From Deltaproteobacteria bacterium (GTDB taxonomy: Bacteria; Desulfobacterota; Syntrophia; Syntrophales; JACQWR01), in NCBI GenBank assembly GCA_016209105.1, contig JACQWR010000004.1, positions 124,001-188,000 on the forward strand: a DNA stretch of 64,000 nt. The letters run 5' to 3'. Within the stretch, counting starts at the first letter, position 1. Each line of letters opens with the position of its first letter. This document shows, piece after piece, positions 1-64,000 of this stretch. Position numbers and translations under genes: made by a program. Under the pieces are notes generated by a model. It was given only the letters and a program-made list of their open reading frames with translations, was not told where the DNA came from and searched no databases.

Positions 1-73
1 TAAAGGGGGTTTGTGACGTTCCTTTGCGCTATAGGGAACAGAATGGGGTGCATTAAAATTAGGGGAGGTTGCT

Positions 74-1567
74 ATGAATAAAGAGAATAATAACAGAAAA
101 ACCTTCATTATGTTTTTGTTGGCTTTTCTGATTGCTTTTTTCATTGTATCTTTTGTGGAGGTACTGCGTTCTTCGTTTGCCCCACTGGGAACCGGGCCGG
201 ACGTACAGATGGCGTCGGCGGTTTCACCCGGGGATTCCTCCACGCGGGCGCCCGGGTCATTTGCGGATCTTGCGGAGAGGCTCAAGCCTGCGGTCGTGAA
301 CATCAGTACCACAAAGACGGTCAAAACGGGCGGTAGACAATTTCGTACGCCGTTTGGCGATGGCGCGCCTTTCGATCGCTTCTTCGGAGGCGATGATTTC
401 TTCGAACGGTTTTTCGGTGATATGCCCCAGCGGGAATTCAAGCAAAGAAGCCTGGGGTCCGGTTTTATCATCAGTCCCGACGGCTATATCTTTACCAATA
501 ACCATGTGGTGGAGCAGGCGGATAAGATCGTGGTGAAACTCTCCGACGGGAAGGAATATAGCGCCAAGGTCATTGGGAGGGATGCAAAAACGGATATTGC
601 ACTCATAAAAATAAAGCCGAGCGGCAACCTACCGGTGGCGGAAATCGGCGATTCAGATAAGTTGCGAGTGGGAGACTGGGTGATGGCGATTGGGAATCCC
701 TTCGGTCTGGAACAAACCGTTACCGCCGGTATAGTGAGTGCCAAGGGGCGCGTGATCGGCGCCGGGCCCTATGATAATTTTATCCAGACGGATGCATCCA
801 TCAATCCGGGCAACAGTGGCGGACCTCTTTTCAATATGGAGGGCAAGGTAATCGGAATCAATACCGCGATTGTCGCCCAGGGACAGGGTATCGGGTTTGC
901 CATACCCGTCAGCATGGCCAAGGATATACTGCCGGACCTCAAGACCAAGGGGAAGGTCACCCGCGGCTGGCTCGGTGTCTCCATTCAGGACATTTCCGAG
1001 AATATTGCCAGAGGGCTTAAATACAAGGATAAAAACGGCGCGTTGATATCCGAGGTGTTCCCGGGAGATCCGGCGGACAAGGCAGGGATAAAAGCGGGTG
1101 ATATCATTATCGAGGTGAATGGAAAGGCGATACGCAATACCCATGAGTTGCTCATGATCGTTGCTTCCTTCCATGTGGGGGATAAGGTTACTGTCAAGGT
1201 TGTCCGCGAAGGCAAGGAAATGACTTTCCGGGTGGAGGTTGCAGAAAGAAAAGAACAGCCTGATATGGCCTCGGCAAAAGATACCCAGGAGAATTTGGGG
1301 ATGACTGTTCAGGAAATTACACCGGACATCGCCAGGCACCTGGGTATGTCTAAAAAGATCGGGGTGATCGTAGTTGACGTAAAAGAAGGCGGCATTGCCG
1401 ATGAGGCCGGAATCCAACCCCAGGACATTATTCTCCAGGTCAACAAGGTACCAATTGCTTCGATGAAGGATTACTTGCGTGAAATTGCGAAGAAGAACGG
1501 CAAGGACATTATTATGCTCCTCAAACGGGGGAAGGACACCTATTTTGTAGGCCTCCATCATGAGTAG
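74..1567 (+). CDS. DegP/HtrA (Do) family periplasmic serine protease with two PDZ domains
   Basis: N-terminal TM/signal segment; catalytic triad contexts NNHVVE (His), DAKTDIALIKI (Asp), NPGNSGGPLF (Ser); two C-terminal PDZ-like repeats. Confidence 0.95.
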   Translation: MNKENNNRKTFIMFLLAFLIAFFIVSFVEVLRSSFAPLGTGPDVQMASAVSPGDSSTRAPGSFADLAERLKPAVVNISTTKTVKTGGRQFRTPFGDGAPFDRFFGGDDFFERFFGDMPQREFKQRSLGSGFIISPDGYIFTNNHVVEQADKIVVKLSDGKEYSAKVIGRDAKTDIALIKIKPSGNLPVAEIGDSDKLRVGDWVMAIGNPFGLEQTVTAGIVSAKGRVIGAGPYDNFIQTDASINPGNSGGPLFNMEGKVIGINTAIVAQGQGIGFAIPVSMAKDILPDLKTKGKVTRGWLGVSIQDISENIARGLKYKDKNGALISEVFPGDPADKAGIKAGDIIIEVNGKAIRNTHELLMIVASFHVGDKVTVKVVREGKEMTFRVEVAERKEQPDMASAKDTQENLGMTVQEITPDIARHLGMSKKIGVIVVDVKEGGIADEAGIQPQDIILQVNKVPIASMKDYLREIAKKNGKDIIMLLKRGKDTYFVGLHHE

Positions 1568-1573
1568 AGGGAG

Positions 1574-2290
1574 GTGTGCAAGCACTGTGGTCTAATGCGC
1601 CGACAGCTGTTGCGGATTTATGATTTACTGAGCGATTATTTTGGCGATCTTCACTGGTGGCCGGGCGAAACCCCCTTCGAGGTGATTGTGGGGGCCATTC
1701 TGACGCAGAACACGGCCTGGCGTAATGTGGAAATAGCGATCGCGAACCTTCAGGCGGCAGGAATGCTTTCGCCGGAAGGCATACTGCAGACGGACGATAA
1801 TACCCTGGCAGGTCTAATCAGGCCGTCAGGGTATTATAATATAAAGACACAGAGACTCAAGGCGTTCATCCGTTTTCTGCATGAAGAATTCGGGGGAAAT
1901 CTGGGAAAGATGTTTGCGGAGGATGCCCCCGTCCTTAGAAAAAAATTGCTGCAGATAAAGGGTATCGGTGAGGAAACAGCGGACAGCATTCTTCTCTACG
2001 CGGGAAACATACCGGTATTTGTCGTTGATGCCTATACGCGAAGGATTCTGTGCCGGCACGGCATTATTGATGAGGATGCGACGTATGGGCAAATACAGGC
2101 GCTCTTCCTGAAGCACTTGCCTTCCAGCGTTCCCCTCTATAACCAATACCATGCCCTGCTGGTAAACACCGGGAAAGATTTCTGCCTCAAGGCGCCGCGT
2201 TGTGAGAGATGTCCGCTTCACCAGCTTCTTACCGGGAAGAAGCCCCGGGGAAAACACCTGGAACGCCGCACGGGAAGACAACAACAATAG
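1574..2290 (+). CDS. HhH-GPD base-excision DNA glycosylase, endonuclease III-like (MagIII-like)
   Basis: LTQNTAW, HhH motif IKGIGEETADSILL, VVDAYTRRI catalytic Asp context, Cys-containing C-terminus. Confidence 0.85.
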   Translation: MCKHCGLMRRQLLRIYDLLSDYFGDLHWWPGETPFEVIVGAILTQNTAWRNVEIAIANLQAAGMLSPEGILQTDDNTLAGLIRPSGYYNIKTQRLKAFIRFLHEEFGGNLGKMFAEDAPVLRKKLLQIKGIGEETADSILLYAGNIPVFVVDAYTRRILCRHGIIDEDATYGQIQALFLKHLPSSVPLYNQYHALLVNTGKDFCLKAPRCERCPLHQLLTGKKPRGKHLERRTGRQQQ

Positions 2291-2307
2291 TCAGTCCGCA
2301 TGATCCG

Positions 2308-2335
2308 GGGGAATGTTTCACGTGAAACATTCCCC
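2308..2335. promoter_or_regulatory. parS-like site within a perfect 28-bp palindrome
   Basis: ggggaatgtttcacgtgaaacattcccc; the 16-bp core TGTTTCACGTGAAACA (2314-2329) equals the ParB parS consensus TGTTNCACGTGAAACA; lies between convergent genes. Confidence 0.8.
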
Positions 2336-2347
2336 TGTTAACTTTTT

Positions 2348-3718
<1,371 letters not shown>

Positions 3719-3742
3719 AATCCTATGATATTATGATTCGAG

Positions 3743-5287
3743 TTAAGTGTCAATGCCGCTTCCCGACGGGGCCACCGCAAGCCTGATAATAAAGATGCTC
3801 CCCTGACCGGGCATGGATTTGACCCTGATGCGTCCCCCGTGATTCTTGATAATTCTGTGGCAAATGGCGAGTCCAAGTCCTACCCCTCGCTCTTTTGTCG
3901 TGAAGAACGGCTTGAAGATATTTTTCTTATCCTCTTTCAGTATACCCTTGCCCGTATCCATGATGGAGATGTCAACCGCCTCCCTTTCGCCGCTTTCCGC
4001 CTTGGTCGTTCGGAAGGAGAGGGTTCCCCCTTCGGACATGGCATCAATGGCATTGAAGGCGATGTTGAGCAGGACCTGTATTATCTGTTCCCCGTCGGCA
4101 TTGACGGGGGGCAGATCAGGTTGCAGCTCCTTTTCGATGGTAATCCGTTCCGAGATATTATTGGCTTTGATAATGGACAGGGTCTTTTCGATGATGTTGT
4201 TGATATTTTCCTTTTTCAGATTGATCTGGTACGGTTTCGCGTAGTTCAGGAACTGGAAGACCACATTGTTCATGCGGTCCGCTTCCTCGATAATCACATC
4301 GAGAAGCTTCTGGTTTTCCTGGCGGTCCGCCTCCGATCGCAGATATTGGGCTGCCCCTTTGATAGAGCCCAGGGGGTTTCGGATCTCATGGGCTAAGACG
4401 GGAGCCATTTCCTCCAGAAGCAGGGACTTCTCCCTTTCCAGTTTTGCATCGAAGGCATAGAGCGAGGTAAAGACGTTTCTGCTGTCCGGGTAGATAGCGC
4501 TGAATATTTTTTCTAGGATTATTTTGAAAGGCGTGATGGAGATCACTATTATGAAGGATACCATGAGCACATGGGTAAAGGGCATGTTATGCCCCGTTCC
4601 GAACAGTCCGGTTACCAGATAGAAGATAATAGTTGCCAGAAGCGTGATGATGAAAATGACGAGCGCTCTGGCCATGAGCTCATGGAGCTCCGTGAGATGG
4701 GGATAGGCAATAATGAGCAGCACAAAATAGAGCAGGGCGGCGATCACGATATCGAACAGGAGAGGAATTCCGTAGCCGAAATAGTTCCACAAATCAAACG
4801 CACAGAGGAGCGCCGCCAGCGGACAAGCGATGCCCAGATAGGAGAGCCTCTTTTTTTTCACGCCAGCGGCTTTTTTCTTGATGTAGTTCAGCAGGGAAAG
4901 ATAACAGACAACAAGCGTGCCACCCGTATAGAGGAAGAGGACAGTGGGGAAATAGGTCTGCTGAAAAAATGGGGTGAAAAATATGCAGGCAAGGAAAACA
5001 CTGAATAATGCCAAGTTGATAGCGTCTCTTTTCGACAATAAGCTCCGTGGCCGGAGGAAGTCGTAGCTGAATCTCACGATAAGGGGAGGTATGGCAAGCA
5101 AGCCTGCATAGTTTACCATTTTCCAGAATTCAGCGCTGAATATTCCCTGGAAGAAACTTGCCCCTTTTTGGACAAAAATGGCCAGACACAGGGCGGCAAA
5201 GGACAGTTGGACAGGGTCATTCTTTTTTTTGATAAAGAGAGAAACGGCAATGATCAGGCTGACCGTTGCCAGCGTAAAGGTTTCCAT
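3743..5287 (-). CDS. Membrane sensor histidine kinase (NtrB-like)
   Basis: Multiple TM helices, HEIRNPLGSIKGAAQYL H-box, N/G boxes (DTGKGI, GVGLGLAICHRII); adjacent to NtrC-type regulator. Confidence 0.92.
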   Translation of the reverse strand: METFTLATVSLIIAVSLFIKKKNDPVQLSFAALCLAIFVQKGASFFQGIFSAEFWKMVNYAGLLAIPPLIVRFSYDFLRPRSLLSKRDAINLALFSVFLACIFFTPFFQQTYFPTVLFLYTGGTLVVCYLSLLNYIKKKAAGVKKKRLSYLGIACPLAALLCAFDLWNYFGYGIPLLFDIVIAALLYFVLLIIAYPHLTELHELMARALVIFIITLLATIIFYLVTGLFGTGHNMPFTHVLMVSFIIVISITPFKIILEKIFSAIYPDSRNVFTSLYAFDAKLEREKSLLLEEMAPVLAHEIRNPLGSIKGAAQYLRSEADRQENQKLLDVIIEEADRMNNVVFQFLNYAKPYQINLKKENINNIIEKTLSIIKANNISERITIEKELQPDLPPVNADGEQIIQVLLNIAFNAIDAMSEGGTLSFRTTKAESGEREAVDISIMDTGKGILKEDKKNIFKPFFTTKERGVGLGLAICHRIIKNHGGRIRVKSMPGQGSIFIIRLAVAPSGSGIDT

Positions 5288-5665
5288 GGGATTGGATATC
5301 TCCGTTTTAAGAGCGCATTTCGTGCTGCGCTGCGATGATATCCGTAAAAAACAGGTAAGTCAAGGAAGAGACACCCGTTCCTGACAAAGAGCGACCGCAC
5401 TGATCGGGAAAAAACTCTGTGGACAAACAGGATCTTGATGCGTAAGATATTTCACACTGCAAATCCAGTTACGCACTTTTTCCCGGGGAAAATACTGCAA
5501 CAGCAGGATATCCGTTGTAATACTCCTTGCAGTTTTTCCATAATTATAATACGTTACTTAATTATAATCCCTACATCCGCATTTTTGGTATAAATCGTGC
5601 CTGTCATAACTAATTGCCCATGATTCGGTAATGATGCCGGAGATGCAGGCAGGAGGTAGTCTCTC

Positions 5666-6622
5666 ATGAATACAAATAATATTGCGGTGGTTTTTCCTGG
5701 CCAAGGTTCCCAGCGGAGCGGGATGGGCAAGGACTTTTATGATTCGCTCAAGGTCAGCCGCGAAACGTACGAAGAAGCCTCGACCACCCTCGGATGGGAC
5801 GTGGCCGGCATGTGTTTCGGGGAGGACGAGAGGCTCAACCTCACCGCATATACGCAACCGTGCATCCTGACCACGGAAATCGCCATGCTGCGCGGATTGC
5901 AGGCCTTGTACGGCTTTTTTCCGAGTTTTTTTGGCGGTCACAGTCTCGGCGAATTTACGGCACTGGTTGCAGCCGGTGTCTTGCCGCTTGCGGAAACCCT
6001 GCGCATCGTGGAAAAACGCGGACAGTTGATGCAGGAGGCGGTTCCTGTGGGTGTCGGGGGAATGGCGGCCGTCATTTCCGACAACATCGATATGGAGGTG
6101 GTCCGCGAAACGATTGCCGGGCTGCCCTTGGACGTGGCAAATGCAAATTCCGCGAATCAGGTGGTGATCAGCGGCAAGCTGGATGCCATACCCAGTGCGG
6201 AAACGCGCCTCCGGGAAAAATTGGCAGCGAATAATAATTTTCGTTTTGTACCGCTCAAGGTCAGTGCGCCCTTCCACAGCCATTTTATGAAACCCATCGA
6301 AGCGCCCTTCACAGCAACCTTGCTCTCCATCGGTAAGGGGCTGACGCCGGAAAACGCCGCAACAGTAACGTCAAACTTTACCGGGGGATACCATGCCCCT
6401 GATGCCGGGGAGATAATAAAAAATCTGGTCTCCCAGCTCAGCAATACCGTCAAGTGGAAAGAGAACATGAGCAATCTCGCGTCACGGGCAGACAGTATTT
6501 ACGAAATAGGTCCGGGCCGACCCCTCAGAGATTTTTTCAAAACTATCGGAGTAACCTGCGTGTCGGTGACGACCCTGTCCGCGGCACAGCGGACGTTTCA
6601 ACCAGAAACCAGCCAATCATAA
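5666..6622 (+). CDS. ACP S-malonyltransferase (FabD-like)
   Basis: FPGQGSQRSGMG and GHSLGEFTALVAAG active-site motifs. Confidence 0.93.
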   Translation: MNTNNIAVVFPGQGSQRSGMGKDFYDSLKVSRETYEEASTTLGWDVAGMCFGEDERLNLTAYTQPCILTTEIAMLRGLQALYGFFPSFFGGHSLGEFTALVAAGVLPLAETLRIVEKRGQLMQEAVPVGVGGMAAVISDNIDMEVVRETIAGLPLDVANANSANQVVISGKLDAIPSAETRLREKLAANNNFRFVPLKVSAPFHSHFMKPIEAPFTATLLSIGKGLTPENAATVTSNFTGGYHAPDAGEIIKNLVSQLSNTVKWKENMSNLASRADSIYEIGPGRPLRDFFKTIGVTCVSVTTLSAAQRTFQPETSQS

Positions 6623-6649
6623 ACAGAATTGATTTTAGGAGAGTGATCA

Positions 6650-7849
6650 ATGGATTTCAGCCTCACGGAAAATCAGGGCATGTACGTTGATACAGTCAGA
6701 AAGTTTGTTAAAAACGAGATATTGCCCCAGGTTCTGCATCTGGATAAGGGACACGGATTTCCCTGGACAATCATTAGCAAGGCCTGGGAGCTGGGAATAC
6801 TGAACCTGTGCATACCGGAATCCGTCAAAGGGTATGAGGTGGATGTGATCTCTGCCGCCTTGATTATTGAGGAGATGTCGTACGGTGACACGGGTATCTC
6901 CACGTCCGCCATGTGCAATGACCTGGCAAATACCGTTATTGCCCAGCACGGCACGGACGAGCAGAAGGAGATGTTCCTGAAGCCGTTTGTAGATTCACCG
7001 CTGCTCGCGTCATTCTGTCTTACGGAGCCCGGCGCCGGTTCAGACAACTCGTCCATGACGACGTTTATCCAGAAGGGGGACGATGGGAGATATGTTTTAA
7101 ACGGAGCGAAGAGTTTCATTACCAATGCCTCCTTCGCTTCCCAGTTTACCGTGTTCTGCAAGGTGGGCAAACCCACCAGCCAGCTTTTGGCCTGTGTCAT
7201 CGTTCCTGCCCCGCCCGTGTTGCCCGAAGGCTCCAATTCGTGCGTACCGCCGCCCAAGGAAATCACGCTTCCCGGCGGGGGGAGAATCCTGATCGGCAAG
7301 CCCGAAGACAAGCTCGGCCAGCATTTATCCAATACCGCCAGCGTGACCTTCGAAGACGTGGTGATCGGGGGCCATCAGATAATTGGTGACAGAAGACTCG
7401 GTTTCCGGTATATCGTGGACGCCCTTGATTTTGCCCGTCCCATGGTGGCCGCCATCGGCGTGGGACTTGCCAGGAGGGCTTTGGATGTTACCCTGGCCTA
7501 CACGAAGGAGCGCAAGCAGTTCGGTCAGCGGCTTTGCGATCTGCCTGTGGTGCGTGATACGCTGGTGGCGATGTGGAAAAAAGTTGAGCTGTCGGAGATG
7601 GCATTGATGAAGGCGGCGGTCAAAGTTCAGGAAAAGGCCCCGGACCAGGGGATCTATGCCTCTCTTGCCAAGAACGTAGCCGCAGAGGCGGCCCTTTTCT
7701 GTGCCAACGAGGGACTGCATCTGCACGGCGGCTACGGGTTCATGTCGGAATACGAGATATCAAAACTGGTGCGAGACGCCCATATCATTGATATCTATGA
7801 AGGCGTTCGGGAAGTTCAGAATATGATTATAGGACGGGAATTAGTTTAA
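6650..7849 (+). CDS. Acyl-CoA dehydrogenase family protein
   Basis: FCLTEPGAGSDNSS, ERKQFGQRLCDLP, DIYEGVREVQNMIIGREL (catalytic Glu context). Confidence 0.93.
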   Translation: MDFSLTENQGMYVDTVRKFVKNEILPQVLHLDKGHGFPWTIISKAWELGILNLCIPESVKGYEVDVISAALIIEEMSYGDTGISTSAMCNDLANTVIAQHGTDEQKEMFLKPFVDSPLLASFCLTEPGAGSDNSSMTTFIQKGDDGRYVLNGAKSFITNASFASQFTVFCKVGKPTSQLLACVIVPAPPVLPEGSNSCVPPPKEITLPGGGRILIGKPEDKLGQHLSNTASVTFEDVVIGGHQIIGDRRLGFRYIVDALDFARPMVAAIGVGLARRALDVTLAYTKERKQFGQRLCDLPVVRDTLVAMWKKVELSEMALMKAAVKVQEKAPDQGIYASLAKNVAAEAALFCANEGLHLHGGYGFMSEYEISKLVRDAHIIDIYEGVREVQNMIIGRELV

Positions 7850-7851
7850 TT

Positions 7852-8844
7852 ATGCTTTATCTGCATGGACTGGGGCACTTTTACCCTGAAAATGTCATTA
7901 CCAACCGATTTTTGGAAGACCTCGATATCGGGACCAACGAGCAGTGGATTCTCGAACGGGTTGGTATCCGCACCCGCCGCACGGTCCTGCCGCTGGATTA
8001 CATAAAGACCACAAAAAACCTGGATCAGCGGATGGCCTTTGAGGCGGCCCTGTACAACAATGCCCAGACGGGCGCCGCTGCCGCCAGGATGGCCATTGCC
8101 CGGGCAGGGATAAAACCCAAAGACATCGGGCTTGTGGTTTCCGGCGGATGCACGCCCGATAATCTCACGCCCGCGGAAGCGGCGACCATTGCAGCGGAGC
8201 TGGGCATTGACGCCCCCTGCTTCGATTTGAATTCCGCCTGTACGAGCTTCGGCATGCAAATTAATTTTCTTTCCCGGTTTAGGTTGGAGGAGTTGCCGCC
8301 TTTTACCCTGGTAGTTAACCCCGAAAATCTTACACGCAGCGTCAACTACTCCGATCGGAGCATTGCCGTGCTATTCGGAGACGGGAGTTCCGCGGCCGTT
8401 ATTTCCGCAACCGTGCCTTCACCGGTATCGTTTGCAGATTTTTACTGTGATTCAAAGCCGTCGGCCTGGGAAAAGGTGAGCATTCCCCGGATGGGCTATT
8501 TCCAGCAGGACGGAAGCGCGGTGCAGCGTTTTGCCATTCATAAAACGACAGATTCCCTCCGGATGCTGAAAACGTCCCTGAATGCGGATGGTAACAATCT
8601 TAAATTTGTCGGACATCAGGCAAACAGCGGCATGCTTGCCACCGTGTGTGAACGATGCGGGATCGCCGAGCATAATCACTGGCATAACGTGGAAACCTTC
8701 GGCAATACGGGGTGTTCCGGAGCCCCCGCCGTGATCAGTCAGCATTGGGATGAACTGAGTCCGGGGGACAATATCGCCGTCATTCTGGTTGGGGCCGGAC
8801 TTACCTGGACCCACATGCTGTTGACAGTTGAGGAGAAGTCATGA
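7852..8844 (+). CDS. 3-oxoacyl-ACP synthase III (FabH-like)
   Basis: LNSACTSF (Cys), GHQANSGML (His), ETFGNTGCSGAP (Asn) triad contexts. Confidence 0.9.
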   Translation: MLYLHGLGHFYPENVITNRFLEDLDIGTNEQWILERVGIRTRRTVLPLDYIKTTKNLDQRMAFEAALYNNAQTGAAAARMAIARAGIKPKDIGLVVSGGCTPDNLTPAEAATIAAELGIDAPCFDLNSACTSFGMQINFLSRFRLEELPPFTLVVNPENLTRSVNYSDRSIAVLFGDGSSAAVISATVPSPVSFADFYCDSKPSAWEKVSIPRMGYFQQDGSAVQRFAIHKTTDSLRMLKTSLNADGNNLKFVGHQANSGMLATVCERCGIAEHNHWHNVETFGNTGCSGAPAVISQHWDELSPGDNIAVILVGAGLTWTHMLLTVEEKS

Positions 8845-9437
8845 AATATTCAGAATTCAAGGCCTGCGATCATTTCGGCCTGGAAGACCTGATTGCTTTT
8901 TCCTATGGGAATCTCGTAGATGACCGGCCGGAACATTTCGAAGCCCGCCTGCCTGCTCCGCCTTTCCTGATGGTGGACCGCATCCTGTCCATCAAGGGCG
9001 AGGGGAGGCAGGGATCCATTATTGCCGAACAGGACGTGCGGTTCGATGCCTGGTATTTCCAGTGCCATATGCCCGGAGACCCGGTCCATCCAGGGTGCCT
9101 CTGCGTTGATGCCGTGTGGCAACTGCTGGGCTTTTATTGCACCTGGCGGGGCGCGCTGGGAGCCGGCAGGGCCTTGGGCTGCGGCGAGGTTTTCTTTAAC
9201 GGTCAGGTTCGCCCGTTCAATAACTGCGTGCGGTACGAGGTGGACGTGAAACGCTTCGCGCAGCTCAAGCAGTCGGGCGCGAGTTTGGTCATCGGGGATG
9301 CGCGGGTATTTGTGGACGATGAGTTGATCATAGAGGTCAAGCAGGCCCGCACCGGCGTTTTTCGCGGGATCGTCTATTCCGATTATCCGAGGAGATCGAT
9401 CCGTTCGCGCGGGGGCATCATGAGGGAGGAGTCATGA
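8841..9437 (+). CDS. 3-hydroxyacyl-ACP dehydratase, FabA-like hotdog fold
   Basis: FQCHMPGDPVHPGCLCVDAVWQLLGFY matches the FabA active-site region; ALGCGEVFFNGQV. Confidence 0.88.
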   Translation: MKYSEFKACDHFGLEDLIAFSYGNLVDDRPEHFEARLPAPPFLMVDRILSIKGEGRQGSIIAEQDVRFDAWYFQCHMPGDPVHPGCLCVDAVWQLLGFYCTWRGALGAGRALGCGEVFFNGQVRPFNNCVRYEVDVKRFAQLKQSGASLVIGDARVFVDDELIIEVKQARTGVFRGIVYSDYPRRSIRSRGGIMREES

Positions 9438-10162
9438 CGGGAAAACCGGTGGCCATTGTTACCGGCGGCGGGAAGGGAATCGGCGCCGCATGCTGCCGCG
9501 CTCTTGCGGGCGAAGGCTTTCGGGTGGGGATACACTACCGCGGCAGCGAGGAAGCAGCACAACGGCTCCTTGCCGACATCGGGGACGGATTTCTGTTGAA
9601 GGCCGACCTGGCGGACATCGGACAGGTGGAAGCCATGGTTTCCGGCTTAAAGGAGACGGCGGGCGACGTACAGGTTTTGGTAAACAACGCCGGGATGACC
9701 GTAAACAGCGACATCATCTCCATGAAGATGGAACAGTTTGATGAACAGCGGGCGCTGATGCGGGGTACCTGGTACCTTACCAAGAGAATCGTGCGCCTGT
9801 TTATGCTGCGCAAGAACAACGGACGCATCATTAATATCTCCAGCGTCGTGGGACACATGGGGAATCCCGGCCAAATCCCCTATACGATGGAAAAAGCGGC
9901 CCTCGATGCCTTTACAAAGTCTTTGGCCAGGGAGCTGAAGGGGAGAAACATCCTGGTAAACTCCGTCGCACCGGGCTTCATTGATACGGATATGACGGAA
10001 CACCTGCCTGAAGAAGTGCAGCAGCAGATTCTTGCCAATATTCCTCTGGGGCGCGTAGGGACTCCTGATGAAGTTGCCGAGGTAGTCGCTTTTCTGGCCA
10101 CGCGGGGTACGTATATAAACGGCACTGTCATCCATGTAAACGGAGGCCTCTATGGCGGCTGA
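9434..10162 (+). CDS. 3-oxoacyl-ACP reductase (FabG-like SDR)
   Basis: VTGGGKGIGAACCR, LVNNAGMT, Y-x3-K context (YTMEKAAL), PGFIDTDMTE. Confidence 0.93.
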   Translation: MTGKPVAIVTGGGKGIGAACCRALAGEGFRVGIHYRGSEEAAQRLLADIGDGFLLKADLADIGQVEAMVSGLKETAGDVQVLVNNAGMTVNSDIISMKMEQFDEQRALMRGTWYLTKRIVRLFMLRKNNGRIINISSVVGHMGNPGQIPYTMEKAALDAFTKSLARELKGRNILVNSVAPGFIDTDMTEHLPEEVQQQILANIPLGRVGTPDEVAEVVAFLATRGTYINGTVIHVNGGLYGG

Positions 10163-10631
10163 TCGAGAGACGAGGGAAATAATTCTTCGCAGTGTTCCCC
10201 AGCAAAAGCCCTTTCGTTTCATTGATGAGATACTCGAGCTGGATGACAACCATATCATGGGCGCCTACCGTTTTCGCGAAGATGAATATTTTTATCAAGG
10301 ACATTTTCCCGATATGCCCATTACGCCCGGCGTCATTCTCGTAGAAACCATGGCGCAGACCGGCGTGGTTGCGCTCGGCCTTTATCTTACCATGAAGCAG
10401 AATGGCACTATTACGGAAGGTGCTCCAAAACTTACCACCCTGTTTACCTTTGCGGACGGGGTGGAGTTCAGTGGTATCGTTATTCCCGGTGAGCGCGTCA
10501 TCATCCGTGGAGAGAAAATATATTTTCGAAAAGGAAGTCTAAAAACAAAGGTCAGTATGGAACGGGAAAGCGGCGAAATGGTCTGCTTCGGGTTACTGGC
10601 CGGTACGGGGGTTACGTTACATGACAAGTAG
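10152..10631 (+). CDS. 3-hydroxyacyl-ACP dehydratase, FabZ-like hotdog protein
   Basis: QKPFRFIDEI, YFYQGHFPDMPITPGVILVETMAQTG. Confidence 0.85.
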   Translation: MAADRETREIILRSVPQQKPFRFIDEILELDDNHIMGAYRFREDEYFYQGHFPDMPITPGVILVETMAQTGVVALGLYLTMKQNGTITEGAPKLTTLFTFADGVEFSGIVIPGERVIIRGEKIYFRKGSLKTKVSMERESGEMVCFGLLAGTGVTLHDK

Positions 10632-11898
10632 AGTCGTAGTCACGGGAATGGGGGTGGTCGCGCCGAATGCTCATGGGCTTCAAAAGTATGAGGCAGCCCT
10701 GCGCGAGGGGCGATCAGGGATCAGATTTTTACCGGAGCTCGAGAAGCTGAGTTTCGGATGCCAGGTGGGGGGGATTCCAACTGATTTTAACGGCATTCGG
10801 GAACAGTATTTTGATCACGAAAAACTCATGTCCATCAATGACAATATAGGGTATGCCTCTGTTTCCGCGATCGATGCCTGGAGGGATGCCGGATTCGAGG
10901 TGCCCGATGCGGCCGACGACCGGGTTGACTGGGATACGGGGATCATTGTTGGTTCCGGTATCGGCGGCATGGATACGATCGCCACGACGGTTGTTCCCAT
11001 GGTTAACGATGGGAAGGTCCGTCGCATGGGAAGCAGGATCGTCGAGCAGGTCATGAACAGCGGTACCAGTGCCCGCGTTGCCGGCATCTTGGCAACGGGG
11101 AATCAGGTTACCTCCAATTCCTCCGCTTGCAGCACGGGGAACGAGGCTATTATAGAAGCCGCCTTCCGCATCCGGTCGGGGCTGGCCAAACGTATTCTGG
11201 CCGGGGGGAGCGAGGGCTCGTCGCCTTACATCTGGGCGGGTTTTGATGCCATGCGCGTTATTGCCCGCAAATACAATGACAATCCGGCGGCGGCTTCCCG
11301 TCCCATGAGCGCCTCGGCAAACGGTTTTGTGCCGGGAGCGGGAGGGGCCATTCTCGTCATCGAGGATTTGCAGACTGCCTTGGATCGTGGGGCGCGCATC
11401 TATGCGGAAATATTAGGCGGCTATGTGAATTGCGGCGGTCAGCGGCAAGGGGGGTCTATGACGGCCCCGAACCCGGAAGGGGTGAAACGCTGCATCAGAG
11501 GCGCCATCGCTCAGGCCGGCATTGATCCCGGAATGATTAATGCCATTAACGGTCATCTCACGGCCACCTTTGCCGATCCCTATGAGTTAAAGAACTGGTC
11601 GGAGGCGCTGGGACGGGGTCCGGAGGATTTCCCGTACATCAATTCCACCAAATCCATGGTTGGCCACTGTCTCGGTGCGGCGGGGGCTATAGAGTGCGTT
11701 GCCGTTGTTTTACAGCTTTACCGGGGATTCATTCACCCATCCATCAACTGCGAGGATCTCCATCCCGACATCGAGGCGTTTGCGGGCAAGATACCCCATA
11801 AGCTGATTGAGAGTCCCGATATTAACATCATTGCCAAGGCCGGATTCGGTTTCGGCGATGTGAATAGCTGTTTGATATTCAAAAAATGGGAATCCTAA
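10621..11898 (+). CDS. 3-oxoacyl-ACP synthase II-like (divergent KAS I/II)
   Basis: NSSACSTGNEAI (Cys), INGHLTATFADPYE (His, divergent), STKSMVGHCLGAAGAIE (His). Confidence 0.9.
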   Translation: MTSRVVVTGMGVVAPNAHGLQKYEAALREGRSGIRFLPELEKLSFGCQVGGIPTDFNGIREQYFDHEKLMSINDNIGYASVSAIDAWRDAGFEVPDAADDRVDWDTGIIVGSGIGGMDTIATTVVPMVNDGKVRRMGSRIVEQVMNSGTSARVAGILATGNQVTSNSSACSTGNEAIIEAAFRIRSGLAKRILAGGSEGSSPYIWAGFDAMRVIARKYNDNPAAASRPMSASANGFVPGAGGAILVIEDLQTALDRGARIYAEILGGYVNCGGQRQGGSMTAPNPEGVKRCIRGAIAQAGIDPGMINAINGHLTATFADPYELKNWSEALGRGPEDFPYINSTKSMVGHCLGAAGAIECVAVVLQLYRGFIHPSINCEDLHPDIEAFAGKIPHKLIESPDINIIAKAGFGFGDVNSCLIFKKWES

Positions 11899-11924
11899 TA
11901 CATTAATTCGAAAAGGAGCAGGAC

Positions 11925-12173
11925 ATGGACGAGAAAAAAATTTATGACGAGTTTATGAACATTATTAAGATTTATGCGAAGGATGCGAGTCTCTTGGAAA
12001 AGGCAACGAAAGACACGCATATCCTGAACGACCTGAAGGTAAATTCGGCCCGCCTTGTTGATATCATTATAAAATGTGAGGATGTGTTTGGCATTGAGAT
12101 AGATGATGAGGACGCGGATAAGATCAGGACTATCGGAGATGCCGTAGGAGTCATAAAGGGGAAGCTTGGTTAG
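11925..12173 (+). CDS. Acyl carrier protein (atypical)
   Basis: 82 aa, helical ACP-like; putative phosphopantetheine Ser in LKVNSARLVDII; sits between KS and PlsC/PPTase genes. Confidence 0.85.
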   Translation: MDEKKIYDEFMNIIKIYAKDASLLEKATKDTHILNDLKVNSARLVDIIIKCEDVFGIEIDDEDADKIRTIGDAVGVIKGKLG

Positions 12174-12181
12174 GGGCATAC

Positions 12182-13006
12182 ATGGACAGTAAAGAAAAGA
12201 TTCTTTTGTCCTGTCAGTACATTCTGGGCCAGATCGCGATTTTTGTTCTGGCCCCGCTCGTTTATCTTACCGTACGACTGTTCGGCTACAGGGTAAGGAA
12301 TCTGAGAGCAATACGGAAAGAATGCGGTCGGCATTTTAAGGCTCATGACGGCCCGTGGATCGTGTGCGCGAATCACCTCACCAACATAGATTCGGTGATC
12401 TTGGCCTATGCCATCGCTCCGATGCAGCGCTACATGTTCAAGTTTAAACTTTTACCGTGGAATCTGCCGGAGCGCGCAAATTTCCAGCGCAACATTCTCT
12501 CCAGCATTATGTGCTACTTGGTGAAGTGCATTCCCGTGAGTCGCGGCGGTGACCGGGAAGAGATGAAGATGGTGCTGGAAAAATGCATCTACGTTCTGGA
12601 GCGCGGGCAGGTACTGCTCATTTTCCCTGAGGGAGGGCGTTCCCGCACCGGTCGGATCAATCCCGACAACGTATCGTACGGGGTGGGACGTTTTGTTCAG
12701 AATTTTGAAAACTGCAAGGTGATGTGCATCTACATGCGCGGAGACGGCCAGGACCACTACAGTACCATTCCTCGTCTGGGCGAGCGTTTTTCTGTTCACG
12801 TTGACGTGCTGAACCCGGAAAGAATAGCGTTAAACGGCTTGAGGGCCCAGCGGTACTACGCAGAAATGATCATCAAGCATCTGGCGCTCATGGAGGAAAC
12901 CTACTTTGCCTCTCGTCGGCAACGACATAGTGGACTTACTGCATCCCGATGCGAGGGGGATGAGCCGGAATATCCGCTTCATCAGACGCGTTTTCGTTCC
13001 GGATGA
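12182..13006 (+). CDS. 1-acyl-glycerol-phosphate acyltransferase (PlsC-like)
   Basis: CANHLTNIDS (HX4D-like), LIFPEGGRSRTG motif. Confidence 0.85.
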   Translation: MDSKEKILLSCQYILGQIAIFVLAPLVYLTVRLFGYRVRNLRAIRKECGRHFKAHDGPWIVCANHLTNIDSVILAYAIAPMQRYMFKFKLLPWNLPERANFQRNILSSIMCYLVKCIPVSRGGDREEMKMVLEKCIYVLERGQVLLIFPEGGRSRTGRINPDNVSYGVGRFVQNFENCKVMCIYMRGDGQDHYSTIPRLGERFSVHVDVLNPERIALNGLRAQRYYAEMIIKHLALMEETYFASRRQRHSGLTASRCEGDEPEYPLHQTRFRSG

Positions 13007-13595
13007 GCAGGAGCGGATAATCCGTGCCCGCTGTCCCGATTCCTTGTTGTGGAGCATGTGGGCCGCCAAGGAGGCGGCATATAAAATTACCAGCAAAATC
13101 CACCCCGGCGTTTCATCTGCTCCAAATCTTTACAGGGTCAGTTATGACGGCGAAACGGAAGAGACGATGACCGGTCAGGACGGGTATGCTTTCGGCAGTG
13201 TCGGTACTCCTTGCGGCACCGTCGTCATAAAATCACTGGTAAACCGTGACTATGTCCACTGCATCGGTGTTGACGGCACCCCCGCGGACATACAGGCGGT
13301 TGTCTGGGATGTTGACCAGATCATAAGGGACGGGAAACCCGCTGCGGACAACGAATCCTTTTTCATACGCGAAAAAGCGGGAAAACGTCTCTCGGCATAC
13401 CTGAATGCCGATCCCGCGGAAATTGACATACGGCGCCGGAGAAGGGGGGCTTCCGGGTTGGGGCCGCCCCGTGTGTTTTGCAGGGGAAGGCGCGCGGAAA
13501 TTGATATTAGCTTAAGTCATGACGGCAGATTTGCCGCCTATGCGTTCGCGCGCAGCGATTTGACCGGGGGCGCGCCTGCATGTCCCGCCTTGTAG
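12906..13595 (+). CDS. 4'-phosphopantetheinyl transferase superfamily protein
   Basis: VGNDIVDLLHPD and MWAAKEAAYK motifs; overlaps the upstream PlsC-like gene by ~100 nt in another frame. Confidence 0.85.
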   Translation: MPLVGNDIVDLLHPDARGMSRNIRFIRRVFVPDEQERIIRARCPDSLLWSMWAAKEAAYKITSKIHPGVSSAPNLYRVSYDGETEETMTGQDGYAFGSVGTPCGTVVIKSLVNRDYVHCIGVDGTPADIQAVVWDVDQIIRDGKPAADNESFFIREKAGKRLSAYLNADPAEIDIRRRRRGASGLGPPRVFCRGRRAEIDISLSHDGRFAAYAFARSDLTGGAPACPAL

Positions 13596-13609
13596 GCGGG
13601 GAGTTTAAC

Positions 13610-13639
13610 TTGACATCCACGATTGCACTACCTTATAGA
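13610..13639 (+). promoter_or_regulatory. Sigma-70-like promoter upstream of the carboxyltransferase gene
   Basis: TTGACA (13610-13615), 18-nt spacer, TATAGA (13634-13639). Confidence 0.55.
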
Positions 13640-13740
13640 GCGCGCCCCTTCAGGGGATGAATTATTTTAAAGAAGCGCCCGGCGGCTATTCTTCGCCGGG
13701 TGCGGAGAGGTTGGGATTGAACGACGTGAGGAGTGATACG

Positions 13741-15144
13741 GTGAAAAACCCTTTGAAAATTCAGGATAATACTTTGCGTGATGGACATCAGTCTCTCTTT
13801 GCCACGAGGATGCGGACGGAGGATATGCTCCCCATTGCCGAGAAAATGGACGAGGTCGGTTTCTGGGCTGTGGAAGTTTGGGGTGGAGCGACCTTTGATA
13901 CGATGCATCGTTTTCTCGATGAGGACCCCTGGGAACGGCCGAAGACGCTGAAACGCTATATTAAAAAAACTCCCTTCTCCATGCTGCTCAGGGGACAGAA
14001 CCTCGTAGGCTACCGAAACTATCCCGATGACGTGGCCAAGGCGTTCGTGGACAAGGCCTGCGAAGTCGGCATTGATGTCTTCAGGATATTCGATGCCTTG
14101 AATGATCTGAGGAATTTCCAGCCCTGCATGGAGAGGATCAAGGCCAACGGGAAGCACGTTGAGGCCTCCGTGTGCTATTCTCTGACGGAGCGGCGTCTCG
14201 GCGGGGATGTGTATAACCTGGCCTATTTCATATCCAAGTGCAAAGACCTTGAGGCGATGGGCGCTGATACCATCTGCGTCAAGGACATGGCGGGAATTTT
14301 ATCTCCCTATGATGCCTATCAACTAATCGCGGCCCTCAAGAAGGTTATCAAGGTTCCCCTGCATCTGCACACGCACTCTACGAGCGGCATGGCCGCCATG
14401 ACCTATCTCAAGGCAATAGAGGCGGGAGTGGATATCGTGGATACCTGCCTGGCCCCCTTTGCCCTAAGGACCTCCATGCCAGCCGTGGAGCCGCTGGTGG
14501 TAACCCTGCAGGGTACTGCGCGGGACACGGGTTTGGACCTGTACAAGCTCCTGCAAATGGGTAATCACCTTGAAGAGATTGCCCCCAAGTACAGCGGTTT
14601 CCTGGCCACCAACACCCTGTCCGTGATTGATACAGGGGTGCTGGCGCATCAAATACCGGGAGGCATGATCTCCAATCTTGTCAGTCAACTCAAGGAAATG
14701 AACGCCCTCGACCGTCTTCCCGATGTCTATGAAGAAATACCCCGTACCCGCAGGGAATCGGGGACTCCGCCTTTAGTCACGCCCACCTCGCAAATTGTGG
14801 GAGTGCAGGCGGTCATGAATGTCCTGTACGGAAGATATAAAATGGTCACCAATCAGTTCAAGGACCTGATGTATGGACTCTATGGGAAAACCCCTATGCC
14901 GATAGATCCGGAGGTACGGAAAAAAATACTGAAAACATCCAAGAAAGGGCAAACACCCGTTACAGGGAGACCCGCAGACTATCTCAAGCCGGAAATGGCT
15001 GAAGCGAAAGAAAAGCTGGGCGGACTGGCGAAAAATGAGGAAGACGTACTCACCTATGCCCTCTATCCGACAACGGGCGAGCAGTTCCTGCGGCGCAAAT
15101 ACGGATTGGAGGGAAAACCGGGAGATTCTCCGAAAGGCAATTAG
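13741..15144 (+). CDS. Pyruvate/oxaloacetate carboxyltransferase subunit (PycB/5S-like), without an obvious biotinyl domain
   Basis: IQDNTLRDGHQSLFATRMR, VCVKDMAG-like and HTHSTSGMA motifs; GTG 13741 preceded by AGGAG (the ORF track opens at 13657). Confidence 0.85.
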   Translation: MKNPLKIQDNTLRDGHQSLFATRMRTEDMLPIAEKMDEVGFWAVEVWGGATFDTMHRFLDEDPWERPKTLKRYIKKTPFSMLLRGQNLVGYRNYPDDVAKAFVDKACEVGIDVFRIFDALNDLRNFQPCMERIKANGKHVEASVCYSLTERRLGGDVYNLAYFISKCKDLEAMGADTICVKDMAGILSPYDAYQLIAALKKVIKVPLHLHTHSTSGMAAMTYLKAIEAGVDIVDTCLAPFALRTSMPAVEPLVVTLQGTARDTGLDLYKLLQMGNHLEEIAPKYSGFLATNTLSVIDTGVLAHQIPGGMISNLVSQLKEMNALDRLPDVYEEIPRTRRESGTPPLVTPTSQIVGVQAVMNVLYGRYKMVTNQFKDLMYGLYGKTPMPIDPEVRKKILKTSKKGQTPVTGRPADYLKPEMAEAKEKLGGLAKNEEDVLTYALYPTTGEQFLRRKYGLEGKPGDSPKGN

Positions 15145-15269
15145 CGGTTTGTTGCCAATCTTTCCCCGCAGAGTTGAGCTTGACGACTTCGCAAAAATTA
15201 ACGCTTTCCGCTTACGCGGCGGGACTTCCCGGTCGGAAAAGAATATATTCTCTTGGGCGGGAGCGGATA

Positions 15270-16295
15270 TCAGAAAATGTTCTGTTTCTCCCTCGGGTGC
15301 TCCTCGTATCCCTGTGTCGTGTAAAAGGATGCCTTGTCGAAGAAGATGATGATTCTCCTGTCAAGTTCAAGCGCCATGTAGATATCAATGGTTTTCTGCC
15401 ACATGCCCCTGGTAAGGGCGAACTCCCAGATGTGCTTCCTGGTGAGGCTCAGGGCGCTCAATACCTCGCTCAATTTGAATCCTTCCTTTCTCCGTTCTCT
15501 GCCCAGCTGCATATAAAAATCCCTGATGTCGTTGTCCGAATAATAGCCGCCGAGCCATTTATCGAACTGGGAAAGGATGCTGTGCACCCTTCGGTAAAGC
15601 CTGGCTTTATCAAACGAGTGATAGGTGGGCGTGGAACGGTTTGACGAGACGTCCTGGATCCACAGTCGGGCAATCTGTTCAGCGTTCTTTTCCACTGTGT
15701 CTGTGAGTCGGCTGGAAAGAAGATTCTTTTTCCCCGCATCTGATTGGTCCGGAGCCATGGCATGTCTGAAAGAATCAACGATCGCCCAGTATTCACTTTT
15801 GCTTTTCATATAGGCCTTAACAGCCTTATTGTTGGCGCTGAAAGCGAGGGATGGTAGGTTTTCAAGTGATGCGTATTTTACCTCCACGGAATCATCACCG
15901 GGTTTAAGAACGCCTCCCACTTGCTCCACCTCGAAGGTGAGAAAGATAAGATCGCCGTAATAGTAGTCCATGACCGAATCCACATGAACAAGGCCGATGA
16001 TATTGGCCTTCACGCCCGTTTCCTCTTCCAGTTCCCTGAGCAGCGCATCTTCTATGCTTTCCCCGGTTTCGGCAAAACCCGTCGGCAGGCACCACTCTCC
16101 CTTGTAGGGATCATTTCCCCTTTTCACGAGCAGGATGCTTCGTCCGTACGCGAGGATGGAGGAAACAACGGGGAGGGGGTTTTCATAGAAGAAGGTCGCA
16201 CAATAGGGACAGTAAGCGCGGGTAACGTCGTTTTCCGTTCTCGTTACCGTGCTGACCCCGCAATAGGGACAGAATGCTTTTTCTTTTTTTTTCAT
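15270..16295 (-). CDS. Zinc ribbon-NUDIX hydrolase fused to a C-terminal RsbRD-N-like domain
   Basis: CPYC...CPYC ribbon, Nudix box GFAETGESIEDALLRELEEETGV, then an ~170-aa helical region (RLWIQDVSSNRSTPTYHSFDKARLYRRVHSIL...). Confidence 0.75.
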   Translation of the reverse strand: MKKKEKAFCPYCGVSTVTRTENDVTRAYCPYCATFFYENPLPVVSSILAYGRSILLVKRGNDPYKGEWCLPTGFAETGESIEDALLRELEEETGVKANIIGLVHVDSVMDYYYGDLIFLTFEVEQVGGVLKPGDDSVEVKYASLENLPSLAFSANNKAVKAYMKSKSEYWAIVDSFRHAMAPDQSDAGKKNLLSSRLTDTVEKNAEQIARLWIQDVSSNRSTPTYHSFDKARLYRRVHSILSQFDKWLGGYYSDNDIRDFYMQLGRERRKEGFKLSEVLSALSLTRKHIWEFALTRGMWQKTIDIYMALELDRRIIIFFDKASFYTTQGYEEHPREKQNIF

Positions 16296-17137
16296 GATGC
16301 CTTTCTCTCGAATTGGGGATCGGTGCAGATAAAGATGCCGTCGTCCTTCAACAGGACAAAGCGGTTCTGTGCGACAGCGATCCGCTGCAGTTGTCCGGCC
16401 AGCAGGGCCGTTACCGTTTGCACATCACACGGTGTTTCAGACAGGAAGAACAGAGTCTTAAAACGGAAATATTCCAGCAGTTCCCGTATATCATCGGGAC
16501 TGAAGATGAGGGAATTATGGTAGCCGATTGCCTGCACCCGGCTGAACCAGGGGGACAACAAGGCAGCGCCGTTCTCCGATGAAAATCCCGCGATGAGCTT
16601 TTCCACGGGAAGGGAGCGTTTATTACCCGCTCCGGCTTCAGGAAGAACCCTCTTCACCGCTTCGATCAGTTCCCGCATGTTGTCCCTGTTGTGGGTAATG
16701 GTAATGAAGATTCCCTTCTCCCGGGTGATTCGGGCAAGATACGGGATGATGCGGGGGAAAAAATAGAGGGCATAGCTGCACAGCACGAGATCAAAGGTTG
16801 CCGCTGCAAATTCCCCGATCAGGGAGGCGCGGGCAGGAAGGAAGCGTCCTTTGACACCGGCATGGCGGCATGCATCAAGAAAAGGCTCTTCATAGTCCCC
16901 GATCACATCCACGCCCGTCACGATCGCATCCGGATGGACTTTCCCCTTCAGCCCTTCGGTAAAAAACCCGAAGCCGCACCCCAGGTCGAGGATTTGACGG
17001 CAGGAACTTAAATCAAGCCCCGCCAAAGCCACCTCTCTAATGTCCTGCGTGTTTGTCGAATGATTTTTTATAATGGTTGCCGCTCTTCTGTGCCCGGTTA
17101 CGTCATCAAAAACCTTTACCATCCCTAAAGTAGCCAT
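16292..17137 (-). CDS. Class I SAM-dependent methyltransferase
   Basis: ILDLGCGFGFFTEGL motif I; likely start at ATG 17137 (ORF track extends to 17368); 4-nt overlap with downstream NUDIX gene. Confidence 0.8.
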   Translation of the reverse strand: MATLGMVKVFDDVTGHRRAATIIKNHSTNTQDIREVALAGLDLSSCRQILDLGCGFGFFTEGLKGKVHPDAIVTGVDVIGDYEEPFLDACRHAGVKGRFLPARASLIGEFAAATFDLVLCSYALYFFPRIIPYLARITREKGIFITITHNRDNMRELIEAVKRVLPEAGAGNKRSLPVEKLIAGFSSENGAALLSPWFSRVQAIGYHNSLIFSPDDIRELLEYFRFKTLFFLSETPCDVQTVTALLAGQLQRIAVAQNRFVLLKDDGIFICTDPQFERKAS

Positions 17138-17168
17138 GCGCTGTGTCCCCCCCCCTTGAGGTTTTTTC

Positions 17169-17197
17169 TTGACACCCAGGCATCTTGTCTTTATGGT
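17169..17197 (+). promoter_or_regulatory. Sigma-70-like promoter upstream of pckG
   Basis: TTGACA, 17-nt spacer, TATGGT. Confidence 0.4.
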
Positions 17198-17269
17198 TGC
17201 ACCGGTCAAATAATGTGAACGCAGTATAACATTATTCGCCGGATAATTAAACAGGATAGGGAGTAGATA

Positions 17270-19063
17270 ATGGCCGTACATGAAAAGTTGCGGGACTGGG
17301 TGGAAGAGATGGCGGCGATGTGCCGCCCGGACAAGGTTTGCTGGTGTGATGGATCGTTGGAAGAACATGACCGGCTCGCCGCAGAGGCAGTGGAAAAAAA
17401 TAACTTAAAAAAGCTGAATGAGAAAAAGAGACCGGGATGCTACTACGCAACATCAACGCCCGATGATGTTGCCCGTGTGGAAGACAGGACGTTCATCTGC
17501 TCGAAGCGCAGAGAAGACGCCGGTCCCACAAACAACTGGCGCGATCCTGAAGAGATGAAACGCATCTTGAAAGGCTTGTATGACGGCTGTATGCGGGGAA
17601 GGACCATGTACGTCATTCCCTTCAGCATGGGACCAATCGGCTCCGACAAATCACATATCGGCGTGGAGTTGACCGACTCCATTTATGTTGTGCTCAACAT
17701 GAGGATCATGACCAGGATCGGGGACCAGGTCAGAGAAGCCCTGGGCGCAGAGGGCGCGTTCATCCCCTGTCTCCATTCCGTGGGAAAGCCGCTCTCCCCG
17801 GATGAAAGAGACGTGCCTTGGCCTTCCAATCCGGAGCACAAGTACATCGTACACTTTCCCGAAGAGAAGATGATCTGGTCCTACGGCAGCGGCTATGGCG
17901 GCAACGCCCTTTTGGGCAAAAAATGCTTTGCCCTCCGCATTGCCTCGGTAATGGCGCGGGAGGCTGGCTGGCTGGCCGAACATATGCTCATTCTCGGCAT
18001 CACGCCGCCCCAGGGTGAAAAAAAATATGTCGCCGGCGCCTTTCCCAGCGCCTGCGGCAAGACGAACCTGGCCATGCTCATCCCCACGATTCCCGGGTGG
18101 AAGGTGGAATGTGTCGGGGACGATATCGCCTGGATGAAGTTCGGCAAAGACGGCAGGCTCTATGCCATCAACCCGGAGGCGGGATTCTTCGGCGTTGCAC
18201 CCGGCACCTCCCTGAAGACGAACTACAACGCCATGCTGACGGTCGCCAGAAATTCCATTTTTACCAACGTCGCCCTGACGCCGGACGGGGACGTCTGGTG
18301 GGAGGAGATGACGGAAGAAAAACCGGCACGGCTCACCAGCTGGCTCGGGGAAGATTGGACGCCGGCAAGCGGAAAGGCGGCGGCGCACCCGAATGCGCGC
18401 TTCACCGCGCCCGCGGCGCAGTGCCCCGCCATTGATCCGACATGGGAGGATCCCGCCGGTGTTCCCCTATCCGCCATCCTGTTCGGGGGAAGGCGTTCTT
18501 CGTTGGTACCGTTGGTTCACGAGGCCTTTAGCTGGAACCATGGGGTTCTTCTCGGCTCCATCATGGCGAGTGAAACAACGGCCGCCGTAATGGGCGCCCT
18601 GGGCAACCTGCGTCGTGACCCCTTTGCCATGCTTCCGTTTTGCGGCTATCACATGGGAGATTATTTCGCCCACTGGCTGAAGATAGGCGGCATGACAGCG
18701 CCGGAAAAACTGCCCAAGATATTTTACGTGAACTGGTTTCGGAAAACAACGGACGGAAAATGGCTCTGGCCCGGATACGGCGAGAACAGCCGGGTACTGA
18801 AATGGATTGTGGAGCGGAGCGGCGGAGGGGGCAAGGCGGACAAGACCCCCATCGGCTATGTACCGTCAGCCGGCGCCCTTGATCTTTCCGGCATGACGAT
18901 TTCCCCGGAGACGTTGCGAGAGGTCCTGCGCGTCGATCCCGGAGAATGGAGGGATGAACTTCCTTCCATCAAGAAACACCTCGAAACCTTTGGCGACAGA
19001 TTGCCCGGTGAATTGCTTGCGGAGTACAAAGCGCTGGAGGAAAGGCTTAACCGTTCCTCTTGA
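17270..19063 (+). CDS. pckG: Phosphoenolpyruvate carboxykinase (GTP)
   Basis: [14 protein letters not shown]-loop, [35 protein letters not shown]. Confidence 0.95.
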
Positions 19064-19097
19064 GCGGGGCGTCTTCCGGCACGAAGGGAAGCAGGTC

Positions 19098-20225
19098 GTG
19101 AAGATAGGTTCCTTTGAGTTCAACATGCGGGAACTAGCCGGTTCCATGGGTGACTTCGGTACCCTCTTTCCCCTGGCCATCGGGTATATCGCGGTCTGCG
19201 GTCTTGACCCGGCCGGGTTCCTTGTAATGATGGGACTGGCGAACATCGTCACCGGGCTTGTGTACCGGCTTCCCCTGCCCATCGAGCCAATGAAGGTTCT
19301 GGCCGTGGTGGCCATCGCCCAGCGCTGGTCGCCGTCCATGATTTACGCATCGGGTTTCGGCATGGGTATCGTCTGGCTTCTTTTTGGTATCACGGGCATC
19401 ATGGGCTGGCTCGCCCGGGTGACCCCCGTTCCCGTCATCCGCGGCATCCAGGCCGCTCTCGGGGCGCTCCTCGCCGTGGAGGCCTACAAGATGATTTCCT
19501 CCGCTTTGCTTCTGGGGGCGCTCTCCATCCTGATCGTCCTTACCCTGCGGCAGAGCCGCTATGCTCCGGCCGCCGTCGTCCTGATCGTTCTCGGCCTCGT
19601 CATCATGTTTTTCAAGGGAGAGCTCAGCGGGCTCGATCCACCGGGCTTCCGCCTTCTCCCCCTCACGAGCTTTCGTCCCCGAGAAGTATGGGATACGATG
19701 GTGCTTGCCGGCTTTGCCCAGATCCCCCTGACCGCTACCAACGCCGTCATTGCGACGGCGGCGCTTATTAAGAGCTACTGGCCCGACCGGCCGGTGAGCG
19801 AAAAACATCTTTCCCTAAACCAGGGGATCATGAATTTCATCCTTCCCTTTTTCGGCGGCATGCCGATGTGCCATGGGGCAGGCGGCCTGGCGGGCCAGTA
19901 TTATTTCGGCGCGCGCACCGGGGGGACGAATATAATTGAAGGTTGTATCGAAATCGCGCTCGGACTGTTCATGGCCGCCACGATCGCGGAGTTGTTCGGA
20001 TCGTTCCCCAGGGCCATCATCGGCGCCATGATGTTCATGGTGGGGCTTGAGCTGATAAAATTCGCCGGCTCCGTCCGGCTGGGCTCGGATATCGCGCCCC
20101 TTGCGACAACGCTCATCGTGGCGCTTGCCACCAACATGGCTTTCGGTTTTCTGGCGGGGATGGGGACGCACTATCTCCTGCAGAGATTTCTTGCGCGGAA
20201 GAATGGGGAAGGCGAACGGTCGTAA
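19098..20225 (+). CDS. MOT1-like sulfate/molybdate permease family protein
   Basis: Polytopic; GSMGDFGTLFPLAIGY and PIEPMKVLAVVAIA motifs, MPMCHGAGGLAGQYYFGARTG; probable GTG start 19098. Confidence 0.8.
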   Translation: MKIGSFEFNMRELAGSMGDFGTLFPLAIGYIAVCGLDPAGFLVMMGLANIVTGLVYRLPLPIEPMKVLAVVAIAQRWSPSMIYASGFGMGIVWLLFGITGIMGWLARVTPVPVIRGIQAALGALLAVEAYKMISSALLLGALSILIVLTLRQSRYAPAAVVLIVLGLVIMFFKGELSGLDPPGFRLLPLTSFRPREVWDTMVLAGFAQIPLTATNAVIATAALIKSYWPDRPVSEKHLSLNQGIMNFILPFFGGMPMCHGAGGLAGQYYFGARTGGTNIIEGCIEIALGLFMAATIAELFGSFPRAIIGAMMFMVGLELIKFAGSVRLGSDIAPLATTLIVALATNMAFGFLAGMGTHYLLQRFLARKNGEGERS

Positions 20226-20417
20226 CTTCTTCTTGCCTGCCCCGGCGGTGCCGGCAGGTCCGAAACCAAACCGCACGGCGATGGTGGATTCGGGAACGAG
20301 AGGGGCGGCCCCGTTGGCGAAAAGCTTCACATTCTCGGCGAAATATGATAATCGCTCTACGTAACTGAAAAATTCTTTCCGGGGGCATGCCCGGGAAGAG
20401 CACATAAGGAGTTCCCG

Positions 20418-21446
20418 ATGACGTTCCAATATCTTCACAAAATGCCAACGGTGGAAGAAATCCTGCACGATCTTCCGCTTTCCGCAGACCTTAAAAAAAT
20501 AAAGAAAAAAAGGGATGAAGAAATCAGGAAGGTCTTCACCGGCAACAGCAATAAGATGATCATGATTATTGGTCCCTGTTCGGCCGACAACGAGGACGCC
20601 GTCTGTGATTATATCTCGCGACTGGCCGCTGTGCAACAGTTGGTCAAGGACACCCTGCTGCTGATTCCCCGCATCTATACCAATAAACCGCGGACGACGG
20701 GCGAAGGGTACAAAGGCATGGCGCATCAGCCGATCCCGGGGAAGGATCCGGACGTGATAGAGGGCCTGAAGGCCATTCGCCGCATGCATCTCCGCGCCCT
20801 ACAGGAATCCCATCTGCCGGCAGCTGACGAGATGCTCTACCCCATGAATTACGGCTACCTGGCAGATGTTCTCAGTTATGTGGCGGTCGGGGCGCGTTCG
20901 GTGGAGAATCAGCAGCACCGTTTGGTTTGCAGCGGATTGGATATTCCCGTCGGCATGAAAAATCCCACCTCCGGCGATCTGGATGTCATGCTCAATTCCG
21001 TCAAGGCGAGTCAGTTGCCGCATGTATTCGTCTATACCGACTGGGCGGTGGAGACACCCGGGAATCCCCTAACGCACGCCGTCTTGCGCGGCTCGTACAA
21101 CCGTTATTCCCGGCATGATCCCAATTATCATTATGAAGACCTCATGGGACTCGTAGACATGTATCTGAAACGGGGGCTCGAAAATCCCGCTATTATTGTC
21201 GACACCAATCATTCTAACTCCGCCAAGAACTACAAGGAGCAACCACGCATCGCGTGGGAGGTAATGAAAAGCCGAGGGTATTCTCCCCTGCTCAAAAAGC
21301 TTATCAAGGGATTGATGGTGGAGAGCTATATTGAAGAAGACGCGCAGAGTGTGACCGATTCCGTGTACGGCAAGTCTATCACTGATCCCTGCCTGGGCTG
21401 GAAGGATTCGGAGAGGCTGGTGATGGACATCGCCGGAATGGTTTAG
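20418..21446 (+). CDS. 3-deoxy-7-phosphoheptulonate synthase (class I DAHP synthase)
   Basis: IIGPCSADNEDAV, IPRIYTNKPRTTGEGYKG, GARSVENQQHR, MVESYIEEDAQ. Confidence 0.92.
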   Translation: MTFQYLHKMPTVEEILHDLPLSADLKKIKKKRDEEIRKVFTGNSNKMIMIIGPCSADNEDAVCDYISRLAAVQQLVKDTLLLIPRIYTNKPRTTGEGYKGMAHQPIPGKDPDVIEGLKAIRRMHLRALQESHLPAADEMLYPMNYGYLADVLSYVAVGARSVENQQHRLVCSGLDIPVGMKNPTSGDLDVMLNSVKASQLPHVFVYTDWAVETPGNPLTHAVLRGSYNRYSRHDPNYHYEDLMGLVDMYLKRGLENPAIIVDTNHSNSAKNYKEQPRIAWEVMKSRGYSPLLKKLIKGLMVESYIEEDAQSVTDSVYGKSITDPCLGWKDSERLVMDIAGMV

Positions 21447-21652
21447 CTCACAGCAGAAATATTTTAAGTTTAACGTAAATTTGCCGATAACAACCTTGTT
21501 TAGCGTAAGCAGGCACATTGTGAACGTGCGAGTCCGATACGATACTGATATATGATCGGTGTGGGATGAAATGAAGGAAATAAATTGCTCAGGGCACAAA
21601 AAATACCGGCGTGAAACCGGGAGTGCAAAAGAGAAGGAGCAATGAAAAAGCC

Positions 21653-21680
21653 TCACGCTCAAAAAAGCGGAGGTTTTTTA
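21653..21680 (+). terminator. Putative intrinsic terminator upstream of the histone-like gene
   Basis: cctc-a-cgc / gcggagg hairpin followed by a T-tract. Confidence 0.45.
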
Positions 21681-21719
21681 TTTGGAGTGCAGGTTACTAA
21701 ATAACGAGGGGAGGTAAAA

Positions 21720-21917
21720 ATGAATACCAAGAAAGCCACAGCAAAAAAATCAGTTGCCAAGAAAACAGCAAAGGCGAAGGTAAAGAAAGTCGCGGCAAAA
21801 AAGCCGGTTGCGAAGAAGAAGGCAGCGGTAAAGAAAGCCGCGGTCAAAAAACCGGTTGCGAAGAAGAAGGCAGCGGTAAAGAAAGCCGCGGCAAAAAAGC
21901 CGGCCAAGAAAGCCTGA
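21720..21917 (+). CDS. Lys/Ala-rich histone H1-like protein
   Basis: 65 aa, almost only K/A/V/P; KKPVAKKKAAVKKAA tandem repeats; good RBS (gaggggaggtaaaaATG). Confidence 0.75.
   Translation: MNTKKATAKKSVAKKTAKAKVKKVAAKKPVAKKKAAVKKAAVKKPVAKKKAAVKKAAAKKPAKKA
21804..21896 (+). repeat. Two 45-nt near-identical direct repeats (48-nt period) within the histone-like gene
   Basis: ccggttgcgaagaagaaggcagcggtaaagaaagccgcgg at 21804 and 21852. Confidence 0.9.
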
Positions 21918-22037
21918 TTTAAAAGTCATGTTGGAAAACCCACAAGCGTACTTGTGGAATGGCTTCGGCGTGGGAATGATTTATCCAGACGCCAAAAAGC
22001 TTGCTTGGTAGTAGTTCACGTAAACTCAGATTAGTGA

Positions 22038-22072
22038 CCTGCCCCCCATCCGGATCAGGTTAGGGGGGCAGG
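22038..22072. terminator. Strong hairpin between convergent genes
   Basis: cctgcccccc ... ggggggcagg, 10-bp perfect stem, no strong T-tract. Confidence 0.45.
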
Positions 22073-22171
22073 GTTGTATTGGTGTGCCTGCGCTGAAAGG
22101 CTTTCGTACTCGATAAGCAAGACAGGGCTTCTTGATACTGTCGGTGGGTACGTACGTCTTCCCTCGTCCGG

Positions 22172-23526
<1,355 letters not shown>

Positions 23527-23530
<4 letters not shown>

Positions 23531-25317
23531 GATTCAGCGCCTCTCTTTTCATCAAGCGGGAGTACGATCGTCATGCGTGTCTCCGTGCCCGGGATACTAA
23601 CCACGCTGATCTCGCCGTCGTGGGCTTCGATGATTTTCTGAACGATGGCGAGTCCCAGGCCCGTCCCCGAAGGTTTCGTCGTAAAGTACGGATCGAATAT
23701 ATGGGGCAGGTCTTTCTGATTGATTCCCGGGCCGGTATCGGAGATGGTCAATCGAATGGTGCGGGAGTCGTTCCGGGCCAGGGTGACGGACAACGTTCCG
23801 CCCTGCTGCATGGCCTCCAGAGCGTTCAGAAAAAGATTCAACAGAACCTGTTTGATTTTGTCGGCGTCCATCATCACTTCAGGGAGATCCGCGGGCAGTT
23901 CCGAACGGATCGTGACGTTCTTTCCGCGGGCATCGTTCTCTATCACTTTCAGGGCGTGCTGGATTACCGTTTGCAACGCTGAGGGTTTCCTGTCCATGGC
24001 AACGGGGCGGGCGAATTCAAGCAGTTGACCGATAACCCGGTTCAAGCGTTCCACCTCCTGAACCATAATGTCGGCCGTTTTCCCGTCATCGAGATTGTCG
24101 CGGTAGCGTTCCTTGAAGTAGGTTGCGAAGCCCTTGATGGAACTCAAGGGGTTTCTTATCTCATGCGCGACGCCGGCCGCCAGGCTTCCCAGAGAGGCCA
24201 GGTGCCGGCTCCGGGCGATTTCCTTTTTCAGGCGTTGGACCTCCGTCATGTCCCGGAAAAGGAGTATATATCCGAGAGAGGCGCCGCCTTCTTCCTTAAG
24301 GTGCGTGGCAATTACTTCAAGGGGGATGATTTTTCCTTCTGCGCCGGTGCAGTCTATTTCCCGTTCGATAACTCCCCGTCCTGCTTTTAGCATACCGACC
24401 ACTTCCCTCAACTCCGGCGGCAGGGTATCTGCGCCTCTTTTTCCCACAACCTCCAGGGCAGTGCGCTGGAGCACCGTTTCGGCAGCCTGATTGAGGGACA
24501 TGACGGTCCCTTCGCTGTCAATGGCTACAAGACCTATGGGCATGTTCTCCACCAGGTTGTCGGAGAAGGCCTTGATTCGGGAAAGAGAATGCCTTGCGGA
24601 GCGGTATCCCTGGGCAAAGAAAAGAGAAATCATGCCGGAAAAGCCGATAAAGAGCAGCAAGAGCGCCATCAGGATGGTATGCTTTGAGGCTTCCTTCCGT
24701 GCGGCCTCAATGGGCCCCATGTTCAAGCCGATAAAGACAACCCGACGGGATGCCAGGCGTTCATCCGTTCTTATTTTTTTTCCGGAGGAGCGCTCGCCGC
24801 CGCCGGACGGCATACCGGACAATTCCTGAAGCGGTCGCTCTTCCGGTGCAAAACGGCGGAAGACCTCAAAGGTGTCTACGCCATCCGGATTTGGTACCCG
24901 GCGCCACTCGATCGTTCTTGATTGGGAAATACGGGCGAGGTCAAGCTCCTCCCCATACGTTTCGCCGATCAGGGAGGGGTCGCTGTCGGCGAGGATTGTC
25001 CCCTTGCCGTCCGTGACGATCAGGTAGTCCACGTCCGGCTGTTGAGCCGTTTCCATAAGGAGTTTCTGGAGCCGGAAAAAATCCCCGTGTCCGGTCGTAA
25101 GTTCCGTTCTGGCGCCGGCTTCAAACGATCTGATGAGGGCGTCCCCCTTTTCCAGGAAGACCTGGATGGTGTGTTCCCGCTGTTTGAGGATATTGTCCAG
25201 GATCATAAAAATAAAGATCGGCGCAAGGACGATAATAGACCCGATAATAAGCCAGGGGGGGATGCTCATCCATGCCTTTGCGGTTGCAAGATTTTTCCTG
25301 TTTTTCATCGGTTTCAC
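23527..25317 (-). CDS. Membrane sensor histidine kinase (ZraS-like) with periplasmic sensor and PAS
   Basis: Two TM segments, PAS region, GVAHEIRNPLSSIKGFATYF, DTGPGI, GTGLGLAIVQKII. Confidence 0.92.
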
Positions 25318-25657
25318 ATCACTGCAAAATAAGGACCATGACGACGGCCTTCTCCCGGAGAGACTTGGCGAACCTTAGCTGGTACTCGCTACGGCATTGC
25401 CCGGCCCCGCAGCGGCCCACCGCAACCGAACTGCGCTTGCCACCCGTTCAATTCGGCAGCGAACGCATTCCCCGCACAGCGCGTACGGAGGGCTTCAATC
25501 CCGGTCATCCTGTATATTTACTATCCAGCAGTATACACCTTCCGGATACTTGGTATCCACTTTTTCTCTCATTATAAAGAGCGGCTTGAGACTGCTAAAT
25601 GAGAGTTGTAGGGAAATAATTAGTTATGCTCATGTGTTACACAACAGCAGAAGGTTT

Positions 25658-25673
25658 TGGCATGACAGTTGCT
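25658..25673 (+). promoter_or_regulatory. Sigma-54 (-24/-12) promoter upstream of the zraP-like gene
   Basis: TGGCATGACAGTTGCT versus consensus TGGCAC-N5-TTGCW. Confidence 0.8.
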
Positions 25674-25729
25674 CTTGCTGCTTACCGTCAAGGAAAAACA
25701 AAAATACATTTCCAAAGGAGAACAGAATC

Positions 25730-26293
25730 ATGAAAAAGATAACCTTAACACTGGCACTGGCGGGAGTTCTTCTCCTGGCCGTCACTACGTCCGACCTTTT
25801 TGCCATGGGCTATGGCTGGGGCGGATGGACGTGGGGCGGCCGAGGCGGGGGGCCCTGCGCCGACGGAACCGGACCGGGTACGTTAGGCCTCGGCCTTACC
25901 ACCGAACAGACGAATAAAATGAAAGAGCTTCGCGACGCCCACCTGAAGGAGGTGACGCCCATCCGGGACAAGATGTTCAACAAGAGCAGCGAACTGAAAT
26001 TGCTCTGGTTGCAGGCGAATCCCGATCGCGACAAGATCAATGCCGTTCAAAAGGAGATGCGGACGCTGCGGGATAAAATGCAGGACGAGATGACCGCTTA
26101 TCGGTTGGGAACGCTCAAGGTTCTTACCCCGGAACAGCAGGCAAAATACCAGGCGACAGGGGCGCGGCAGGGTTATGGTCCCGGCCTCGGCTTTGGTGAC
26201 GGATGCGAAGACGTCGGCCGTGGCGGTATGAGAAGAGGCATGGGCCATCCCGGCTGGTACGGCGGCGCGCACATGGGCAGGGGCGGCTATTAA
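25730..26293 (+). CDS. ZraP/Spy-like periplasmic zinc/stress-associated chaperone
   Basis: Signal peptide, GYGWGGWTWGG, LGLTTEQTNKMKELRDAHLKEVTPIRDKM, LTPEQQAKY, His/Gly-rich C-terminus; ATG at ~25730 after aaaggagaac RBS. Confidence 0.8.
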   Translation: MKKITLTLALAGVLLLAVTTSDLFAMGYGWGGWTWGGRGGGPCADGTGPGTLGLGLTTEQTNKMKELRDAHLKEVTPIRDKMFNKSSELKLLWLQANPDRDKINAVQKEMRTLRDKMQDEMTAYRLGTLKVLTPEQQAKYQATGARQGYGPGLGFGDGCEDVGRGGMRRGMGHPGWYGGAHMGRGGY

Positions 26294-26528
26294 GGTCCCG
26301 TGGATACATGGGGACGGGTAACGTTCTGTCCCCGGGAAGGATTGAAGAGGGGACGCCCTCCTCGTCACCGGAAAATAACGACTCCTCCGGTGACGGTCCC
26401 CTTTCCTTCCCTCTGACGGAGCGAAAAAAACTTGACAGCAACACTGTTTTATTGATAGAAAACGGGCAAATTTACCTAAAAGAGGTTTCCTGAAAATGAC
26501 CGTTGGCGTGGGAAGAGAGTCGGCTGCG

Positions 26529-26597
26529 ATGAAAAAAATATTGACCCTGCTGGGCCTCGCCCTCCTTTGTTACCCACCGCCTGTCTTTTTTAGGTAA
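26529..26597 (+). CDS. Candidate leuA leader peptide MKKILTLLGLALLCYPPPVFFR
   Basis: 22-codon ORF with six Leu codons, RBS-like ggaagagag upstream, followed by a terminator and then leuA. Confidence 0.5.
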   Translation: MKKILTLLGLALLCYPPPVFFR

Positions 26598-26624
26598 CCG
26601 GCAAACATACAAGAAAGATCGGAC

Positions 26625-26668
26625 CTAAAAGGCCGCGGGTGGGAAAAACCGCGGCCTTTTAGTTTTTT
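26625..26668 (+). terminator. Intrinsic terminator in the leuA leader (candidate attenuator)
   Basis: Perfect 14-bp stem ctaaaaggccgcgg / ccgcggccttttag, 10-nt loop, TTTTTT tract. Confidence 0.85.
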
Positions 26669-26765
26669 AGTAAGTTCGAAATTATGTTCCGCGTTTTTCT
26701 GGCGGAAAATAATTTCGTTAACGCACGTATCCTGTGTATCGGGGTTAGGCGATAAGGAGGGAGCT

Positions 26766-28322
26766 ATGGATTCAGCGCGGGACAGGGTATTTATCTTTGA
26801 TACGACGCTTCGGGACGGCGAACAGTCGCCGGGGGCAAGCATGAACCAGGATGAAAAGCTCCGGCTTGCCCGTCAGCTGGAAAAAATGGGGGTGGATATT
26901 ATCGAAGCGGGATTTCCTGTTGCCTCGGAGGGGGACTTTGCCTCTGTCCGGCAGATTGCCCGGGAAATCAGAAAGCCGCAGATCGCCGCTCTGGCCAGGG
27001 CCAATCCGGGCGATATTGACCGGGCATGGGAGGCCGTTGCCGAGGCAGCGCATCCCCGGATTCATACCTTTATCTCTTCCTCCGACATTCACCTCAAGTA
27101 TCAGCTCAAAAAAACGAGGGAGCAGGTGCTGAACGAGGCCCGCGCCGCCGTTGCGTACGCCTGCTCGCTTTCCGTGCCCGCGGGCGGGAATGTGGAATTC
27201 TCGCCCATGGATGCGACGAGAACGGATCGGACATACCTCTGCGATATCGTGGAGGCGGTGATTGAGGCAGGCGCCGCGACGGTAAACATACCCGATACGG
27301 TAGGTTACGCGATCCCCGAAGAATTCGGCGCTCTGATAGCTTATCTCTTTGAGAAGGTAAAGAACATACGGCAGGCTGTCATTTCCGTCCACTGCCATAA
27401 CGACTTGGGGCTTGCCGTGGCGAACTCCCTGGCGGCGGTAAAAAACGGCGCCCGCCAAGTCGAATGCACGATCAACGGCATCGGAGAGCGCGCGGGAAAC
27501 GCGGCCATGGAAGAAGTGGTGATGACCCTTCAGACGCGGAAGGACATATTCGGCCTCTACACAGGGATTAAGACGGAGCGAATCCACCAGTCGTCCAGGC
27601 TCCTGACCCAGATCACCGGCGTTGCCGTACAGCCGAACAAGGCGATCGTGGGGGCCAATGCTTTTGCCCATGAGTCGGGCATTCACCAGGACGGCCTCAT
27701 CAAGGAAAAGATCACCTACGAGATCATGACGCCCCAATCGGTAGGCATCTCGGACAGCCATCTCGTTCTCGGGAAGCATTCGGGCCGTCACGCTATCGCG
27801 GAGCATCTCAAAAAGATGGGATATAACTTGACGAGAGACGAGGTGAATCGGGTCTTCGTCCGCTTCAAAGAGCTGGCCGATGTCAAGAAGGACCTTTTTG
27901 ACGAGGATATCGAAGCCATCATTTCTGAGGAGGTGTTCCGCCTGGAGGATAAGTACCGGCTTGTTTACCTGAATGTTGTGAGCGGCAACGTGGCCATTCC
28001 CACGGCGACCATGCAGATGGAGGTGGAAAAGGAGGTCATTCAGGATGCCGGTTTCGGCATCGGGCCGGTGGATGCCACATTTGACGCCATCCGGAAGATC
28101 ACGCAAACCAATTATTCCCTCCTGAAGTATGCCGTAAACGCGGTGACGGGTGGAACGGATGCCCAAGGCGAGGTCATGGTGCAGCTGAAGTACGACGGCC
28201 ACACCGTGACGGGACGGGGAGCGCACCCCGACATCATCGTGGCATCGGCGAGGGCTTACATCAATGCGCTGAACCGTCTGGATCGTCTCCGGACGGACAG
28301 GAAGAAAGTTCCGGTTGAATAA
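26766..28322 (+). CDS. leuA: 2-isopropylmalate synthase
   Basis: [44 protein letters not shown]-terminal allosteric domain. Confidence 0.95.
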
Positions 28323-28377
28323 AGGGCGATTCTGGTATAAAAAGCGGACACAAAAACGACCAGCGGAGAAGAAGATC

Positions 28378-29640
28378 ATGGGAATGACCATAACGGAAAA
28401 AATACTTGCAGCACATGCGGATACGAAAGAGGTGCACCCCGGCATGTTGATTAATGCCCGGGTGGATATCGCCCTGGGCAACGATATAACGGCGCCGCTC
28501 GCCATCGGCGAGTTTAAGAAGGCCGGTGCCGCCACGGTGTTTGACCGGGATAAGGTGGTGCTTACCCCCGATCACTTTACGCCCAACAAGGACATCAACT
28601 CCGCCCAGCAGAGTAAGGTAATCAGGGAGTTTGCCCGGGAACAGCGGCTTACCCATTACTACGAGGTGGGGGAGGTCGGCGTGGAGCATGCCCTCTTGCC
28701 TGAACAGGGGGTCGTTCTGCCGGGTGACCTGGTCATCGGCGCCGACAGCCATACCTGCACCTACGGTGCCCTGGGGGCCTTTGCCACCGGCGTGGGGAGC
28801 ACCGATCTGGCCGCGGCCATGCTCACCGGCGAGGCATGGTTCAAGGTTCCCGAGACGATGAAAATTGTTTTCTCCGGGAAACTCAATAGATGGGTTTCCG
28901 GCAAGGACCTGATCCTGTATCTCATAGGCCGGATCGGGGTGGACGGCGCCCTCTACAAGGCGATTGAGTTTACCGGTGACACGGTGAAGAAACTCACGAT
29001 GTCCGACCGGCTCACGATCGCCAACATGGTCATCGAGGCGGGTGGAAAAAATGGGATATTTATTCCCGACGCCGTCACGAAGCAGTATGTGCGGAAGCGC
29101 GCAAAGAGGGATTTCACTTTTTATGCATCCGATCCCGATGCGACCTATGCCCAGGTTATTGAGATTGACGTGGGCGCCATTGAACCCCAAGTGGCATTTC
29201 CACACCTCCCTTCCAATACCCGGGGCATCAGCAACGTGGGGGATGTCAAGATAGATCAGGTGGTTATCGGATCTTGCACCAACGGCAGGATAGAAGATCT
29301 CCGGGTGGCCGCATCGCTTCTGAAGGGGCGGAGAGTGGCCCCCTATGTCCGTCTGATTGTCATCCCCGCCACGCAGGAGATATACCGGAAGGCCATGAGG
29401 GAAGGCCTGTTGGAGATTTTTGTTGATGCGAAGGCGGCAGTGAGCACGCCGACATGCGGGCCTTGTCTCGGCGGCTATATGGGGATACTGGCGGACGGCG
29501 AGAGGGCGGTCGCCACCACGAACCGGAACTTCGTGGGACGGATGGGGCATACGGGCAGCGAGATATACCTGGCAAATCCCGCTGTTGCCGCCGCTTCGGC
29601 GGTTATGGGAAGGATAGCCGGTCCCGATGAACTGAAATAG
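28378..29640 (+). CDS. leuC: 3-isopropylmalate dehydratase large subunit
   Basis: [52 protein letters not shown] aconitase motifs; ATG 28378. Confidence 0.93.
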
Positions 29641-29642
29641 CA

Positions 29643-29870
29643 GGCTGCTGAAAAACGCCCATCCCCGCCTTCGCGGGGACGGCGTCTGCGGCTCTGTTCC
29701 TTCGCCATTCAGCGTACGAAACAGTACGCCTCATAGCGAAGAAACCGGGGGCGCAACAGGAACCATATTTTCCTTACCGGGAATCCCCGCCTGGCTGGCG
29801 GGGATTCAATTCGGGGGCCTTGCATCCGGCCATTTTTGAGCAGCCTGTACAAGAAACTTTTTCAGCAACC
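29643..29870. repeat. MITE-like element with 13-bp imperfect terminal inverted repeats
   Basis: ggctgctgaaaaa ... tttttcagcaacc (12/13 complementary), with internal hairpins tccccgccttcgcgggga and aatccccgcctggctggcggggatt. Confidence 0.6.
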
Positions 29871-29939
29871 CGTAAAGACGCACCGCGGAATCTCGCGGCC
29901 TGCCGTTGCGGTTTGAGACAGAGGAGGAAAAAACATAGT

Positions 29940-30434
29940 ATGAAATTTTCAGGGAGGGTATGGAAATTCGGGGATAACATTGATACCGATGTGATTATCC
30001 CGGCGCGGTATCTGAATACGTCGGACCATCAGGTTCTTGCCGCTCACTGCATGGAGGATGCGGACCCCGAATTCGTGAAAAAGATACAGCCCGGCGACAT
30101 TATCGTGGGGGGTGTTAATTTCGGCTGCGGGTCGTCGCGGGAGCATGCGCCCATTGCCATCAAGGTGGCGGGTATTGCCTGTGTGGTTGCCAGGAGCTTC
30201 GCGCGGATATTCTACCGGAATGCCTTTAACATGGGACTGCCGATTTTTGAGTCGGATGCGCTGTGGGGCATGGTTTCCGAAGGCCAGCAGATTGATGTGG
30301 ATGGGGACAGCGGAAAAATTACCGTTGCGGGAAGCGGCAGGGAGCCGCTTGCCGTGAATCCCATCCCCCCATTCATGCAGGAACTCATTCATGACGGCGG
30401 CCTGATGAGGCACCTGTCGCTGAAGAAGAAATAG
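29940..30434 (+). CDS. leuD: 3-isopropylmalate dehydratase small subunit
   Basis: [32 protein letters not shown] 29940. Confidence 0.93.
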
Positions 30435-30629
30435 AGCTGTTCATTCAGGAGCCCCCGGCCATCGAGGACGCCGTCAAGGCGGTGCTCAAGCAGAGGTTCG
30501 GGTCGCGGGACACTTGCGGGGAGGGGGCGACCCCGGTACGGCACCGACGAGATGGGCAGCGAAGTCGTCGAGAAGCTGACTGAGAGAATGAAGGCGATGA
30601 GGTATGCGTTGTTATCAGCGGGTCTTTGA
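30435..30629 (+). pseudogene. Decayed 3'-terminal remnant of leuB (3-isopropylmalate dehydrogenase), frameshifted
   Basis: Frame 1 LFIQEPPAIEDAVKAVLKQRFGSRDTCGEGATPV then +1 shift to GTDEMGSEVVEKLTERMKAMR; resembles the LeuB C-terminus (AIEDAV..VL....T.D......VGT.EMGD.VVE). Confidence 0.6.
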
Positions 30630-30648
30630 TAATAAAAAGGGGGGGAAT

Positions 30649-31662
30649 ATGAAAAGAAAGGCCATGCTATATGTCATCGGTTTTTTGTTTTTTACCTTCT
30701 TTGCGTTACCGGGCGATATTTCTGCGGCCCCCTATTATGAGGGGAAGGTATTAAGGATAATCGTTGGTTATAAACCCGGGGGGGGCTATGACCGCATGGC
30801 AAGGCTCGTAGCAAAATATCTTCCTCGGTACATCCCCGGGAAACCCACCGTCATCATTGAAAACATGGAAGGCGCGGACAGCATCATTGCCGCCAATTAT
30901 CTTTACAACATAGCCAAACCGGACGGCCTCACTATCGGCACCTTTAATCGCACCCTTCTTTTTGCCCCGATGATGACCCTCGAGGGGAGCAAGTTCGATA
31001 TTGCCAAGTACCGTTGGATAGGCTCAACCGCCGTGGAGGGTACCGTCCTTACCGTTCGCCAGGATCTCCCCTACCGGACGATAACAGACCTCTTGAAAAC
31101 GAAGACTCCCCTCGTGCTGGGGAGTACCGGTCCCATGGATCCAGGCAGTCAATTTCCCAACCTGTTGAAGGAGTTTGCCGGGCTCAACGCCACGCTGATT
31201 ACCTATCCCTCAAGCGCCGATGTCATGCTGGCTGTTGAACGAAGAGAAGTAGACGGCAGGGCCGGCGCCTATAGCTCGCTTAAACCGTTCATTGACCGGG
31301 GGTTGGTGCGGCCGCTGGTAAGAGGCCAGGTGGCGGAGAAGGGGATGGAGAATCTTCCCGTCAACACGGATTTTACCACCGATAAAAAGGGGAAAGCGAT
31401 TATGGGCGTATTTTCCATTGCCGATCTGATCGGCAGGCCCTATGTAGCGCCGCCGAAAACCCCGGTGGAGATTATGAATATCTTGATGAAGGCCTTTACC
31501 GCGATGGGAGATTCTCCCGAACTTCAGGCAGAGGCAGAAAAGGTGGGCATGGGTATTAAATATACCTCCGGCAAGGAGGTATTGAAGGCAATCACGTCCA
31601 CTCTTAATCAACCACCGGAAATCATCAGTGAGTTTTCCAAATATATGAAATACCAAAAATGA
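30649..31662 (+). CDS. Tripartite tricarboxylate transporter (TctC/Bug) substrate-binding protein
   Basis: Signal peptide; IIVGYKPGGGYDRMARLVAKYLPRYIPGKPTVIIENM. Confidence 0.85.
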   Translation: MKRKAMLYVIGFLFFTFFALPGDISAAPYYEGKVLRIIVGYKPGGGYDRMARLVAKYLPRYIPGKPTVIIENMEGADSIIAANYLYNIAKPDGLTIGTFNRTLLFAPMMTLEGSKFDIAKYRWIGSTAVEGTVLTVRQDLPYRTITDLLKTKTPLVLGSTGPMDPGSQFPNLLKEFAGLNATLITYPSSADVMLAVERREVDGRAGAYSSLKPFIDRGLVRPLVRGQVAEKGMENLPVNTDFTTDKKGKAIMGVFSIADLIGRPYVAPPKTPVEIMNILMKAFTAMGDSPELQAEAEKVGMGIKYTSGKEVLKAITSTLNQPPEIISEFSKYMKYQK

Positions 31663-31723
31663 CAACTTCGTAAAAATTGGAGTGCCGCCCCAGGGGAGGG
31701 GATTCAATTGCGCGCCTTGCCGG

Positions 31724-31757
31724 AGCCTGACCCGGCAAAGGCCGGGGGGCTTTTTTT
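31724..31757 (+). terminator. Intrinsic terminator
   Basis: agcc-tga-cccggc aaag gccggg-g-ggct followed by TTTTTTT. Confidence 0.7.
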
Positions 31758-31758
31758 G

Positions 31759-32391
31759 ATGCATCCCGTTACTGTTTTTGACAATATACGGATCGAAGCG
31801 CCGCGTGAGCGCATATACCGGCGTCTGGGATATCGGCGGGGCATCACCCGGATGTCGGCCTTGCAGGACGCGGAGGTGGATACCTCCATCGTCCAGGCTT
31901 TGGCGCTCATAAGGCTGCAAGGGGCGGCACGACGTCTTCCTATCCGGAAACGGGACGAAGCGCAGGTTATCCTTGCCGCAGACGGCGGCGAGACGGCGCT
32001 GGTGAGTCGTACGCTGGCCGGGTTTCTCGGAGGCGGCAACGAGGTTCTCCTGATGGGCGCCACGGCGGGCAGTGCGATTGTGGACGCAATCCGGGAAGAT
32101 GTGGGAGGAAGCCATGTGACGCGCGGTGTTATTTTCGACGCCGTGGCCAGCGAGACCGTGGATGCCTCCCTGGACTGGATCATGGCGTATTTCCGGCAGG
32201 AACTGCGCCGGGAGAATAAATTCCTCACCGACAAACGGTATTCTGCCGGCTACGGAGATTTTCTCCTGGAAAACCAGCGCTCTTTCGTAAGATTTCTGGA
32301 TTTGCAACGTATCGGCGTGGAGCTCACGGCGAGTTGTGTGCTCGTGCCGGAAAAATCCGTGACGGCTGTGGCGGGAATCGGGGGGAGGTAA
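31759..32391 (+). CDS. Stand-alone methionine synthase activation (AdoMet-binding) domain protein
   Basis: RRLGYRR, KRYSAGYGDFLLENQRSFVRFLDLQRIGVELTASCVLVPEKSVTAVAGI resembles the MetH activation domain; adjacent to MetH lacking that domain. Confidence 0.8.
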   Translation: MHPVTVFDNIRIEAPRERIYRRLGYRRGITRMSALQDAEVDTSIVQALALIRLQGAARRLPIRKRDEAQVILAADGGETALVSRTLAGFLGGGNEVLLMGATAGSAIVDAIREDVGGSHVTRGVIFDAVASETVDASLDWIMAYFRQELRRENKFLTDKRYSAGYGDFLLENQRSFVRFLDLQRIGVELTASCVLVPEKSVTAVAGIGGR

Positions 32392-32394
32392 ACA

Positions 32395-34845
32395 GTGGAC
32401 GGGAAAAAACGGATACGGGGACTCCTCAAAAAACGGATCGTAATCCTCGACGGGGCCACGGGCACCGAGCTGCAGAAGCGCGGTATGCCGCCGGGGGTAT
32501 GCCCGGAGGCTTGGTGCCGGGAAAATCCGGCGGCAATCGGCGAAATCCACCGCGCCTATCGCGAGGCAGGCGCCGACGTTGTCTATACCTGCACCTTCGG
32601 GGGCAACCGTCCCAAGCTCTCTCAGTACGGCATTGAAGGCGTTTCGGAAGTGAACCGGGACCTTGCGGTGATTGCGCGCCGCGCTGTGGGAAACCGTGCC
32701 CTTGTCGCGGGCAGCATCGGCCCCATGGGGCATTTCGTGGAACCCTTCGGGGAGATCCCCTTCGAGGATGCCGTAGGCATTTTTCGGGAACAGGCCCAGG
32801 GTCTCCTTGACGGCGGCGTTGATTGCTTCGTGATCGAGACGATGATGGATATCCAGGAAGCGCGGGCCGCTCTGATTGCCGTCCGGGAACTCGGTTCGTT
32901 CTTTACCCTGGTTACCATGACCTTCGAGAAGGAAGGGCGCACCTTGAACGGCACCGACCCGGTGGCGGCCCTCGTTACCCTGCAGAGCCTCGGCGCGGAT
33001 GCCGTAGGCTGCAACTGTTCCACGGGGCCGGAGGCGATGCTGAAAATCATCGGGGCCATGAAACCCTATGCCACGGTGCCGATCATTGCCAAGCCGAATG
33101 CGGGTATGCCGCGGCTCTCCGGCGACAAAACCATCTTTGATATGGATGCCCCGTCCTTTGCCGCCTCCGGTATGCGGTTTGCCGCAGCCGGCGTCAATCT
33201 TATGGGAGGATGCTGCGGCACCACGCCGGATCATATCCGGGAACTGAAAAACGCCCTTGTAGACAAAACACCCATTCCCCCGCTCCGAAAGTCCATCAGC
33301 GCGGTAAGTTCCGCCAGGGATTTCCGGCTGTTTGAAATGGATCGGCCGCTGGTGATTGTGGGTGAACGCCTGAATCCCACGGGGAAAAAAGCGCTCCAGC
33401 AGGAACTGTTGGAGGGGAAAACCGCCGTCATCCGGCAGATGGCTCGGGAACAGGAACAACAGGGAGCCGACCTGCTGGACGTGAACGTGGGGGTTCCCGG
33501 CATTGACGAAGTGAAAACCGTCTGCACCGTTGTCAACCTGTTGGCGACAACCACGGGAATCCCGCTGGTGATAGATTCCTCGCGGGTCGAAACCATGGAG
33601 GCCGCTCTCCGGCGCTACCCGGGGCGTGCGCTTATCAATTCCATTTCCGGGGAGAAGGAGAAGATTGCCCGCCTCCTGCCGCTGGCGGCCAGGTACGGCG
33701 CCATGTTCATTCTCCTGCCGCTCACGGACGGTGAGGTGCCGGAGACGGCGGCGCGGCGCACGGTGATTATCGGAGATATCTTTCGGGCGGCGAAACGCCA
33801 CGGCTTTACCAAGGAGGATATCGTTGTTGACGGCCTCGTGATGACGGTTGCTTCCAACCCCGGCGCGGCGCTTGAGACTATCCGGACCGTGGACTGGTGC
33901 GCGAACCGGTTCGGCTGCCGCACACTGCTCGGTCTTTCCAACGTCTCGTTCGGCATGCCCGAACGGCAGTGGATCAACGCCGCTTTTCTGGCCATGGCCC
34001 AGGCCCACGGACTTACGATGGTCATTGCCAATCCGGGAAGCGCCGAGATCATGAACGTAAAGCGGGCGAGCGACGTGCTGATGTTCAAGGACAAGGATGC
34101 CGCCGCCTACCTCGCCCATTTTTCGAACCGCCCCGGCGCGGCCGTTAAAGAACAACAACCCGCGGCGAGGCAATCTCCCGGAGAGATGGTTGCCGCGGCA
34201 GTCATTGACGGCAACCGGGAGGATATCGTCCCGCTGGTTGAGCAAGCGCTCGCCTCCGGCATGGAGGCCGTGAGGCTCATGGATGACTTCCTGATACCCG
34301 CGATCGTGCGGGTGGGAGATTTGTTTGATAAAAAGACCTATTTCCTGCCGCAACTGATCGCCAGCGCCGAGGCGATGAAAAAAGCCGTGGACTGTCTCGA
34401 ACCCAGGCTCCTCAACGGAAAAACCGGACGGACGGAGAAGGGGGTCGTCATGCTGGCGACGGTAAAGGGAGACATCCACGATATCGGCAAGAACATCGTC
34501 GCGCTCATGATTCGGAATCACGGGTACCGGGTCATTGATCTTGGCAAGGACGTGGCGGCGGAAACGATCGTGGCGGCCATTAAACGGGAAAAGCCCCAGG
34601 TGGTCGGGCTTTCCGCCCTCATGACCACCACGATGGTCAACATGAAGGAGGTGGTTTCCCGTGCGGCGCAAGAAGGTCTTTCCTGCCGCTTCCTTATCGG
34701 CGGCGCGGTGGTGACCCCCTCCTATGCGGCATCGCTCGGAACGGAATACGCGAAGGACGGCGTGGAGGCGGTGCGCGCTGTGGAGCGTTTGATCGCCTCA
34801 CCGGACGACAATTGGACGGGAAGTCAGGGAGATGATCATGGATGA
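32395..34845 (+). CDS. Cobalamin-dependent methionine synthase (Hcy-methyltransferase, pterin-binding and B12-binding domains; no activation domain)
   Basis: LDGATGTELQKRGMP, GGCCGTTPDHIREL zinc site, VGERLNPTGKK, DLLDVNVGVPG, KGDIHDIGKNI (B12 DXHXXG). Confidence 0.93.
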   Translation: MDGKKRIRGLLKKRIVILDGATGTELQKRGMPPGVCPEAWCRENPAAIGEIHRAYREAGADVVYTCTFGGNRPKLSQYGIEGVSEVNRDLAVIARRAVGNRALVAGSIGPMGHFVEPFGEIPFEDAVGIFREQAQGLLDGGVDCFVIETMMDIQEARAALIAVRELGSFFTLVTMTFEKEGRTLNGTDPVAALVTLQSLGADAVGCNCSTGPEAMLKIIGAMKPYATVPIIAKPNAGMPRLSGDKTIFDMDAPSFAASGMRFAAAGVNLMGGCCGTTPDHIRELKNALVDKTPIPPLRKSISAVSSARDFRLFEMDRPLVIVGERLNPTGKKALQQELLEGKTAVIRQMAREQEQQGADLLDVNVGVPGIDEVKTVCTVVNLLATTTGIPLVIDSSRVETMEAALRRYPGRALINSISGEKEKIARLLPLAARYGAMFILLPLTDGEVPETAARRTVIIGDIFRAAKRHGFTKEDIVVDGLVMTVASNPGAALETIRTVDWCANRFGCRTLLGLSNVSFGMPERQWINAAFLAMAQAHGLTMVIANPGSAEIMNVKRASDVLMFKDKDAAAYLAHFSNRPGAAVKEQQPAARQSPGEMVAAAVIDGNREDIVPLVEQALASGMEAVRLMDDFLIPAIVRVGDLFDKKTYFLPQLIASAEAMKKAVDCLEPRLLNGKTGRTEKGVVMLATVKGDIHDIGKNIVALMIRNHGYRVIDLGKDVAAETIVAAIKREKPQVVGLSALMTTTMVNMKEVVSRAAQEGLSCRFLIGGAVVTPSYAASLGTEYAKDGVEAVRAVERLIASPDDNWTGSQGDDHG

Positions 34846-35419
34846 CATGAGGAAGAAGCTGGCCGGGATCATTCTCCGGAAATCGTTCAAATACAACGCC
34901 GATAAGCCCTTCACGCTGGCTTCAGGGCGAACGAGCCCCTATTATTTCAACTGCAAGCCCACCACTCTTAACCCTGAAGGGATGAATCTCATCGGCAATA
35001 TCCTTTTCGACATGCTGGCCGGATCTACCGTGACGGCAGCCGGCGGACTGACCCTGGGCGCCGATCCCATCGCCAATGCCCTCTCCGTGATCTCCTACCA
35101 GCGGGGAACGCCCATCAAATCCTTTATCGTGCGGAAGGAGGTCAAGGGGCACGGAACGAAAAGCGCCGTCGAGGGAGAGGTATCTCCCGGCGAGCGGGTT
35201 GCGATTCTGGACGACGTGATTACCACGGGCGGCTCCACCATCACGGCGATGGAACGGGCGCGGGAGGCGGGCTTCTTCATAGAACGGGTGATTGCCCTTA
35301 TTGACCGGGAGGAAGGGGGCAGGGAAAATATCCTCAAAAGCGGACTTGTCGACAAGGTGGAAGCCGTGCTGACGAGGGGAGAGATCATGGCATTGTACGA
35401 GGGACCCCATGTCGGTTAA
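34832..35419 (+). CDS. pyrE: Orotate phosphoribosyltransferase
   Basis: SGRTSPYYFNCK, VAILDDVITTGGSTITAM PRPP motif. Confidence 0.93.
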   Translation: MIMDDMRKKLAGIILRKSFKYNADKPFTLASGRTSPYYFNCKPTTLNPEGMNLIGNILFDMLAGSTVTAAGGLTLGADPIANALSVISYQRGTPIKSFIVRKEVKGHGTKSAVEGEVSPGERVAILDDVITTGGSTITAMERAREAGFFIERVIALIDREEGGRENILKSGLVDKVEAVLTRGEIMALYEGPHVG

Positions 35420-36122
35420 AAAAAGCATCCTTGTTTTATTTCTGGCGCCGCTGTTCCTGGCCGGCACGGCGGCAGTTGCGCTGCCGGAGAAGGGCGATAC
35501 GGTTGACGTGGCCCGGTTTCTTTCCGGCGATATGAAGAATGGCGTTCCCGCGGGATGGAAGCTGGAAAAAAAATCGGGCACACCCGTGATCGGTCTGGAA
35601 AAGGAAGGCAACGCCTTCCATCTCAACATGAAGAGCGATCCCCAGTCCTCCTTCGGCATTAAGAAGGCGATCAGTGTGAACGTAAAAGAATACCCGTTCT
35701 TGAACTGGAAGTGGATGGTAAGCCGGCTTCCCCGGGGGGGGGATGTGCGAAAAGCCGAAACGGACGATCAGGCGATACAGATCTACATCGCCTTTTACGC
35801 CACGGGTTTCCCGGCTAAGTTCCATACGCCCGTCATAGGGTATGTCTGGGACAACGAAGCCCCACGGGACTGGACGGGTCGGTCCCGGCAGTTCGGCGGA
35901 AGCAATCTGAGATACATCGTACTGAAGAACAAAACCGACAAGATCGGCGAATGGTACAACGAGAAGCGCGACATCTACCAGGATTACCGAAAACTCTTCA
36001 AAGATATGAAAAACGGAGAACCCGCAGGTCCGGCAGAAGGGATATCGCTCTACATCAATTCCCAACATACCCGGAGCACGGCGGAGAGCAACATCGCCGA
36101 TGTTTATTTCAGCCGGCAGTGA
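35409..36122 (+). CDS. DUF3047-like exported protein
   Basis: Signal peptide; FLNWKWMVSRLPRGGD, DDQAIQIYIAFY. Confidence 0.7.
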   Translation: MSVKKSILVLFLAPLFLAGTAAVALPEKGDTVDVARFLSGDMKNGVPAGWKLEKKSGTPVIGLEKEGNAFHLNMKSDPQSSFGIKKAISVNVKEYPFLNWKWMVSRLPRGGDVRKAETDDQAIQIYIAFYATGFPAKFHTPVIGYVWDNEAPRDWTGRSRQFGGSNLRYIVLKNKTDKIGEWYNEKRDIYQDYRKLFKDMKNGEPAGPAEGISLYINSQHTRSTAESNIADVYFSRQ

Positions 36123-36127
36123 ACCCG

Positions 36128-36254
36128 GACGGCTTCGGAAAAAGGCCAGATGCGGTGTTGCGCTTCATCACGAGTCATTGCGACGTACGTCACTGTACGC
36201 CTTCATTCCTCATGACTTGCGCACCTTGCCTCTGATCCTTTTTGCGAAGTCGTC
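36128..36254. repeat. Small MITE-like element with 18-bp imperfect terminal inverted repeats
   Basis: gacggcttcggaaaaagg ... cctttttgcgaagtcgtc (16/18 complementary); half-copies near 15181 and 31662. Confidence 0.55.
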
Positions 36255-36270
36255 TTGCAGCAGTAACTTT

Positions 36271-37005
36271 TTACGAGTCAATCAAGCTCTGCTCCCTGCG
36301 AAACCGGTTGACGGCGAGGTGGGCCTGCCGGATCGGTTCGGGCAGTTTGTAGCCGGCGCAGCAGGAAAGCGCCATATCCACGGCGCGCTTAAGTCCGATC
36401 TTGTGGCCCGGCGAAACAAAGACCGGTTTTACCCGTTCCTTCGTGCGCACAACAGCCCCGATCACCAGATCATCGCCGACCAGATCTGCATAGCTTCCCA
36501 CCCGCTCCCCCACCGGATTATAACTTCCGCACAGACGCGTCTTTGCGCACCCGATACTCGGGATATCGAGAAAGAGCCCCATGTGGGACGCGAGTCCGAT
36601 GCCGCGGGGATGGGCGATCCCCTGACCGTCAAAGATCGCGATATCGGGAACACGCCGGAGCTTTGCAAAGGCCTTGAGCAGCGGGGGTCCCTCCCGGAAT
36701 GAGAGGAGACCCGGGATATAGGGGAAGGATGATCGTTCCCCTGCGTACGCCTCTTCAATCACCTCCAGGGATGGATAGGACAACAAGACCACGGCGGCAA
36801 AGAACAGATCGCTTTCTTTCCCATAGGAAATATCCGCCCCGGCGATGATCGCCGGCCGGCGCGGAATATGGCGATCGCAAATGATAAGCTTATCCCGCAG
36901 GTTCTCCTGTATTTGCACGGCCTCCCGGTAATTGACGTCGAAGCGATGCAGGTGGTGTATTTTCATAGTGTGCTGAGAAAAAAAGGGGGTGGAACCCGGA
37001 GTCAA
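36271..37005 (-). CDS. nfi: Endonuclease V
   Basis: AGADISYGKESDLFFAAVVLLSYPSLEVIE, YIPGLLSFREGPPLLKA, DGQGIAHPRGIGLASHMG. Confidence 0.9.
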   Translation of the reverse strand: MTPGSTPFFSQHTMKIHHLHRFDVNYREAVQIQENLRDKLIICDRHIPRRPAIIAGADISYGKESDLFFAAVVLLSYPSLEVIEEAYAGERSSFPYIPGLLSFREGPPLLKAFAKLRRVPDIAIFDGQGIAHPRGIGLASHMGLFLDIPSIGCAKTRLCGSYNPVGERVGSYADLVGDDLVIGAVVRTKERVKPVFVSPGHKIGLKRAVDMALSCCAGYKLPEPIRQAHLAVNRFRREQSLIDS

Positions 37006-37009
37006 TTCT

Positions 37010-37942
37010 TCAGAAATGGAGTTTCAATATCTCCCGGGCCTGTTCGATATCCTGTGCAATCTGTAAGGCCAGTTCTGACGGACCGGGAAACTTGATTTCA
37101 TCCCGTATCCGGTCAATAAATAGTATGTCCAACTTTTCCCCGTAGATGTTTTCCCGGAAATCCAGGAGGTGAACCTCGACGGAGAGCGCGCCGTTGTCAA
37201 AGGTGGGGTTGATGCCGATATTGGCGACGCCGGGGTATCGTTTGCCCCTCACGCAGGCAATGACGGCATAAATGCCGCCGGCGGGGATGAGCACTTTTTC
37301 CGGCCGTATGTTTGCCGTGGGGAACCCGAGACCGGTGCCGCGATGTTTTCCGTGAACAACGGGACCGCTGATATTATAAGGCCTTCCCAGGAGGGCCGCC
37401 GCCTTCTTTACGTTACCGCCCAGGATGGCCTCCCGGATAGCGGTGCTGCTGATAACCGTATCACCGACTCCCACGGCGTTGATGACGTCCACCCCGAACC
37501 CCAGCTTTTTCCCGAAGGACGCCAGAAAAGCCTCGTTTCCCTCCTTGTCCTTGCCGAAGGTGTAATCATGGCCGATCACGATCTTGTGTATGTGGAGTCC
37601 GTCCCAGAGCGCCTGCCGGACGAACTCCTCGGCGGTCTTCTGCGCATATTCCCGGGTAAAAGAGATGATGATCACCGCGTCAATGCCCGTATCACTGAGG
37701 AGCGCGATTTTCTCTTCGAGGGTGGCGATGAGGTAAAAGGGCCGTACCTCCGGGCGGAGAATCATCTTGGGGTGGGGATCGAAGGTAATGACCACCGTCT
37801 TGAGATTCTCTTGACGGGCGTCTTCCCGCAGCCTTTTGAGAAGGCGCTGGTGTCCCAGGTGAACCCCGTCAAAATTGCCTATCGTTACCACCGCATTTCG
37901 TAATCCTGCGGGTATATCTTGAATGCCTCTGATAACATCCAT
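37010..37942 (-). CDS. ribF: Bifunctional riboflavin kinase/FAD synthetase
   Basis: VVTIGNFDGVHLGHQRLL, GHDYTFGKDKEGN, GPVVHGKHRGTGLGFPTANI; likely ATG 37942. Confidence 0.92.
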   Translation of the reverse strand: MDVIRGIQDIPAGLRNAVVTIGNFDGVHLGHQRLLKRLREDARQENLKTVVITFDPHPKMILRPEVRPFYLIATLEEKIALLSDTGIDAVIIISFTREYAQKTAEEFVRQALWDGLHIHKIVIGHDYTFGKDKEGNEAFLASFGKKLGFGVDVINAVGVGDTVISSTAIREAILGGNVKKAAALLGRPYNISGPVVHGKHRGTGLGFPTANIRPEKVLIPAGGIYAVIACVRGKRYPGVANIGINPTFDNGALSVEVHLLDFRENIYGEKLDILFIDRIRDEIKFPGPSELALQIAQDIEQAREILKLHF

Positions 37943-38014
37943 ACCGTAAGCAGCTTTCGTTCTTATAGGCGCAGACAGTAACACGAACGGCGCTAATATC
38001 AAACTCAAATTTTC

Positions 38015-38044
38015 TTGACAAGGCGCGCTATATCTGTGTAGAAA
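38015..38044 (+). promoter_or_regulatory. Sigma-70-like promoter for tRNA-Leu
   Basis: TTGACA, 18-nt spacer, TAGAAA. Confidence 0.45.
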
Positions 38045-38070
38045 ACAGTCCCGCTTCACCGTAAGACATT

Positions 38071-38158
38071 GCCGAAGTGGCGGAATTTGGTAGACGCGCT
38101 AGGTTCAGGGTCTAGTGGGCGTACGCCTGTCCGGGTTCAAGTCCCGGCTTCGGCACCA
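38071..38158 (+). tRNA. tRNA-Leu (anticodon CAG), CCA encoded
   Basis: Acceptor gccgaag/cttcggc, anticodon arm ctagg-ttCAGgg-tctag, long variable arm, T-loop gttcaagtc, terminal ACCA. Confidence 0.95.
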
Positions 38159-38168
38159 TCCTAAAGAC

Positions 38169-38214
38169 AGGGAGTTAGGCATTAACGACAATCGCTTGAC
38201 TCCCTTCTTTTTTT
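38169..38214 (+). terminator. Terminator downstream of tRNA-Leu
   Basis: agggagt ... actccct stem followed by tctttttttt. Confidence 0.6.
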
Positions 38215-38248
38215 CGTTTCTAACGGACGTAATAGGCGTCTCTAAAGA

Positions 38249-38285
38249 TTGAAGATTCTCCGCAGCTTGCTGCGGAGAGCTTCAA
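38249..38285. repeat. Palindromic intergenic hairpin
   Basis: ttgaagattctccgcagcttgctgcggagagcttcaa. Confidence 0.7.
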
Positions 38286-38461
38286 TATACATTAGGCATT
38301 ATCTTCCCTTGACACACCAATGCCGTTCTCCTATACTCCCGCTGTCCAAAAACCCTATCCATTCAATAAGTAACATCGGGTGATTTCTGCATCGGATTGT
38401 CTGCACGTACGACGCTTCCAACATGCGAGCGCCGAAAACCTGCCCGCCTCGGGAGGGATGA

Positions 38462-41400
38462 ATGGCCCGGATTGAAAGACAACAGTCGGTTCTCACCATC
38501 CTCCAAAGCCTGCGGGATCTGGACGGCCTGAAAAAGCTTTTCTGGGAAGAACTGAATTACGAGCGCGAAAACAAGCCGCTCAGCATGCGCGGCTGGCCGG
38601 ATTCCGCCCGGAGTGCCCTGGCCGATGATCCCGTCCTGTTTGCGAGCGGCGGCGATGATCAGGCGTTTCATGTGGTCTATTGCCGTCTGGCCTCCACCGG
38701 CCTTCAGCGAAACCTCGAACGGCCGGTCGTCAGCCGGTTGGTCCGCGAGCATCCTTACTGCCTGTTCGTTTTCTCCGACACAGCGCAATCCGCCTGGCAT
38801 TTCCTGAACGTCAAGTATGACGAGACGGCGGAGAAGCGCCGGCTCATCCGCCGGATTACCGTGCGGGCTGACGGCGGTTTGCGCACGGCCGCCGAGCGGT
38901 TGCAGATGATGGACCTCGCATTGATGGGGAAAGACCTGCTCGGCATCCCCGCGCTCGTGATTCAAAAACGCCTCGATGACGCCTTCGATGTCGAGTCGGT
39001 CACCAAGGATTTCTACCGGGAACTTGCCAACTGGTATTTCTGGGCGCTCAGGCATGTTCGTTTTCCCAAGGACTCGCCCAAGGAAGCCGACGGGCACGAC
39101 CATGTCGGCGTGATCCGGATGATCACACGGTTAATCTTCTGCTGGTTTGTGAAGGAGAAGGGCCTGATTCCCGGGGAGCTGTTCGATCAACGTCGCCTCG
39201 ATGAATTGCTCAGCGGGTTCGCGCCGGACAAGGACACAAAAAAAGACTCCGTCTTCTACAAGGCAATCCTCCAGAATCTGTTCTTCGCCACGCTGAACAC
39301 CGAGATGGACAAGCGCGGCTGGACGAAGGACGAGCAGAACTTCATGGCGCACAGCCTGTATCGCTACCGGGATTTGTTCCGCAAACCCGGCGAGGCCCTG
39401 GCCCTGTTCAAGGACATCCCCTTCCTCAACGGCGGCCTGTTCGAATGTCTGGACAAAGACCTGGGTGAAGGTGTCAAGCCGCGCTACGTGCGCATTGATG
39501 GATTTTCCCGGCGGCCGGACAGCCAGCCGATCGTGCCGGATTTCCTGTTCTTCGGTTCCGAGCGCGAAGAGGACTTGAGCGTGGACTACGGCGACAAGAA
39601 GTTCAGGAAGGTCCGGGTGCGCGGACTGATCCAGACGCTCCGGCAGTATCACTTCACGATCGAGGAAAACACGCCCATCGAGCAGGAAGTCGCCCTCGAT
39701 CCGGAGCTGGCCGGCAAGGTGTTTGAGAACCTGCTTGCCGCCTACAATCCCGAGACCGGGGCCACCGCCCGCAAGCAGACCGGTTCGTTCTACACCCCGC
39801 GCGAGATCGTGGATTACATGGTGGACGAGGCCTTGATTGCCTACCTGAAGGGACGCCTGCCCGCAGAGGATGAAAAGGGCGCGGAAGAGAAGCTCCGGCG
39901 GCTTGTCTCCTGGGAGGAGAGCGCCCACGATTTCGACGACGGGGAGACCGAGATACTGATTGCCGCGATTGACGGGCTCAAGGCGTTGGACCCGGCCGTC
40001 GGCTCCGGCGCCTTCCCGATGGGCATTCTGCACAAGCTGGTCTTTACCCTCGGCAAGCTCGATCCGGATAACGAACGGTGGAAGGCCAAGCAGATCGCCA
40101 AGCTGGACGCCCCCGTCATGCGGGAGGAGGCGGAGCGGTTGTTCCGACAGAACTACGACGACTATGGCCGCAAGCTCTACCTGATCGAGAATTGCCTTTA
40201 CGGCGTGGATATCCAGACCATCGCCGTCCAGATCGCCAAGATGCGCTTCTTCATCTCGCTGATCGTGGACCAGCGGGTGGACCTGGCCGCAACCAACCTC
40301 GGCGTGCGCCCGCTGCCCAATCTGGAAACCAAGTTCGTCGCCGCCAATACCTTGATTGGCATCGAAAAACCCAAACAGGGGGCGTTCCGCAACCCGGATA
40401 TCGATGCCAAGGAGGCGGAACTGCGCAAGGTGCGGGAGAAACACTTCAACGCCAAAACTCCGGCCAGTAAAGCCAAGTACCGGGAGTTGGACAAAAAACT
40501 CCGCGCCCAGATTGCGGAACTTCTCAAACGCGACGGCTGGGGCGACACCACGGCAAAGCAGCTCGCCGCCTGGGACCCTTACGATCAGAACGCCTCCGCG
40601 CCGTTCTTCGACCCCGAGTGGATGTTCGGCATACGGGAGGGGTTTGATGTGGTTATCGGCAATCCACCATACGTCCGCGTCCAGACGTTGAACCAGACGG
40701 ATAAAGATCAGGCTGTCTGGCTCAAAAATAACTATGCCAGCGCCGCAAAGGGCAACTACGATCTGTATGTGGTCTTTGTCGAACGCGGTCTGCAACTCCT
40801 TGCATCGCAGGGACAGCTTGCCTACATTCTGCCGCACAAATTCTTCAATGCCCAATACGGCCAGCCCTTGCGCAAACTGGTTGCCGCTGGCAAACAGCTT
40901 CGCCATGTCGTCCACTTTGGCGACCAGCAGATTTTCCCCGGAGCTACCAACTATGTCTGTTTACTTTTCCTCGCCAGGGGCGGAACCGATGCCTGTAGGT
41001 GGGTGTGTGCCAATGACCTGCCCGCATGGCTGCAGAGCCGGGACGGTACTGAAGGCATTCTTCCGGCGCAAAGCATAACCGCCGCCGAATGGAATTTTGT
41101 TGTCGGTAAAGGCTCCAGCCTCTTTGACCGGCTCAAGGCCATGCCAGTGAAACTGGAGGATGTGGCAGACATCTTTGTTGGGTTGCAAACCAGCGCGGAC
41201 GATGTCTTTATCCTACGATTTGTTTCTGAGACGGCGAAGACGATCACGCTCGCATCGAAGGCGTTGGAGCGGGAATGGACGTTTGAGAAGGAACTGATGC
41301 ATCCCTTGGTTAGTGGAACTGATATCCGAACTTACGCACCTCTCCCCGTCAGGCAATTCATTTTGTTTCCATACGAGATCGTGGACGATTCAGCGGAACT

Positions 41401-42007
41401 CATCCCCTTGGAATCAATCATGAGGCGATGGCCGAAAACGGCGGACTACTTGGCTGCCAACAAGAGGCTACTTGAAGAGCGAGAAAGTGGCCGTCTGCGT
41501 GGAACGGCAAAATGGCATGGCTTTATCTACCTCAAAAACATGATGCGGCAGGCCTTGCCGAAGCTGTGCGTTCCGCGCTTGGTGGAAACATTATCATGTA
41601 CACTTGACGGGCATGGATCGCACTTCCTTGACAATGTTGACGTTGGAGGAGTCGTATTCTCAGAACAGCATGCTCAGCACAACTCGGCTTACCTGCTGGG
41701 CCTTTTGAACTCCTCGCTACTACGCTGGTTCTTCCCACATATCAGTGCACCATTCCGGGGCGGCTTTCGCTCTGCAAACAAACAGTTTCTCTCGCAACTC
41801 CCCATCCGTCTGTTGGACCTGTCGGACGCAGCGGAGCGAACACAGCATGACGCCATTGTGAAGTTAGTGGAGCGCATCCTCACCGCCAAGGCGGCTGACT
41901 CCGCAGCCGACACCTCGGCGCTGGAGCAGGAGATCGACCATATCGTGTATGAACTCTATGAGCTGACGGAAGAGGAGATTGCGATTGTGGAGGGAAAAGT
42001 TGAATAG
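38462..42007 (+). CDS. Eco57I/PglX-like class I N6-adenine DNA methylase
   Basis: LDPAVGSGAFPMGIL (motif I), VVIGNPPYVRV (NPPY motif IV), GSFYTPREIVDYMVDEAL; ~1180 aa with a C-terminal TRD-like region. Confidence 0.9.
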   Translation: MARIERQQSVLTILQSLRDLDGLKKLFWEELNYERENKPLSMRGWPDSARSALADDPVLFASGGDDQAFHVVYCRLASTGLQRNLERPVVSRLVREHPYCLFVFSDTAQSAWHFLNVKYDETAEKRRLIRRITVRADGGLRTAAERLQMMDLALMGKDLLGIPALVIQKRLDDAFDVESVTKDFYRELANWYFWALRHVRFPKDSPKEADGHDHVGVIRMITRLIFCWFVKEKGLIPGELFDQRRLDELLSGFAPDKDTKKDSVFYKAILQNLFFATLNTEMDKRGWTKDEQNFMAHSLYRYRDLFRKPGEALALFKDIPFLNGGLFECLDKDLGEGVKPRYVRIDGFSRRPDSQPIVPDFLFFGSEREEDLSVDYGDKKFRKVRVRGLIQTLRQYHFTIEENTPIEQEVALDPELAGKVFENLLAAYNPETGATARKQTGSFYTPREIVDYMVDEALIAYLKGRLPAEDEKGAEEKLRRLVSWEESAHDFDDGETEILIAAIDGLKALDPAVGSGAFPMGILHKLVFTLGKLDPDNERWKAKQIAKLDAPVMREEAERLFRQNYDDYGRKLYLIENCLYGVDIQTIAVQIAKMRFFISLIVDQRVDLAATNLGVRPLPNLETKFVAANTLIGIEKPKQGAFRNPDIDAKEAELRKVREKHFNAKTPASKAKYRELDKKLRAQIAELLKRDGWGDTTAKQLAAWDPYDQNASAPFFDPEWMFGIREGFDVVIGNPPYVRVQTLNQTDKDQAVWLKNNYASAAKGNYDLYVVFVERGLQLLASQGQLAYILPHKFFNAQYGQPLRKLVAAGKQLRHVVHFGDQQIFPGATNYVCLLFLARGGTDACRWVCANDLPAWLQSRDGTEGILPAQSITAAEWNFVVGKGSSLFDRLKAMPVKLEDVADIFVGLQTSADDVFILRFVSETAKTITLASKALEREWTFEKELMHPLVSGTDIRTYAPLPVRQFILFPYEIVDDSAELIPLESIMRRWPKTADYLAANKRLLEERESGRLRGTAKWHGFIYLKNMMRQALPKLCVPRLVETLSCTLDGHGSHFLDNVDVGGVVFSEQHAQHNSAYLLGLLNSSLLRWFFPHISAPFRGGFRSANKQFLSQLPIRLLDLSDAAERTQHDAIVKLVERILTAKAADSAADTSALEQEIDHIVYELYELTEEEIAIVEGKVE

Positions 42008-42011
42008 CGGA

Positions 42012-43838
42012 ATGACATCAAGCCTCAATCCGGTAGGTGTTTTCCTTCCCTATGACGCCGTCTTCAGTGATGGCCCGATGTCTTTCGATCACTTCAAGCA
42101 GATTGTGAAATCACTGAGCCGGACGGATACACTCTTTTGGTGTGCAAGACTGAATCTGATTCTTGCCGATCCGCACGTGGATGAGAAATCCAAACAGCAG
42201 TGTTGCCTTGATTACTTCTTTACGCCGCAACAAATCCAAGTGTTGAACAGTTATATCAAGGGACGTGAGAGTTCTGCGAAGGTCAGTGTGGTGCTTCGTG
42301 GTACGCTCTTGGAGCTCATTAGATGGGTTTGCCTTTTATCTTCTGACCATCCTGACGACGGTGAAACATTCAAAAAATCCAAAGTCCGTAACGCTTTTGC
42401 TCAAGTGTTACTGATGGCAAGCGAGTTTTGGGGGCAACGCATTTACTCTGGCGATGTTTTCGGCAAGGGCGACACAATTGAAGAAAAACGGCGTAATGCA
42501 CTTCCGATAACTCGACGAGTCATGATGGAAACATCCATTCACCCTCGGCCATTTGAGGCACTTGTCAGGGGAAGAACCTTGTTCAAGGATTTCATGCCGT
42601 TGCATTACAGTGGCTTTGATTCTGCTTTTCACGATACTACGGGAATATCTATTGACAGCTATTACGATTGTGCGAGCATGTTTCTGAGCCATTGTATAAA
42701 TACCGAGGCAAAATCTGGAGTCGGGAGTAAGACAGAAAGCGGGATTTTCACCTTTGCTGCTTGTGTAAAAGCTGCGCCGCATATGGAAAGGCAATTTAGG
42801 GCCTATTTCAACCTTCAATCATGTACCACCGATGAAGTGAGAGACGGTATCTGGGAAAAAGCCACTGAGCCGGACAGATTCATGAATGAATACAATCTGA
42901 AACCACTTCGGGAGCGCCCCATACTTGCTGCCTCAGGTGATCGTTGGATTATTGTCGACCCGTTGCTTTATGTCGAACAACAAAGCATCGGTCCCCTTTT
43001 CCAGTTGATGAAAAATAGATCCAAGAAGGACGCAAATGCGCTCACTGAGGCCTTTGGGCATTCTTTTGAAGACTACGTTGGGAGTATTCTGCAGCGCATA
43101 TATCCATACAGCGGTAGCCAACTCGCGAAAAGGTTGTGCTGCAATGTTCGAGATGAGGCAGATAGCAGTGTACAGATTGCGGACTTTGCACTGGATGATA
43201 TCTCCGATATTGTACTGATCGAAACGAAGACGGCTTTCATTCCGGATGACAAGGTGGACCCATGTTACGTGGAATCTTACTTGAACTGTCTTCAGCAGCG
43301 CTATTGCGAAGACGCGGGCAGGAAGAAAGGGTATGGTCAGCTTGCACGATCGGTTCAGATGTTGAGCTCGGGGAAATGGAAGCCAGCGGATATGGATATT
43401 TCACAAGCCAAACGCATCTTCCCTGTTCTGTTGGTTCATGACGATCTCCTCGATGCACCTCCCCATTGTTGGTATTTTGCAAATGAGTTCCGGACCGCAC
43501 TTGATCCAGACACTATTGAATTTGGAGAATGGATGGTCAAGGGCCGCTTCCGAGTAGCACCACTGGTTGTGATGACCATCAGTGACCTGGAATGCCTGGA
43601 GTCTTCGCTGAGTAAGTTCACGTTGGTTGACCTGCTGAAGGCCTATTCGACGACCACGCCTGATCGACTGGTTTCATTGAATAATTTTTTGGCAGCGAGT
43701 TCTGCACAGTTCCCACTCTATCGCAACAGAAGCTTGGCCGCAGACTGCGATAGGATACTGGCTGATGGCTTGCGGCGGGTCTTTCCAACAAGAGCGAACA
43801 TTTCGATTGTGGAGGATGCGGAAGCCAAGGGGGAGTGA
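42012..43838 (+). CDS. Uncharacterised protein with a PD-(D/E)XK nuclease-like signature
   Basis: FGHSFEDYVGSIL helix, then ADFALDDISDIVLIETKTAF (D-x12-E-x-K); starts 5 nt after the methylase stop (ORF track opens at 41979). Confidence 0.6.
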   Translation: MTSSLNPVGVFLPYDAVFSDGPMSFDHFKQIVKSLSRTDTLFWCARLNLILADPHVDEKSKQQCCLDYFFTPQQIQVLNSYIKGRESSAKVSVVLRGTLLELIRWVCLLSSDHPDDGETFKKSKVRNAFAQVLLMASEFWGQRIYSGDVFGKGDTIEEKRRNALPITRRVMMETSIHPRPFEALVRGRTLFKDFMPLHYSGFDSAFHDTTGISIDSYYDCASMFLSHCINTEAKSGVGSKTESGIFTFAACVKAAPHMERQFRAYFNLQSCTTDEVRDGIWEKATEPDRFMNEYNLKPLRERPILAASGDRWIIVDPLLYVEQQSIGPLFQLMKNRSKKDANALTEAFGHSFEDYVGSILQRIYPYSGSQLAKRLCCNVRDEADSSVQIADFALDDISDIVLIETKTAFIPDDKVDPCYVESYLNCLQQRYCEDAGRKKGYGQLARSVQMLSSGKWKPADMDISQAKRIFPVLLVHDDLLDAPPHCWYFANEFRTALDPDTIEFGEWMVKGRFRVAPLVVMTISDLECLESSLSKFTLVDLLKAYSTTTPDRLVSLNNFLAASSAQFPLYRNRSLAADCDRILADGLRRVFPTRANISIVEDAEAKGE

Positions 43839-44971
43839 AAGAAATGAGTCCGGACTTCTTTCAAAGCAAGAAACCATGGTCTCGCTATAAGGACATGATT
43901 CTGTCCCACTACCTGACGCCATACTTGTTCAAGGTCTGTAGCTTGGGAAAACCGGTCCTGGTAGTGGATTGTTTCGCCGGTCCGGGACACTTTGAAGATG
44001 GAACAGACGGTTCACCACTACTCATTTCCAAAGCGGTTCGTCAGATTGCGGAAAAAGGGAAAGCCGTCTCGGCTTTGTTTATCGAAGAGAGGAGAAAGTA
44101 CTTTCAAAAGTTGCAGGAATCAGTGAAGGACTACCAAGATATCTGTAATACAAAACATCAAAGCTTTGAAGTTGTCGCCAAGGAAATTGTCGGCATGGGA
44201 CGCGACAACACGGTGTTTGTCTACATCGACCCTTATGGAATAAAGCCTTTACGCTTTGATGCGTTGGCGGAAATCTACGCGAACATAACGCGTGGTTCAA
44301 GCATAGAGGTGTTGCTGAATTTCAATGCTCCTTCTTTGGTTCGCAATGGTCTGGCGGCGTTGAAATGTGCACAACAGGACGACTCGGAGGAAGAACTGGA
44401 CAGGACAATGACACCGTCTGACATCGATGCGATAGCCGGCGGCACCTATTGGCGGGAAATCGTAACAAGTGATATTCCCTTCTCTGACAAGGAAGAAAAG
44501 TGTGTATCCGAGTATATAGGGATGATGAAAAGGTACTTTGCAGAAGTGTGCAGTTACGGGATAAAAGAACGGTATGAACACACGATTCCGAAATATCGTC
44601 TGCTTTTCGGCTCACGGCACGAGGATGCATTTCTCCTTATGAACGATGCCGTCTGTAAAGCGAGAGATGAATTTTTAGGAAAACAGTGCGTGGACGGTTT
44701 CCTGTTTGACATGCGGGCGGATGACGAAATTCACGATCCCGAACGACTGCGTAGGGCCATTATGGATAGTCTTTCAACCTCCATGACGCGCAAGAAACTG
44801 ATTGTGCATGCAATGCATAAAGTCTTTGCCGAGTATAAGGAGTCGGAATATAAGCGCATGATCGGAAGTCTTATCAAGGACGGGAGCTTTTCCTCCAGGT
44901 CTGGAAAGACCCGGATCAATGACCACGAAGAATTGTTTCGAAAAACATCTTCCGATGGTGGACGTCCATGA
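43835..44971 (+). CDS. tcmP: Three-Cys-motif partner (TcmP) family protein
   Basis: KKPWSRYKDMILSHYLTPYLFKV, LVVDCFAGPGHFEDGTDGSPLL, FVYIDPYGIKPL; adjacent radical SAM gene. Confidence 0.78.
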   Translation: MKEMSPDFFQSKKPWSRYKDMILSHYLTPYLFKVCSLGKPVLVVDCFAGPGHFEDGTDGSPLLISKAVRQIAEKGKAVSALFIEERRKYFQKLQESVKDYQDICNTKHQSFEVVAKEIVGMGRDNTVFVYIDPYGIKPLRFDALAEIYANITRGSSIEVLLNFNAPSLVRNGLAALKCAQQDDSEEELDRTMTPSDIDAIAGGTYWREIVTSDIPFSDKEEKCVSEYIGMMKRYFAEVCSYGIKERYEHTIPKYRLLFGSRHEDAFLLMNDAVCKARDEFLGKQCVDGFLFDMRADDEIHDPERLRRAIMDSLSTSMTRKKLIVHAMHKVFAEYKESEYKRMIGSLIKDGSFSSRSGKTRINDHEELFRKTSSDGGRP

Positions 44972-46101
44972 TGATAGAATATAAGAATAACGCTCTCCGG
45001 GAACAGCAGGCTGTATACACGGCGGCGGGCGCAAAGCAGGATCATGCCTTGGTGCGGGAACTATGGGCCATCAAAGGACAGTCGGATCGTTTCCATGTTC
45101 AGCGGATAGCTGAGCGGTCGGGACTTCCAGTTAAATGGCTTTCCGCACCGCCGAGGATCAATGGGGAGCGGGGCATGGATAAGCTCATGGAGGAGCGGAA
45201 TGTCCTGCTGCTTCGCGACCGCAAAAGCCCGTTCATCGAACAGTTTCAGCATCCGCTGGGACGGTGCGCGAAGTTTTATAAGCTGACGGCCTACAACAAC
45301 TGCAATTTCTGGTGCGAGTACTGTTACCTGTACCTGACTTTTCGGACTTGCCCGGTCTCAACGCACTTCGTGAACTACGAAAGGATGTTCAAGGACATAG
45401 AGAAGTTTGACAGGCAGATTATTCCCGATGCCCTGCGAGTTTTGAATCTTGGCGAACTTGGCGATCCGTTGGCCGTGGATGATGTCACGGGACTGTCGGA
45501 GCAGCTTGTTCCGTTCATGCCGGCACATGCGCCCCGCACGAAGCTGCTGTTCCTGACCAAGAGCGACTGTGTCCAAAATCTTTTGGAGATGCAGCATGGC
45601 GGGCAGACGATCGTTTCGTTCAGCGTCAATACGGACAAGGTATGGCAGTATCTGGAGCACCGGACGCCATCGCCGACGGATCGGCTGAAGGCGGCGCGCA
45701 AGGTTCAGGATGCCGGGTATGAGGTGCGTTTGCGAATAGACCCGGTGGTCCGATATTCAACGTGGGAAAAAGATTATCGCAGGCTTACAGAGATGATTTT
45801 CGATCACGTCAAGCCTTCGAGGATCACGATTGGCGAGTACCGCCCCGCAGAAGGGCTTTCAAGTCACATCAGGACGCGTTTCCCGGAATCGTCCCTCCTG
45901 AAGGTGAATGGTTCGTTGATTGTTGAGGCAGGAAAGCTGCGATATCCGAGGGAATGCAGGATCGAGATGTTCCGCGCGATTGCGGATGGGATTCTGCGCT
46001 GCAACAAGAAGGTTCAGATTGCACTTTGCAAAGAGACTCCGCAGGTTTGGAAAGCGGCAGGTTTGGAGGGGAAAGGATTATGTTGCAACTGCACGGGTTG
46101 A
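44968..46101 (+). CDS. Radical SAM protein, spore photoproduct lyase-like
   Basis: CNFWCEYCYL (CX3CX2C), RVLNLGELGDPL, FLTKSDCVQNLL, IVSFSVNTDKVWQYLEHRTPS; C-terminal CCNC. Confidence 0.8.
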   Translation: MMIEYKNNALREQQAVYTAAGAKQDHALVRELWAIKGQSDRFHVQRIAERSGLPVKWLSAPPRINGERGMDKLMEERNVLLLRDRKSPFIEQFQHPLGRCAKFYKLTAYNNCNFWCEYCYLYLTFRTCPVSTHFVNYERMFKDIEKFDRQIIPDALRVLNLGELGDPLAVDDVTGLSEQLVPFMPAHAPRTKLLFLTKSDCVQNLLEMQHGGQTIVSFSVNTDKVWQYLEHRTPSPTDRLKAARKVQDAGYEVRLRIDPVVRYSTWEKDYRRLTEMIFDHVKPSRITIGEYRPAEGLSSHIRTRFPESSLLKVNGSLIVEAGKLRYPRECRIEMFRAIADGILRCNKKVQIALCKETPQVWKAAGLEGKGLCCNCTG

Positions 46102-46114
46102 AAGAAAATAAACC

Positions 46115-46142
46115 TTGACAAAAACGTACGTAAAAGGATACT
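46115..46142 (+). promoter_or_regulatory. Sigma-70-like promoter of the Phd/RelE module, with an acgtacgt palindrome in the spacer
   Basis: TTGACA, 16-nt spacer, GATACT; spacer contains acgtacgt. Confidence 0.6.
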
Positions 46143-46169
46143 TCTAAAAGTACACGTGAAGGAGGAGGT

Positions 46170-46445
46170 ATGCCGAAAAGTATATCCATCATTGAAGCAA
46201 GAAAAAAACTGACGAATATTCCGGAACTTTTTGAGCAGGAGGCGGACCTGGACGTGGTTGCCGTCACCAGGCGGGGCAGGCCGGTCATGGCCATTATGCC
46301 CTGGGAGCTTTATGAAGCCCTTGAGGAAACCCTGGAGATTTTGGGGGACGAGGCGCTGATGATGCAACTCAGGGAAAGCATAGAGGAGTTGAAAGCAGGA
46401 CAGCTTATCCCGTGGGAAGAAACCGGCGCCGGGGCAAGGCGGTGA
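46170..46445 (+). CDS. Phd/YefM-family antitoxin
   Basis: SIIEARKKLTNIPELFEQEADLDVVAVTRRGRPVMAIMPWELYEAL. Confidence 0.85.
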   Translation: MPKSISIIEARKKLTNIPELFEQEADLDVVAVTRRGRPVMAIMPWELYEALEETLEILGDEALMMQLRESIEELKAGQLIPWEETGAGARR

Positions 46446-46759
46446 TGTGGCCTGTTTTCATCACGCCGACAGCACAGCGGATGCTCCAGGCTATTGCGGA
46501 CAGGCGGATCAGGGAAAAGATCGGGGATATCATCGACCGCCTTCGGCAGGATCCGGAAAAGCAGGGGAAAGCTCTGTTGGGCGAGCTTGCGGGATACCGG
46601 AGCATTCGGGCCGTCGGGCAGCGGTGTCGCATTATCTACAAGGTCGAAAAATCGAGGGTGATCGTCATCGTTATGGCTGTCGGCCTTCGTAAAGAAGGGG
46701 CAAAAAAAGACATCTACGCCCTGGCCAGGAAACTTCTCCGTCTTCGGCTGACAGAGTGA
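46445..46759 (+). CDS. RelE/ParE-family toxin
   Basis: ITPTAQRMLQAIADRRIREKI, LLGELAGYRSIRAVGQRCRIIYKVEKSRVIVIVMAVGLRKEG. Confidence 0.85.
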   Translation: MWPVFITPTAQRMLQAIADRRIREKIGDIIDRLRQDPEKQGKALLGELAGYRSIRAVGQRCRIIYKVEKSRVIVIVMAVGLRKEGAKKDIYALARKLLRLRLTE

Positions 46760-46774
46760 CCTTGAGGGATAATC

Positions 46775-46803
46775 ATGCCCGCCCATGACATAATCGACAA
46801 TCG
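46775..46803 (+). repeat. Duplicate of the helicase gene 5' end (copy A)
   Basis: atgcccgcccatgacatAatcgacaatcg, 28/29 identical to 47666-47694. Confidence 0.85.
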
Positions 46804-46967
46804 CCGGGGAAAAAGTCTTCCTGATCGGAGATGAACATGACCTTGCAAAACTGGCTTCTTAACGACTGGCTGCAACCGCTTACCACAAGCCGGAACGGCT
46901 GCCCGGATGCCTGATTCTTTGAATTTGTTGACAAAATATTCCATAATTTCGCCCAAGGACAATAAGG

Positions 46968-47348
46968 ATGGTTGACATCGGCAAACAGGTCTCCTATTGG
47001 AAGGAAAACGCCGAGGAAGATTGGGCGGTCGCTCAGCAGCTCCTTGAAAACGGTCGAATCCGCCATGGACTGTTTTTCGCCCATCTGGCACTGGAAAAGA
47101 TGCTCAAGGCGCTTGTTTGCAAAAATACCGGTGATCTGGCGCCCCGAATCCACAACCTGAACCGCCTGATCGATTTGGCGGGTGTTGTATCGAGTTCGGT
47201 GCAGACGGACATACTTGCTGAAATGAATGCTTTTCATATTGAGGGACGCTACCCCGAAACGTTGACAAAGCCGCCAACGGGAGAGGAAGCCATCCGGTAT
47301 ATGAAACGTGCAGAGGAGGCGTTCCGGTGGTTGACAAATCTGTTGTAA
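46968..47348 (+). CDS. HEPN domain protein (HEPN/MNT module)
   Basis: YWKENAEEDWAVAQQLLENGRIRHGLFFAHLALEKMLKALVCK, IHNLNRLIDLAG. Confidence 0.88.
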   Translation: MVDIGKQVSYWKENAEEDWAVAQQLLENGRIRHGLFFAHLALEKMLKALVCKNTGDLAPRIHNLNRLIDLAGVVSSSVQTDILAEMNAFHIEGRYPETLTKPPTGEEAIRYMKRAEEAFRWLTNLL

Positions 47349-47662
47349 AAGGAGTCAGAAACTACCTGAGGGCCTTGCAGGATCAGGGACTGATCATCAA
47401 CTTCGGCGTGGTGTTCGGATCACAGGTTAGAGAAATGCCGGATTCATGGAGCGATATTGATTTATTGGTTGTTTCTCCCCGGTTTGATGACCTGCGGGAC
47501 CGCGCTGATATTGATCTTCTTTGGCGTGTTGCGGCAAGGACGGATAATCGCATCGAACCGATCCCCTGCGGAGAGCGGCAGTGGCGCGAGGATGAATCCA
47601 GCGCAATCATTGAAATTGCCCGGCGCGAGGGACAGCCGATCACCATTGCGGAAAACCCATAA
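47327..47662 (+). CDS. Minimal nucleotidyltransferase (MNT) domain protein
   Basis: GVVFGSQVREMPDSWSDIDLLVVS (GSX10DXD). Confidence 0.9.
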   Translation: MVDKSVVKGVRNYLRALQDQGLIINFGVVFGSQVREMPDSWSDIDLLVVSPRFDDLRDRADIDLLWRVAARTDNRIEPIPCGERQWREDESSAIIEIARREGQPITIAENP

Positions 47663-47665
47663 CCG

Positions 47666-50600
47666 ATGCCCGCCCATGACATCATCGACAATCGGACGGA
47701 GAAGCTGGTTGACCATCTCAGCGAGATGCTCGGCACCAGCGAGCGGGCGCGGTTCGCCGTCGGCTATCTCTTCCTTTCCGGACTGACCGGCGTTGCCGAA
47801 CGCCTTTTGAGCCTGAAGGAGCTCCGCCTGCTCATCGGCAACACGACCAACCGCGAGACGGTCGAGATGCTGGCGGAGGGCTACCGGCGCCTTGACCTCG
47901 CGGCGGAAGAGGTCGAGAGACAGATTTATCCCAAGCGCACGGAAGCCGGTAAGATGGCCGAGGCGACGGCCGGGAATCTGCGGAATTCCGTGGAGCTGAT
48001 GGATCAGATTGATGAGGCGCAGGCGCTGATTGCCGGGCTGATTCGGATGATCCAGGAGAAGCGCCTCAAGGTCCGCGTCTACACGAAGGGGCGGCTCCAT
48101 GCGAAGGCGTACATCTGCGACTACGGCAAGGTGTTCGACCCGGCCGGTAAGGAGGTCGCCCGGCACGAAAAGGGCATCGCGGTTGTGGGATCCTCGAATC
48201 TGACCCTGGCCGGGCTCACCCACAACACCGAGTTGAACGTGGTCGTGCAGGGGAATCAGAACCACCAGGAACTCGCCCGCTGGTTCGACGACCTCTGGAA
48301 AGAGGCGCAGGAATTCGACGAAACGCTGATGGTGGAGCTCCGGGAGTCCTGGGCGGCGGCGCAGGTCAGACCGTACGACATCTACATGAAGACGCTCTTT
48401 GCGCTCGTGAAGGACCGGCTGGAGGGTGAAGAAGAGCAGGAACTCTTCTGGGACGACGACGTCTTCCGCAAGCTGGCGAAATTCCAGAAGGTTGCCTTCA
48501 AGCAAGCGATCACCATGATCAAAGACTATGGCGGCGCGTTTGTATCGGACGTGGTCGGCCTGGGCAAGAGCTACATCGGCGCGGCCATCGTGAAGCATTT
48601 CGAGCGCACGGACCATGCCCGCCCGCTGGTCATCTGTCCCGCCCCGCTCAAGGAAATGTGGGAACGGTACAACGAGGTTTACCAACTCAATGCCCGCGTC
48701 CTCTCGATGGGCCATCTCCGGGAAAACGACAATGACGGCGTGACCAGGCTTCTGAAGGATTTTCAGTACAAGGACCGCGACTTTGTCCTCGTGGATGAAA
48801 GCCACAACATCCGGCACCCCGACACCCAGCGCTACAAAGTGCTCCAGACGTTTCTTTCCACCGGCCGACGTTGCTGTTTCCTGACCGCCACGCCCCGGAA
48901 CAAAAGCGCCTGGGACGTTTACCACCAGATCAAGCTTTTCCACCAGGATGACCGGACGGACCTGCCCGTTGATCCGCCGAACCTGAAGGAATTCTTCAAG
49001 CTGATCGAACGCGGGGAAAAGAAATTGCCCGACCTGCTGGCGAATATCCTGATCCGGCGGACCCGCAATCACATCCTGCGGTGGTACGGCTTCGACGCGG
49101 AAACGCACCAGCCCGTCGATCCCTGCCGTTTTCAGGACTATCTCGACGGCAGGCGGAAGGCCTATGTGCTCGTCGGCGGAAAACACCAGTTTTTCCCGAA
49201 GCGGCACCTTGAAACCATCGAGTACAGCATCGAAGACACCTACCAGGGTCTCTACCAGCAGTTGCGCGGCTATCTCGGCAAGGCCCGGAAGGGCAAGCCC
49301 GCCAAGGCCGCAGCAGGGGAACTTACCTATGCGCGTTACGGCCTGTGGCACTACGTGCGCGCGGAGAAACAGAAGAAGGAACCGTACGTCAGTCTGCAGC
49401 GGGCCGGAGCGAATCTGCGCGGACTGATGCGGGTTCTCTTATTCAAGCGGTTTGAGTCGAGTGTTTACGCCTTTCAGGAGACCATCCGCCGGCTGCTTGC
49501 GATTCACGAGTCCTTTCTGAGATCCATTGACCAGGGCTTCGTCCCGGCGGGAGAAGACGCGCAGGCCATCCTCTACGGAAGCGACTCGCTCGAAGAGGTT
49601 GACGTCATGGATGCCTTGCGCGCGGTGTCGCAGCGTTATCATGCCGAGGACTTCGACACGGATTCCCTGCGCAAACACATCGCGCACGACATCGAGCGTT
49701 TGAAGACTATTCAGCAACTTGTTGAGCCGATCAGCCCGGAGAAAGACGCCAAACTGCAAACGCTCAAGACGCGCCTGGCCGACAAACCGTTGCGGGGTGC
49801 AAAACGGTTGATCTTCACCCAGTATGCCGATACGGCAAAGTATCTCTACGACAATCTGAATCCCGGTGACAAGCTTGCCGACGTGGAGGTCATCTACAGC
49901 GGGGACAAGAGCAAGGAGCGCATCGTCGGACGGTTCGCGCCGAAAGCGAATCCGGAGTATCGCTTTGCCAAAGGCGAGGCGGAACTCATGACCGTTGTCG
50001 CCACCGACGTGCTGGCGGAAGGCCTGAACCTTCAGGACTGCGACAACATCATCAATTACGATCTGCACTGGAATCCGGTGCGGCTGATTCAACGCTTCGG
50101 ACGCATTGACCGGATCGGATCGGAACACGAAGTCATCTTTGCTTTCAATTTCCTGCCGGAGGTGGGAATCGAGAAGAACCTGAAGCTGTACGACAAGCTG
50201 CACAATCGGATTCAGGAGATTCACGACACCATCGGGGAGGACGCCAACATCCTCGACGAGACCGAACGCGTGAACCCCGAGGCGATGTACGCCATTTATG
50301 AAACGCGAGGTAGCGGCCTGGCAGTGCAGTTGGACCTCTGGGGCAAGCCGGAAGAGGAGTTTCTGGACCTGAACGAAGCCGAGGAAATCCTGCGGCAGTT
50401 GCGGAAAGAAAACCCGGCGGAGTTCGAACGCATCGCCGCTCTGCGCGACGGCATCCGGACGGCACGACCCTCTCTGCAAAAGGGTATGTTCGTTTTCTGC
50501 CAGGCAGGCCGCTTTCAGCAGCTCTTCCTGCTCGACGAGAAGGGTGCAGTCGTCTCCCGCGATGTCCCGAGGGTAGTCGGCTCAGTGAAGTGCGCCCCCG

Positions 50601-51013
50601 ATGCGCGGGCCGCCGATCTGCCGGATGGATACAACAAGGCGGTCATGACCGTGCAACGGGCATTCGCCGAAGAAGTCAAACATCGGGAGGCCGAACGCAG
50701 GCATACCTTCAACCTCACGCACGGCCAAATTTACGTGCTCCGGGAACTCAGGATCCTCTTTGAAGCCGCAACCGACGAGGAAATCAAGGGCAATGTCAAC
50801 ATCCTGGAGAAAGCGTTTCGAGGCGCACTGACCGGTGCGGTCAAGCGTGAACTAAACCAGTTGCGCCGCAACGCTGTCGCCGGCGAGGCACTCTACAAAC
50901 ATCTGATCCGCATCTACGACCAGCACAACCTGAAAGACGCGACGGCCCGACGAAGCCTGGAACTTGAGGACAAAGCCATTCCCCGCATCATTTGCAGCGA
51001 GGCATTCGTCTGA
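47666..51013 (+). CDS. PLD-like nuclease domain fused to SNF2-type helicase
   Basis: N-terminal KGRLHAKAYI...GIAVVGSSNLTLAGL (HKD-like), GAFVSDVVGLGKSYIGAAI Walker A, LVDESHNIRH DEAH-like, FLTATPRNKS, VVATDVLAEGLNLQDCDNIINYDLHWNPVRLIQRFGRIDRIGS. Confidence 0.9.
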   Translation: MPAHDIIDNRTEKLVDHLSEMLGTSERARFAVGYLFLSGLTGVAERLLSLKELRLLIGNTTNRETVEMLAEGYRRLDLAAEEVERQIYPKRTEAGKMAEATAGNLRNSVELMDQIDEAQALIAGLIRMIQEKRLKVRVYTKGRLHAKAYICDYGKVFDPAGKEVARHEKGIAVVGSSNLTLAGLTHNTELNVVVQGNQNHQELARWFDDLWKEAQEFDETLMVELRESWAAAQVRPYDIYMKTLFALVKDRLEGEEEQELFWDDDVFRKLAKFQKVAFKQAITMIKDYGGAFVSDVVGLGKSYIGAAIVKHFERTDHARPLVICPAPLKEMWERYNEVYQLNARVLSMGHLRENDNDGVTRLLKDFQYKDRDFVLVDESHNIRHPDTQRYKVLQTFLSTGRRCCFLTATPRNKSAWDVYHQIKLFHQDDRTDLPVDPPNLKEFFKLIERGEKKLPDLLANILIRRTRNHILRWYGFDAETHQPVDPCRFQDYLDGRRKAYVLVGGKHQFFPKRHLETIEYSIEDTYQGLYQQLRGYLGKARKGKPAKAAAGELTYARYGLWHYVRAEKQKKEPYVSLQRAGANLRGLMRVLLFKRFESSVYAFQETIRRLLAIHESFLRSIDQGFVPAGEDAQAILYGSDSLEEVDVMDALRAVSQRYHAEDFDTDSLRKHIAHDIERLKTIQQLVEPISPEKDAKLQTLKTRLADKPLRGAKRLIFTQYADTAKYLYDNLNPGDKLADVEVIYSGDKSKERIVGRFAPKANPEYRFAKGEAELMTVVATDVLAEGLNLQDCDNIINYDLHWNPVRLIQRFGRIDRIGSEHEVIFAFNFLPEVGIEKNLKLYDKLHNRIQEIHDTIGEDANILDETERVNPEAMYAIYETRGSGLAVQLDLWGKPEEEFLDLNEAEEILRQLRKENPAEFERIAALRDGIRTARPSLQKGMFVFCQAGRFQQLFLLDEKGAVVSRDVPRVVGSVKCAPDARAADLPDGYNKAVMTVQRAFAEEVKHREAERRHTFNLTHGQIYVLRELRILFEAATDEEIKGNVNILEKAFRGALTGAVKRELNQLRRNAVAGEALYKHLIRIYDQHNLKDATARRSLELEDKAIPRIICSEAFV

Positions 51014-51189
51014 ATTCGGTGGCAACCGTATTCCCCGCTGCTTGCTCAAGGAGAGCTTCAATCTTGCCCCTATCGAGAATCCCCGCTTGAAGAACAGGAA
51101 AATTCGTGCTAAGAGCACCATCCATCTCATGGATGGACCGGGAAACTCCGCCCGGCGGTGGAGCTTCAACGCTGAATGCAGGAGGGCTC

Positions 51190-52185
51190 ATGCGCGCTCG
51201 TTGTTCTCTTATGGTTTTAGCTCTTGTTCTTATTTCTGTGACGGATGCGTCCGCCGCAATCAAAAAGAATCATTCCGCCGGCATCGCCGGGAAACATGCC
51301 GCCCGCCGTCTCGTTTCTTCGAGCATATCGCGCACCCCTTACATTGGCGCCATTGTCGTTGATGCGGTCAATGGCCGGGTGCTGTTTAACGATAATGCGG
51401 ACAGCAGCGGATATCCGGCGAGCGTCACCAAGTTGATGGACCTGCTTATCATCCTGGAAAAAGTCCGGGAGGGGACTCTGGCGGTTACCGATAAGGTCAC
51501 CGTTACCGCCGAGGCCGTTAAAGTTGGCGGATCCCAGGCGTATCTGAGGGAGCACGAAACATTCTCCCTGGAGGAGTTGCTGTATGCCCTGATGGTGAAA
51601 TCGGCCAATGACGTGGCTGTGGCGCTGGCCGTTCATGTTGCCGGTTCCCCGGAAGCCTTTGTGCAACTGATGAACCGCAAAGCACAGCAGCTGGGCATGG
51701 CCGCGACCCATTTCCATTCTGTCCACGGACTGTCGCCCGGCAGGGGGCTGCCCCGCGATGTAAGCACGGCGCGCGATCTCTCCCTTCTTGCCGCTGCGGT
51801 GCTCAAGTATCCCGATGCCCTGCGCTATACGTCAACGAAACGCCATGCATTCCGCAACGGCACGGTCACCATGCGCAACCATAACCGCCTGCTCGGCGTC
51901 GTGGAAGGATGTGATGGATTGAAAACGGGATACTTTGCGGAAGCGGGTTATTCGATTGCCGCCACGGCCCAGCGCCAAGACGAACGGATCATTGTCGTCG
52001 TTCTGGGAAGCCGGTCCCTGCAGATGCGCGACATCAAGACCAGGGAACTCCTGGCGAAAGGTTTCCGGGAGGCAGAGCGACAGCCGGTGATGATTTCCAC
52101 CAAGGGGATACCCCCTTTTTCCCTTCTCGTTTCGAAGCAGGTGATTACCGGGCCGCTTGCGGCTCACCGGGGAAGCGTAAATTGA
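51190..52185 (+). CDS. D-alanyl-D-alanine carboxypeptidase (PBP5/6-like, S11)
   Basis: YPASVTKLM (SxxK), VKSANDVAVAL (SxN), DGLKTGYF (KTG); signal peptide from ATG 51190. Confidence 0.9.
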   Translation: MRARCSLMVLALVLISVTDASAAIKKNHSAGIAGKHAARRLVSSSISRTPYIGAIVVDAVNGRVLFNDNADSSGYPASVTKLMDLLIILEKVREGTLAVTDKVTVTAEAVKVGGSQAYLREHETFSLEELLYALMVKSANDVAVALAVHVAGSPEAFVQLMNRKAQQLGMAATHFHSVHGLSPGRGLPRDVSTARDLSLLAAAVLKYPDALRYTSTKRHAFRNGTVTMRNHNRLLGVVEGCDGLKTGYFAEAGYSIAATAQRQDERIIVVVLGSRSLQMRDIKTRELLAKGFREAERQPVMISTKGIPPFSLLVSKQVITGPLAAHRGSVN

Positions 52186-53038
52186 TGAATTTCACAATGG
52201 CCGTCTGGAACTGCTGAAAGTAGGCATTTCCTCTGCTTGGCTCGGAAGAGGCGAGCTCAAGGGTCAGCGTGAAAATCTTCCGTTCGTGTCCCGCATAATT
52301 TCCGAGCGATCCGGGGAAATAGCCATTTCTCTTTAACGGGAAATTCGTTTCTTTGCTTATCTTTTCCAGCCACTGTTCAAACGAATCCAGATCGGCGGAT
52401 GGTCCGTCAAAATCATAAAACCCGAGCGGGGAATGCACGCTCAGTATTTTTTGAGGCTTGAATCGTTTAATCAGCGCCATCTGAAACAGGGTTTCCTGTT
52501 CAGAGCCGGGCTTTTTGCCCGGATAGTAGCGTCTGTTTCCGCGCGTTTTTTTCTGCCACAGGCGCACCGCGTCGGCATGCCAGTCCCTCGTAGGGAAATT
52601 CCTGTTTATATCAACACCGTTTGTGTTGACCCGTTGGGGAGGCTTTGAAAAAAAACCGTCCGGATTTACCAGGGGAGCGATGATGATGCAGGTATCCTGG
52701 TAAATCGTCGGATGTTCTTTAATGTAGTGGGCAAATTTCAAGAGAACGCATACGGTCGTTAGCTCATCGCCATGGACATTTCCAAGGAACAGGACACAGT
52801 CGTTTTTCGGACTGCCAAACTGGGCAAATAACAGCGGGGATTTTCGTTGAGTCGTCCGATAATACTCCCACGGGATATCCTGGGGTTTGATATCCGTCCA
52901 GCCGTATTCTGTACAGCGGTTTTCAAGCGCGTCGAGAAATTTCTGTATGCCCTTTTGGGACGCTTCCCGTGCAGATGCCTGTGTCGGAATGACCACGACC
53001 AGGGCGATAATCAACCATAACGCGACACCTTTTTTCAA
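52145..53038 (-). CDS. M14-family zinc carboxypeptidase-like exported protein
   Basis: Signal peptide; GNVHGDELTT, NTNGVDINRNFPT, SVHSPLGFYDFDGP, LTLELASSEPS. Confidence 0.82.
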   Translation of the reverse strand: MKKGVALWLIIALVVVIPTQASAREASQKGIQKFLDALENRCTEYGWTDIKPQDIPWEYYRTTQRKSPLLFAQFGSPKNDCVLFLGNVHGDELTTVCVLLKFAHYIKEHPTIYQDTCIIIAPLVNPDGFFSKPPQRVNTNGVDINRNFPTRDWHADAVRLWQKKTRGNRRYYPGKKPGSEQETLFQMALIKRFKPQKILSVHSPLGFYDFDGPSADLDSFEQWLEKISKETNFPLKRNGYFPGSLGNYAGHERKIFTLTLELASSEPSRGNAYFQQFQTAIVKFINLRFPGEPQAAR

Positions 53039-53067
53039 ATCCGCTATTCTCCTGTGAAGATATTCCG

Positions 53068-54183
53068 CTATTCCAAAAGATCACGCAGCGGTGTTACGGG
53101 GATGCCCCAGGCTTCGGCAACGCCGGGATGGGTTACCGTTCCCTCAACCATGTTGACGCCGGCCGCAATCTCCGGGTTGGTCCGCGCCGCTTCCCGCCAG
53201 CCCTTGTTCGCGATCTCCAGCGCGTAGCGGAACGTGGCGTTCGTCAGCGCGAAGGTGGATGTCCGGGGAACGGCGCCGGGCATGTTCGTCACACAGTAGT
53301 GGATGACGCCGTTTACAACATAGGTCGGGTCCCGGTGGGTGGTCGGGCGGCAGGTTTCCGAGCATCCTCCCTGATCCACGGCGACGTCCACGAGGACAGC
53401 CCCTTCCTTCATTGTCCGAATCATCTCCCGGGTTACCAGCTTGGGGGCCTTTGCGCCGGGAATGAGTACGGCGGCGATCAAGAGGTCCGCCGAGGCGACC
53501 AGTTTTTTCAGGTTGTAGGGGTTCGACATCAGGGTCGTTACGTTCGGAGGCATGACGTCCGCCAGGTAGCGCAAACGCTTGAGGTCCACGTCCAGAATGA
53601 ACACGTTTGCACCGATTCCCGCGGCAATCCGCGCCGCGCTGCTTCCCACGACCCCTCCTCCGATCACCACGACGTCCGCCGGCGCGACGCCCGGCACCCC
53701 GGACAGGAGGATTCCCCGGCCTCCGCGCGGCTTCTCCAGGTGCTTGGCCCCTTCCTGTACCGCCATCCGGCCAGCCACTTCGCTCATGGGGATTAAGAGA
53801 GGCAGGCTGCCGTCGGCGCTTTTCACGGTTTCATAGGCGATGGCTACGCTCCGACTCGTCTGCATCGCCTCGGTGAGGCCCCGGTCGGCGGCAAAATGGA
53901 AGTAGCAGAAGACCACCTGTCCCGAACGCACCAAACCATATTCCCGGGGAAGCGGTTCCTTGACCTTGATAACCAAATCCGCTTGGCGATAAATCTCTGC
54001 CGGATCGTACACAATGCTGGCGCCGCTGCCGAGATAATCCTCATCCCGTGCCCCGCTTGCCAGGCCCGCGCCCGTTTCCACCAGCACGTAGTGGCCGGCA
54101 GCAGCCATCTGCTCCGCCCCGGCGGGCAAAAGACCCACCCGGTTCTCATCAATCTTGATCTCTTTCGGAATGCCGATAATCAT
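53068..54183 (-). CDS. ald: Alanine dehydrogenase
   Basis: MIIGIPKEIKIDENRVGLLPAG, VVIGGGVVGSSAARIAAGIGANV, MPGAVPRTSTFALTNAT. Confidence 0.95.
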   Translation of the reverse strand: MIIGIPKEIKIDENRVGLLPAGAEQMAAAGHYVLVETGAGLASGARDEDYLGSGASIVYDPAEIYRQADLVIKVKEPLPREYGLVRSGQVVFCYFHFAADRGLTEAMQTSRSVAIAYETVKSADGSLPLLIPMSEVAGRMAVQEGAKHLEKPRGGRGILLSGVPGVAPADVVVIGGGVVGSSAARIAAGIGANVFILDVDLKRLRYLADVMPPNVTTLMSNPYNLKKLVASADLLIAAVLIPGAKAPKLVTREMIRTMKEGAVLVDVAVDQGGCSETCRPTTHRDPTYVVNGVIHYCVTNMPGAVPRTSTFALTNATFRYALEIANKGWREAARTNPEIAAGVNMVEGTVTHPGVAEAWGIPVTPLRDLLE

Positions 54184-54277
54184 TGGTTCCTTGATCTCCC
54201 CCAGCCGTTTTCTGCGCTTGCAGGCGCTTCAGCGCTCAGGCCGCGCCACGGGCCTTCCCCTTGTCGCCTTGCTGCCG

Positions 54278-54760
54278 TTATTGCGGATCGTCGTCCGACA
54301 GGCATACTTCCTCCTTGCTGGTCCGTATTGAGTGTCGCAGGTACCGCACGCCGGAGAGAAATAATGCCGTTCCTATGGCGGTATAGAGAACGGCGAGATA
54401 CAATTTCGGCACCGGGGAATGACGAAGCATGATCCCCAAGAAGATCATGATGATGATAAGCAGATAGCTCTTCCAGGGCATGAAGGAAAAAACGCACCCT
54501 GTTCCCTCCATGGCGTGGATTCTCCCCAAGTTTCTGTCCACAATGCGAAGAAAGCCGAAATGATGAATCAGAGGGGCGCACACAATCCCGCCCACCGCTG
54601 CGAAAAGGGCGTCATGGTGATTTTCGGTCTTAAGCCAGAAATAGGAAATGACATTGAGCATAATTGCCGTTCCAATCCATGATATCCCGGCCACACTCAT
54701 AAGAACGCTTTTCGAGACACCCGGCTTCCACGTTTCAAGTTTCGAATTTTTAAACGTCAT
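54278..54760 (-). CDS. Small integral membrane protein, function unknown
   Basis: Four hydrophobic segments, no recognised motif. Confidence 0.5.
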   Translation of the reverse strand: MTFKNSKLETWKPGVSKSVLMSVAGISWIGTAIMLNVISYFWLKTENHHDALFAAVGGIVCAPLIHHFGFLRIVDRNLGRIHAMEGTGCVFSFMPWKSYLLIIIMIFLGIMLRHSPVPKLYLAVLYTAIGTALFLSGVRYLRHSIRTSKEEVCLSDDDPQ

Positions 54761-54882
54761 ATGTTTCCCGAAGAACCGGCGGGGCGCATGGTTTTAGGCA
54801 TGCGGCGCCGTGGCCTTGATTTTAGGAACATATCAGGGTCCTGTCAAGCGCTATCGCGTTATCGTGATCGGGTCATTTGTTC

Positions 54883-54911
54883 TTGACAAAGAAACGCCAT
54901 TTTCATACACT
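54883..54911 (+). promoter_or_regulatory. Sigma-70 promoter upstream of the FecR-domain gene
   Basis: TTGACA, 17-nt spacer, TACACT. Confidence 0.7.
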
Positions 54912-54987
54912 TAGCCGCACCAAAAGCGACTTCTTATCAAACAAACTCACCGACAGCAGTATTTGCCACACTTATCAGGAGGATCTT

Positions 54988-55434
54988 ATGAAGGCGATCA
55001 CCATACTGGTTACTGTCACGATCCTTATCCTGGGAGGTTCTGTTGCCTGCCTGGCGGCGTTGGATTATGTCGGCATCGTCAAGACGATCGCCGGGGAGGT
55101 TGTGATCGTGAGAAACGCTCAAACCATTAAGGCGGAGGCAAACACGAAACTTCTGAAAGGTGATCTGGTAAGGACAGGGCCGAACGGGAAGGTGGGACTG
55201 ATCTTTGAAGACGACACCGTCGTTTCCATGGGCTCTAACAGTAAAATCATGATAGAGCAATTTTTGTTTCAACCGGCGGAAAAGAAACTCTCTTTCATTG
55301 CCAGGATATTTCAAGGCACGGCATCTTTTTTGTCGGGTCAATTAGCCAAACTGGCGCCGAATCTGGTATATATCGAAACACCCCAAGCGACCATAGGGAT
55401 GAGAGGAACGCATCTTCTGGTCAAAGTGGATTGA
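54988..55434 (+). CDS. FecR-domain exported protein
   Basis: Signal peptide from ATG 54988; GEVVIVRNAQTIKAEANTKLLKGDLVRTGPNGKVGLIFEDDTVVSMGSNSKI, TPQATIGMRGTHLLV. Confidence 0.85.
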   Translation: MKAITILVTVTILILGGSVACLAALDYVGIVKTIAGEVVIVRNAQTIKAEANTKLLKGDLVRTGPNGKVGLIFEDDTVVSMGSNSKIMIEQFLFQPAEKKLSFIARIFQGTASFLSGQLAKLAPNLVYIETPQATIGMRGTHLLVKVD

Positions 55435-55515
55435 TGGAAAAACCTGTCATCCGAAATTCTGACCACCCTGAAGATAGATAGACGCGAACAGCATCATCAC
55501 GGGAGATATGATCGT

Positions 55516-56112
55516 ATGAATTACGGATTGCGACGTGTTCTGCCATTTTTCGCACTCATTCTTATTTGCGGCTGCGCCGCGAAAACGATGGTTGTGCTGG
55601 TGCCTGATCCCGACGGAAAGACGGGCCGTATCTCCGTCTCAAATCAGGCCGGAAGCGTCGCCATTGAATCTCCAAACCAGGCGACGACCGTCAGCAGCGG
55701 GAAACCGCCGACTCCTCCGGTCGCTATGGAAAAAGAAACGATCGCCGCGCTCTTTTCAGAAGCCCTCTCCATCCAGCCGAAACGCCCGGTCCATTTCATT
55801 CTCTATTTTGAAAAAGATACGGCGCTCACACCTGATTCGCTCAAACAGATAGCCGATATCATTGCGGCCATACGGGAACGGGCATCAACCGATATCAGTG
55901 TTGTCGGACACACCGATTCCGTCGGCAGCAGGGAATACAATATGAACCTTTCAAGAAACAGGGCCGCTTCCGTAAGAGATATTCTGGTCAAGCAGGGAGT
56001 GGATGCGAACAGCATCACGACAACTTCCCATGGAAAGGAAAACCCGCTGGTTCCAACCGAAGACAATGTGAGCGAACCAAGAAATCGCAGAGTTGAGGTT
56101 GTTGTCAGATAG
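55516..56112 (+). CDS. OmpA-family lipoprotein
   Basis: Lipobox-like LILICGC; ISVVGHTDSVGSREYNMNLSRNRAASVRDILVKQGV...NRRVEVVV. Confidence 0.9.
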   Translation: MNYGLRRVLPFFALILICGCAAKTMVVLVPDPDGKTGRISVSNQAGSVAIESPNQATTVSSGKPPTPPVAMEKETIAALFSEALSIQPKRPVHFILYFEKDTALTPDSLKQIADIIAAIRERASTDISVVGHTDSVGSREYNMNLSRNRAASVRDILVKQGVDANSITTTSHGKENPLVPTEDNVSEPRNRRVEVVVR

Positions 56113-56122
56113 TGGTCTTACT

Positions 56123-59059
56123 GTGAAAAAACCGGCGACGCTCAATCGTGCACGCACCTTAACCGGGAGAATCCTTCTTTCCGGACTTGCATTAAGTTTC
56201 GTTATCGCTGCGGCCTACCTGCTTCATCCCGGCTTTATCAGATCTCTGAACAACAAGACGACCGATGTCGTCATGGCCTTTTCGAAAACGCGGCATGTGT
56301 CGGCTTCCATCGCGATTGTGGATATTGACGAGAAAAGCCTGACCCGGTATGGTCAATGGCCATGGCCCAGATACCGGCTGTCGCATCTGCTGCAAAAAAT
56401 CAATGAGCTGGGCGCCGCCAGCATTGCATTGAACCTGATCCTGGCAGAACCGGACCGGACCTCGCCAAAGAACTGGCAATTCTCAATCGAACGTGAACTC
56501 GGGTATCGAATTGACACCTCAAAAATACCGACCGGTGTCCTTGACCATGACCGGTATCTCGCCGATACCCTGGCAACGGGGCCGTTTGTCCTCGGCAATC
56601 AGTTCCTCTTTAAACGTGCCGCAAGCCCGCACCCATCGTGCAGGCTGCATCCGCTCAATGTCGTCTGGATAAACAGCCCGCACGCACATCCGACACGGAC
56701 CCGCTTTTTCATGGCCGACAGTGTCGTATGCAATCAGCGGCCGTTTGCCGATGCCGTATCCTATTCGGGCTTTTTGAACGCGACCCCCGATGCGGACGGC
56801 ATCTTGAGAAGGATGCCTCTGCTGATTCAATTCGAGGGCAAGCTGTATCCTTCCCTGGCCCTTGCGACGTTGATGCAGACAAAACGGGTCACCCAGATCG
56901 GTATCATACGGAGGGGAAGCGGCCTCCTGAATCTTGTGGTGAATAATGCGATCATTCCGATCGACCGACAGGGAAATATCCGGGTCAATTTCAGCAATAG
57001 CCCCGGCGAATTTCAGCGGGTTTCTGCCCGTGATCTTCTCGATGGTCTCGTTGCACCGGAACGTCTCAAGGATAAAATCGTCCTGGTCGGTTCATCTGCC
57101 TCCGGCTGGGGGCATACGTATCAAACCCCCCAAAAGCCGGTCCATGCCCACGTTGATATCCACGCCCAGTTACTGGACAACCTCATTACCGGTAACACGG
57201 TTATCCGGGCGCAGGTATTCCTGTTGTGGGAAACCCTGTTGGGATTGCTGGTGGCTGCGCTGGTATGCCTGTCCATCGCCAGAATGGAAATAATGGGAAG
57301 CGCGGTAGTTGGCGGCGTAACTCTCGTGGGCGTCTGGCTGGGAATGGGGATGGTCTTCCAGGCAAGTGGATTTTTGTTTTCTCCTTTTTTGCCGACCGTG
57401 TTGATCATATTCAATTACACCGTCCTGACAATTTTGAAAACAGGGGAAAATCAGCATCTTGCCAAAGCGAGAGCCGATGATACCTTGATCCTGCTGAAAA
57501 GCAGCGAAAAAAATCTGAATTCCATCATCAAGACCGTCCCCGATATCATCTTTCGGTTGGACCCTGCCGGCCGGATAACCTTCATAAGCCCGGCGATTTC
57601 GAAATATACGGACCGTCCTGATCAGTTGCTCGGGCAACCGATTTTTGATCTGGTCGCGCCGGAGGATCGGCAAAAAGCCCAGTACCGGCTGAATGAAAAG
57701 CGAACGGGAGAACGGGCGACCCGCGCTCTGGAACTTCGCTTGCTTTTGCCGCGCAAACAGGAGGGGGAGGCCGAAAAAATTGGATATTTCAGCGTGTCTG
57801 CGGAGGGCATCTATCGAAATGATACCCCGCGCTCGACGGAATTCATCGGAACACAGGGGATCATGCGGGACATTACCGACCATAAAAAACTCGAAGACAG
57901 GTTGTTGCATGCCCAGAAAATGGAAGCCGTCGGCAACCTTGCCGCCGGCATCGCCCATGATTTAAACAATATTCTCACCGGTCTGGTTACCTATCCCGAC
58001 CTGCTGTTGCTGGAGCTGCCGCATGGCGACCCCCTGCACAAAAAAATACGCGAGATCCAGCGGTCCGGTAAGAAGGCGGCGGCAATTGTCCAGGATCTTC
58101 TGACCTTTTCTCGTCGCGGTGTAAAGATCAGCGAAGTAGTTAATGTGAATACGATCATTTCAGAATATCTTGCGTCACCCGAATATGGCGAGACGCGCAA
58201 CGCCCATCCGGACATTGCCATTGAGACCGATCTCGCATCTGACCTCATGAATATAAAGGGATCTCCGGTGCACCTGTCCAAGGCCCTCATGAACATCGTG
58301 AATAACGCCGCCGAGGCAATGCCGGCGGGAGGGCGCATTCGCCTTTCCACATTCAACAAATACCTGGATGCGCCGCTGCCGGTCTATGAGGTGATTCCGG
58401 AAGGAGAATATGCCTGTATCAGCGTTGCCGACGAGGGAGTCGGCATTGCCGTCGAAGATCTTCACAAAATCTTCGAGCCGTTCTTCACCAAGAAATCAAT
58501 GAAGCGGAGCGGTTCGGGACTGGGCATGACCGTGATCTGGGCCACCATTAAAGACCATGGCGGCTATATTGATCTTCAAAGCAAAGAGGGGGAAGGGACG
58601 CAGCTCGTCCTGTATCTGCCGGCTACCCGCGAGATGGCGGACAGTGACTCCCACAGGATGGTGCTGGAAGACTACCTGGGGATGGAAAAGATCCTGGTGG
58701 TGGATGATGTGCCGGAACAGGTTGAAATTGCCTCAAAAATGCTTACAAAACTCGGGTATGCCGTTTCATCGGTGGCCAGTGGAGAGGCGGCCGTGCAGTT
58801 TGTTCAAAAGCAGGAGGTTGACCTGCTTGTTCTTGACATGATCATGCCCGGCGGCATAGACGGCCTGGAAACCTATAAGCGCATCATTGCGATCCGTCCC
58901 GATCAACAGGTCATTATCGCGAGTGGCTTTTCCGCATCCGAGCGGGTTAAAACGGCTCAGGAACTGGGCGCCGGCGCCTATATTCACAAACCATATACCC
59001 TGGAAACAATCGGTATTGCGGTCAGAAAAGAGTTGGATCGTGCCCGAAAAAAAGGGTGA
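56123..59059 (+). CDS. CHASE2-PAS hybrid sensor histidine kinase with C-terminal receiver
   Basis: CHASE2 (SIAIVDIDEKSLTRYGQWPWPRYRLSHLL), TM helices, PAS, AAGIAHDLNNILTGL H-box, GSGLGMTVIWATIKDH, REC ILVVDDVPEQV; probable GTG 56123. Confidence 0.9.
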   Translation: MKKPATLNRARTLTGRILLSGLALSFVIAAAYLLHPGFIRSLNNKTTDVVMAFSKTRHVSASIAIVDIDEKSLTRYGQWPWPRYRLSHLLQKINELGAASIALNLILAEPDRTSPKNWQFSIERELGYRIDTSKIPTGVLDHDRYLADTLATGPFVLGNQFLFKRAASPHPSCRLHPLNVVWINSPHAHPTRTRFFMADSVVCNQRPFADAVSYSGFLNATPDADGILRRMPLLIQFEGKLYPSLALATLMQTKRVTQIGIIRRGSGLLNLVVNNAIIPIDRQGNIRVNFSNSPGEFQRVSARDLLDGLVAPERLKDKIVLVGSSASGWGHTYQTPQKPVHAHVDIHAQLLDNLITGNTVIRAQVFLLWETLLGLLVAALVCLSIARMEIMGSAVVGGVTLVGVWLGMGMVFQASGFLFSPFLPTVLIIFNYTVLTILKTGENQHLAKARADDTLILLKSSEKNLNSIIKTVPDIIFRLDPAGRITFISPAISKYTDRPDQLLGQPIFDLVAPEDRQKAQYRLNEKRTGERATRALELRLLLPRKQEGEAEKIGYFSVSAEGIYRNDTPRSTEFIGTQGIMRDITDHKKLEDRLLHAQKMEAVGNLAAGIAHDLNNILTGLVTYPDLLLLELPHGDPLHKKIREIQRSGKKAAAIVQDLLTFSRRGVKISEVVNVNTIISEYLASPEYGETRNAHPDIAIETDLASDLMNIKGSPVHLSKALMNIVNNAAEAMPAGGRIRLSTFNKYLDAPLPVYEVIPEGEYACISVADEGVGIAVEDLHKIFEPFFTKKSMKRSGSGLGMTVIWATIKDHGGYIDLQSKEGEGTQLVLYLPATREMADSDSHRMVLEDYLGMEKILVVDDVPEQVEIASKMLTKLGYAVSSVASGEAAVQFVQKQEVDLLVLDMIMPGGIDGLETYKRIIAIRPDQQVIIASGFSASERVKTAQELGAGAYIHKPYTLETIGIAVRKELDRARKKG

Positions 59060-59133
59060 GAGCGTACCGGCCTTGGGAAGTTTTTCCCGGATGGCCGTGG
59101 GAAAATGCTTTTCAGAAAGGAATCGGCAACTGC

Positions 59134-60819
59134 ATGGGCAATGAAGGAAACAAGGTAATCTATACCATGATCCGGGTAAGCAAGGTTTACGATAAGAAAC
59201 CGGTGCTCAAGGACATATCCCTTTCCTATTTCTACGGCGCCAAGATCGGCGTACTGGGGAACAACGGTTCGGGGAAAAGCTCCCTGCTCCGCATCCTGGC
59301 GGGAGGAGATAAGGACTTCGACGGCAAAACGATCCTTTCCGCCAGCTACACCGTGGGATTTCTCGAGCAGGAACCGCGGCTCGACGGGACAAAAACGGTG
59401 CGCGATATCGTTGAGGAGGGGGTGCGGGAGACGGCGGCGATTTTGAATGAATTCAACGCAATCAGCGAACGGTTTGCCGAGCCCCTGTCGGATGATGAGA
59501 TGAATAAACTTCTCGAACGCCAGGGGAAACTGCAGGAAAAACTGGATGCCCTCGACGCGTGGGATCTGGAATCACGGCTGGAGATGGCAATGGACGCCCT
59601 GCGCTGTCCACCCGGAGACACGCTGGTGGAAGTGCTGTCGGGGGGGGAAAAGAGACGCGTCGCCTTATGCAGGCTCCTGCTCAAGAAACCGGACATCCTT
59701 CTCCTGGACGAGCCCACCAATCACCTCGATGCCGAATCGGTCGCCTGGCTGGAGCAGCACTTGAAGCGGTATCCGGGCACCGTGATCGCGGTAACCCACG
59801 ACCGCTACTTCCTGGACAATGTGGCGGGATGGATACTGGAACTTGATCGCGGCCAGGGCATCCCGTGGCAGGGGAACTATTCCTCCTGGCTGGAACAGAA
59901 ACAGAACCGCCTCCGGCTGGAGGAAAAAAGCGAAAGCGAGCGCCAGCGAACCCTGCAGCGGGAATTGGAGTGGATACGGATGTCGCCGAAGGGGCGCCAT
60001 GCGAAATCAAAGGCGCGCATCAACGCCTATGACGCCCTGCTGGTAAAGCAGAGCGAACGGCGCATCGGCGATCTGGAGATATTTATTGCTCCTGGTCCGC
60101 GGCTGGGCAAACTGGTCGTTGAGGCGGAAAACGTGACCAAGGCCTATGGCGACCGTCTCCTCGTGGAGGGAATGACCTTTTTCCTGCCGCCCGGAGGGAT
60201 CGTAGGCATCATCGGCCCGAACGGAGCAGGCAAAACCACGCTCTTTAAGATGATTACGGGCCAGGAAGAACCGGACGGGGGAACGATCAAGATCGGGGAG
60301 ACGGTGAAGATGGCCTATGTTGACCAGACCAGGGACGTCCTTGACCCGAACAAGACCATCTGGGAGGCGATTTCCGAAGGGCAGGACGTGCTCCAGATTG
60401 GCGCCCGCCAGGTCAATTCACGGGCTTACGTGGCGCGGTTCAATTTCTCCGGAACCGATCAGCAGAAAAAGGTCGGCGCCCTCTCCGGCGGCGAGCGGGG
60501 CAGGGTGCATCTGGCGCGCATGCTGAAGGAGGGCGCCAACGTGCTTCTTCTCGACGAGCCCACCAATGACCTGGACGTGAATGCCATGCGGGCGCTGGAG
60601 AACGCGTTGGAGGATTTTGCGGGTTGCGCCGCGATCATCAGTCATGACCGCTGGTTTCTGGACAGGGTTGCCACCCACATCCTCGCTTTCGAAGGCGACA
60701 GCAAGGTTGTCTGGTTCGAGGGAAATTATTCCGAGTATGAAGCGGACAGGAAGGCCCGTCTGGGGGCGGCGGCAGATCAGCCGCACCGGATCAAGTATCG
60801 CCACTTGACGCGCGCGTAA
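59134..60819 (+). CDS. ettA: ABC-F ATPase, EttA-like
   Basis: Two ABC domains (GNNGSGKSS, GPNGAGKTT; LSGGEKRRVAL, LSGGERGRVHL), YTMIRVSKVYDKKPVLKDISLSYFYGAKIGV start. Confidence 0.9.
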   Translation: MGNEGNKVIYTMIRVSKVYDKKPVLKDISLSYFYGAKIGVLGNNGSGKSSLLRILAGGDKDFDGKTILSASYTVGFLEQEPRLDGTKTVRDIVEEGVRETAAILNEFNAISERFAEPLSDDEMNKLLERQGKLQEKLDALDAWDLESRLEMAMDALRCPPGDTLVEVLSGGEKRRVALCRLLLKKPDILLLDEPTNHLDAESVAWLEQHLKRYPGTVIAVTHDRYFLDNVAGWILELDRGQGIPWQGNYSSWLEQKQNRLRLEEKSESERQRTLQRELEWIRMSPKGRHAKSKARINAYDALLVKQSERRIGDLEIFIAPGPRLGKLVVEAENVTKAYGDRLLVEGMTFFLPPGGIVGIIGPNGAGKTTLFKMITGQEEPDGGTIKIGETVKMAYVDQTRDVLDPNKTIWEAISEGQDVLQIGARQVNSRAYVARFNFSGTDQQKKVGALSGGERGRVHLARMLKEGANVLLLDEPTNDLDVNAMRALENALEDFAGCAAIISHDRWFLDRVATHILAFEGDSKVVWFEGNYSEYEADRKARLGAAADQPHRIKYRHLTRA

Positions 60820-60835
60820 GCCGGTCAACCCGTGC

Positions 60836-61777
60836 ATGGCGAACAAGACATTTCCGGTTTCGAGGAGGGGCGATATAGAACGATCGGACAGAAGACACAG
60901 GGGATCATGGCCGGTCCACGGCTGGATAGGGCTGGGTCTGGTGGGGATATTCTGGACCTTGAACTGGTCGCTCTCCGGTCTCCGCACCCATTGGGGATTC
61001 TTCCCTCTCTGGCTGGGATATGGCCTTGCTGTGGACGCGCTGGTATTCTGCCGCAGAGGCGACTCGCTGTTTACCCGCGACCGGCGCTCATTCGCGGAAC
61101 TCTTTCTCTGCTCCGTGCCGGCCTGGTGGCTTTTTGAGCTGATAAACCTGCGGACGGAAAACTGGCTATACGAGGGCAAAGAGTATTTTTCCGCTGTCCG
61201 GTATTTTCTCTTTTCCTCCTTAAGTTTTTCCACTGTCATGCCGGCGATGTTCGGTACGGCGGAATTGGCTGGCACGTTCCGGTGGATTGACGTTAGGAAG
61301 CGCGTCATGCCGTTCCCCGTGAGGCCGGCTTTTCTGAGGGGCATGTTTGCCGCCGGCGGTCTTATGCTGGCGCTGCTCCTTGTTTGGCCTCGCTATTTTT
61401 TCCCCTTTGTCTGGCTGGCGCTGTATTTTCTGCTGGAGCCGATTAATTTCCGGTTGGGGAACCGCACCCTCGTTGGCTATCTGGCGGGCGGCGATTGGCG
61501 CCCCGTGTTGGCGCTTGCTGCGAGCGGGCCGATCTGCGGATTCTTTTGGGAGATGTGGAATTTCTACTCCTTCCCGCGCTGGGTATATCGCATCCCCTTT
61601 GTGGATGTTGTGCACGTTTTTGAGATGCCGCTTGCCGGCTATGCCGGGTACCTGACATTTCCGCTGGAGCTGTTTGCCCTGTATCACCTGCTTCAGGGCA
61701 TCCTCCGGCCGCGGACGGCGCAGAATTTTATCAGGCTCACGCCCGTGGACAGCCTGCAGGGAGCGGGAGGAAGATAG
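60836..61777 (+). CDS. Polytopic membrane protein, function unknown
   Basis: Multiple Trp-rich hydrophobic helices; directly abuts the DUF374-like gene. Confidence 0.6.
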   Translation: MANKTFPVSRRGDIERSDRRHRGSWPVHGWIGLGLVGIFWTLNWSLSGLRTHWGFFPLWLGYGLAVDALVFCRRGDSLFTRDRRSFAELFLCSVPAWWLFELINLRTENWLYEGKEYFSAVRYFLFSSLSFSTVMPAMFGTAELAGTFRWIDVRKRVMPFPVRPAFLRGMFAAGGLMLALLLVWPRYFFPFVWLALYFLLEPINFRLGNRTLVGYLAGGDWRPVLALAASGPICGFFWEMWNFYSFPRWVYRIPFVDVVHVFEMPLAGYAGYLTFPLELFALYHLLQGILRPRTAQNFIRLTPVDSLQGAGGR

Positions 61778-62457
61778 TGCGCATATTCACCGGAATAAAA
61801 GATTTCGTGACCCTGCGGCCGGGGGGTTTCCTGCTCTACCATCTGGTGCAGTTTTATTGCCGCACCTTCCGGTTACGGGTCGAGAATGAGCGGGACTGGC
61901 TGGATCACGTGCAGCGGGGGGGGGCAGTGCTCCTCTGCACGTGGCATCAGCAGTTTTTCCCCGCCATTCGTCATTTTCAGAACTACCATCGCTACCGTCC
62001 CGCCATCATGATCAGCCAGAGCAGGGATGGTGAGATAATAGCCGACGTGGCAACACGGAGCGGCTGGCAACCGGTGCGCGGTTCCTCGTCCAAGGACGGT
62101 CCCAAGGCGATGCGCAGGGTCATTGAAGGACTGCACACATCCCGGCTTGCGGCCCACATTGTGGACGGACCGCGGGGACCGGCAGGGAAGGTAAAGGCCG
62201 GGGTCATCCGCATTGCCCAGGCGACGGGCGCGGTAATCGTGCCGTTTTATACCTCTGCCGACCGGGCCTGGTATTTCAACAGTTGGGACCGGTTCATGCT
62301 TCCCAAACCATTTTCTCACGTGACGCTCCGTTTCGGGGAAATGATACGGCTTGAGGCGTCTGATGATGAGGCGGCCTTTGAAATGCAGCGGCTCCGCCTG
62401 GAAAGCATCATGGTGCCGGAGATGAAACTGCCGCCCATCCCCGACCAACGCCCGTAA
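61777..62457 (+). CDS. DUF374/lysophospholipid acyltransferase-like protein
   Basis: LLCTWHQQFFPAIRHF, MISQSRDGEIIADVATRSGW, HIVDGPRGPAGKVKAGVIRIAQATGAVIVPFY. Confidence 0.82.
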   Translation: MRIFTGIKDFVTLRPGGFLLYHLVQFYCRTFRLRVENERDWLDHVQRGGAVLLCTWHQQFFPAIRHFQNYHRYRPAIMISQSRDGEIIADVATRSGWQPVRGSSSKDGPKAMRRVIEGLHTSRLAAHIVDGPRGPAGKVKAGVIRIAQATGAVIVPFYTSADRAWYFNSWDRFMLPKPFSHVTLRFGEMIRLEASDDEAAFEMQRLRLESIMVPEMKLPPIPDQRP

Positions 62458-62553
62458 TTGGGAGGGCGTTGCATATCACCTCCATCGTTGCCAACGATGC
62501 GATCGGGCTATCCGTAAAATTCATACCGCAAGAAATATTTGCCCTGACAGGAC

Positions 62554-63993
62554 TTAGGTCGTTATGCCGAGTCTTTCCAAGAGGCCGTCTTCGGGGATAC
62601 CCGTTTCCCGGTTCCACCCCAGCACGGCGTAGGCCTCATCCTTCAATGTTTCCAGCGGCACGATGCTTCCCCTGTTGGGGCCATCGGGCAGCGGTTCGTG
62701 GAGCAGTCTTTCCGGGAGGGTGTCGTCCTTCCTCCTCATCCCTTCGCGGGTGTTAAACAAGCGCTCTTGGGTGAGGATGCGCAGGCCGATCTCCTCGATG
62801 TCGGTCCGGCTTACGCTCATGCCGGCGATCGCCTCGATCAGCTCGCCGAAGAGCGGGGCGGTCACCTTGCGCGGAAAGGTACAGAGCACCAGCGAATCGG
62901 CGACGATGCGCCCGATGGCTTCCCTTTTCAGCAGGGCGCCTTTGCCGTTGATCCGGAGATTGGAACCGTCTGCTGCCTCCAGGCGGGCGGGAAGCCCCAG
63001 GCCATGATGATCTCCCCCCTTGGGGTTGAGAGCGAATTCCAGCGCCTGTCCGAAGACGCCGCGGCATTCGTATCCCCCCATTTCCAGTCCTTTGCAGTGC
63101 ATGGCGAAGGCCTCGGAACCCGGTATTTCCGCGGCAAGCCGCCGCGTGCCCTCGCCCCAGAGATAACCCGCGCCTTCACGGGAGGCGATCTTGTTCAGCG
63201 CGGCCAACAGGGCACCGCTGTCGCCGAACTTCAAGCGGATGCCGTCCGTGCGGGAGGCATCAATGAGCCCCTTTTCAAAACACTCCATGAGAAAGCTGAC
63301 GGTAAGTCCGGCGGAGATCGTATCCATGCCGTATTCGTCGCACAGTTCTCCCGCGGCCACGACGGCGTCGAATCCGCCGATCCCGCAGTTGGGGCCGAAC
63401 GCGTACATGGTTTCGTATTCGGGGCCGTCGCAGAAAGCGCCGGCGTATGGACCGTCGCCGATCGTAATATGATGGGAACAGGGATTGGGGCAGAAGGGGC
63501 CGCAGGCGATATTCTTCCGCGGCCATTTCTCCGCGTTCAGGGTGGGGGCGATCCCGGCGAGCAAGTTCTCTTCCAGTACGCCCGTCTGCCAATTCCGGGT
63601 GGGGAGCATGCCCTGCCGGTTCATCTCCGGCATATCATCGCCCGTTCCGTATTTCCGGCGCGCCTCTGCCCAGACGTGATTTTCCTTGAGACCGCTCAGG
63701 ATCCGGCGTTTTATCTCCTTGAATTTCTCCGGATAGGCCGGCTCGATGGTGTCGCTGCCGGCGACGACGATCCCCTTTAAGTTTTTCGCGCCCATGATAC
63801 AGCCGGCCCCGCCGCGGCCGAAGGCGCGGAAAAGTTTGCCCTCGGTCATAATTGCGGCAAACCGGACCAGCTTTTCCCCCGCCGGGCCGATGGCCATCGC
63901 GGACGCACCTTTGCTTCCCGACTCCGCCAGCATGGCTTCCTGTGTTGCCAATGTCTTCATGCCCCAGAGAGTGCCGGCGTCGTGGAATTGCAC
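62554..63993 (-). CDS. Aldehyde:ferredoxin oxidoreductase family protein, truncated at the window edge
   Basis: GRGGAGCIMGAKNLKGIVVAG, ACGPFCPNPCSHHI, FGPNCGIGGFDAV; the N-terminus would lie beyond 64000. Confidence 0.88.
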   Translation of the reverse strand: MQFHDAGTLWGMKTLATQEAMLAESGSKGASAMAIGPAGEKLVRFAAIMTEGKLFRAFGRGGAGCIMGAKNLKGIVVAGSDTIEPAYPEKFKEIKRRILSGLKENHVWAEARRKYGTGDDMPEMNRQGMLPTRNWQTGVLEENLLAGIAPTLNAEKWPRKNIACGPFCPNPCSHHITIGDGPYAGAFCDGPEYETMYAFGPNCGIGGFDAVVAAGELCDEYGMDTISAGLTVSFLMECFEKGLIDASRTDGIRLKFGDSGALLAALNKIASREGAGYLWGEGTRRLAAEIPGSEAFAMHCKGLEMGGYECRGVFGQALEFALNPKGGDHHGLGLPARLEAADGSNLRINGKGALLKREAIGRIVADSLVLCTFPRKVTAPLFGELIEAIAGMSVSRTDIEEIGLRILTQERLFNTREGMRRKDDTLPERLLHEPLPDGPNRGSIVPLETLKDEAYAVLGWNRETGIPEDGLLERLGITT

Positions 63994-64000
63994 GCGGCCG

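Follow-up and report, generated by a model that had tools for sequence, protein, structure and literature searches.

A GapS1-related putative nuclease in an apparently exchangeable slot of a restriction-modification-like operon

The window, by which we mean the whole 64,000-nucleotide stretch of contig JACQWR010000004.1 from a Deltaproteobacteria bacterium that was analysed here, carries an operon whose genes follow one another in the order methylase, nuclease, TcmP, radical SAM protein, Phd/ParE pair, HEPN/MNT pair and PLD-Snf2 helicase (Table 1). The nuclease reading frame is open on the + strand up to 43838, either from an ATG at 42012, which gives a protein of 608 aa, or from a TTG at 41979, which gives one of 619 aa; the methylase stop codon is followed after 4 bases by the ATG, which is the likelier start. 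Residues are numbered here from the ATG, such that E353, D391, E404 and K406 are the E364, D402, E415 and K417 of the longer product. Just upstream of the island lies a tRNA-Leu gene (38071-38158), which was considered as an attachment site; the window contains no second copy of its 3' end, and hence no visible att pair.

Table 1. Genes, slot borders and catalytic motifs of the operon, in window coordinates
Feature	Position	Strand	Basis
Adenine-specific DNA methylase, Eco57I/N6_Mtase + TaqI_C specificity domain, IIG/DrmMI/PglX-like	38462..42007	+	PF07669 4e-40; PADLOC REase_MTase_IIG 1.6e-87
Methylase specificity region, differing among otherwise 82-86% identical loci	40675..41873	+	DNA and protein identity profiles
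Methylase 3' end, conserved, left border of the slot	41873..41994	+	77-80% DNA identity to L037/L038
Apparent exchangeable slot, nuclease + TcmP	41995..44938	+	no DNA match to L037/L038 inside; 77-86% matches on both sides
Predicted GapS1-superfamily PD-(D/E)XK-type nuclease, 608 aa	42012..43838	+	ORF; NF047931 match; catalytic residues kept
Motif I GHSFEDY, codons 349-355	43056..43076	+	G349, Y355 invariant; E353 acidic
Predicted catalytic D391 (D402 from TTG)	43182..43184	+	invariant; aligns with the corresponding Can2 Asp
Predicted catalytic E404-T-K406 (E415/K417 from TTG)	43221..43229	+	invariant; D-x12-E spacing in 9/9 aligned proteins
TcmP (three-Cys-motif partner)	43835..44971	+	TIGR04474 E=1e-28, above cut-off
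Spore-photoproduct-lyase-like radical SAM protein, TcmP partner	44968..46101	+	PF20903 3.5e-30; 88-90% identical in L037/L038
Phd/YefM antitoxin + ParE/RelE-type toxin	46170..46759	+	PF02604, PF05016
HEPN / nucleotidyltransferase (MNT) pair	46968..47662	+	PF05168, PF01909
PLD (HKD) nuclease-Snf2 helicase fusion	47666..51013	+	PF13091, PF00271; PADLOC C3a139 'HKD+Snf2' 8e-79, DrmD 7e-36

A sequence-only reading had recognized a PD-(D/E)XK nuclease signature in the protein from the strings EAFGHSFEDYVGSIL, ADFAL and IVLIETKTAF, all of which are present, and its D402, E415 and K417 are correctly placed when counted from the TTG. We reject the D-x12-ExK string alone as evidence of a nuclease, as the long ORFs of the window contain about 0.6 D-x(10-14)-E-x-K strings per 600 aa, which puts it at chance level. 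Conservation was therefore tested in relatives, and it is from this conservation, rather than from the string itself, that the catalytic motif draws its significance. Among 396 sampled genomes of one phylum there is only one close homologue, 39% identical over nearly the full length of the protein (L002/L053, genome G273); the GapS1 model gives weak matches in seven genomes, the window's own included, and a profile built from two sequences (A1) led to two further places in one genome. In the resulting alignment of nine proteins (A2), comprising the window protein and eight relatives with 39% to ~13% identity to it, six columns are invariant (P303, G349, Y355, D391, E404 and K406), and the acidic residue of motif I is Glu in eight of the nine proteins and Asp in the ninth. 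In a ten-row alignment, the nine rows that reach across the site all place exactly 12 residues between D and E; the tenth row ends short there. Conservation of D, E and K in homologues was the check that the sequence-only reading had itself named, and all relatives covering the site keep the three residues, which bears out its choice of catalytic positions. Moreover, a profile of seven relatives, built with neither the window protein nor the homologue at 39% identity, finds the window protein with E=2.1e-19, the best value among 500 shuffles being E=0.086. Neither Pfam, PADLOC nor PHROGs has a match for the protein, and tblastn against plasmids and phages returned no relative of it.

The same earlier reading had held that the rest of the protein resembles no recognized family, and this no longer stands: the NCBIfam GapS1 model NF047931 matches it with E=2e-11 and 43.3 bits over profile positions 100-318 of 455, well short of the curated cut-off of 320 bits, and matches nine of the nine A2 proteins, all far below that cut-off. 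The family of the window protein can therefore be named by its kinship with GapS1: it is, as far as these profiles allow, a member of the GapS1 superfamily that lies outside the named NF047931 subfamily. GapS1 (GAPS1) is an anti-phage protein (Mahata et al., 2024, Nat Microbiol, as cited in PMC12774648), and the product of the gene in the window is very probably a distant relative of it that cuts DNA or RNA. The match covers the central and catalytic region; the window protein differs, however, in its length of 608 aa against the 455 positions of the model, with its first ~175 and last ~195 residues outside the match, and in that its gene sits in an operon within a restriction-modification (R-M)-like locus.

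A second line of comparison leads to the CRISPR-ancillary nucleases Can2/Card1 (PDB 7bdv; PF09002). Set against PDB sequences, the A2 profile has a single match, Can2 (7bdv; E=6.5e-4), in which the FE-x-Y ... D ... E-C-K nuclease motif aligns with the window protein, and a Card1-family profile built from proteins of the phylum aligns the same catalytic residues with E=0.002 and a probability of only 13%, an unrelated TcmP control giving E=0.64 in this comparison. The two-sequence profile A1 has no match to the Card1 profile. The likeness is confined to 68-78 aligned positions, and unlike Can2/Card1 the window protein shows no PF09002 or CARF-domain match in Pfam. A single-sequence AlphaFold model of residues 296-509 has a pLDDT of 41, too low to be of use, and it is on residues and profiles that the PD-(D/E)XK assignment is based; for the alpha-beta-beta-beta-alpha-beta fold of that superfamily, the Can2 match is support of an indirect kind.

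What lies around the gene was compared by searching one phylum for relatives of three operon genes, those for the methylase, the radical SAM protein and the helicase, and mapping up to 20 kb around each. At L037 (G164) the order is methylase, DUF2283, Shedu, TcmP, radical SAM protein (88%), Phd/RelE and helicase (67%), and at L038 (G039) it is methylase, a 2155-aa Avs3a-like protein, radical SAM protein (90%) and helicase (67%). At L047 (G201) an Snf2 helicase and the methylase are followed by a Ppl-like protein, an AlbA/RecG-like protein and the radical SAM protein, and at L041 (G097) an Snf2 helicase, the methylase, TcmP, the radical SAM protein, an MNT/HEPN-like pair and a helicase fragment follow one another. 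L039 (G122) retains a truncated methylase and a 51-bp radical SAM remnant together with HEPN/MNT and helicase (90%); in the same locus, at 15374-16387 on the minus strand, there is a gene judged by eye to be a possible REP-associated (Y1-type) transposase. Thus the position of the nuclease is held in the related-methylase loci by Shedu, by Avs3a, by a Ppl-like gene, by TcmP only or by nothing, in what is a small sample with four cargo-bearing loci. PADLOC identifies the cargo as Shedu SduA (1e-88, L037), Avs3a (1e-209, L038) and Ppl (8e-34, L047). The Avs3a-like gene at L038 encodes a STAND protein and occupies positions 6052-12516, between the methylase and radical SAM genes.

The DNA itself has a mosaic pattern. 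Over 38510-40674 the window shows 82-86% identity to L037/L038, and the match breaks off over the methylase specificity region; the final ~86-122 bp of the methylase match again at 77-80%, nuclease and TcmP have no counterpart, and from 44938/44998, at the radical SAM gene, the identity is back to 86%. A putative effector gene is found here inside an R-M-like operon and is replaced in relatives, by Shedu, Avs3a or a Ppl-like gene, along sharp borders marked by these changes in identity. Loci with 80-90% identity in the catalytic part of the methylase drop to 10-20% aa identity in the specificity region (40675-41873), which amounts to a swap of the target-recognition domain. At L037 (G164:C5, reverse strand) a second, degenerate methylase 3' end lies behind DUF2283, whose gene is flanked by matches of 38 and 86 bp, and these duplicate ends suggest that the tail of the methylase gene has been a site of insertion or exchange; L038 has kept a short HEPN scar. 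The degenerate copy and the scar are, by all appearances, traces of past exchange. Since the same spot is taken in related bacteria by single-gene phage defences of quite other kinds, the nuclease looks like an exchangeable add-on rather than the fixed partner of the methylase.

This bears directly on the view that the sequence-only reading had put forward, namely that the protein is the effector nuclease paired with the upstream methylase; as such it would be a restriction endonuclease that cuts DNA lacking the mark of that enzyme. The two genes do share operon and direction and are only four bases apart, and the methylase specificity domain differs between loci along with the content of the slot, as co-evolution might give. 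However, the methylase relatives carry other genes or none at this position, and the 39% homologue at L053 (G273) stands in a stretch that holds no methylase. The gene that does stay with the methylase is the PLD-Snf2 helicase, which is present in every close-methylase locus whose downstream side lay within the stretch examined, and at L109 (G026) a related methylase (32%) directly adjoins a PLD-Snf2 helicase and so already has a nuclease and a motor beside it. The pairing of methylase and nuclease is therefore one that we consider unlikely, and the helicase is the likelier restriction partner of the methylase. The locus recalls class 1 DISARM (DrmMI, DrmD, DrmC) and PADLOC C3a139, as the methylase is DrmMI/PglX/IIG-like and the helicase fuses a DrmC-like PLD part to a DrmD-like Snf2 part, but it differs from class 1 DISARM in that neither DrmA nor DrmB is encoded between methylase and helicase and in that its scores lie far below the NCBIfam cut-offs.

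The L053 setting is another defence neighbourhood for the homologue of the nuclease. In the region at 1813-11321 the homologue has as neighbours an SpbK-like TIR protein, a PDC-S06 AAA protein, an integron-type integrase and small unassigned proteins.

Another arrangement would make the nuclease one part of a three-gene system, in which TcmP and the radical SAM protein modify or control the nuclease or its target. The 4-base overlaps that join nuclease to TcmP and TcmP to the radical SAM gene would fit this, as would the Shedu gene of L037, which is likewise directly followed by TcmP, and the resemblance of TcmP to the PADLOC candidate families PDC-M30A and PDC-M41A. Yet TcmP-radical SAM pairs occur with no recognized nuclease beside them (L041, L087, L090), no window-type TcmP was found near the nuclease homologues in L053, L055 and L056, and the TcmP of the window is only 23% identical to that of L037; we doubt, on these grounds, that the three genes form one system. 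The radical SAM protein itself recurs in pairs with TcmP proteins from two different subfamilies. A broader version strikes us as improbable as well: here a dedicated slot would exchange entire effectors (GapS1-like, Shedu, Avs3a, Ppl-like) along with the specificity domain of the methylase, and the conserved radical SAM protein (with TcmP), or else the R-M genes, would serve every loaded effector alike as guard or trigger.

Embedding of a separate defence effector in an R-M or BREX locus, as proposed here for the window nuclease, is already known from PrrC, which lies within EcoprrI and is triggered by its inhibition, and from BrxU, which lies within a BREX island (PMC12707154). The window nuclease might likewise be a guardian, held inactive by a methylase/helicase complex and freed when a phage inhibits restriction; like PrrC, which senses the inhibition of the R-M locus that houses it (PMC12707154), it would be well placed for this, since the operon, in the window as in L037 and L038, has the slot between its methylase and helicase genes. 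PrrC, however, as an anticodon nuclease, belongs to a single type I system, whereas the position in the window alternates unrelated effectors. Shedu, Avs3a and Ppl are self-sufficient single-gene defence systems, and as these cargoes are mutually unrelated as well, a contact surface for the methylase that all would share is therefore unlikely. The occurrence of the nuclease homologue apart from any methylase also argues against a guardian, and we hold this reading to be quite improbable. That the protein is an inactive or non-defence relative which has merely kept a nuclease fold, for example a housekeeping or element-maintenance nuclease, is very unlikely indeed, given that its catalytic residues are all intact and that its close family lies among defence genes in both carrier genomes.

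The explanation that we favour, and consider probable, is that the gene encodes a divergent anti-phage nuclease of the GapS1 superfamily and PD-(D/E)XK type, carried as interchangeable cargo in the slot of an R-M-like operon, which probably restricts phage alone. In such a protein the N-terminal ~300 residues that precede the nuclease core would probably serve sensing or oligomerization, E353, D391, E404 and K406 would bind metal within the core, and the core would cut nucleic acid upon infection, most likely phage DNA. The nuclease would travel as the cargo between the methylase and the radical SAM gene, the toxin-antitoxin and HEPN/MNT pairs and the PLD-Snf2 helicase following behind, and, by analogy with Shedu, Avs3 and Ppl, each of which acts as a single-gene system, it probably restricts phage autonomously. 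Shedu (SduA, PF14082), a single-gene anti-phage nuclease (PMC12948488), occupies the very slot of the window nuclease at L037; the window protein has no sequence match to SduA models, and neither Pfam nor PADLOC finds SduA_C (PF14082) in it.

The nuclease is thus a divergent branch of a known superfamily, and a protein that neither Pfam nor PADLOC assigns to a family receives a likely name and kin. In the part of the literature covered, we found no description of unrelated single-protein effectors alternating at one position of this operon. The wiring of the locus is corrected, in that the nuclease gene would be modular cargo and the restriction partner of the methylase would more likely be the PLD-Snf2 helicase. 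A fixed slot for unrelated single-protein defences may offer a route to new defence proteins, simply by reading what the slot contains, and it would allow one to ask whether effectors embedded in this way are guards of the R-M system or simply its passengers.
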